DNA of 34,537 nt from Treponema sp. (GTDB taxonomy: Bacteria; Spirochaetota; Spirochaetia; Treponematales; Treponemataceae). Every line of letters starts with the position of its first letter. Within the stretch, counting starts at the first letter, position 1. Made by a program: the position numbers and the translations under genes. This document shows, in pieces, positions 1-34,537 of this stretch. The stretch is from contig JAEETM010000040.1 in assembly GCA_016290335.1 (NCBI GenBank), forward strand, positions 1 through 34,537, written 5' to 3'. Under the pieces are notes generated by a model that searched no databases, was not told the DNA's origin, and saw only the letters and a list, made by a program, of their open reading frames with translations.

Positions 1-1458
1 AGGACCAGTTGTAACATTGTATGCTGTACCATTGATATTGATTGTATAAGAACCACCCTTGTTATCGCCGGCTTTAACTTCTTTCTTAGCAAAAGCAGTA
101 GCTGCATCAACAGGGCCCTTAGCGCGTTCAGCAAAGAACTTAGGTGCTACGTTAGGGAACATTGCATATGTAAGAACATCTTCGTCAGAACCGTTACCAC
201 CAGCTTTCTTAGCTTCTTCAACCATCTTGTCCCATTCATTAGGGATTTCATCGGCAGGGCGGCAGGTCATAACCTTTTCCATTCCGTTCTGTTCAAGAGC
301 CTTCTTTACAAGTTCCTGATTAGCTTCGGCAGGAAGAGCACCAAACTTACCTGTAATCAAATTGCGGAAATCCTGAGTCATTGTCTTGTAGCGTCCCATA
401 AGAACGTTCATAACAGCCTGAGTTCCTACAATCTGTGATGTTGGTGTTACAAGTGGAACATAACCTGCATCCTTGTGAACGCGTGGAAGTTCAGCAAGAA
501 CTTCGTCCATCTTATCACCTGCATTCTGCTGTTTAAGCTGGCTTTCGAGGTTAGAAAGCATACCGCCCGGAACCTGAGAAAGAAGGATACGTGTATCTGC
601 ACCAAGGAAAGAAGATTCAAGTGAAGAATAATGCTTGCGTACTTCGCGGAAATAAGCGGCTATTTCAAGAAGAGCAGAAGTATCAAGACCGGTATCCATG
701 TCTGTGCCCTTGAGCATTTCTACGATAGTTTCTGTTGGAGAGTGAGAAGTTCCCATAGACATAGAAGAAATTGCAGTATCCAGCCAGTCAGCACCAGCTT
801 CGGCACCCTTGAGCAAAGTTGCAACAGAAAGACCTGTTGTTGCGTGGGTGTGGATTTCTACAGGAAGATCAACCTTAGCTTTAATAGCCTTTACCAGGTC
901 ATAAGCAGCATAAGGCTTGAGCAAACCGGACATATCTTTAATACAGATAGAATCTGCACCAAAGTCAGCGTAAGTCTTAGCAAGCTCTGCATATTTTTCT
1001 ATTGTATGATAAGGAGTTACGGCATAAGAAATTGCCATCTGAACATGCTTACCTGATTTTTTAGCAGCCTTAGTAGCGCGTTCCATGTTGCGCGGGTCGT
1101 TACAGGCATCAAAAATACGGAAGCAGTCAATACCGTTCTTTGCAGCAGCTTCAACAAACTTGTCTACAACATCATCTGCGTAGTGGCGGTAACCAAGAAG
1201 GTTCTGTGCACGCAAAAGCATCATGATTTTTGTGTTAGGCATTGCAGCATGAAGCTTGCGCAGGCGGTCCCAAGGATCTTCGTTCAAGAAGCGGATACAA
1301 GAGTCATAAGTTGCACCACCCCAGCCTTCTACAAATTTATAACCGATTTTATCAATCATTGGACAAGCAGGCAGCATATCTGCTGTTGTCATACGTGTTG
1401 CGTGAAGACTCTGATGAGCATCACGAATTGCAAGTTCAGAAATTCCAACTTTAGCCAT
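1..1458 (-). CDS. oadA: Oxaloacetate decarboxylase alpha subunit / pyruvate carboxylase subunit B (partial, 3' end outside window)
   Basis: The first 486 residues are present and the frame is still open at the window edge. The protein is the carboxyltransferase subunit, which moves CO2 from oxaloacetate (or a related acid) to a biotin carried on its own C-terminal domain. Visible features are the N-terminal RDAHQS and ATRM motifs, WGGATYD, the catalytic-lysine segment CIKDM and the metal-binding HTH motif in EIHTHATTG, all typical of the TIM-barrel carboxyltransferase domain. The biotinyl domain with its AMKM-type lysine is not seen, because the sequence ends in the preceding linker. The start at 1458 is set by an AGAGG ribosome site 8-9 bases upstream. 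It lies 18 bp after oadG in the same direction, which favours the Na+-pumping decarboxylase over a soluble pyruvate carboxylase. The beta subunit (oadB) is not in the window. Confidence 0.9.
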   Translation of the reverse strand, partial: MAKVGISELAIRDAHQSLHATRMTTADMLPACPMIDKIGYKFVEGWGGATYDSCIRFLNEDPWDRLRKLHAAMPNTKIMMLLRAQNLLGYRHYADDVVDKFVEAAAKNGIDCFRIFDACNDPRNMERATKAAKKSGKHVQMAISYAVTPYHTIEKYAELAKTYADFGADSICIKDMSGLLKPYAAYDLVKAIKAKVDLPVEIHTHATTGLSVATLLKGAEAGADWLDTAISSMSMGTSHSPTETIVEMLKGTDMDTGLDTSALLEIAAYFREVRKHYSSLESSFLGADTRILLSQVPGGMLSNLESQLKQQNAGDKMDEVLAELPRVHKDAGYVPLVTPTSQIVGTQAVMNVLMGRYKTMTQDFRNLITGKFGALPAEANQELVKKALEQNGMEKVMTCRPADEIPNEWDKMVEEAKKAGGNGSDEDVLTYAMFPNVAPKFFAERAKGPVDAATAFAKKEVKAGDNKGGSYTININGTAYNVTTGP

Positions 1459-1476
1459 TTATTTATACCTCTATAT

Positions 1477-1734
1477 TTACGATTTTAATGCCTTGTCATG
1501 AACGGCAGCCGCAATAGCAGCAATAATTGCCCCATCATTTCCGGATGCAACCGGAGCAGAAGCCGCTGGTGTTTCGGCAGGTTTATCTTTATCAAGCTTT
1601 AACGCATGCACAACACCCTTAAGAATTGTCATACAGATAATCAGGATAATGATAAATCCGAAAACAACACACATACCAAGCAAAGTCAGAAGTCCACTCT
1701 GACCAAGCATTTGAGTAATAGTCATTCCTTCCAT
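1477..1734 (-). CDS. oadG: Oxaloacetate decarboxylase gamma subunit
   Basis: This 85-aa protein has one hydrophobic segment (about residues 15-38, GLLTLLGMCVVFGFIIILII), a short charged and Ala/Pro-rich linker and a C-terminal helix rich in Ile/Ala (AIIAAIAAAVHDKA). That is the standard layout of OadG, the membrane anchor that joins the alpha subunit to the Na+-translocating beta subunit. An AAGGAA ribosome site precedes the ATG. It is the first gene of the oadGA transcription unit. The sequence does not show whether oxaloacetate or methylmalonyl-CoA is the substrate, so the oad name rests on similarity to the alpha subunit. Confidence 0.85.
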   Translation of the reverse strand: MEGMTITQMLGQSGLLTLLGMCVVFGFIIILIICMTILKGVVHALKLDKDKPAETPAASAPVASGNDGAIIAAIAAAVHDKALKS

Positions 1735-1776
1735 ATATATATTCCTTAAAACCCAGCGTTTAACCGGGAGAATTGC

Positions 1777-1806
1777 AAAAAAAATCGAAACACTCGCCCC
1801 GATTTT
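1777..1806 (-). promoter_or_regulatory. Terminator-like hairpin in the oadG leader
   Basis: On the minus strand a 7-bp stem (AAAATCG / CGATTTT) with a 12-base loop runs straight into eight T residues. It lies between the promoter at 1819-1847 and the oadG start at 1734, so a transcript would meet it almost at once. This is the layout of a leader attenuator, but the stem is AT-rich and short. It could equally be incidental. No alternative antiterminator stem is obvious. Confidence 0.35.
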
Positions 1807-1818
1807 AATATGAGAGAT

Positions 1819-1847
1819 ATTATAGTGAATAGTTAAAAAAATAGCAA
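1819..1847 (-). promoter_or_regulatory. Sigma-70-type promoter for oadGA
   Basis: Read on the minus strand: TTGCTA (-35, 4/6 match) at 1842-1847, a 17-bp spacer, and a perfect TATAAT (-10) at 1819-1824. Transcription would begin near 1812, about 80 bases before oadG. Confidence 0.6.
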
Positions 1848-1929
1848 AGCCTTCCAGAATATTTCTAGAATAAACAGAAGCCTTTATAAAAAGAAAAACC
1901 AGTATTTATTATATAGAAGCTAACAAAAA

Positions 1930-3615
1930 CTAATCGAGTATTGCACCTTTATCCGCGCTGGAAACCAGTTTTGCATAACGTGCAAGATAACCGGTTTTAA
2001 CCTTTGGCTCAGGAGCAAGCCATTCGGCACGGCGTTTAGCAAGCTCTTCGTCGCTGACTTCCAGTGTGATTTTGTAGTTGTTTATATCCAGAGTGATTTT
2101 GTCGCCTTCTTTTACAAGTGCAATCGGTCCGCCAACTGCAGCCTCCGGTGAACAGTGACCAAGAGAAGCACCTCGTGTGGCACCGCTAAAACGTCCATCG
2201 GTAATAAGAGCAACTTCTTTATCCAAGCCCTGACCCGCCAAAGCAGCAGTTACCGCAAGCATTTCTCGCATTCCAGGACCACCCTTTGGACCTTCGTAAC
2301 GGATTACAACAACATCACCAGGCTTAATTTTTCGGTTCTGAACAGCATCCATTGCTTCCGATTCATCATTGAATACTCGGGCAGGACCAGTGTGCTTCAT
2401 CAACTCCTTTGCACAGGCAGAGCGCTTAACAACAGTACCGTTTGGTGCAAGGTTTCCAAAGAGGATTGCAAGTCCGCCATTATCGCTGAAAGGATTTTCT
2501 ATAGGACGGAGAACTTCAGGATTACGGTTGCAAACTCCCTTAATGTTTTCCGCAATTGTCTTTCCAGTGACGGTAATAAGGCTTGTATCAATAAGCTTCT
2601 TTTTTGCAAGCTCTGCAAGAACAGCCTGAACACCGCCCGCATCATCAAGCTCGCACATAAACGTGTGACCTGCAGGTGCAAGGTGGCAAAGATTTGGCGT
2701 GCGGTTAGAAATATCGTTAACCTCGTGAAGATCGATTGTAAGTCCTGCCTCGTGAGCAATTGCCGGAACGTGAAGCATTGTATTACTTGAACAGCCAAGA
2801 GCCATATCGGCGGCAAGCGCATTCATAAAGTTCTGCTTTGTAAACATTCGGCGGGCTGTAATTCCCTTATTGAACATTTCCATAACCTGCATACCGGCTT
2901 TTTTTGCAAGGGCAATTCGACGGCCGCTTACAGCTGGAATTGTACCGTTACCAGGAAGTCCAAGACCAATTGCTTCGGTAAGACAGTTCATAGAGTTTGC
3001 AGTAAACATTCCTGAGCAAGCCCCGCAGCCAGGACAGGCATTTAATTCCATTTCTCGCAGTTGCTCTTCGGTGATTTTTCCGCTTGCAACAGCACCAACG
3101 GCTTCGAACATATCAGTCAAAGAAAGATTTCGTCCTGAATATGGATTTGATTCATCACGGCTTGGTAAATGACCGGGCATCATAGGTCCGCCGGAACAGA
3201 AAACTGTAGGCAAATCAAGGCGTGCAGCAGCCATAAGCATTCCGGGAACAATTTTGTCACAGTTAGGAATCATAACAAGTGCATCAAACTGATGAGCCTT
3301 TGTCATACATTCAATTGAGTCGGCAATAAGCTCGCGAGTAACAAGCGAATACTTCATTCCCTCGTGGCCCATTGCAATACCGTCGCAAACACCAATTGCA
3401 GGGAACTCAACAGGAGTACCACCAGCCATACGGATTCCAGCCTTTACAGCTTCGGCAATGCGGTCCAGTTCAATATGTCCCGGAATGATTTCGTTTTTTG
3501 CACAGCAAACGCCAACTAAAGGGCGATCCAATTCTTCATCTGTATAACCCATTGCATAAAACAAGGAGCGGTGTGGCGCACGGGCTACACCTTTTTTTGC
3601 GTTATCACTTTTCAT
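1930..3615 (-). CDS. ilvD: Dihydroxy-acid dehydratase
   Basis: This 561-aa protein converts 2,3-dihydroxy-3-methylbutanoate (or -pentanoate) to the keto acid precursors of valine, leucine and isoleucine. The Fe-S and metal site residues are visible: Cys37/Cys38 in VGVCCAKNE, the NCDK motif (Cys119, Lys121) and [17 protein letters not shown] (Cys194/197/200). The substrate-side [10 protein letters not shown] motif near the C-terminus is also present. Length is normal for the family. An AAAGGA ribosome site precedes the ATG. It follows the leucine-rich-repeat gene by 22 bp, so the two are probably co-transcribed. leuB of the same pathway lies about 10 kb away across an accessory island. Confidence 0.95.
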
Positions 3616-3637
3616 TTTTGCATCCTTTTGGGGAAAA

Positions 3638-5317
3638 TTATCTCAAATCCTGGATTACCAGCTTAATTAAAGAATCATTCTTTATGCTGACTTTTTTGCG
3701 CTGTTCGGTAAGGGCTTCTTTTGACAAATTGATTCTGGACAGTTCGCAGATTTTTCTTGCGTAGTCTGAAAGCTTTGATGGAGAAGCAGCATCACAGGCA
3801 AGAACAACATTCTTGTAGCTGATAAAGTGCTTATAGAACTGAACAAACTCTTCGTTTTCTACAGGGAGGCCTGCAAGAAGTACAACTCTCTTTAAATCCT
3901 GAGCCTGAGCAAACCTGTGGCAGCATTTTTCAAGCTTTTCGGTAAAGGATTCCTGACCATTTTCATCAGTTACAGTAATTTCGGCAATTACAAACAAATC
4001 TGGTTCTGTAAGTGGTTCTGTAGCGGGCTGGCACTCTATAACCTTGCTCACTCTTGCAGAATCAATAAGAATCTTAAGCTTTCCTTCTTTTTCATCAGAA
4101 TCCAAATCTTCTGCTTTTACAAAAGTATCTGTTTCCTGTTTTTCGTGAGATGCAAAAAGATTTTCCAGCTCTTCCTCACTGATTTTTACATCTCTTGCAG
4201 GAGCCGGCTTATCGTTCATAACATCCATCATATTTGAAAGCACCTGAGACTCGCGGTCGTCAATTGCAACATTGCTCTGAACCTCATTACGGGCTTTTTC
4301 ATCATTCATAATGTCAGCCAGCATGTCATCTACATCATTTTCGTTTGCCATATCCTTTTCTCCTGCATCATTTATTGGTTCTAATATTGGTTCTAATTCA
4401 GAAACTTCTTCTTCATCATCACATTCCTGAAGCTCTTCTACTACATCATAATCTGATTTTGCCGTATTTGCAATTGCAAGCTCTTCATCAGCAACTCCAA
4501 TTTCTACAAAACCACGCTCTTCATCTGTAGCTCCAACCTCGGAACTGAAGGTTTCATCTTCTTCGTCAAAGCTTTCGTCCGTAAAGAACGGCTCATTTTC
4601 ATCATCAACATTATCCTTAAAGAAGGAAACCTGCTGCTGTTGTATCTGCGCAATTTTCAAACGGCAAACATCGCCATTTGCAGTTCGTTCATAAAGACAG
4701 CCGTCATCTTCGCTAACATAAAAAAGTTTGTTATCTTCTGAAATACGGATATTTCTGATGAAAGTACAGCCTTCGAATGCATCATCAGCAAGCTCGTACA
4801 GGGAAGCCGGCAGAACAACCGTAACTAAATCTGTACAGCCAGCCGCAGCACGTGAGCTAATCTTTGTTACAGTTTCCGGAATTACGAGTGATTTAATAGA
4901 AGAACATCCTTCAAAAACGCTTTCAGGCAGCTCTTTTATACCCGCACGGAAGGGAATCTCCAGCATTGCAGAACAGCCATAAAAAAGTCCTTCTGGGAAA
5001 GAGTTCAGCACAGTCGGCATGGAAACAACCTGAAGCGCACTACAACCAGAAAAAAGATACGGTGGTAATTCTGTGATTCCAGAGGGCAGCTTTACTTTAA
5101 ACAGGCGTTTTGAGTTCTGAAAAAGGCAAACTCCAAGCTGTTCAATAGAATCTGGCAGTGTGATTGTTTCAAAAAAGCTGTCCGCAAATACTTCATCATC
5201 AATATAACGAACTCCAAACGGAACCCGCCCTGTAAACTCATGAGACCCAGAGTCTATAGCCACCAGGGTTTTCATATCCTCTGTGTAAACAAGACCATTT
5301 TTCTTTACATAATTCAT
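3638..5317 (-). CDS. Cytoplasmic BspA-type leucine-rich-repeat protein with acidic middle region
   Basis: Residues 1 to about 220 hold roughly five to six LRR_5/BspA-type repeats, recognisable by units such as [19 protein letters not shown] and [15 protein letters not shown]. Residues of about 225-400 are strongly acidic (runs of E and D, e.g. [14 protein letters not shown]). The last 150 residues form an unrecognised, more ordered domain ending [10 protein letters not shown]. There is no signal peptide, unlike surface BspA proteins, so the product is probably cytoplasmic. No Shine-Dalgarno is visible before the ATG. A later in-frame Met at residue 15 has GAGG only two bases away, so the start is uncertain. 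It precedes ilvD by 22 bp. No function is assigned. Confidence 0.75.
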
Positions 5318-5374
5318 AAGTATATTTTATTACGGATTTTGCCTTAGTGCAATGTAAATCTAAGATATATCCTA

Positions 5375-5440
5375 GTACTATTTCCTGCAAAAATTGGCAT
5401 ATGCGGTGCAATTGAGTTTATTGACAGTACAAGTAATTAA
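5375..5440 (+). pseudogene. Relic of the membrane-HTH gene
   Basis: Bases 5390-5432 match the intact membrane-HTH gene near 12869-12911 at 38 of 43 positions, in the same frame. The translation VLFPAKIGICGAIEFIDST aligns with VILYPSKIGICCAIAFIDSA of the intact protein (within its second and third membrane segments) and then runs into a TAA. Nothing else of the gene is recognisable. The relic sits about 65 bp upstream of the acetyltransferase gene, so an upstream membrane-HTH gene was probably once part of that locus. Confidence 0.7.
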
Positions 5441-5453
5441 ACATTCTCTTTTA

Positions 5454-5482
5454 TAGACTATTGGTATTTTCTATAGTATACT
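5454..5482 (+). promoter_or_regulatory. Promoter for the acetyltransferase-58-aa pair
   Basis: TAGACT (-35, 4/6) at 5454-5459, a 17-bp spacer, and TATACT (-10, 5/6) at 5477-5482. The ribosome site GAGGAGG follows at 5492-5498 and the ATG at 5506, giving a very short leader. Confidence 0.5.
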
Positions 5483-5505
5483 AAATCTATTGAGGAGGTT
5501 GGATA

Positions 5506-6051
5506 ATGATTAATGTATTTATTGATGAATTTACACCCTGCCTCAAAGACAATAAAACAGGTGAACTTGTACAAACAGAAGTTCTTCGCATTGGTCGAAA
5601 ATCTTTTTTGAAAAAATATAATGAGAAGAATGGCTGGTATGTTAATTGGGATGAGCTTCTTGATGAAAATGAAGTTTATGCTCTTGTTGTAGAAGGATCT
5701 GTAGATATTCAAGGTCTTGTTGCACTACATAGAGATGATTGTGCAAAAGCTGTGTATGTAACATGGATGTGTGCAAGTCCAGAAAATAATCACCAGATAA
5801 ATCAAGAAACAAGATATAAGGGTGTTGGTGGACATCTGTTTGCAATAGCTGCAAAAAAATCCATTGAATGGGGATTTGATGGTATGTTGTATGGCTTTGC
5901 CGCTGACAAAACTCTTCTTGAACACTATATGACGGTTTTTAATGCAGATTTTATAGGTATTCAACATCCATTTCACTTTCTAATTGATGAAGAAAATGCA
6001 AAAAAAATAACGGAGGTTTACACTTATGAATGGACAGATGACAAAATATAA
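5506..6051 (+). CDS. GNAT-family N-acetyltransferase
   Basis: This 181-aa protein is a putative acetyl-CoA-dependent acetyltransferase of unknown substrate. The acetyl-CoA pyrophosphate loop (motif A, R/Q-x-x-G-x-G/A) is seen as RYKGVGGHLFAIAAKKS (about residues 105-121). It is followed by a strand and helix typical of motif B (LLEHYMTVFNADFIG). The upstream strand VYVTWMCASPE carries the usual beta-4 position. A strong GAGGAGG site defines the start. Its last 26 bases overlap the next gene, whose ribosome site lies inside this coding sequence, so the two are translationally coupled. GNAT proteins paired with a small partner can be toxins, but most such toxins have an upstream ribbon-helix-helix antitoxin, which is not seen here. 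A toxin role is only a possibility. Confidence 0.7.
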   Translation: MINVFIDEFTPCLKDNKTGELVQTEVLRIGRKSFLKKYNEKNGWYVNWDELLDENEVYALVVEGSVDIQGLVALHRDDCAKAVYVTWMCASPENNHQINQETRYKGVGGHLFAIAAKKSIEWGFDGMLYGFAADKTLLEHYMTVFNADFIGIQHPFHFLIDEENAKKITEVYTYEWTDDKI

Positions 6052-6206
6052 GGAAAGCCTTTCCAAAACTCCAAAACCAATTCCTTTTAGCGAGATAAAA
6101 GGGACAATGGATTATCGGGGACTATTAGCCTATGCAAAATCGCAGGGGAAAAAAGTCTCGGAACTTACTCAAAAAGAAAAAATGAAGTTTTACATTGAGT
6201 AGAACT
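6004..6206 (+). repeat. 203-bp direct repeat, copy A
   Basis: It is 197/203 identical to 13461-13663. It contains the last 16 codons (with stop) of the acetyltransferase gene, the whole 58-aa gene, and the first bases of the converging protease gene's stop codon. All six differences fall inside the 58-aa frame. Confidence 0.95.
6026..6202 (+). CDS. 58-aa conserved small protein, copy A
   Basis: The product is a basic 58-residue protein. Its C-terminal half looks like one or two amphipathic helices (MDYRGLLAYAKSQGKKVSEL and then LTQKEKMKFYIE). The ribosome site CGGAGG at 6011-6016 lies 9 bases before the ATG, inside the upstream acetyltransferase gene, which it overlaps by 26 bases. A second copy at 13483-13659 differs by six bases, five of them synonymous and one Glu-to-Lys (residue 10). 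This pattern supports a real, selected protein. The family is not recognised. It may be the partner or antagonist of the acetyltransferase, but that is inference from coupling alone. Confidence 0.75.
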   Translation: MNGQMTKYKESLSKTPKPIPFSEIKGTMDYRGLLAYAKSQGKKVSELTQKEKMKFYIE

Positions 6207-7185
6207 ACAAGATATAAAAACGCATATTTTCAAAATCAAATTGAACTATATGATTTTCAAAAACGGGAAAACCTAATCCTGAATGTTCCTTATAATAATT
6301 CCTAACTTTATCTGAACATAAAAAGTTTCTGCTTACTGCATAGTAAAAAATTATATTGTTATATTCTAAAGAAGCAATTTTTAAACTTTCAATAATATTC
6401 ATATATATATCTTTATTATTTCCAGATGCCATAGATTCATAACTTTCGTTTTTGTTTTTCTGAAAATCCTGTCTGATTATGCAACAATTGAGCCCTGTAT
6501 CTAATAAACACCGTTCTATTTCATTATTTATAACACAATCAATATATAAAGATTTTCCGATTGGCTCGTCAATTAATATGATTGGGCTTCCTTCATTTGA
6601 AATAATATCAGTATTAAAATAAACTTCTTTTTCCTTATAATCGAAAACAATACTATTTAGTTGCAGAAAAAAATCTAATCCTAACACTCCATCATATTTG
6701 GTCTTTATATTTGAATAATTCAAATTAATTCTATAACTCTTATCATTTTGTATAAAGATAACAGGATATTTAGTATAGCTCATTCCTTTTCTTGCCATAT
6801 CCAAATACATTTTTTTTGCTTCGGAAAATGTATAATCTTTATTTGGATTTTTCATCATCAACTCATCAAGGAAAATCTTTATACTGTCATTTTCCCATTC
6901 TTGAAAATCATCAACAATTTTTTTCATTCCAGATTTGTGAATAAAAGAAGTTGCCGCGCCTGTATCACATTCAAAAGTAAGAAATGCATTATTTACTTTT
7001 ATAGAAATTACAGGAATCATACTTTTTTTTGTAGCGTAATTAAATGAGTAATATTTTTTAAGCAAAACGTTTTTAGGTTCACTTTCGGATGATATATCAC
7101 ATTCATTAGTTTTCATAAAATAGTTTGAAGAGCAACTGACTAAAAAAGTCAAAAAAACAATATCTACAAAGAAAAGTTTTTTCAT
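6205..7185 (-). CDS. Retropepsin-like aspartic protease, lipoprotein (two DTG motifs)
   Basis: This 326-aa protein begins with a lipoprotein signal (LVSC, acylated Cys18). It has two clan AA catalytic motifs: DTG at residues 74-76 (FECDTGAATSF) and DTG at 229-231 (CLLDTGLNCCI). The first half ends in DGVLGLDFF (165-173), the typical retropepsin beta-strand/helix that follows the flap. Two half-domains in one chain would allow a pepsin-like single-chain active site, unlike dimeric retroviral proteases. It is expected to be anchored in a membrane facing the periplasm or surface. An AAGGA site lies upstream. It is a tandem paralogue of the next gene upstream, 23 bp away. Its stop codon falls in repeat copy A. 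Confidence 0.75.
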   Translation of the reverse strand: MKKLFFVDIVFLTFLVSCSSNYFMKTNECDISSESEPKNVLLKKYYSFNYATKKSMIPVISIKVNNAFLTFECDTGAATSFIHKSGMKKIVDDFQEWENDSIKIFLDELMMKNPNKDYTFSEAKKMYLDMARKGMSYTKYPVIFIQNDKSYRINLNYSNIKTKYDGVLGLDFFLQLNSIVFDYKEKEVYFNTDIISNEGSPIILIDEPIGKSLYIDCVINNEIERCLLDTGLNCCIIRQDFQKNKNESYESMASGNNKDIYMNIIESLKIASLEYNNIIFYYAVSRNFLCSDKVRNYYKEHSGLGFPVFENHIVQFDFENMRFYIL

Positions 7186-7208
7186 TAATCAATATTCCTT
7201 AACAATTC

Positions 7209-8045
7209 TTAAAAAATCTCAAACTTTTTATTCACAAAATCAATTTTCAATTTATGATTTAAAAATAAATTAGCCCCCAGAATATTGTTGGCCACCATAA
7301 AATCTCGGGCAGGCTCGTTTACTTTCAAAGCAGGATTGGAAGTTCGGTAAATCTCAATATCATCATAGTTTTTATTTGAAAGGGATAATCCGCTTATCAT
7401 ACATTTTAAAACATCATCGTCATAATCATTATCAATAAAAAATTGATCATTAAATGCACTGCAGAAAGCACCTGTATCTATGACTCCTTCAAATACTTTT
7501 CCATACACTTCAAAATCACAATACAGATGGTTCTTATAAACATGAAAAGGCGTACCATTTTCCAGTTCAGAATCACAAAGTATTATTTCCTGATTTACAT
7601 AATCAAACGTTACCGTGCCAAAGGTATTTAAAAATGGAGTTCCCAAGAAACCATCAATCGGGGATTCATCCACATTTATCATGTATTTATCTTCTTTATC
7701 AAGATAGAACCTTATATTGTTTATAACCACATATTCTGAATCAATTGGAATATGATTTATCATCTTAGCTATGCCATTACTATTTAATTCATTTTTTATT
7801 GCACCGGTATCAACTAATAAAAACAAGTATTTATTATTCGCTTTCATTTTTACTACAGGGTTGTGTTCATGTGAAGGAAAATCAAGTATAAAAGGAAGTA
7901 CATTATCCATATCACTTTTTTTGAACCGTTTTGATATTCTATGAGTTTCTATTATTTCTGAATTATCTATGGCAAGATAAGCACCAAGGAAAATGATTGA
8001 GTATATTATAATAAATCTTAAAATCTCTTTTTTTAAATATGACAC
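7209..8045 (-). CDS. Retropepsin-like aspartic protease, membrane-anchored (two DTG motifs)
   Basis: This 278-aa protein has an N-terminal hydrophobic anchor or signal (residues 10-26, no lipobox Cys). It has DTG at 79-81 (FLLVDTGAIKN), the DGFLGTPFL strand at 131-139, and a second DTG at 190-192 (VIDTGAFCSAF). The organisation matches the neighbouring protease, so the two probably arose by duplication, although only the motifs and spacing are still similar. The start is a GTG with a weak, distant AAGGA, so the exact N-terminus is uncertain. Substrate unknown. The pair lies downstream of an omptin-like protease. Confidence 0.72.
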   Translation of the reverse strand: MSYLKKEILRFIIIYSIIFLGAYLAIDNSEIIETHRISKRFKKSDMDNVLPFILDFPSHEHNPVVKMKANNKYLFLLVDTGAIKNELNSNGIAKMINHIPIDSEYVVINNIRFYLDKEDKYMINVDESPIDGFLGTPFLNTFGTVTFDYVNQEIILCDSELENGTPFHVYKNHLYCDFEVYGKVFEGVIDTGAFCSAFNDQFFIDNDYDDDVLKCMISGLSLSNKNYDDIEIYRTSNPALKVNEPARDFMVANNILGANLFLNHKLKIDFVNKKFEIF

Positions 8046-8122
8046 AGTTAAGTATATCCTTGTGTATGTTATTATATCATATTATTTATACAAATTGAAT
8101 TACAAACCTCTCATTAAGTTTC

Positions 8123-9094
8123 TTATAAAATCATACAAATTCCCAAAGATATTAAGAAACCACATATTTTTATTCCCGCATTTACGTTATTTGAATTAAT
8201 AAAGCCCACAGAAGTAATTCCTATTTTCGAAGAAGATGTTTCTCCATAACAATTACAATTCTCATAAGAAATTGAATTTATTATCCCAATATTTTGTTGT
8301 CTTCTAAAAGGATATAGTATTCCCCAAAGTTCTATTTTTCCACCAATTCTACCATACATTTTATCATAGAATTGAGACATTCTTAAAAAATGGCTATCTA
8401 TTGTTGTTGCATTGATATAAGGATAATATTCAACTTTTAATCCAAATTTGAAATTTTCATATATATTTACAATTGTCTTGATTCCTATCAAAGGGAACCA
8501 CAATGCTTGTTCATATGAGATAACTATTCCTGCTAGTTTTGTTTGTTCTTCATCCCCAGTCCAAATCTCTCCATTTTCTATCGGATATTGCAAATATCCA
8601 CTTTGAGCAGTATATTTTGTATTCCTATATGAAAAACCCGTAAAAGGAATCAACTGCAAGTTTTCATGAATTTTTAGTTTATAACCAATTATTGTTTTAA
8701 TAGAATAGTTCTTATCTACATATACATCGTGTTCAGAAAAATGAGAAATAACATTTGGTATCCCAGTAAGATAATCAAAATCATTCATTTTTCCTGATTT
8801 TATCGGAATAGCAGATTCATATTCTATTCCCACAATTATTTCCATAAAACCAATTTCTGTAAAAGAAGATATTATCGGAATTGCTGGAACATTCCATTGT
8901 AACTGACTTATGATATTATCATTCTCATATACACTTTCATTTGTAACAGAAGACCTAATCCCAATGTCAGAAAGAAAACTCAATTGAAAACCTGAAATAC
9001 AAAAAAGACTTTTACATATCATCATCATAAAAAAAATTAAGAAATTCTTTTTTGCTAATAAAATAATAATTCTAGAACGCAATTTAAAAATCAT
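8123..9094 (-). CDS. Omptin-like outer-membrane aspartic protease
   Basis: This 323-aa protein has a long N-terminal hydrophobic signal region (to about residue 34), followed by alternating aromatic beta-strands as in a beta-barrel. It carries the omptin catalytic pattern: Asp105-x-Asp107 in MNDFDYL and Asp233-x-His235 in TIDSHFL. The 128-residue spacing from first to third Asp compares with 127 in OmpT (Asp83, Asp85, Asp210, His212). His122 sits where OmpT has His101, and the FSYRNTKYTAQSG segment resembles OmpT ESRYSFTARGG. Omptins cleave between basic residues at the cell surface. The gene starts 3 bases after the upstream lipoprotein stop, without its own clear ribosome site, so translation is probably coupled. 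Similarity outside the motifs is low. It could be an inactive or re-purposed barrel. Confidence 0.68.
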   Translation of the reverse strand: MIFKLRSRIIILLAKKNFLIFFMMMICKSLFCISGFQLSFLSDIGIRSSVTNESVYENDNIISQLQWNVPAIPIISSFTEIGFMEIIVGIEYESAIPIKSGKMNDFDYLTGIPNVISHFSEHDVYVDKNYSIKTIIGYKLKIHENLQLIPFTGFSYRNTKYTAQSGYLQYPIENGEIWTGDEEQTKLAGIVISYEQALWFPLIGIKTIVNIYENFKFGLKVEYYPYINATTIDSHFLRMSQFYDKMYGRIGGKIELWGILYPFRRQQNIGIINSISYENCNCYGETSSSKIGITSVGFINSNNVNAGIKICGFLISLGICMIL

Positions 9095-9097
9095 ATT

Positions 9098-9493
9098 TTA
9101 TGGTACCGTAAACTCCCCATAACCATAAGTTTCTTCAAAAGGAGAATCTAGCCATACAACAATCTTTTCTCCAGATTCAAAAAATGGAGAAACCTCACAT
9201 TCTGCAATAACGCCTATCGATACAAACAGTGTAGTAGTATAAGATACATTTTCTACTTTATGTGTTATTTTTGTTTCTTCATATTTTGTGTATTCATTAG
9301 AAACAATTATATAATCATCAGCTGGTAATCCACCATCGATTCCATATCCTGTACAGTAAATTTTAAAGTGAGTACTATCAATAAACTCTATCTTTTCAAC
9401 TTTTAATGGCTGTTTTGTATTTAGCAAAAGACACGATGAGAATATAAAAAAAAATAAAATTAATATCATTACAAACACAAATTTAGTTTTCAT
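9098..9493 (-). CDS. Small lipoprotein
   Basis: This 131-aa protein has a strongly hydrophobic signal ending FIFSSC (acylated Cys21). The remaining 110 residues are predicted beta-rich, possibly one Ig-like or beta-sandwich domain, and are not recognised as any family. A GGAAAG ribosome site is present. It lies between the 784-aa lipoprotein (22 bp upstream) and the omptin-like gene (3 bp downstream), so it is probably part of one operon. A role as partner or chaperone of the protease is a guess from position. Confidence 0.65.
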   Translation of the reverse strand: MKTKFVFVMILILFFFIFSSCLLLNTKQPLKVEKIEFIDSTHFKIYCTGYGIDGGLPADDYIIVSNEYTKYEETKITHKVENVSYTTTLFVSIGVIAECEVSPFFESGEKIVVWLDSPFEETYGYGEFTVP

Positions 9494-9515
9494 ATACGTT
9501 TTCTTTCCTAATTTA

Positions 9516-11870
9516 CTATAAAGTTAATGTCCATAAAGAATAATTCTTTTTCTCTTTTCGTAATTGGTTCGGTAATACAACATCATCTTTCTTTTCTATC
9601 TTAAAAGGTGTACCAGCAATACCTATATTTACACCATAAGCAGCTCTTAATTCCAGACCACCTCCAAAAATACAATAAAACTCTAAAGATTCTGGTGTAG
9701 TTAATGAATCATTAACATTAAGTTTTAATCCACAACCAATATCTAATGAAGGACCAATTTTTATTCCTCCATATAAACAATTTGCAACTGTTATTCCAGG
9801 TTCAAAATAAATATAAGGCCTGATACACATTTCTAAACTACTAGATTGTATCTTTACAAATGGAATAGTAGTTATTTCTGATACAGGTCCAACAAAACTC
9901 GCTGTTTTATTAATTACATTTCCCTTAACATATGGATAACAATAAATACCGGTTGGAATCGTTATCTTTAATTTCCATACCTTAATACTTTTTGTCTTAA
10001 CCCCATAATCAATCCCCATATCAAAGCCTGCAGCATAAAGACCTGTAAACCCTGCATAAAAAGATGTTGTTACTGTTCCCTTTAACGTAACACTTGCTGG
10101 TATTTCCAATCCACCACATAAAGAAAATTGTAATGTAACAACCCCTATAGTAATAGGTGGAGCATTAAGCATACTTAAATTTATATTAACAAGTTTTTCT
10201 TCAGCAGAACAACAAAGCTTTGGAATTTCTTCTGTTGGATACTTTGCTAATATCTTTGTCATTTCAAGACTAGTATCTGCAGAAATATACACTCCTGCAT
10301 AAATTCCTCCTTCAATATTTGAAAAGGTAATTTTAAAATGCCCCATTATCCCCAATGACAATTTTGCTTTGTTATCTATCTCTTTTGGAATGTTTGTTTT
10401 TGGTGAAGTTTTTAACACTTTTACAATTTCTTCAAAAGTCCCAGTTTTTCCCTTCAAATCTTTATTTTTTTCAGATTGTGATACAGATTCATTTACATCT
10501 CCTTGTAATTGTTGTATAAACTTTTTCCACCCAGGAAATGTATATGAACAATTCTTAATAGGATAAAAGCATTTAAACTCAGTATCAATATCCTTTTTTT
10601 GAGAAATATAATCACTATAATTATTTGCAGTTCCTATTGTTGATGCACTTCGTTGAATTTCACAATTCTCAAGTGTTTCACATTCTGGATTTGATATTAA
10701 AACACTGAGTAATGGAAAAATCGAAGCAATACTATTATTATTCAAACTAACATCAGGACAATAATCGGAGAAAAAGGTTTTTAATAAATATCTGTTAAAC
10801 TGAACAACATTTTCTTGAGTTGTGCAATCAAGGGTATTAATAAGATCTATTACTTCTGGCATATCAATTGGCAAATCATTTTCAATTGCAAGTTCTATTA
10901 TTAGATTACGTAATTCGAGAATCTTGTTTAATAAATCTATGCCAGAAATATCTACATCAATACTATTTATAATTGATTTAGGTAATACATTCAAAAATTC
11001 ATCAACTGCCATATAATCATCAAACTCTTCAGAATAAAAGTAATAATCTGTTTTTTTTATTTCTTCAGTTACATCTAATTCTTCATCTTCTATAGTTCTA
11101 GCATTTTTAAAAGATGTTTTATTAATTATTTTTTGGTATGTTCCTGTTATAGAATCCATCACATAATCACCATTTATTAGTCCTTGTACTACAGCTCTAT
11201 CTGTTGAATTAACCTCATATTTATTTACAATGAATTTTCCGTCTGGATTAATTCCCATTATCCCACTAGGATAAATACCCCTACTGTATTGTTCTGGCAA
11301 AATTGAAAACATCGATGTATTTCTTGTTTCTTGGTTACTTAAAAACGTTAACCATAATGCTTTTTCAAAAGAAGGTCTTTTTCTTAATGGATAATCATAT
11401 TTTAAATCATAATATCCATCAAAATTTATATCTATACACTCTCCTCTTCGTAAAATAAAAGAGTTTTGGAATTTAAATAATCCTGCTGTATCATAATAAA
11501 AGTAAGTAAAACAAATTTCATTCTCATTAATGAAATTTATCGTAATATATCCATATATAGCTGTATCCTCTTTATCTGTAAAGACAATTTCATCAGAATA
11601 AACTTCCCGACAAACAACTGTTCCCAATCGTACACCTATGTTTACACCATTTGCAAGTTGTCCTGTTGATGGATTTTCAGGATTATAGAGCACACTTCCA
11701 CCCATAAAAGCATTATGCTTCAAATTTTGAAAATTTAATTCATCACTAATATCTGTCAATTGGATTTCATTTTTACTTTGAAATGGGAAAGAACACCCTG
11801 AAAAAAATATCACACTTTCCATAATTATTGTTAACAAAATTACATTTCTAAAAAAAATGTTTTTTATCAT
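9516..11870 (-). CDS. Large lipoprotein of unknown function (784 aa)
   Basis: A signal ending FFSGC gives a lipoprotein. The start at 11870 is preferred over an ATG at 11882, because a GGAG ribosome site (11877-11880) overlaps that upstream ATG and is correctly spaced for 11870. The N-terminal 300 residues contain beta-rich segments on calcium- or adhesion-like acidic sequence. The middle is helical with several Cys (CETLENCEIQRS). The C-terminal 250 residues have repeated Gly/aromatic strands (e.g. IKIGPSLDIGCGLKLNV) reminiscent of a barrel or beta-prism. No family is recognised. It is the first gene of the minus-strand operon leading to the proteases, and a plausible substrate or surface partner of them (inference). 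Confidence 0.65.
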   Translation of the reverse strand: MIKNIFFRNVILLTIIMESVIFFSGCSFPFQSKNEIQLTDISDELNFQNLKHNAFMGGSVLYNPENPSTGQLANGVNIGVRLGTVVCREVYSDEIVFTDKEDTAIYGYITINFINENEICFTYFYYDTAGLFKFQNSFILRRGECIDINFDGYYDLKYDYPLRKRPSFEKALWLTFLSNQETRNTSMFSILPEQYSRGIYPSGIMGINPDGKFIVNKYEVNSTDRAVVQGLINGDYVMDSITGTYQKIINKTSFKNARTIEDEELDVTEEIKKTDYYFYSEEFDDYMAVDEFLNVLPKSIINSIDVDISGIDLLNKILELRNLIIELAIENDLPIDMPEVIDLINTLDCTTQENVVQFNRYLLKTFFSDYCPDVSLNNNSIASIFPLLSVLISNPECETLENCEIQRSASTIGTANNYSDYISQKKDIDTEFKCFYPIKNCSYTFPGWKKFIQQLQGDVNESVSQSEKNKDLKGKTGTFEEIVKVLKTSPKTNIPKEIDNKAKLSLGIMGHFKITFSNIEGGIYAGVYISADTSLEMTKILAKYPTEEIPKLCCSAEEKLVNINLSMLNAPPITIGVVTLQFSLCGGLEIPASVTLKGTVTTSFYAGFTGLYAAGFDMGIDYGVKTKSIKVWKLKITIPTGIYCYPYVKGNVINKTASFVGPVSEITTIPFVKIQSSSLEMCIRPYIYFEPGITVANCLYGGIKIGPSLDIGCGLKLNVNDSLTTPESLEFYCIFGGGLELRAAYGVNIGIAGTPFKIEKKDDVVLPNQLRKEKKNYSLWTLTL

Positions 11871-11943
11871 AAAGAACTCCATTTTTAGAATTAAATACTT
11901 GTCAATATTTTTTTATAACTTTACTTGTATCAAATAATAATTC

Positions 11944-11987
11944 AAGGTCATATTGAGTACAAAAAGGTCATATTAAGGTAATATGAC
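11944..11987. promoter_or_regulatory. Candidate operator: direct repeats and perfect palindrome
   Basis: AAGGTCATATT occurs twice (11944-11954 and 11964-11974), exactly 20 bp apart, about two helical turns. The second copy is also the left arm of a perfect palindrome: GTCATATT (11967-11974), a 5-bp spacer, and AATATGAC (11980-11987). It lies in the divergent region between the large lipoprotein and the 182-aa/membrane-HTH operon. Three half-sites on the same face of the helix suggest a cooperative regulator. The membrane-HTH protein is the obvious candidate but is unproven. Confidence 0.5.
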
Positions 11988-12040
11988 ATCTAGTAGTTGT
12001 CACACTCAATCGTAATTAATAATATTAAATCTATAGAAGT

Positions 12041-12081
12041 TTGTAACATTTAGTTTGAAAAAAAACTAAATGATGTTACAA
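12041..12081. promoter_or_regulatory. Long inverted repeat upstream of the 182-aa gene
   Basis: TTGTAACA plus TTTAGTTT (12041-12056) pair with AAACTAAA (12063-12070) and TGTTACAA (12074-12081), giving 16 pairs interrupted only by a 3-base bulge. A TATAAT box (12086-12091) follows directly, with no matching -35 because the repeat occupies that position. It may be an operator or activator site for the downstream operon. It also resembles a terminator (short T-run at 12082-12086). The ribosome site GAGGAG is at 12098-12103. Confidence 0.5.
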
Positions 12082-12110
12082 TTTTTATAATACAGACGAG
12101 GAGATAAAAA

Positions 12111-12659
12111 ATGAAGGATTCAAACCTTGCTTACAATTCAAACGAATGTTTCTGGAGCTTACCAGAATGGTCTTATCTTGTAAATGAGATTACAAAGGTT
12201 TTCAGGTTATCAAGCAAAGAAAAAGAAAAGCTTAACAATAGCATTACTGCAAGAATAATTGCTACTATACCTTTTGAAGCGAAATGTGAAGAACCAGAAA
12301 GAACTGCGATTGCTCATTTATGCCTTTATATGGCTGAATTAAAGGGATTTCAGAAATACTGTTCCCACCAGCCAAGTGATGATTCCAATCTTTTTAACCG
12401 ATTGGCTTTTATATCTACTTTCGAAGGTGGTAACCAAGAGATTATTAATCATGGGATGAATATTCTTGCCTTAATAATGCTTGAAGGTTATAAAAAATCT
12501 GAAAAAATAGATAGCGAAAACGGTACCTATAATCCTTTAGTTTCGAAGGCTTGGGATTATCAAACAGAAAAGAATAAATTAATTTGGGAAATAAATAAAA
12601 TTGAAGTACCTAATATTGATTGGGTTTTTAAATATATACCTTTCAATTATTGGCAATAA
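12111..12659 (+). CDS. Hypothetical 182-aa helical protein
   Basis: It is a soluble, mostly helical protein with no signal peptide or membrane segment and no recognised family. Aromatic residues at both ends (CFWSLPEWSYLV near the N-terminus, DWVFKYIPFNYW at the C-terminus) are notable. GAGGAG at the right distance supports the ATG. The stop is followed after 2 bases by the ATG of the membrane-HTH gene, so the two are almost certainly translated together. A partner or modulator of that regulator is a reasonable guess. Confidence 0.65.
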   Translation: MKDSNLAYNSNECFWSLPEWSYLVNEITKVFRLSSKEKEKLNNSITARIIATIPFEAKCEEPERTAIAHLCLYMAELKGFQKYCSHQPSDDSNLFNRLAFISTFEGGNQEIINHGMNILALIMLEGYKKSEKIDSENGTYNPLVSKAWDYQTEKNKLIWEINKIEVPNIDWVFKYIPFNYWQ

Positions 12660-12661
12660 TT

Positions 12662-13462
12662 ATGAACAGGCCTCTATACTCTCATAATGCATTAAAGGCA
12701 TTTCGTCTTTTTTCACTTATTGCTGTTATTATTTTATGTATTTCAAATACACGTATAATAACTTCGATTGGATTCCGAGATTTAATAGATGATACTTTTA
12801 AATTATTTACTTTTATTTGCAACTCTATTTCTATAGTTTTATTTTCCACTGTCATACTTTATCCATCTAAAATTGGCATCTGCTGTGCTATTGCGTTTAT
12901 TGACAGTGCAATCATTTTTATTTTTGAACCTAAAAATAATATGTCAATAATCCTGTATTTTTTAACAATAGCTTCTTTGTATGCACGCGGATTTTTCAAT
13001 AAAAATAAAAAAATCAAAAATATTATTGTATCTACACTTTATTTGGGGCTGATTCTTACAGAAATTAGATTTAAGGATGAAGATTTAATTACCATCTTCC
13101 TTGATAAAGCTGCATATACTTTTGTTCTTTTACTTTTTACATTTTTCATAAAGGCGTATTTGACAAATCAATTTGAAGCAATTGAATTACACCACAAGCT
13201 TGATATAAAAAAATATCAAAACCTTACAAAACGCGATGCTCAATGGCTGATTGATATTTTAAACCGTAAAAAATATCAAAGTATAGCAATTGATGAAAAA
13301 CTATCGATTGGAACTGTAAAGAACAGATTACGCTTTATTTTTGACGAGCTTTGTGTTGGCGACAAACAAGGCTTTATAAACACCTATTCCGATTTTGAAA
13401 TCTGTTACGGTGATGAATTGACAAACAAACCGGAAGAAAATCCCATCACGGACAATGCATAA
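12662..13462 (+). CDS. Integral-membrane HTH protein
   Basis: This 266-aa protein has about five hydrophobic segments in residues 15-165 (for example LFSLIAVIILCISN and AYTFVLLLFTFFIKAYL). A cytoplasmic C-terminal LuxR/sigma-4-like helix-turn-helix follows (about residues 190-235: KRDAQWLIDILNRK then LSIGTVKNRLRFIFDEL). It is probably a membrane-bound one-component sensor-regulator. The ATG at 12662 is preferred over an in-frame TTG at 12650 inside the previous gene. No good ribosome site is seen, so coupling is likely. The stop codon abuts repeat copy B. A fragment of a second copy of this gene is preserved at 5375-5440. It may control the divergent lipoprotein/protease operon. Confidence 0.7.
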   Translation: MNRPLYSHNALKAFRLFSLIAVIILCISNTRIITSIGFRDLIDDTFKLFTFICNSISIVLFSTVILYPSKIGICCAIAFIDSAIIFIFEPKNNMSIILYFLTIASLYARGFFNKNKKIKNIIVSTLYLGLILTEIRFKDEDLITIFLDKAAYTFVLLLFTFFIKAYLTNQFEAIELHHKLDIKKYQNLTKRDAQWLIDILNRKKYQSIAIDEKLSIGTVKNRLRFIFDELCVGDKQGFINTYSDFEICYGDELTNKPEENPITDNA

Positions 13463-13663
13463 AATAACGGAGGTTTACACTTATGAATGGACAGATGACA
13501 AAATATAAGAAAAGCCTTTCAAAAACTCCAAAACCAATTCCTTTTAGCGAGATAAAGGGGACAATGGATTATCGGGGACTGTTAGCCTATGCAAAATCGC
13601 AGGGGAAGAAAGTCTCGGAGCTTACTCAAAAAGAAAAAATGAAGTTTTACATTGAGTAGAACT
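13461..13663 (+). repeat. 203-bp direct repeat, copy B (includes acetyltransferase 3' relic)
   Basis: It is 197/203 identical to 6004-6206. Bases 13461-13508 still encode the last 15 residues of the acetyltransferase (KITEVYTYEWTDDKI) and its stop, but the rest of that gene is absent. The copy starts exactly at the stop codon of the membrane-HTH gene and ends about 23 bp before the leuB stop. Confidence 0.95.
13483..13659 (+). CDS. 58-aa conserved small protein, copy B
   Basis: It is identical to copy A except Lys for Glu at residue 10 (five other base changes are silent). The CGGAGG ribosome site is retained. Here the acetyltransferase partner is reduced to its last codons. The small gene instead follows the membrane-HTH gene, 20 bases after that stop. 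If the 58-aa protein is an antitoxin-like antagonist, this would be a solitary copy. Confidence 0.72.
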   Translation: MNGQMTKYKKSLSKTPKPIPFSEIKGTMDYRGLLAYAKSQGKKVSELTQKEKMKFYIE

Positions 13664-13686
13664 GCTGGATACAAAAAGACTATTTC

Positions 13687-14778
13687 TTATACACCCAATG
13701 CCTTTACAACAAGTTCCCCCATTTCTCCTGTACCGACCAATTTTCCAGCAGCGCGTACAGCTTCTGGGTCACCGGCAATATCAGCAGTGCGCCAGCCGGA
13801 ATCAAGCACTGAATTTACAGCGGCTTCAACGGCAGAGGCTTCCTTTTCCAGCTTAAAGTCGTAACGAAGCATAAGTGCCACAGACAATATTGTAGCCAGA
13901 GGATTTGCCAAATCTTTTCCGGCAATGTCGGGGGCAGAACCGTGAATTGGTTCGTATACGCCGGGGCCGGTGCCGTCGCCAATGGAAGCAGAGGCAAGCA
14001 TTCCGATTGAGCCGGTAATCTGGGCGGCTTCGTCAGAAAGGATGTCGCCGAACATATTGCTTGTGGCAATTACATCAAACTGGGCAGGATTTTTTACAAG
14101 CTGCATTGCGGCATTATCTACAAGAAGGTAGCTGAGCTCAACTTCAGGGTATTCAGCCTTTATGTTTTCTGCAACCTTTCGCCACAAACGACTTGAAATA
14201 AGAATGTTTGTTTTATCTACAACGCAAAGCTTTTTCTTACGCTTCATTGCAGCTTCAAAGCCAACACGAAGAATCCGTTCGATTTCTGCATACGAATATT
14301 TTTCGGTATCCCAGGCAGTAGTTCCATCATCAGAAACACCACGGTCTCCAAAGTAAATACCACCGGTAAGCTCACGAACGATTAAAATATTGATTCCGCC
14401 GGCTGTAAGCTCATCCTTTAACGGACTTGCCGCCTTTAACTGAGGGAACATAACCGCCGGACGAAGATTGGCATAAACCTTAAGCCCGCCCCGCAGCCTC
14501 ATCAGAGCTTTTTCCGGGCGAACAGAAGCATCATGAAAATCCCACTTTGGACCGCCAACTGCACCAAGAAGTACAGAATCCGCTTTACGACAGATTTCAA
14601 GCTGATCTTCCGGAAAAGGGTCGTTAAACTTATCTATTGCAATACCACCGGCAATAACGCTTTTATAAGAAAAATGATGTCCAAACTTTTCTCCAACAGC
14701 GTTCAAAACCTTTACAGCCTGAGCAACAACATCTGGACCAATTCCATCGCCGGGAATTAAAGCAATCGTTTTATTCAT
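13687..14778 (-). CDS. leuB: 3-isopropylmalate dehydrogenase
   Basis: This 363-aa enzyme catalyses NAD-dependent oxidative decarboxylation of 3-isopropylmalate in leucine synthesis. The N-terminus [14 protein letters not shown], the [14 protein letters not shown] segment with the substrate-binding arginines, DKTNIL, the metal-binding aspartates in [13 protein letters not shown], and the NAD-binding [14 protein letters not shown] are all present. Length is typical. GAGG lies 8 bases before the ATG. The 3' end is close to repeat copy B with no clear terminator between. Confidence 0.95.
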
Positions 14779-14832
14779 TTTACAACCTCATCAAAACAGC
14801 AACCTTAAAGTGTCACCAACACCCAAAAGTGT

Positions 14833-15609
14833 CTACAATACAATTACATCTTCAAAGCCAGCCGAAAGCATAAACTGTCTTACAACTTTTCTTGCATATT
14901 CTTTTGCTTCCTGCATTATTCCTTCCGACTTTATTTCGTCCAGCGCATCCTCGCGGGATTTTTCAATCTCGTTGAAAACTTCTTCAAGCGTAATAGGAAC
15001 AAAAATGCTCTGCTGTTCATCAAAAACTTCCTGAGAAACAATATCGTTGCCAAGGATTTCTACCGGTGGCAAAGTGATTACTATAGATTTTTCATCCTCA
15101 GAAACCTCGTATTTACAGGCAGTCATATCTGCAATTCCAACACGCACAATTCCCGTGTATTTGATTATGCTGTAGCTTTTTGAAAAGCCGATTTTTGTAG
15201 ATTTTTTGATGGAAACGATGTCGCTGTACTTATATTTCATGGAAACAAGCTCCTGACAGTACAAAAGCTGGTCCTGAATTACCACAGATTTCTTTTCTGT
15301 AACGGTTGGAATTATAGGAGATTCAACTATTGTTTTTCTAAGAACGCTGATTGCAAAAAGCCCGCCGCCGACCAGGGAGCAAAGCAAAATAAGTATGATG
15401 ATGATTTTTGTTAAAATCCTGTTGATTCCAGAATGCTCTTTTTGTCTGCGAACCTTGTGCGGCTTTTTAGCTGGTTGAACTGGTTGAACTTTTTGAGGCT
15501 TTGGATTTTTTGGAGGATTTTCTTCCATTTTTTCTTCTGCCAGAGCTTCATTTATAGCTTCCGCCTTTGCCATTAATCCTGATTTTTTTCTATTATCTTC
15601 ATTATTCAT
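14833..15609 (-). CDS. DUF4230-like membrane-anchored protein
   Basis: This 258-aa protein has a charged, Pro/Lys-rich N-terminal 60 residues and one membrane segment (KIIIILILLCSLVGGGLFAIS). An exported domain follows with DUF4230-like patterns: LVSMKYKYSDIVSIKK, then KYTGIVRVGIADM and VITLPPVEIL. The C-terminal helix (DEIKSEGIMQEAKEYARKVV) also fits. The function of DUF4230 is not established. The ATG at 15609 is preferred over an in-frame TTG at 15627, which overlaps the -10 element. It is divergent from hflK-hflC and shares their intergenic region. Confidence 0.65.
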   Translation of the reverse strand: MNNEDNRKKSGLMAKAEAINEALAEEKMEENPPKNPKPQKVQPVQPAKKPHKVRRQKEHSGINRILTKIIIILILLCSLVGGGLFAISVLRKTIVESPIIPTVTEKKSVVIQDQLLYCQELVSMKYKYSDIVSIKKSTKIGFSKSYSIIKYTGIVRVGIADMTACKYEVSEDEKSIVITLPPVEILGNDIVSQEVFDEQQSIFVPITLEEVFNEIEKSREDALDEIKSEGIMQEAKEYARKVVRQFMLSAGFEDVIVL

Positions 15610-15616
15610 ATCTATT

Positions 15617-15644
15617 ATTATACCCAAGATTTACGATTTGTCTT
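15617..15644 (-). promoter_or_regulatory. Promoter of the DUF4230-like gene (possibly leaderless)
   Basis: On the minus strand: AAGACA (-35, 4/6) at 15639-15644, a 16-bp spacer and a perfect TATAAT at 15617-15622. The expected start of transcription is at about 15610, one base before the ATG at 15609, and no ribosome site is seen. The mRNA may be leaderless. Confidence 0.4.
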
Positions 15645-15652
15645 GTTTTTTC

Positions 15653-15682
15653 TTGTTTTATTTACTATGTTTTAAATACAAT
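15653..15682 (+). promoter_or_regulatory. Weak promoter candidate for hflKC
   Basis: TTGTTT (3/6) at 15653-15658, an 18-bp spacer and TACAAT (5/6) at 15677-15682. Position is right for hflK, with a leader of about 50 bases. Confidence 0.3.
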
Positions 15683-15691
15683 TTGCAATTC

Positions 15692-15724
15692 AAGGAAACG
15701 CTGCGCCACTGCTCGCGTTTCTTT
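15692..15724 (+). promoter_or_regulatory. Leader hairpin before hflK
   Basis: AAGGAAACGC (15692-15701) pairs with GCGTTTCTTT (15715-15724) over 10 positions with one G-U pair and a 13-base loop. It ends about 8 bases before the AGGAGA ribosome site. No T-run follows, so it is not a terminator. It could affect mRNA stability or translation. Confidence 0.4.
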
Positions 15725-15741
15725 AAACACAGGAGACAGAA

Positions 15742-16704
15742 ATGGCTGAAGAAGAAAAAGCTAAAAAAGCAAAGAAAAAGTTTGGATTAAAACCAGCTTT
15801 TTTTGTGTGGATTATCATTATTGCGCTGGCTGTTATTGCAGGATTTTCAAGCTTTTACGTAGTTGACGAAACCGAACAGGCAGTAATCACAAGGCTCGGC
15901 AAGTATACTAAAACCGAAGGTCCAGGCCTGCACACAAAGCTTCCATTTGGAATTGATAAAAACTACAATGTTCCGGTAAAAGTTGTTCAGACAGAACAGT
16001 TTGGCTTTAAGACAATCAAAGCCGGCCGAAACAGCGAATATAAAAACAATATTTCTACCGAAAGCGAAATGCTCACCGGCGACCTTAATATTGTTGATGT
16101 TGAATGGATTATTCAGTACAGGATTATAGACCCTAAGCAGTGGCTCTTTGGTGTTTACGAAAAACAGACTACAATCCGCGATATTTCACGCTCGGTAATA
16201 AACGAACTTGTTGGCGACCGAGCAATTCTTAGCATTATGAGTGCAGAACGCTCCAACATAGAAGTTCTTGCCCTTGATATGATGAATGAAAACTTTAAAA
16301 AGCTGGGTCTGGGAATCAACGTAATTGCAGTAAAATTACAGAACATTGTTCCGCCTAGTGGAGTTCAGGCTGCTTACGAGGATGTAAACAAGGCTATTCA
16401 GGATATGAACCGCTTTATAAACGAAGGTAAGGAAGCTTACAACACCGAGATTCCAAAGGCACAGGGTGAAGCAGATCGTCAGCTGCAGGTTGCAGAAGGT
16501 TATGCTGCAGAACGTGTTAACATGGCAAAGGGTGATGTTGCAAGATTTAATGCAGTTTACGAAGAATACAAGCGTTCTCCAGCTGTTACAAAAGAGCGTA
16601 TTTATCTTGAAACTATGAATGAAATCTTCAGTTCAGAAACAAAGCCGGAAATTATCGATGGCGAACTTAAGAATGTACTGCCGCTCAAGCAGCTTGGAAA
16701 CTAA
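15742..16704 (+). CDS. hflK: HflK: SPFH/stomatin-like protease modulator subunit
   Basis: This 320-aa protein has an N-terminal Lys-rich cytoplasmic stretch, one membrane segment (residues 20-42, FFVWIIIIALAVIAGF) and a prohibitin/SPFH domain (VVDETEQAVITRLGKY to about residue 230). A coiled coil rich in Ala/Glu (PKAQGEADRQLQVAEGYAAE) follows. In other bacteria HflK and HflC form a large ring that surrounds FtsH in the inner membrane. AGGAGA supports the ATG. The next gene, hflC, follows with 15 bases between the stop and its preferred start. Confidence 0.88.
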   Translation: MAEEEKAKKAKKKFGLKPAFFVWIIIIALAVIAGFSSFYVVDETEQAVITRLGKYTKTEGPGLHTKLPFGIDKNYNVPVKVVQTEQFGFKTIKAGRNSEYKNNISTESEMLTGDLNIVDVEWIIQYRIIDPKQWLFGVYEKQTTIRDISRSVINELVGDRAILSIMSAERSNIEVLALDMMNENFKKLGLGINVIAVKLQNIVPPSGVQAAYEDVNKAIQDMNRFINEGKEAYNTEIPKAQGEADRQLQVAEGYAAERVNMAKGDVARFNAVYEEYKRSPAVTKERIYLETMNEIFSSETKPEIIDGELKNVLPLKQLGN

Positions 16705-16719
16705 ATGGAGGTGAAGAAA

Positions 16720-17709
16720 ATGGCAAAATCAAATAAGAAGTTTTTTGGCTGGTTAATTACTATTGTAATTCTTGTTGTTTTATTTATTGCAACTGGTCCC
16801 TTCTATATTGTAAACGAAGGAAATCAGGTTGTAATCACACGTTTTGGTAGTATTGTAAACACTCATACAGATGCTGGACTTTATATTAAGATTCCTTTCC
16901 TTGATAAAGTCACAACTTATCCTAAGCTGGTGCTTTCTCTTGATGGTGATGAGCAGCGTATTCCTACAAAGGAAAATCAGTTTATTATAGTAGATACTAC
17001 ATCACGTTGGCGCATTTCTGATCCTGCAAAGTTCTATCAGAGCTTCCAGAATCTTGATAACGCTTACAACAAATTGAGTGATATTATTGACTCTTCCTGC
17101 CGAACTGTAATTACCCAGAACAGGCTCAGCGAAATTGTTCGTTCTTCTAACATTATCAACGAGCAGAAGGATGAGAGCAGCGGTACAGAAGATGAAGAAA
17201 CCCGCGAAATCAACAACCTTGTAAACGATTCAACTGCAAATGAAACTGTAACAAAAGGTCGTGGTGAACTCTGCCGCCTTATGACAGTTGAAGCAAACAA
17301 GCTGGTTCCAGAATACGGTATTGATTTGATTGATATTGTTCCACGCCAGATTAAATATTCTGATGAGCTTACAGAATCTGTTTACAACAGAATGATTAAG
17401 GATAGAAATCAGGTTGCACAGGCTTACCGCTCTCTTGGTGAAGGTAAAAAAGCAGAATGGCTTGGTAAACTGGAAAGCGACAAACGAACAATTGCTTCTG
17501 AAGCCTACCGCAAATCTGAAGAAATCAAAGGTAATGCCGATGCCGAAGCTGCCGCAATCTACTCTGCCGCCTACAACAAGGACCCTGAGTTCTACAAGTT
17601 CTGGAAGAGCATGGAATCTTACAAAAACAATCTAAAAGACTACCCGGCTACCTACAGTACAAATATGGATTACTTCGACTATTTGTACGGAGCTGATGGA
17701 AAACGCTAA
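16720..17709 (+). CDS. hflC: HflC: SPFH/stomatin-like protease modulator subunit
   Basis: This 329-aa protein (from the ATG at 16720) has an N-terminal membrane segment (WLITIVILVVLFIATGPFYI), the SPFH core starting VNEGNQVVITRFGSI, a polar insertion (about residues 145-175, acidic and Asn/Thr-rich) and a C-terminal coiled coil (KRTIASEAYRKSEEIKG). An in-frame ATG at 16705 is disfavoured, because the GGAGG ribosome site (16707-16711) fits only the second ATG. It is the partner of HflK. Confidence 0.88.
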   Translation: MAKSNKKFFGWLITIVILVVLFIATGPFYIVNEGNQVVITRFGSIVNTHTDAGLYIKIPFLDKVTTYPKLVLSLDGDEQRIPTKENQFIIVDTTSRWRISDPAKFYQSFQNLDNAYNKLSDIIDSSCRTVITQNRLSEIVRSSNIINEQKDESSGTEDEETREINNLVNDSTANETVTKGRGELCRLMTVEANKLVPEYGIDLIDIVPRQIKYSDELTESVYNRMIKDRNQVAQAYRSLGEGKKAEWLGKLESDKRTIASEAYRKSEEIKGNADAEAAAIYSAAYNKDPEFYKFWKSMESYKNNLKDYPATYSTNMDYFDYLYGADGKR

Positions 17710-17716
17710 GACTGTC

Positions 17717-17739
17717 ATTGCCGCACTTGATGCGGCAAT
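17717..17739 (+). promoter_or_regulatory. Intercistronic hairpin after hflC
   Basis: ATTGCCGCA and TGCGGCAAT form a perfect 9-bp stem with a 5-base loop. There is no T-run, so it is unlikely to stop transcription. It is probably an RNA-stability or processing element between hflC and the next gene. Confidence 0.5.
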
Positions 17740-17766
17740 CTGTGTTAACTTGAGGAGATTAAAAAA

Positions 17767-19542
17767 ATGAAGCTTGTGACTATAGATAATGATGAAATAC
17801 GACTTTGTTCAGGCATGAAGGAAGAGTTTTTCGGAAAAACGAACTACGATTCTATAGTCACGCAAAAAGGGCTGCTGGTAGACTGCAAGGCTTTTGATTA
17901 CAGTGGCTTTGCTTCTGGCGATGAAGCTTTAGATTTTAATTTTACCGACTGGAGCTTTGAAGAAATTAAAGCCTTACAGACAACTCCTAACGAAGAGTAT
18001 TTAGTTTACTATTGCGGAAAAAATCCCTTTGCACAAAATGGTGCAAAGGACAACAAAGTCCGCACTTTACTTGATTATTTTGAAGCTGCCGATAAGCCTT
18101 CTTCATCATCACAGGAAAAAGAAGAAATGTTTAAGGCAGCTTTCCTTGTATGCGCAATTTTGACTCAGGCAGCAAAGGATGAAATTGAAATCCCTGTGAT
18201 TGGTGCGGGCGGAATACTTGTTGACTTAGAGGCACAGAACGTGCTGTTTTTGCCGCCAGATTTGTTCAAATATTCTTCTGCAAGTCTTTCCGATGCCGAA
18301 ACTACAAAGCATAATACAGGGTGGATAAATCCTACACTTTTTGGTCTCCCGGCAATCTGTTTTGAAAGAGCTTCCATTGCCTACAAAATGCTCACCGGTC
18401 GCCTGCCCTATGCTTCCGAAAATGCAACAGAACGAAATGCCGATATTCTTGACCGGAACTTTCTGCCGCTGGAATTAAGTGTAAACGGAGTGGACCGCCA
18501 GCTTGCAATTGAAGTAAACAAGGCACTCAAGCTTAACTCTAATGAAGTTGCAATTCCGGGAAAAAAGAAGCAGGGAAAATCAAATGAAGATTTAACTCCG
18601 ATTCCAACCTTCCCACTCAAAGAGCTTTTTGCTTCAAAAGATAAGAGCTTTGAAAAAACTTCTGATGCCGCTTTTGAAGAACAGGCACAATCTTACTTAA
18701 AGGCGCAGAAATCAAAAATAAAAACACAGCGAACGTTCCGCAGAAACAAGGCAATTATCTACACAAGTCTGGCCGGCGTGTTAGTTTTAGCTATCTCCAT
18801 TTTTACGGGAGTTAAGAATGCCCGCGACAATTTTACAACAAAAGGGCTTACCTCAACTCAAACAATAGAAGCTTACTTTAAGGGCTACAACAATCTTGAT
18901 ACAGCTCTTATGGAAACTCTGGTTAAGGGCAGAACTCCTTCTGAATATGTTGATACAATCAGCCGCATGTATGTTGTTGGAAAACAGAGGCAGGCATACG
19001 GAGGACATAAAGGTTTTCTTTCGCCGGAAAAATGGCTTTACTTTGTAGATAAACCGCTCAATGTTCAAATGGCAGGAATCTACGGAGTTTCCAACGTAAT
19101 GATTGACGGTAAGCTTTCTGAGCTGAATCCTTCTATATATAAGATAAATCAGAAGCCAGAAGCAATTAAGCAGGAAAATGGAATTACGCTGGAAAACAAT
19201 TCGCAATCGGTTCATAACGTTGAATACTTTTTTATCCGCACCGAAGGCGAAAATACAGATTTGATTGTTCAGAAGGTTTTTGAAACCTTTACGCTTACTT
19301 ATGTTAAAGATAAATGGCTTATTACAAATATTGAGTCTGATTATTCTGATACAAATTACAACAGCGATGCTTTTAAAATTGATTATTTTGAAGCTCTGAA
19401 TGCAAATGACGGAAATGTAAAGGCTGCTGTTGGAGCTTTGAGAAATAAATACAAGTGGCTGCCGGGTGATGCAGTGCTCGAACAAGAGCTGCACCGCCTT
19501 GAAGAGTTGGCAAAAGATATGTACTGGTTTACCACAAATTAA
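17767..19542 (+). CDS. Membrane-anchored pseudokinase-like protein (591 aa)
   Basis: The cytoplasmic part (1 to about 325) contains a C-lobe-like pattern of a bacterial Ser/Thr kinase. GAGGILVDLEAQNVLFL (about 146-162) stands in the place of the catalytic loop and following strands. CFERASIAYKMLTGRLPY (198-215) matches the kinase helix-F region 'SLG-x-x-LYELLTGRxPF'. No glycine-rich loop, HRD or DFG is visible, so it is probably inactive. One membrane segment (329-349) separates it from an exported C-terminal domain with an NTF2-like look (VHNVEYFFIRTEGENTDLIV). This is the STPK layout. A GGAG site precedes the ATG. It is in line with hflKC after a hairpin. The similarity is by eye only. Confidence 0.5.
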   Translation: MKLVTIDNDEIRLCSGMKEEFFGKTNYDSIVTQKGLLVDCKAFDYSGFASGDEALDFNFTDWSFEEIKALQTTPNEEYLVYYCGKNPFAQNGAKDNKVRTLLDYFEAADKPSSSSQEKEEMFKAAFLVCAILTQAAKDEIEIPVIGAGGILVDLEAQNVLFLPPDLFKYSSASLSDAETTKHNTGWINPTLFGLPAICFERASIAYKMLTGRLPYASENATERNADILDRNFLPLELSVNGVDRQLAIEVNKALKLNSNEVAIPGKKKQGKSNEDLTPIPTFPLKELFASKDKSFEKTSDAAFEEQAQSYLKAQKSKIKTQRTFRRNKAIIYTSLAGVLVLAISIFTGVKNARDNFTTKGLTSTQTIEAYFKGYNNLDTALMETLVKGRTPSEYVDTISRMYVVGKQRQAYGGHKGFLSPEKWLYFVDKPLNVQMAGIYGVSNVMIDGKLSELNPSIYKINQKPEAIKQENGITLENNSQSVHNVEYFFIRTEGENTDLIVQKVFETFTLTYVKDKWLITNIESDYSDTNYNSDAFKIDYFEALNANDGNVKAAVGALRNKYKWLPGDAVLEQELHRLEELAKDMYWFTTN

Positions 19543-21251
19543 TCTGTCACTGAATTATCGATTGGTTCAAGCTCGGTAAGATAGTAGACACAACGCTGGA
19601 GAAGCTTTCGAATCTCAATCAGAGAATCCCTGAAATGTCTGTTGTCGTGTCCTTTTATGCTTGAAAGATTCTGCAATGAATCATGAATACCATCGCGCTC
19701 TTCATCAAAAATACCGTGGAAAACGCGGTCGATTGTTCTGGCGCCTTTACCAAAAAGCTTAAGACAGTCACGAACAGTTTTTTCTATCTGCTCCATAGTA
19801 CCGTCTATCTGTTTCTGGACCTGGAACGTATGAACCTTTGAAGTTGAAAACTCTTCGAACATCATGCCAATCTCTCCTTTTGAAGAAAGAGATTCTATAA
19901 GACCAAGCATTCTTGTATTTGCCGTAGAAAAATTATTCAAGCCTTCAGAATACTCTACCCGGTTTTCACCCTTAAAAAAGATTCCTTCCATAGCCAGATC
20001 ATTTAAAGGAAGAATTACCTTATCATATTTTTCTGTAGCAAACCACGAAAGGAAGCCACCGGTCAAATCACAGCTGAAACGAATGCTGCTCCAAAGCTTA
20101 AGCCATGGTCTGTATGCCATAACAGGAAAATCACTAAGACCAAAATCGCGCCTCATGGCTTCTGTAAGATTCTGTTTTTTCTGTTCACGGAGCCATTCAC
20201 TCCAGCGGATATCGATAAGCTTTTTCCATTGCATTCTGAAGCTTGGGAACCAGCCTTCTGCACCATTTATGTTTTCTGGAGACCAGTCGTAGCTGCCGTT
20301 TATAACCCGGCCCATGCTTGTAACAGGAACTCCGTTAATAAAGGATTGGATTGCATTAAAATGAGAGAGTGCTTTATCCATAAAATCCTTTACAGCTTTT
20401 TCAAGATTCTTTTCCATTACTGAATCGTTGAGAATCTTTTTCTGGGAATACAGGAACAGGGCCTCAAGCATTTCACTATCAACAGGGATTGTATTTGCAA
20501 AAACACTGGCAAGAATATTGTAATCTACGCGTGCATTTTTGTATGGACAGGTGTACATATCGCTGCTGATGTTTGTAAACTGCGACAGGAAATGAAGGTA
20601 CGGAATTGAAACAAAGCATTTAAGCCAGTTGATTGCAGAAATTGAATTGTAAATCTTTGTTCGCGTTCCAGGGTTCATATTCATAAGGATGTCATCTAGC
20701 TTGCGGAGAAGTTCATTTCTTGTTTCCTGCGAAACATCATAAGGTAGATTAATAGAAAAAGGATCTACGGTCTCGTTGATTTTATCTGTAAGCTCAGGGG
20801 CGGAAAAAGAACCGACAAAAACATAAAAATCACCGGGATTTTCATCAAGTACTATAAGATAAGGTTTAAAAAAGTCAGCGGCTTCCTTTAAGTGCTGGAG
20901 TCTTTCGTAAAAAATATAATCAACAATCTTTATTTTATGATTCAAAAGCCCAGGATGAGCGCGATTAACCCTTCTTGCAATTTCTGCAAGCACGTCCTCA
21001 TGGTACAGCTGATCCATTGAGCTTTTTGCAAAAAGTGCCCGAATCCAGAGAACAATTTTATAAAAAACAGACTCTTTCTGGAGCTTTGCCTGTAAGGTTG
21101 TGTGACTCTCCTGAATGGCTTCTATGCTTTCCGAAAGATGGATTTCCTGCTCAGAATTCTGATTAATTTTGTTCAGCATGGCAAGACGGTCTTCGTTACT
21201 GAGACCTGCGACGAGTCTTTCAAAAGAACTTTTATTATTGCCTTCTTCCAT
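19539..21251 (-). CDS. Conserved spirochete protein of unknown function (possibly DUF5312)
   Basis: This 570-aa soluble protein is mostly helical, with no signal peptide and no motif of a known enzyme. Landmarks are LFAKSSMDQLYHEDVLAEIARRVN (positions 73-95), a Trp/Tyr-rich middle (e.g. YDWSPENINGAEGWFPSF) and a helical C-terminus with HDNRHFRDSLIEIRKLLQR. It resembles a Treponema-specific family that I recall as DUF5312, but the match cannot be confirmed here. Its last codons overlap the convergent pseudokinase-like gene by four bases. Confidence 0.6.
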   Translation of the reverse strand: MEEGNNKSSFERLVAGLSNEDRLAMLNKINQNSEQEIHLSESIEAIQESHTTLQAKLQKESVFYKIVLWIRALFAKSSMDQLYHEDVLAEIARRVNRAHPGLLNHKIKIVDYIFYERLQHLKEAADFFKPYLIVLDENPGDFYVFVGSFSAPELTDKINETVDPFSINLPYDVSQETRNELLRKLDDILMNMNPGTRTKIYNSISAINWLKCFVSIPYLHFLSQFTNISSDMYTCPYKNARVDYNILASVFANTIPVDSEMLEALFLYSQKKILNDSVMEKNLEKAVKDFMDKALSHFNAIQSFINGVPVTSMGRVINGSYDWSPENINGAEGWFPSFRMQWKKLIDIRWSEWLREQKKQNLTEAMRRDFGLSDFPVMAYRPWLKLWSSIRFSCDLTGGFLSWFATEKYDKVILPLNDLAMEGIFFKGENRVEYSEGLNNFSTANTRMLGLIESLSSKGEIGMMFEEFSTSKVHTFQVQKQIDGTMEQIEKTVRDCLKLFGKGARTIDRVFHGIFDEERDGIHDSLQNLSSIKGHDNRHFRDSLIEIRKLLQRCVYYLTELEPIDNSVTD

Positions 21252-21291
21252 ACTTAGATTATCGGAATAAAATGATTATTTCACTAGTGCG

Positions 21292-21319
21292 AAAAAAAAA
21301 CTCGCCAGATAGCGAGTTT
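21292..21319 (-). terminator. Terminator of tRNA-Glu
   Basis: On the minus strand AAACTCGC and GCGAGTTT (8 bp, 6-base loop) run into nine T residues. It sits about 34 bases after the tRNA-Glu 3' end. Confidence 0.85.
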
Positions 21320-21352
21320 ACCACGAACTGAACTGATTTTGAAATGATGTTT

Positions 21353-21425
21353 TAGCTCCTACGGGAGTCGAACCCGTCTCTCCGCCTTGAGAGGGCGATG
21401 AACTAAACCGATATTCGAAGGAGCC
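21353..21425 (-). tRNA. tRNA-Glu (anticodon CUC)
   Basis: It is a 73-nt cloverleaf on the minus strand. The acceptor is GGCTCCT / AGGAGCT (one G-U at the end). The D stem is GAAT / GTTC. The anticodon stem is TCGCC / GGCGG, with a 7-base loop CTCTCAA placing CTC at 34-36. The T stem is ACGGG / CCCGT with loop TTCGACT. CCA is not encoded. Confidence 0.9.
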
Positions 21426-21458
21426 AAAAAAAAAGCTGAACCTTAGGCGATTCAGCTT
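21426..21458 (-). terminator. Terminator of tRNA-Gln
   Basis: Minus-strand AAGCTGAA and TTCAGCTT form an 8-bp stem followed by nine T residues, immediately after tRNA-Gln and directly before tRNA-Glu. The two tRNAs may therefore be expressed separately or by read-through. Confidence 0.85.
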
Positions 21459-21461
21459 TAG

Positions 21462-21532
21462 TTCCCCAAGGAGGATTCGAACCCCCACAGTCAGAACCAG
21501 AATCTGAAGTGCTACCATTACACAATCGGGGA
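21462..21532 (-). tRNA. tRNA-Gln (anticodon CUG)
   Basis: It is a 71-nt cloverleaf. The acceptor is TCCCCGA / TTGGGGA, beginning with U1-A72 as usual for Gln tRNA. The anticodon stem is TCAGA / TCTGA with loop TTCTGGT, giving CTG at 34-36. The T arm is perfect, with TTCGAAT as loop. CCA is not encoded. It reads CAG codons. Confidence 0.9.
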
Positions 21533-21545
21533 ATAAGTGTATATA

Positions 21546-21574
21546 AATATATAGGAAAACAATAACTGTGTCAA
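21546..21574 (-). promoter_or_regulatory. Strong promoter for tRNA-Gln
   Basis: On the minus strand: consensus TTGACA at 21569-21574, a 17-bp spacer and TATATT at 21546-21551. The tRNA 5' end (21532) is about 14 bases after the -10 element. Confidence 0.8.
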
Positions 21575-21594
21575 CAGGTGTAATACTTATATAA

Positions 21595-21805
21595 GGAAAT
21601 CAATTTGTAAATAACTTAATCACAAAAAAATAGCTTCCGGTCGAGTAATGTCTTTCGAAATCGCAGGCTCGCCTGCTACACGCTGATGTGCCCTTGTAAT
21701 TATATACGTTTGCCGCTAAAGCGGCAGCACATCAGAGTGTTTTCGAAAGCCATTCCTCTCCCTCTCGCTATTTTTTTGAAAACACTTTAGTAAAAATTGA
21801 TTTCC
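21595..21805. repeat. 211-bp imperfect palindromic element (MITE-like or structured RNA)
   Basis: It begins GGAAATCAATTT and ends with the reverse complement. The arms (21595-21660 and 21739-21805) share several blocks, including CAAAAAAATAGC and TTTCGAAA. The centre has CTGATGTGC / GCACATCAG, plus two nested hairpins (GCAGG / CCTGC and TGCCGCT / AGCGGCA). The whole stretch would fold into one long branched stem. No target-site duplication is clear. It lies downstream of the CBM48 gene and upstream of the tRNA promoter. Confidence 0.6.
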
Positions 21806-21827
21806 AAAAATAATGCTGTATTAACAA

Positions 21828-22253
21828 CTATTTCTTTGTTGTTGTTTTCTTTGCGGGAGCCTTTTTGGCTGGGGCTTTTTCAGATTTAGCTGGAGCCTTT
21901 TTTGGAGCTGCTTTTTTGGCAGCGGGTTTGGAATCAGCGGGTACGTAGGTGCTGACTACGGAATTGTCGTCGTTTACGAGTTCGGCGCGGATGTATTTGT
22001 CGGCTTTCCAGTCGTTAATCCAGGTTTTGCCATCCAAAAGATAGCGGAACTGATATTCTTTGTTTACTTCAAACTGCTTTTTTACAGAAAAAGAACCGTC
22101 GGCTCCTTTCTTCATTGGGGTTGCTGTTTCGCTCCAATCGTTAAACTCACCTACTAAAAATGCCTTTTCTGCACCAGCGGCAGCAGCAGCGTTAATACTA
22201 AAAGTTACTGTACATTTTGTTTTATCTGATGAAAAAGTTTTCTTTAAGGACAT
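21828..22253 (-). CDS. CBM48 (glycogen-binding-like) protein with Lys/Ala/Pro tail
   Basis: It has 141 aa from the ATG at 22253, whose GGAGG ribosome site (22258-22262) overlaps a discarded upstream ATG at 22265. Residues of about 10-105 form a CBM48 / AMPK-beta-type carbohydrate-binding domain: KAFLVGEFNDWSETATPMK, EYQFRYLLDGKTWINDW. The last 35 residues are a basic AKKAPAK-type tail, like histone H1 or bacterial Hc1-like proteins. Expected to bind alpha-glucan, nucleic acid or both. It ends close to the palindromic element. Confidence 0.75.
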   Translation of the reverse strand: MSLKKTFSSDKTKCTVTFSINAAAAAGAEKAFLVGEFNDWSETATPMKKGADGSFSVKKQFEVNKEYQFRYLLDGKTWINDWKADKYIRAELVNDDNSVVSTYVPADSKPAAKKAAPKKAPAKSEKAPAKKAPAKKTTTKK

Positions 22254-22340
22254 ACTAACCTCCATTAAAATTAAGAAGATATTAACACTTTAAGGTTTTC
22301 TTAGCAAGTTATTATTTCAGACTTGATCCGACAATCTAAT

Positions 22341-23270
22341 TCACACATCCTCTAGTGTAAGATTGTAATTAAAGTTTTTATTTGCATAATTCAATGCAGT
22401 TTCCAAATAATCTCTTTTTAGAAGCTTTGCAAGAGAAAGTGCTGTCCGTATATATTTCTCACCTTCTGCTGTATTTCCTAATGATGAATAACTGCACCCC
22501 AAATTAAAGATTAGTCCCGGAAGCACACAAAGCTGCCCATATTTATTACAGATTTCAATCCCCTCTTTTTCAGTCTCAAGAGATTTTTGAAACATCTTTT
22601 TCTGACCATACCAGTTTGAAATATTGAACATTAAAACAGGAAGCAACGAAGCCTTATTTACCTCACTAACAAAAGTTTTATCCTTATAATAATGAATTAA
22701 AAACTCTAAATGCCGGAATGCATCTTTTTCTCTCTTGCATTCCCATTCACATAAAGCAATACAATTTATAATCTCCAATTCTTCATTTCTATAATAGCGG
22801 TCCTGTAGTTCACCTTCGGGAGTAAAATCCTTTAATGTCAATTGTAAAATAGATGTAAGTTCATCCAAATAATTTTGTTGATTCAGTAGACCTGAGTTTT
22901 CATAATCTAAAATTGTTTTTGCATGTAAATAATATTGTTTACTAAATACATCACTCTTATCATAATTCTTTTCATATTTGTCTAAAAGTTCATTATAATC
23001 ATATCGATGATTTGCAATTCTGTTATCAATCTCAACTTCTAAATTATGCAGCTTTAAATCCATTGCAGTCATAGGAATAAGATTCATAGGTGGTTTTGTT
23101 CCCATATAACTGAAAAAGGCTTCCAGCTGTTTCCTGCTTGGAAGATGCTTTCCATTTTCCAGCCTGGATAATGTTGAAACTGCACACGAATCTCCACATA
23201 AATCTTCCTGCGAAAGTCCTAATCGTTCTCTATATTCTTTTATGAGCTTACCTATTAATGAGCAGTTCAA
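22341..23270 (-). CDS. XRE-HTH plus TPR regulator (Rgg/PlcR, RRNPP-like)
   Basis: This 309-aa protein has an N-terminal HTH (residues 5-60: IGKLIKEYRERLGLSQEDLC, then STLSRLENGKHLPSRKQLEAF), matching the Rgg/MutR-type signature. A helical TPR-like region follows (about 100-300, e.g. GLIFNLGCSYSSLGNTAEGE). In Firmicutes this architecture senses small exported peptides. The start is a TTG, supported by AGGAG 7 bases upstream. It is divergent from the 75-aa exported peptide, with an inverted repeat between them. No peptide-binding residues can be identified from sequence alone. Confidence 0.7.
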   Translation of the reverse strand: MNCSLIGKLIKEYRERLGLSQEDLCGDSCAVSTLSRLENGKHLPSRKQLEAFFSYMGTKPPMNLIPMTAMDLKLHNLEVEIDNRIANHRYDYNELLDKYEKNYDKSDVFSKQYYLHAKTILDYENSGLLNQQNYLDELTSILQLTLKDFTPEGELQDRYYRNEELEIINCIALCEWECKREKDAFRHLEFLIHYYKDKTFVSEVNKASLLPVLMFNISNWYGQKKMFQKSLETEKEGIEICNKYGQLCVLPGLIFNLGCSYSSLGNTAEGEKYIRTALSLAKLLKRDYLETALNYANKNFNYNLTLEDV

Positions 23271-23315
23271 TTATTCACTCCTAATAATAGTTTGGTATAT
23301 TTTATCACATTTTTT

Positions 23316-23343
23316 GCGAAAAGTGAAAATTTGCACTTTTTGC
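23316..23343. promoter_or_regulatory. Inverted repeat between regulator and peptide gene
   Basis: GCGAAAAGTG (23316-23325), an 8-bp spacer and CACTTTTTGC (23334-23343); 9 of 10 positions pair. It is a plausible operator for the divergent XRE-TPR regulator. No clear -35/-10 pair was found for the peptide gene. Confidence 0.45.
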
Positions 23344-23403
23344 TATGGTGTTTTGCAAATTCCCAATTGAAAATTAAGTTTATCAAACGAAAGGAGAAAA
23401 GAA

Positions 23404-23631
23404 ATGAAAAAGACTTTCAAAATTATTGCATTTGTAATGGCATTGGGAATTGTTTCGAGTTTTACACTTTGTTGTAAACAGAATTCAATTACCGACATTT
23501 TATTGGATTCTCAGGATTCAAATGAAATATTGTATTCTGATGAAGATAATTCCAGACATTGCATTCCAGGCGAAAAAAAAAGAAGTAATCAAGGAGGTGG
23601 TACAGGCAATACAAGTACATTAGGCGGTTGA
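23404..23631 (+). CDS. 75-aa exported small peptide (pheromone or lipopeptide candidate)
   Basis: It has an N-terminal signal (MKKTFKIIAFVMALGIVSSF) ending near a CysCys pair (residues 23-24) that could be a relaxed spirochaetal lipobox. An acidic stretch and then a basic KKR at about 58-60 precede the Gly-rich tail RSNQGGGTGNTSTLGG. AGGAG supports the ATG. It has no recognised family. The position, divergent from an RRNPP-like regulator, suggests a processed signal peptide, but a small structural lipoprotein is equally possible. Confidence 0.55.
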   Translation: MKKTFKIIAFVMALGIVSSFTLCCKQNSITDILLDSQDSNEILYSDEDNSRHCIPGEKKRSNQGGGTGNTSTLGG

Positions 23632-23691
23632 TAATAAACCGTATAAAAGAGAGTTTATCAAAAAAAATTAAGTAATTAAAAGGGTATTGTA

Positions 23692-25326
23692 ATGAAAAAG
23701 ATTTGTAGAATTGTATTGGCATTGGTTGTAGCTGTAACATTGTTCGGATGCAAGGATGTTAATCAAAATATCTTACCAGAAAACACAGATAGTCCTAATA
23801 AACAGGTTGTAATTGGAGATGATGTCATTTACGGAGAAACATTTGATCTGCATTCGTTGTTTGAATCTGAAATACGAGCTGAAGGAATAGAAGAAGAAAA
23901 CCTTGTAGATATGGTATATTTCTCAGTTTGTCCGAGTAGCATTGAATCAGTTCATCAGGTTAATGATATTATGGGATATTTAAATCCAATTGAAATGAAT
24001 AAAAGAATTGAGCAGGCATGTGATGCAGAAAGCCTTATTTTTGATTCTGAAAAGGAACTTACTAAAGATGGTAATGTAAATGAATTAATCAGACTGAATA
24101 TAAAATATTATTATATAGTTCCAAAAGAAAAAGCCGAAAGTGTAAAAGATATTTTGGAAGCTTACGAAGTAATAGATGAATTCGCAATGCCAACAGAAGA
24201 ATTTATTGAAGAAACTCCATTGAAAAGTGAAAGATGGCCTTGGACTAAATATTCTGTATATGGAAAAATCTCTTACGAAATTGATGGTGTAACTTTACCA
24301 GCTTATGGAATTGAAATACAAAGATTAAACGGTTCGACGCGCCAAACAGATACAGAAGGAAATTTTAATTTTGGCTCGATAGCAAAATGTTGTCTTGTAT
24401 GGCTTTGGATAAATTATAATAATGAAGCCTGTTCGTTATCAAATATCGCAGGTCTAACAGCAACTAATCTAATTACAGTTGATTTTCCAAACAATTTGGG
24501 AAACTATAATTATACTGTATCTTCTAACTATACAGCTTCTAAACTTGCAATATGCAATGAACTTCTTACACGTTACAAATATGAAAAAGAAAATCACCAA
24601 AATGCTTATATTCCTAAAGTATCAGTATGGACAACACCACTTTTAGATGGAACCTGTTCTGCTCCATGCCTAAATATACTATGTGACAATAGATTGCCAG
24701 ATATTTTCATTTCCGGCTGTAAAGAATTCAATGAAAAAAACATAAACACAATCCAACACGAATACACTCATTTTATCCATTTCATATATGCCAATGATAA
24801 AAATGATTTCTGGGAAAAAATTGTATTATCCGAATTTCATAGTACTTTAAATGCAATACAAAGTGATATCAATTATTTCTTGAAAAATTTTACCACAAAA
24901 CAATCTATTTATGATTTTACAAATAAATACGTTTGTTTCGCAGAAAATCTTGCAGAATGGTATAGCTATGTTGGTAAAGCAAATAGTGCGTATGGTAAAA
25001 AAACAAGAAAAGATTCTGGTAACCAATATAATTACACAAGCGATAATGAAATTAGAGGTTTAGAATTAGGAATCAAAACTTATGAAAACACAAAAGTCTT
25101 TAAAAAACTGATGGAAACTGAAATTTGTACACGGATTTATAATAACAACAAAATAAATCTATTAACTCCAGTTAAACTTATGCAGCTTGTAGAAAAATAT
25201 GATATAATTACTTTTCAAGAATTATATGATGCACTTGTAAAAGAGTATCCTTCTTATAAAAAAGAAATACAAAACTGTTTTTCACAAGCTAATTACACAT
25301 CATACGGAAACAATATAGTATTCTAA
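23692..25326 (+). CDS. Zinc-metallopeptidase lipoprotein
   Basis: This 544-aa lipoprotein has a signal ending LFGC (acylated Cys20). Residues of about 185-250 resemble a carboxypeptidase-regulatory-like beta-sandwich (VYGKISYEIDGVTLPAYGIE, TDTEGNFNFGS). The catalytic motif HEYTH (in INTIQHEYTHFIHF) is the zincin HExxH signature. A downstream glutamate in CFAENLAEWYS fits the third zinc ligand of a gluzincin. The enzyme should act outside the cytoplasm. Only a weak ribosome site is seen (AGGG). It follows the 75-aa peptide gene by 60 bp. Confidence 0.72.
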   Translation: MKKICRIVLALVVAVTLFGCKDVNQNILPENTDSPNKQVVIGDDVIYGETFDLHSLFESEIRAEGIEEENLVDMVYFSVCPSSIESVHQVNDIMGYLNPIEMNKRIEQACDAESLIFDSEKELTKDGNVNELIRLNIKYYYIVPKEKAESVKDILEAYEVIDEFAMPTEEFIEETPLKSERWPWTKYSVYGKISYEIDGVTLPAYGIEIQRLNGSTRQTDTEGNFNFGSIAKCCLVWLWINYNNEACSLSNIAGLTATNLITVDFPNNLGNYNYTVSSNYTASKLAICNELLTRYKYEKENHQNAYIPKVSVWTTPLLDGTCSAPCLNILCDNRLPDIFISGCKEFNEKNINTIQHEYTHFIHFIYANDKNDFWEKIVLSEFHSTLNAIQSDINYFLKNFTTKQSIYDFTNKYVCFAENLAEWYSYVGKANSAYGKKTRKDSGNQYNYTSDNEIRGLELGIKTYENTKVFKKLMETEICTRIYNNNKINLLTPVKLMQLVEKYDIITFQELYDALVKEYPSYKKEIQNCFSQANYTSYGNNIVF

Positions 25327-25336
25327 ATATTTTTAC

Positions 25337-25361
25337 TGCGGCAAGAGAAAAGCTTGTCGCA
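25337..25361 (+). promoter_or_regulatory. Intercistronic hairpin after the metallopeptidase gene
   Basis: TGCGGCAAG and CTTGTCGCA pair over nine positions (one G-U), with a 7-base loop. No T-run follows on the plus strand, so RNA stability or processing is more likely than termination. Confidence 0.35.
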
Positions 25362-25382
25362 ATAAAAAAAGGAGCTAGTATT

Positions 25383-25931
25383 ATGAAAAAAATTTTATAT
25401 TTTTTTATTCTTTTCAATTCCATACTTTTTTCTTCCTGTAACCTTATTAATGCTATGATTCCAGGTACAAGACCTACAAATATTATTAGAGATTCTATTA
25501 CAGTTTCTCTTAGCCCAGAAAAAAAGAATCAAAGTTATAATTGGCAAACATCGATACATTATGAAGACCCTTACTCTGTAAATGATGAAATAACACTATC
25601 TGTTATTGGAAATCTAGATAAATCAATATATAAAGATGCAGTCATACAAATAGAGTTCCAAACTAAAAAAGCAACTGATGAGGACTTTTTATATCTCCCG
25701 AAAAATATAGAAGATGAAAAAGTATTATCTTTGACTTCGGAAACAAATAATCATAATTATGAAATATCTATACCCAAAGATAATCTTGATAACTTCGACA
25801 AAAAACTTACATTTACGATTCTAAAAGCAGGCAGTTATTTTATTGATGTTTATGTATATGCAAATGCACTAAAAACAAATGGAATAAATGGAAGATGTCA
25901 AAAAACTCTTTACTTTGACTGTTGCGAATGA
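25383..25931 (+). CDS. Tandem lipoprotein A
   Basis: This 182-aa lipoprotein has a signal ending LFSSC (acylated Cys19). The mature part is beta-rich, of unknown function. It is a close paralogue of the next gene: both have NAMIPGTRPTN-type and DSITVSL segments, and both end KTLYFDCCE. AAAGGAG precedes the ATG. It is probably exported to the membrane surface as part of the metallopeptidase operon. Confidence 0.7.
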   Translation: MKKILYFFILFNSILFSSCNLINAMIPGTRPTNIIRDSITVSLSPEKKNQSYNWQTSIHYEDPYSVNDEITLSVIGNLDKSIYKDAVIQIEFQTKKATDEDFLYLPKNIEDEKVLSLTSETNNHNYEISIPKDNLDNFDKKLTFTILKAGSYFIDVYVYANALKTNGINGRCQKTLYFDCCE

Positions 25932-25957
25932 TTACCTTGGTAATAATCAGGTCTTTT
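25911..25957 (+). repeat. Conserved 3' block of the tandem lipoprotein genes, copy 1
   Basis: It spans the last codons, the stop and 26 bases beyond. It matches 26563-26609 with two mismatches in 47. It contains GATTA / TAATC, a 5-bp stem followed by AGGTCTTTT, a weak terminator-like structure. Confidence 0.6.
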
Positions 25958-26031
25958 TCATCTGTTTTTAAGACAATTATGGTTGAAAATAGCAAAGTTT
26001 AGAGTGAAAATAAAAGAAGAAGATTTATTAT

Positions 26032-26583
26032 ATGAAAAAGTTAATACCTTTGTTCTTCATTACAAGTTGTATGTTTTTTTCTTCCTGCAGCCTTATTTCT
26101 GCAATGTTTCCCGGAACAAGGCCAACAAATAATATTGGTGATTCAATTACAGTCTCTCTTATTCCAGAAAAAAAGAATTATATAGATAATGACACGCAAC
26201 AAAAAAGAATACACTATGAAGAATCATATCCAATAGAAGAAGAAATAACACTTTCTATTTCAGGATGCATTGATAAAACAATTTATAGCGATGCAATTAT
26301 ACAAATTAGATTTGAGGATGATATAACAGCCGACGATGCTTTTGAAATTATAAATAGTTTTGATGATGATCCTTCATTCACTAGCATTTCAGAAACAAAA
26401 TACCATAAAATCGAAATATCAATATCTAAAGACAACCTTGATAAAATAGAAAAAAACATAACATTCAAAGTTCTAAGCAAGGGAAGCTATGATATTCGTG
26501 TTCATGTATATGCATACTCAAAAAAAACTAATGGATATGATGGATGGTGCAATAAAACTTTATACTTTGACTGTTGCGAATGA
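26032..26583 (+). CDS. Tandem lipoprotein B (paralogue of A)
   Basis: This 183-aa lipoprotein has a signal ending FFSSC (acylated Cys19). It is homologous to lipoprotein A throughout, strongest at both ends and most divergent in the middle. It was produced by tandem duplication that included the flanking DNA. The ribosome site is weak. Function unknown. Confidence 0.7.
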   Translation: MKKLIPLFFITSCMFFSSCSLISAMFPGTRPTNNIGDSITVSLIPEKKNYIDNDTQQKRIHYEESYPIEEEITLSISGCIDKTIYSDAIIQIRFEDDITADDAFEIINSFDDDPSFTSISETKYHKIEISISKDNLDKIEKNITFKVLSKGSYDIRVHVYAYSKKTNGYDGWCNKTLYFDCCE

Positions 26584-26609
26584 TTACCTTAGTCATAATC
26601 AGGTCTTTT
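26563..26609 (+). repeat. Conserved 3' block of the tandem lipoprotein genes, copy 2
   Basis: Second copy of the 47-bp block at 25911-25957, with the same conserved GATTA / TAATC stem after the stop codon. Confidence 0.6.
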
Positions 26610-26683
26610 GCAATTATTTTTGAGAAAATTAGATTGAAAATAATAAATATGAGAGAGAAAATAAAAGTGAGGAGATTTGTTAT

Positions 26684-27232
26684 ATGAAAAAGAAGTTTCT
26701 AATCATTGCTTTGCTGTTATCATCATTTGTTGTTTTTGCGGAAGGTGGATTCAATTTTAAAGTGGGTATTGATGCTGCAGCTTCCTTAAAGTTCAAGCCA
26801 TTTGTTGGTGCAAATCTTTCTTTTGATTACAGCTGGAAAAACGGATTTGGGCTTGGCTTAGGACTTAGAAATTATTGGAATATAAAACAGGACGAAATAG
26901 TGCCACAATCGGATATATATGAATCAAAGTTCATAGGTGGACTTTATAGTTTTATTAAATATAAATACTTCCAAACAGGTTTGGGATTATTATTAGTTGA
27001 AGGTGGTGCCTCGTTATATTTTAATATTGGAGGAGCAATTCCTGTTTGGGAGATGAAAAAGGGTAAGTTAGGAATTGATTTTGGAGCCGAATTATGGAAG
27101 ACAGCTGAACCAATTGAAGTAGCGTATGGACAGTCAAGTTCAGGAAATTATCCATCATCAACAAAAAACGAAAATAGTCCTCTGAATGATCTTAAGATTT
27201 ATGCAGGAGTGACGTATTTCCTGCCGTTTTAA
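26684..27232 (+). CDS. Small outer-membrane beta-barrel-like protein
   Basis: This 182-aa protein has a cleavable signal (MKKKFLIIALLLSSFVVFAE). Alternating aromatic and small residues follow (e.g. FGLGLGLRNYWN, FQTGLGLLLVEGGASLYF), and the last strand ends in Phe (VTYFLPF), as outer-membrane barrels do. GAGGAG supports the start. It is last in the peptide-metallopeptidase-lipoprotein run. Confidence 0.65.
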   Translation: MKKKFLIIALLLSSFVVFAEGGFNFKVGIDAAASLKFKPFVGANLSFDYSWKNGFGLGLGLRNYWNIKQDEIVPQSDIYESKFIGGLYSFIKYKYFQTGLGLLLVEGGASLYFNIGGAIPVWEMKKGKLGIDFGAELWKTAEPIEVAYGQSSSGNYPSSTKNENSPLNDLKIYAGVTYFLPF

Positions 27233-27289
27233 TGGTTTGTATCAATAATAATATAGCTTATTCTGGTCGAAAAATTACTTCAAGAAAAA

Positions 27290-27709
27290 CTACAAAAGAA
27301 AAGTCATATAATAAGGCACTGTTATTATATTATTTACAACCCCAATATTATTTTCAGATAGTTTGTAGCAAACATTTACATCATATTGAGGATTCTTCAA
27401 AACTGTTTTTGCTGATTTTGTATTTCCTGTAGTAGCCTTAACTTCAATCAGAGAAATCTCATTATTAACTTTTGAAACAAAATCTATTTCAAGTCCGGAA
27501 TCCTGCATGTAAACCTTAAATATATTATCTATTTTATTACCTTCGAGAGGATCGGAAATATTATTAAGATTGTGACATAGATTGATGATTCCAAAATCAT
27601 CTCTATATTCTTCAATAATGTCATGCTGCTCCTGATAAACTATATTCATATCATTTGTTGAAATAAATCTGTCAACAATATATGGAAGTCCGCCAACACA
27701 TTTTTCCAA
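27290..27709 (-). pseudogene. Decayed DUF4143-type ATPase fragment
   Basis: A 139-aa frame beginning at a TTG (no ribosome site, open further upstream into mutS2) carries a piece like the C-terminal DUF4143 / PD-(D/E)XK region of P-loop ATPases (GGLPYIVDRFI, then EIDFVSKVNNEISLIEVKAT). The ATPase domain is absent, and the segment between these blocks looks shortened. It is probably a relic of a larger gene in the same direction as mutS2. Confidence 0.6.
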
Positions 27710-27732
27710 AGAAATGATATTACATTCCAGTT

Positions 27733-30351
27733 TTACAGTTCTACGTAAGTTTTACCGGCACCACCATCTTCGGCGGGGGCAAAAGAAAAGCTTTTTACTA
27801 CCGGACAGTGGGAAAGGTAATCTTTTACGGTTTGCTGGAGGATGCCGTCGCCTTTACCGTGGATAACGCTGAAATGGGTAAAGTTGTTCAGGACGCACAA
27901 GTCTATCTGGTGTTCCAGAGCTCTAACGGCTTCTTCGGAGCGCATACCGAGCAGGCGGAGTTCAAACACAGGTCTTTCTAAGGCTTTGTCGTTTACGTAT
28001 TCGCCGCCCTGCTCAAAGCCGGACAACTCATAGGAAACAGAAGCAGTCATATTTGTTTTTGAACGGACAAGCTTCATATCCTTTTGTTTAACAGACATTT
28101 TTACGCTGCCAAACTGAACAGACCAGACTCCCCTGCGCTCTTCCTTAATCAACACGCCTTCGTTTTTGTTAGTGCCAACTACAACACTTGCGCCAGGTTC
28201 GAAATCAAGAGGTTTTTCAACATCACTTATTCCAGCCGCTTTGTCTTTACCCTGAACATTGCCATTGGCTCCGGACTCCGCTGATGAAGATGTTACAAAA
28301 GATGTAGCATACTTTAACGCTTCAGCATTACTCATCTTGCGTTTTGCTTTTTTGCCTTTACCACCGGTTCCGTCTGAGGCATTTTTACGTGCATTTTTTT
28401 CCTGCAATTCTTTTGCAAAAGCTTCTTCGGCACGAGTGATTTTTTCATCTTCAAGCTCTATTTTAGCGTTGAGCCGTTCGGTATTTTCTTCAAGCTCATT
28501 TATAAACTGCTTTACGGCTAAAGTTTTTTCTCTAGTGACTTCGCCTTCTTTTAATGTGCGCACAAGATTTTCAAGCTGGCGGCGCGAATGAATAAGAAAA
28601 TCATTCATTTCCTGCTGCTTGTTCTTTTTAAGCTCGTTGTCGCGGCGGCGAAGCTCAAGCTCCTTTGCCTTAAGCCTGTCACACTTTTCGGTAAACTCTG
28701 CCTCTTTGCGCTGTGCTTCCTTCTGGATTTTATTGAGCTCAACATGCTTGCGGTTCAAACCACGGATTAAAGCAGAAACATCGGCCTGTTCGGTAGCAAT
28801 ATAATTTCTTGCCGCCTTGCAGATTTTTTCCGGGAGACCACTGCGTTCTGCAATATCAAGCGCATGACTTTCGCCCGGCACACCCATCAAAAGCCTGTAG
28901 GAAGGAGAAAGCGTAGTCTGATCAAACTCAACACTAGCATTTATACAGTAAGGATTTGTATAACCGTAATTTTTTAAGATTCCCATGTGAGTTGTAACTA
29001 ACACAAACGATTTCTTTGCTATCAACTCATCAAGAACTGCCATTGCAACAGCAGTTCCTTCCTGAGGGTCTGTACCACTTCCAAGCTCATCCAAAAGAAT
29101 CAAGGTATCTTCCCTTGCCCCACTCACAGCTTCTGCAATATTTTTCATGTGGCCGCTGAAGGTAGAAAGATTCATATCCATATTCTGACTGTCACCGATA
29201 TCTGCAAACACATTGCTGAAAACCGGAAGTCTTGTACCTTCCGCAGCAGGGACAGGAAGCCCCGTCTGATTGAGCATTGAAAATAAAGCAAAGGTTTTGA
29301 GCGTTACGGTTTTACCACCAGTGTTCGGTCCTGTGATGATGAGGATTCTTTTTCCTGTCATAAAGCGGACATCAATAGGGACAGCCTTTGTTCCAAGCAG
29401 AGGATGACGCGCCTGAAGCAAAAGAGGCGGCTCATCACGATTCTGGCCTGATTTATCATAAGCAAGACACGGGATTGCATAAGTACAGTTGTTTTCCATT
29501 CCCCAGCGGGCGGCGGCAAAGGTTGTATCAAAAAAGAGCATGAGTGGAAGCGCATCCCTGAAAAATGGAACAGACGGCTGTAATTCCTGAGTAAGCTCCA
29601 GAAGAATGCGTTTGATTACCTGCTGCAGCTCGTATTCTTTTTGAACAAGCTCGTTACTGCAGACAACTGCTTCATCCGGCTCAATGTAAACCGTCTGCGC
29701 AGACTGAGAAACCTCGTGTACAATTCCCTTAATTCTGTTCTGCTGATTTGCCTTTACCGCAAGCACCTGGCGACCACCACGCAAAACCGGTACAGAAGAT
29801 TCAAGTACGCCTGCAAGCTTCTGGTCTGAAGTATAGCTTTGCATAATATTTTTAAGGCGGGCATTCAGGCTTGCAATTGCCCTGCGAATCTGTACAATTT
29901 CCGGCAAATCTCTAAGCTCTCCGTCCGGGGTGATTATGCGGAAGATTTTCTTTTCGGTTTCTTTTTCATCAGGTAAGAGAGCTGATTGTGACGGCAAAAC
30001 CTTAAGCTGTAAATCATCGGTGTGGGCAGCAATATTTTCGCGGACTTTTTTTACCGCAATTGTAAACTGTCCCAGAGCCTTTACCTGTTCAAGATTAAGC
30101 GATGCTCCGCTTGTTTTAATAATTGAATTGAGGCCTTGAATGGGTTCCCAAAAGGAAACAGGAACACGATGCGTACAGGAATAATAAGTGCACCACTCTC
30201 TTGAGGCATTTTTGTAAAACTCAATTTCTTTTGCTTTTGTAAGCGGTTCCCTTTGTGACAGAGACTGCTTACCTTCAATAGTAACACAGAATCCCGCGAC
30301 TTCATCACGTATTCTGTAAAAGTCAATTTCTGATAATGTTTTTTTGTCCAT
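27733..30351 (-). CDS. mutS2: MutS2 family endonuclease / ribosome-rescue protein
   Basis: This 872-aa protein has the MutS-type core and clamp. Walker A is GPNTGGKT and Walker B is LILLDELGSGTDPQEGTA. A long coiled coil follows (about 505-620, Lys/Glu-rich), then a KOW-like segment (FEPGASVVVGTNKNEGVL). The C-terminal Smr domain keeps IHGKGDG but has LRLLG where active Smr proteins have LDLRG. MutS2 proteins act on recombination intermediates and, in Firmicutes, on collided ribosomes. No clear ribosome site is seen. It is 11 bp after rsgA, the last gene of the operon. Confidence 0.92.
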   Translation of the reverse strand: MDKKTLSEIDFYRIRDEVAGFCVTIEGKQSLSQREPLTKAKEIEFYKNASREWCTYYSCTHRVPVSFWEPIQGLNSIIKTSGASLNLEQVKALGQFTIAVKKVRENIAAHTDDLQLKVLPSQSALLPDEKETEKKIFRIITPDGELRDLPEIVQIRRAIASLNARLKNIMQSYTSDQKLAGVLESSVPVLRGGRQVLAVKANQQNRIKGIVHEVSQSAQTVYIEPDEAVVCSNELVQKEYELQQVIKRILLELTQELQPSVPFFRDALPLMLFFDTTFAAARWGMENNCTYAIPCLAYDKSGQNRDEPPLLLQARHPLLGTKAVPIDVRFMTGKRILIITGPNTGGKTVTLKTFALFSMLNQTGLPVPAAEGTRLPVFSNVFADIGDSQNMDMNLSTFSGHMKNIAEAVSGAREDTLILLDELGSGTDPQEGTAVAMAVLDELIAKKSFVLVTTHMGILKNYGYTNPYCINASVEFDQTTLSPSYRLLMGVPGESHALDIAERSGLPEKICKAARNYIATEQADVSALIRGLNRKHVELNKIQKEAQRKEAEFTEKCDRLKAKELELRRRDNELKKNKQQEMNDFLIHSRRQLENLVRTLKEGEVTREKTLAVKQFINELEENTERLNAKIELEDEKITRAEEAFAKELQEKNARKNASDGTGGKGKKAKRKMSNAEALKYATSFVTSSSAESGANGNVQGKDKAAGISDVEKPLDFEPGASVVVGTNKNEGVLIKEERRGVWSVQFGSVKMSVKQKDMKLVRSKTNMTASVSYELSGFEQGGEYVNDKALERPVFELRLLGMRSEEAVRALEHQIDLCVLNNFTHFSVIHGKGDGILQQTVKDYLSHCPVVKSFSFAPAEDGGAGKTYVEL

Positions 30352-30362
30352 AGTAATTTAGT

Positions 30363-31349
30363 TTAATCGCACCAGGAGCCGGTTCTGATTTCATCGGAGA
30401 TTCTCATCCAGGAATCATAACGTTCTTCTGTAATATTACCGTTTTCTACTGCTTCCCGAACGGCGCAACCTGGTTCTGTAAGATGCTTACAATTCAAGCC
30501 GAACTTACATTTTCCAATAAACGGCTCGAACTCCCTGAAATATAAAGCCAGATCATCGGCTTCTATATCATCCAAAACAAAACGCCTTATACCCGGCGTG
30601 TCGATTATATCTGCTTTTCTGCCCTTGATTCCGTCCATCAGGGATTCATTTAAAACCAGATGGATGAGCGTACCTTTTGTTGTTGTGTGACTTCCGCGGC
30701 CGTATTTTTTAGAAAGGCTGCCTGTCTTTAAAACGCAGGAATTATCCATAACGTTTATAAGGCTTGATTTTCCTACTCCCGACTGACCTACAAAAGCAGA
30801 AAGCTTATCTTCGAGCAGCTGGGCAAACTCAAGCATGCCTTCGCCAGTTTTTGCAGAAATGCGCATCACCTTATAGCCAAGATCTTCCCAGATTTCCAGA
30901 CGCTTTTGAATCTCTTCCAGTTCATCGGCACGACCATCTGTTTCCATAGCTTCAGCTAAATCCCACTTGTTGCAGACAATTACAGGTTCTATTCCCTGAT
31001 GTTCTGCCTGAGCCAGAGCCCTGTCTATAAAGCGGGGACGGAAAGGCGGTTCATCGGGCGTGGTTACAAGAATAAGATAATCAAGATTGCTGGCTAAAAG
31101 CTGGGGACATCTGCCTTTAACATTCCAGCGCAAAAAAGTATTCTTACGTGGCTCAAGAGAAAGCACCTGTCCTTTAGAATCATTCAGCGGGTCAATTTCA
31201 ATATCAACAACATCGCCCGGGGCAATAGGATTATAAAACTGCTTAACCGATTTTAGAACCTTACCTTTTATAGTGCAGCTGCGTGTTACCTCATCATCGC
31301 ACTCAACGGTAAAGAGATTATTCGTACCGGCTATAATAAGTCCTTTCAT
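30363..31349 (-). CDS. rsgA: Ribosome small-subunit GTPase RsgA
   Basis: This 328-aa circularly permuted GTPase is involved in late 30S assembly. N-terminal OB fold, then G4 NKWD (VIVCNKWDLAEA), G1 GQSGVGKSSL and G3 DTPGIR in the permuted order, and a zinc knuckle CKFGLNCKHLTEPGC at the C-terminus. A GGGGA-like site precedes the ATG. It overlaps nothing but is only 6 bp after the transporter stop. Confidence 0.93.
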   Translation of the reverse strand: MKGLIIAGTNNLFTVECDDEVTRSCTIKGKVLKSVKQFYNPIAPGDVVDIEIDPLNDSKGQVLSLEPRKNTFLRWNVKGRCPQLLASNLDYLILVTTPDEPPFRPRFIDRALAQAEHQGIEPVIVCNKWDLAEAMETDGRADELEEIQKRLEIWEDLGYKVMRISAKTGEGMLEFAQLLEDKLSAFVGQSGVGKSSLINVMDNSCVLKTGSLSKKYGRGSHTTTKGTLIHLVLNESLMDGIKGRKADIIDTPGIRRFVLDDIEADDLALYFREFEPFIGKCKFGLNCKHLTEPGCAVREAVENGNITEERYDSWMRISDEIRTGSWCD

Positions 31350-31355
31350 AAGTTT

Positions 31356-32708
31356 TTATCCCCACAAAAGCCAGAGCACCAGAGCCGCAGCACCAGTTGT
31401 TAAAATTGTAAACGGAACGGCAGTTTTAAGCCAGCCAGATAACTTCATCGGGTAGCCTTCCTTCTTGACGATTCCCATGCTTACAACATTTGCACTTGCA
31501 CCATAAGGAGTAAGGTTTCCGCCAAGACAGCTTCCAACCAGCAGGGCAAACATAAAGATTTCTTTGTTAATTCCCATTTCCATTGCCATAGAACCAGCAA
31601 CCGGCAGCATTGCAATAATATAAGGCACGTTATCAATAAAGCCGCTGATGATAACAGACACAGCAAGAATTATGATAAAGCCAATCAGCTTTGAACCGCC
31701 ACACAATCTTGCAAGAACCACTGCAAAATCATCAAGAAGACCAATTTCCTGAATTGCTCCAACAACTACAAAAATGCCAAGCAGGAAGAAAATTGTTTCC
31801 CAGTCCAGGCCTTTTACAAGCTCCCAAAGCTCACTCCAGGATTTTTTCTGATTCAGCTTATACCAGGCAAGAGCAATAATTCCAAGTGCAAGCACGTAAA
31901 GTCCGCTCAAGTAAGCAAAATCAGTTTTAATAAAGGAAATGCCGGCAAGTCCGAAAATCATTACAAGAAGAATGATAAAAGGCACCCAGGAGATGACATT
32001 TGACTTATCTACAGTAATGCGCTCTTTTCCAACCTTTGCAAAAAAGCAGTAGAAATAAATACAGCCGACGAGCAAGCCTGCCTGAATTATAAAGAAGATT
32101 GAAAGCGTACCGTTGTGAACAAAGAAGTCGTTAAAGTTATAACCGGCATAGGCAGCAAAAATCATGCTTGGAGGGTCGCCGACGAGTGTAGCGGTTCCTT
32201 CAAGGTTAGACATTACTGCAAGTCCAATCATAAAGTACGTTGGATTCATCTTAAGCTTTTTGCAAAGTGCAAGCGCAATTGGAGCCATTACAAGAACTGT
32301 TGCAACGTTTTCTACAAAAATAGAAATTATACCGGTCATGGCTAGAATTAGAACTATTGCAAGTCCGGTGTTTTTGCTTGAATTGATTATGCTGTCTGCA
32401 ATTCTGGAAGGCACGTTGGAGTACAGAAACAGAGCCGCAATTGTCATGCTTCCAAGATAAATCATTATTACGTTCCAGTTGATTATGGTTCCGAGTGAGT
32501 GAGTGAGTGCATAAAGATGACCGTTTGCAAATGTCGATAAGGAAGATTCCATATCGAGCGGAAAAATCACATCCGGTAAAATCATTCCCATAAGGATGAT
32601 TGTAATTCCAGCGATGGTAGTAAACAAAACCTTTTTTTCCTGCAGCAAGATTACAAAGAGGTACATAAAAATTGCAATACCAAGAATTATATATTTTAGT
32701 GCGTTCAT
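31356..32708 (-). CDS. Ion transporter of the ArsB/NhaD (SLC13-like) superfamily
   Basis: This 450-aa integral-membrane protein has about 11-12 hydrophobic segments. Conserved superfamily features are NVATVLVMAPIALAL, the loop GTATLVGDPPSMIFA, and in the second half FIDNVPYIIAMLP and GGNLTPYGASANVVSMG. Likely a Na+/H+ antiporter or organic/inorganic anion carrier. The substrate is not settled by sequence. The neighbours (potassium channel, cyclic-nucleotide-binding protein) suggest cation homeostasis. Confidence 0.85.
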   Translation of the reverse strand: MNALKYIILGIAIFMYLFVILLQEKKVLFTTIAGITIILMGMILPDVIFPLDMESSLSTFANGHLYALTHSLGTIINWNVIMIYLGSMTIAALFLYSNVPSRIADSIINSSKNTGLAIVLILAMTGIISIFVENVATVLVMAPIALALCKKLKMNPTYFMIGLAVMSNLEGTATLVGDPPSMIFAAYAGYNFNDFFVHNGTLSIFFIIQAGLLVGCIYFYCFFAKVGKERITVDKSNVISWVPFIILLVMIFGLAGISFIKTDFAYLSGLYVLALGIIALAWYKLNQKKSWSELWELVKGLDWETIFFLLGIFVVVGAIQEIGLLDDFAVVLARLCGGSKLIGFIIILAVSVIISGFIDNVPYIIAMLPVAGSMAMEMGINKEIFMFALLVGSCLGGNLTPYGASANVVSMGIVKKEGYPMKLSGWLKTAVPFTILTTGAAALVLWLLWG

Positions 32709-32720
32709 TTCTTTTTCCCG

Positions 32721-33242
32721 TTATCCTAACATTGTGCCTTCGATTTCGCTGAACAGGGCTTCGTAGAGAGTGGCCTTATCGTTATTTGTTTTGCGGACTG
32801 TCTGCGACATTCTTCTGGCAAGATGAAGAAGTACACGGTAACCTAAAAGTGGCTCCTGGTCGCAAACTGCAAGAAACTTTTTGCTTGAAAGTGTGATGCA
32901 GCTGCAATCGTTCAAGGCTTTTACGGTAGCTGTGCGGGCATCGTCACTGATAAGGGCAGTTTCTCCAAAAAAGATGTTCTGCTCGGCTTTCAGATTTGCG
33001 AGGGCGATTGTATCTCCGGCCGGGGTCTGGCGTTCAATTTTTACCGCTCCTGTATAGAGGATATAAAACAAATCGCCGTAATCGCCTTCCTTTATAATTA
33101 CTTCGCCTTTCTTAAACTTTTTGATTATCATATTTTCGTAGACAATCTTAAGTATGCGCTTGTCGTTTTCATCATTGATGTTAAAATCCGAAAACAATTC
33201 AATGTTTACAAGCTTAGGCAAAACCTTTTCAAACTCATCCAT
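32721..33242 (-). CDS. Stand-alone cyclic-nucleotide-binding-domain protein
   Basis: This 173-aa protein has one CNB domain (about residues 15-135). The phosphate-binding cassette is FGETALISDDARTATV, with the conserved Glu and Arg that bind cyclic nucleotide ribose and phosphate. No C-terminal HTH is present, only a helical tail. It may be a cAMP or c-di-nucleotide sensor acting on a neighbour. GGAG precedes the ATG. It lies between the channel and the transporter genes. Confidence 0.85.
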   Translation of the reverse strand: MDEFEKVLPKLVNIELFSDFNINDENDKRILKIVYENMIIKKFKKGEVIIKEGDYGDLFYILYTGAVKIERQTPAGDTIALANLKAEQNIFFGETALISDDARTATVKALNDCSCITLSSKKFLAVCDQEPLLGYRVLLHLARRMSQTVRKTNNDKATLYEALFSEIEGTMLG

Positions 33243-33284
33243 AAAAACTCCAAATAGATTTCCGGGTCAAGCCCGAAAATGACA

Positions 33285-34490
33285 CTAATATACGAAAATC
33301 GCCTTTGTGTTCTTTTGAATCACAAAATCGGGCGACGGTACAAGAACAGGCTCGTTGCTCTTAAGCAGCTTTACCTTCTTCAAATCATCAACTATCTTCT
33401 TTACATCAGGATTTTTCTGAGCCTCACGCAAGGCATCTTTTCTTCGCTGATGGAAGTTACCGGTATTCAAAAGTAAGCCAATCAGCACACCCTTCTTTTT
33501 AAGCGACTGCTTAAAATCGGCATAGGTTTTGCCAATAAAGCTTTCGGGAATATCTTCTATAATAATTCCGCTGGAAGCATCTTCGCCAATCAAAGCGCGG
33601 ATTACGTTACTGTAGCCCATTCCACTGGAAGCTGTTGCAAGAAGACTGTGCTCATAATCTGTAGTAAGGATGATTTCGTCACAATGGGCCATCTGCAGAT
33701 GACGTTCAAACTTTGAATCCATAAGCTCGGCTGCAATGTACAAATCCGGGTTCAGGCTTTCCATTGTAAGAACGGCAAGAACTGTTCGGGAATCAACTTC
33801 CAGGTCTGAATAATTCTTGGAACGGTCGGAAATTACAAGGGCACGAATAGCGTTATCAATTTCTGCCCGGTGCAAAACATTTTCATCTGTAAAATCACCG
33901 GAAATATAATTAAGTTCCTTAAAACGAAGCTTTGAACGAAGCTGCTCAATCTGTCCATCCGGAGCATCGTTCACAAGTACAATCATATCAGGTGTAATGT
34001 CGGGGTTGGAGTTTAAAACACTGTCAAGAATCTTATCAAAACCAGGCCGCCAGCCGCATAGCAAAAAATGTCCTTTCATACTCTTTAACTTCTTCAATCC
34101 TTTATCTTTTTTTATCTGCATATCCATAAACGTGGACGCAATTTTACCGGTAATAACACTAAGAAGCAGCATACCCAGAATGAGCAGGATAAGCGCCGAA
34201 AGTCTTCCAGGAATAGACTTTACACAATAATCAAAATAACCCGCAATTACTGTTACAAGCGTGAACCAGACTGAATCAAAAAAAGTTTGAATGCCGCTTT
34301 CTGTCTGAGTTTCCGACTTGAAGACCATAACTGTGGCAATCGCAAGGATGATGACGATGCAGATATACGCATAGGTCATCGGATTTTTGAGAGCATATCT
34401 TATGTGCCGTGCAATTTTCTTGCCTGTGGATTTTTTAACGGCAAGCTTTTTTCCGGCAAACTTTTTTCCAGCTACTTTGTTTGAACTCAT
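33285..34490 (-). CDS. Two-TM potassium-channel-like protein with RCK/TrkA domains
   Basis: This 401-aa protein has a basic N-terminal stretch, TM1 (about 39-57), a pore helix and filter region (71-88), TM2 (98-118) and a C-terminal RCK module. The RCK module starts HFLLCGWRPG (Rossmann fold) and has a second regulatory part (about 290-401). The filter reads TVIAGYFD (80-87) instead of TVGYGD. The start has no good ribosome site. It heads the minus-strand run of five genes. A 42-bp gap to the next gene contains a small CGGG/CCCG hairpin. Confidence 0.8.
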   Translation of the reverse strand: MSSNKVAGKKFAGKKLAVKKSTGKKIARHIRYALKNPMTYAYICIVIILAIATVMVFKSETQTESGIQTFFDSVWFTLVTVIAGYFDYCVKSIPGRLSALILLILGMLLLSVITGKIASTFMDMQIKKDKGLKKLKSMKGHFLLCGWRPGFDKILDSVLNSNPDITPDMIVLVNDAPDGQIEQLRSKLRFKELNYISGDFTDENVLHRAEIDNAIRALVISDRSKNYSDLEVDSRTVLAVLTMESLNPDLYIAAELMDSKFERHLQMAHCDEIILTTDYEHSLLATASSGMGYSNVIRALIGEDASSGIIIEDIPESFIGKTYADFKQSLKKKGVLIGLLLNTGNFHQRRKDALREAQKNPDVKKIVDDLKKVKLLKSNEPVLVPSPDFVIQKNTKAIFVY

Positions 34491-34537
34491 ATTCTATAAA
34501 TATAACATAAATTGGGTGACACTTCTATAGCACATGT

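Follow-up and report, generated by a model that had tools for sequence, protein, structure and literature searches.

The window, as we call the whole stretch of 34,537 nucleotides that was analysed here (contig JAEETM010000040.1 of a Treponema sp.), encodes a member of a PlcR-type receptor family that pairs non-randomly with small, tailed lipoproteins, and in the partner found here a variable segment directly follows an invariant arginine. The regulators are furthermore recurrently linked with a HExxH lipoprotein, and they are akin to Bacillota regulators, beside which a small exported ORF is often found. Processing, import and binding of a peptide, control of target genes and proteolytic activity of the lipoprotein are inferred. 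We lean towards the view that this Treponema-like spirochete has here a PlcR-like peptide-signalling module of RRNPP type.

The regulator and the small lipoprotein

Regulator, small ORF and metallopeptidase gene are all present at the positions given in the initial annotation. The regulator (22341-23270, minus strand, 309 aa) starts with TTG behind the ribosome binding site (RBS) AGGAG at 23278-23282. Its HTH part (residues 6-60 by Pfam; 23091-23255, minus strand) scores above the Pfam cut-off, while the best TPR model, TPR_8 at 6.8e-5, stays below it when this single protein is compared with Pfam and NCBIfam; RRNPP_detector asks for a TPR E-value below 1e-5 from its own TPR library. Yet, the predicted structure is an all-helical repeat (pLDDT 91.8) and PlcR is matched over the full length in profile search and fold comparison, and hence the description as an XRE-HTH and TPR regulator, given in the initial annotation, holds. 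Profiles alone reached PlcR; a single-sequence search of solved structures started from the regulator did not. Profile and fold thus support assignment to the PlcR/RRNPP-like proteins. Residues 1-60 vary least among seven close homologs (mean pairwise difference 0.07, compared to 0.18-0.48 in the TPR helices). Asn169 and Asn216 align with Asn159 and Asn201 of PlcR, which presumably contact PapR, and are kept in 27 and 28 of 36 rows, respectively. For ComR, Asn-backbone bonding to the peptide is stated in the available text of PMC5131891. RRNPP(A) receptors are described as HTH-TPR proteins in a size range of 250-500 aa (PMC10075063, available sections). The regulator, with its 309 aa, HTH and helical repeat, falls into this class, and it also has the relation to a validated receptor, in sequence and fold, that is expected of an RRNPP(A) member.

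Divergent from the regulator lies the gene of the proposed pro-signal, an ORF of 75 aa (23404-23631, plus strand, like all its parts). It starts with ATG, has AGGAG at 23392-23396 and is homologous to eight protein clusters at 72-99% identity. An exported peptide had been suggested for this gene. ORF and export signal agree with that suggestion, but the product is a lipoprotein rather than a plain peptide because the lipobox Cys24, assigned by eye and with a simple pattern, is invariant in nine of nine sequences. The signal peptide (23404-23472) precedes this cysteine (23473-23475), and the mature part consists of an acidic tether (residues 25-50, 23476-23553), Arg51 (23554-23556), a variable segment (residues 52-61, 23557-23586) and a conserved, Gly-rich C-terminal tail (residues 62-75, 23587-23628). 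At 133 bp from the regulator and with AGGAG and the lipobox, the ORF corresponds to the adjacent ORF that RRNPP_detector looks for (10-100 aa, RBS and export signal, -60 to 400 bp), lipoprotein signals being accepted there only at the relaxed level. A point against the signalling reading is that the SPII route is used by a minority of RRNPPA propeptides (211 of 2,734 in the available text of PMC9765709).

The variable segment stands out in the nine-row alignment. On average, two sequences differ by 0.156 in residues 1-23 and by 0.151 in the tether, compared to 0.436 in residues 52-61; in the tail (residues 62-75), where 11 of 14 positions are invariant, the mean pairwise value is 0.048. The ten-residue variability peak was matched by 80 of 20000 column permutations, and peaks of eight and nine residues by 292 and 339. 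Three types of segment occur: HCIPGEKK in three sequences, including that of the window, YCYPDGSK or YCYPNGSK in five and HIITGGEQ in one. P0043 carries the first type on a tether resembling that of P0048, which itself carries the second, and the segments look as if they had been exchanged between homologs. A search for the 75-aa subfamily across the genus (196 genomes) gave 12 weak matches (E 1.5e-4 to 0.007), of which 11 fall in frames of 179-590 aa; none reaches the tail, and the pherotype result therefore rests on nine related sequences, of which the eight from the database are protein clusters lacking genomic context. The KKR site, initially seen as a plausible processing point, is present in one of the nine sequences and was discarded as not conserved. 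Judged from the alignment, the invariant Arg51 just before the variable segment is the likelier processing site.

Recurrence of the pairing and kinship with Bacillota

We searched the genus of G001, the genome of locus L001, with the regulator. Matches at E 1e-3 were found in 95 of 200 genomes, many of them HTH-only pieces, and 25 genomes match at 1e-40 or better (counted by hand). The pairing set comprises 45 regulator ORFs of at least 250 aa in 37 loci, taken from neighborhoods of such matches, from two loci of a separate search for relatives and from the window. A strict small lipoprotein, defined as a lipobox ORF that has ATG, RBS and hydrophobic signal, does not exceed 90 aa and lies within 400 bp, adjoins 16 of the 45 regulators, and 16 of 40 after removal of some close relatives. 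Among other ORFs of at least 150 aa in these loci, 6 of 184 have such a neighbor (one-sided Fisher 1.3e-8), and among those of 250-400 aa 1 of 70. Shuffled regulator flanks contain one in 4 of 870 cases, and the 75-aa ORF is thus more than a chance frame. Owing to kinship among the loci, the counts are not fully independent. The wider count of small-ORF pairing is 17/45 versus 9/144. Pairing of the regulator with a small exported ORF, as pointed out initially for the window, thus recurs far above controls.

The tether-Arg plan is common to 15 of the 16 strict partners. The exception, a 51-aa ORF in L083, is part of the strict and wider counts, and a 109-aa ORF in L069 is part of the wider one. 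Neither is among the 17 pairs used for similarity correlation, to which L067 and L078 were added by hand despite failing the RBS filter (the start codon of L078 is moreover TTG); for tether and charge, L063 was added to give 18 small lipoproteins. The small gene lies downstream on the same strand in 13 of the 17 pairs, divergent in two (window, L064) and convergent in two (L068, L078). Net charge between cysteine and first arginine ranges from -3 to -10 in the 18 small lipoproteins. Their summed distance to the first basic residue was reached by 5 of 20000 shuffles, a statistic somewhat inflated by a cysteine probably placed too early in L074, L077 and L079. Two observations weigh against the signalling reading. 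The first basic residue is arginine in 13 of 18 small lipoproteins, which is no enrichment over lysine (P 0.62), and residue preference thus does not support a dedicated Arg cut. Similarity of the regulator TPR parts correlates with that of the tails (Mantel r 0.40, P 0.0006) and also with that of the signal peptides (r 0.34, P 0.0045); the correlation with tails therefore shows co-inheritance only, from which tail-specific receptor coevolution is inseparable.

Another burden on the signalling reading is that 29 of the 45 regulators are without a strict small lipoprotein within 400 bp, although two of these (L067, L078) have one that fails the RBS filter. Among the 29 is the closest relative, L001/L054 (71% identity), in which the divergent gene encodes a 193-aa lipoprotein. 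These cases speak for an alternative in which the regulator is a true peptide receptor whose ligand does not come from the neighboring lipoprotein but is an imported peptide of dietary, host or bacterial origin, with lipoprotein and lipoprotease merely as targets. We regard this alternative as unlikely, even though three regulators adjoin oligopeptide permease genes and lack a small lipoprotein, peptidases neighbor regulators in several loci and L001 keeps 30 bp of the promoter with another lipoprotein. A tiny tailed lipoprotein beside 16 of 45 regulators, 15 of them built on one plan, speaks against it, a pherotype-like segment is unexpected in a plain target, and Bacillota relatives often have a small exported ORF as well, mostly convergent at the 3' end.

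A competition effector (bacteriocin-like or surface-acting) or an immunity factor, kept in check by the HTH-TPR protein as a dedicated repressor that answers another cue, is an improbable identity for the small lipoprotein. Tails do vary among relatives, and that of L080 is a long cationic stretch, but most tails are by eye Gly/Ser-rich or short and not cationic helices. Likewise, regulators of L072 and L010 are found near ThiF-like or radical-SAM-like genes, yet an unsystematic look at the loci by eye gave no recurrent export or immunity partner, and the receptor is most like pheromone receptors. The L072 neighborhood beside the regulator (3344-6522) holds a ThiF-like ORF, a ClpA-like ATPase and, by eye, transporter-like ORFs, and is possibly a modified-peptide cluster. 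In L010, from a Lachnospiraceae genome, a radical-SAM-like ORF (CxxxCxxC by eye) adjoins the regulator and a small exported ORF (11554-13390).

Among named records, the closest relatives belong to Treponema or Spirochaetaceae, and several of them come from rumen. Beyond Treponema, relatives of the regulator are Lachnospiraceae and Oscillospiraceae HTH-TPR regulators with 22-30% identity. At E 1e-20 the regulator was found in 25 of 200 genomes of the family to which the genome of L005 belongs, and in a phylum sample of 296 genomes only in G001. For Bacillota, the definition of a small exported ORF was wider than for Treponema, to which the controls given above apply, and took in any ORF of 25-110 aa, with or without lipobox, that has ATG, RBS and signal and is at most 500 bp away. 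Of 40 Bacillota regulator rows, 19 have such an ORF nearby, 18 times convergent at the 3' end, which leaves 15 distinct convergent cases after duplicates (L125 equals L005, L150 equals L134, L152 equals L133). In L005-L010 such an ORF is present in six of six loci with any start codon and in five with ATG. Regulator ORFs of about 610-655 aa in L133, L134, L136, L139 and L140 match the family profile twice in frame, as if two HTH-TPR units had been fused. A tree built from 44 Treponema and 26 Bacillota rows sets all Treponema rows apart by a single branch (support 97/95; present in 96% of 200 bootstrap trees). With the root at the midpoint, the Treponema regulators fall among those of Bacillota, the root itself not being established, and on the simplest reading of the midpoint-rooted tree the family was probably gained once from gut Bacillota. 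A phage or plasmid origin was also considered and rejected: no regulator relative was confirmed in viral contigs, PHROGs gave weak regulator matches only (best 2.8e-7) and a single plasmid match is distant (25% identity, Priestia).

Putative lipoprotease, promoter region and genomic setting

The small lipoprotein gene is followed by that of a 544-aa lipoprotein and putative zinc peptidase (23692-25326, plus strand). No Pfam family, M4 thermolysin included, matches this protein at E up to 1, but the predicted structure has a thermolysin-like fold with HExxH (HEYTH, residues 356-360, 24757-24771), in agreement with the initial annotation as metallopeptidase lipoprotein. An N-terminal domain (about 37-178), which may be a prodomain, precedes the thermolysin-like part (about 190-544). 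Arg181 (24232-24234), invariant in 26 of 26 rows and situated in the low-confidence stretch between the two domains, is a possible maturation site. Here and in the peptidases of L062, L064 and L003, an acidic stretch ending in Ser/Ala-Arg or Ser-Glu-Arg separates the two domains; it resembles the tether-Arg of the small lipoproteins, and in some relatives a Lys-rich stretch follows. One protease may act on both arginine sites. Two further lipoprotein genes, of 182 aa (25383-25931, plus strand) and 183 aa (26032-26583, plus strand), the products of which resemble each other by eye, possibly belong to the same operon. The trio of regulator, small lipoprotein and peptidase recurs in four loci in two arrangements. 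The peptidase family also occurs without a regulator nearby, which counts against the signalling reading, and the regulator-protease link is therefore recurrent rather than obligate. In L067 (7982-9224), regulator and 63-aa lipoprotein are followed by a 336-aa ORF, the start of which holds LTYDELLKVNGG, like a double-glycine leader, with HETHH farther along in this ORF.

Regulator and small lipoprotein genes are separated by a divergent promoter region of 133 bp (23271-23403). Within it, 30 bp (23326-23355) are identical in the L001 promoter, where the divergent gene encodes a different lipoprotein, and are a candidate promoter or operator. An imperfect palindrome (23316-23343) is another candidate operator, but several results count against it. 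Its core score was equalled by 78 of 500 shuffles, its right arm is not kept in L001 and a consensus scan lists it as terminator-like. The window holds no other exact site, and four matches at up to three mismatches compared to 5.75 expected. The palindrome is thus not supported as a proven operator. The PlcR box pattern has no match within two mismatches in 23271-23403; across the window nine matches compare to 4.97 expected, a total reached by 5 of 100 shuffles, and one with a single mismatch (25382-25399) overlaps a start codon. The insignificant palindrome and a promoter without PlcR box both weigh against the signalling reading.

The module lies in a stretch of low GC content (22341-27700, 0.302, compared to 0.405-0.429 in three other parts of the window) that is rich in lipoproteins and close to genes for tRNA-Glu and tRNA-Gln (21352-21532), the two tRNAs being the only Rfam hits at gathering threshold in 21300-27400. 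A chance neighborhood, in which an HTH-TPR regulator of protein partners happens to lie beside unrelated lipoproteins in such an island, is hardly probable, because pairing is enriched over controls drawn from these very loci and the trio is found again in two arrangements, even though the window holds a second such island. In this second island (5500-13500, GC 0.288), two ORFs (6205-7185, 7209-8045) show by eye DTGA motifs like those of aspartyl proteases, and the product of a third (9516-11882), a lipoprotein of 788 aa, is related (27%, 1e-28) to the lipoprotein that adjoins regulator and small lipoprotein in L002. A 182-aa ORF lies there as well (12111-13462), together with the gene of a membrane protein whose C-terminus looks HTH-like by eye. 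Homologs of this pair (61% and 29%) are divergent from the metallopeptidase in L113, and for this reason the two may be a further pair of regulators with an output of this kind; a similar pair is present in L118.

A proposed signalling circuit and its known counterparts

In the signalling module that we favor, the 75-aa pre-prolipoprotein would be exported and, judging from its lipobox, lipidated at Cys24, and the acidic tether would keep the C-terminal tail on the outer side of the inner membrane, perhaps exposed on the cell surface. Cleavage by a protease after Arg51, and perhaps a second cut near residue 59, might then release a short peptide with the variable segment. An oligopeptide permease could import this peptide, as binding proteins are present in relatives. 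SBP_bac_5 proteins occur in 12 of 12 regulator genomes searched and also in 11 of 14 control genomes; with a marker this unspecific, which itself tells against the signalling reading, import is possible, nothing more. Also, a released peptide must cross the outer membrane, a further difficulty. Inside the cell, the peptide may bind to the TPR groove, a step consistent with fold and Asn positions in silico, and the regulator would then shift transcription at the divergent promoter, with the genes of the small lipoprotein and the lipoprotease, and perhaps those of the lipoproteins that follow, as plausible targets given the gene arrangement. More tentatively, one may propose that PlcR-type receptors were gained once from gut Bacillota and diversified in Treponema, that the signal is no classical exported peptide but comes from the tail of a tiny lipoprotein, cut after the tether-end arginine and existing in swappable pherotypes, and that the circuit controls secreted lipoproteases.

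RRNPP signalling has been described for Firmicutes and their mobile elements, and the large survey covered Firmicutes and virus genomes (PMC10075063, available text). The initial annotation had called such a circuit unfamiliar in spirochetes, and in mostly open-access literature, preprints not included, no precedent was found for an RRNPP system of spirochetes or Treponema in the text available, nor anything on RRNPP in Lachnospiraceae. The accessible parts of PMC10075063, PMC9765709, PMC12700828, PMC5131891, PMC10838665 and PMC13220807 do not name a spirochete system. If a working copy exists in spirochetes, RRNPP signalling crosses to cells with two membranes, and the question arises how a signal carried on a lipoprotein gets out of the cell, past the outer membrane and back in. 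For rumen and gut Treponema, this would also mean a density-sensing circuit that is connected with secreted proteases and open to testing, and for which the predicted peptides can be made synthetically.

Among the closest known systems are PlcR-PapR of the Bacillus cereus group, a member of the RRNPP family, and NprR-NprX with the neutral protease of Bacillus. In common with PlcR-PapR, the receptor matches PlcR over its full length by profile and fold with aligned Asn positions, the small exported partner adjoins the receptor and a protease is a neighbor. Different are the spirochete host, the SPII lipoprotein partner with its long acidic tether, the divergent gene order and the promoter without PlcR box. 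The Lachnospiraceae and Oscillospiraceae HTH-TPR regulators likewise have a paired small exported ORF, but it is mostly convergent at the 3' end and some of the regulators are fused doubles of about 600-700 aa. Rgg-SHP and ComR-ComS share the XRE-HTH and TPR receptor with a small peptide gene and rank high in the Foldseek list of the regulator; however, their profile match is weaker and mainly confined to the HTH, and their propeptides, according to the available text of PMC9765709, are shorter, more hydrophobic and use another export route.
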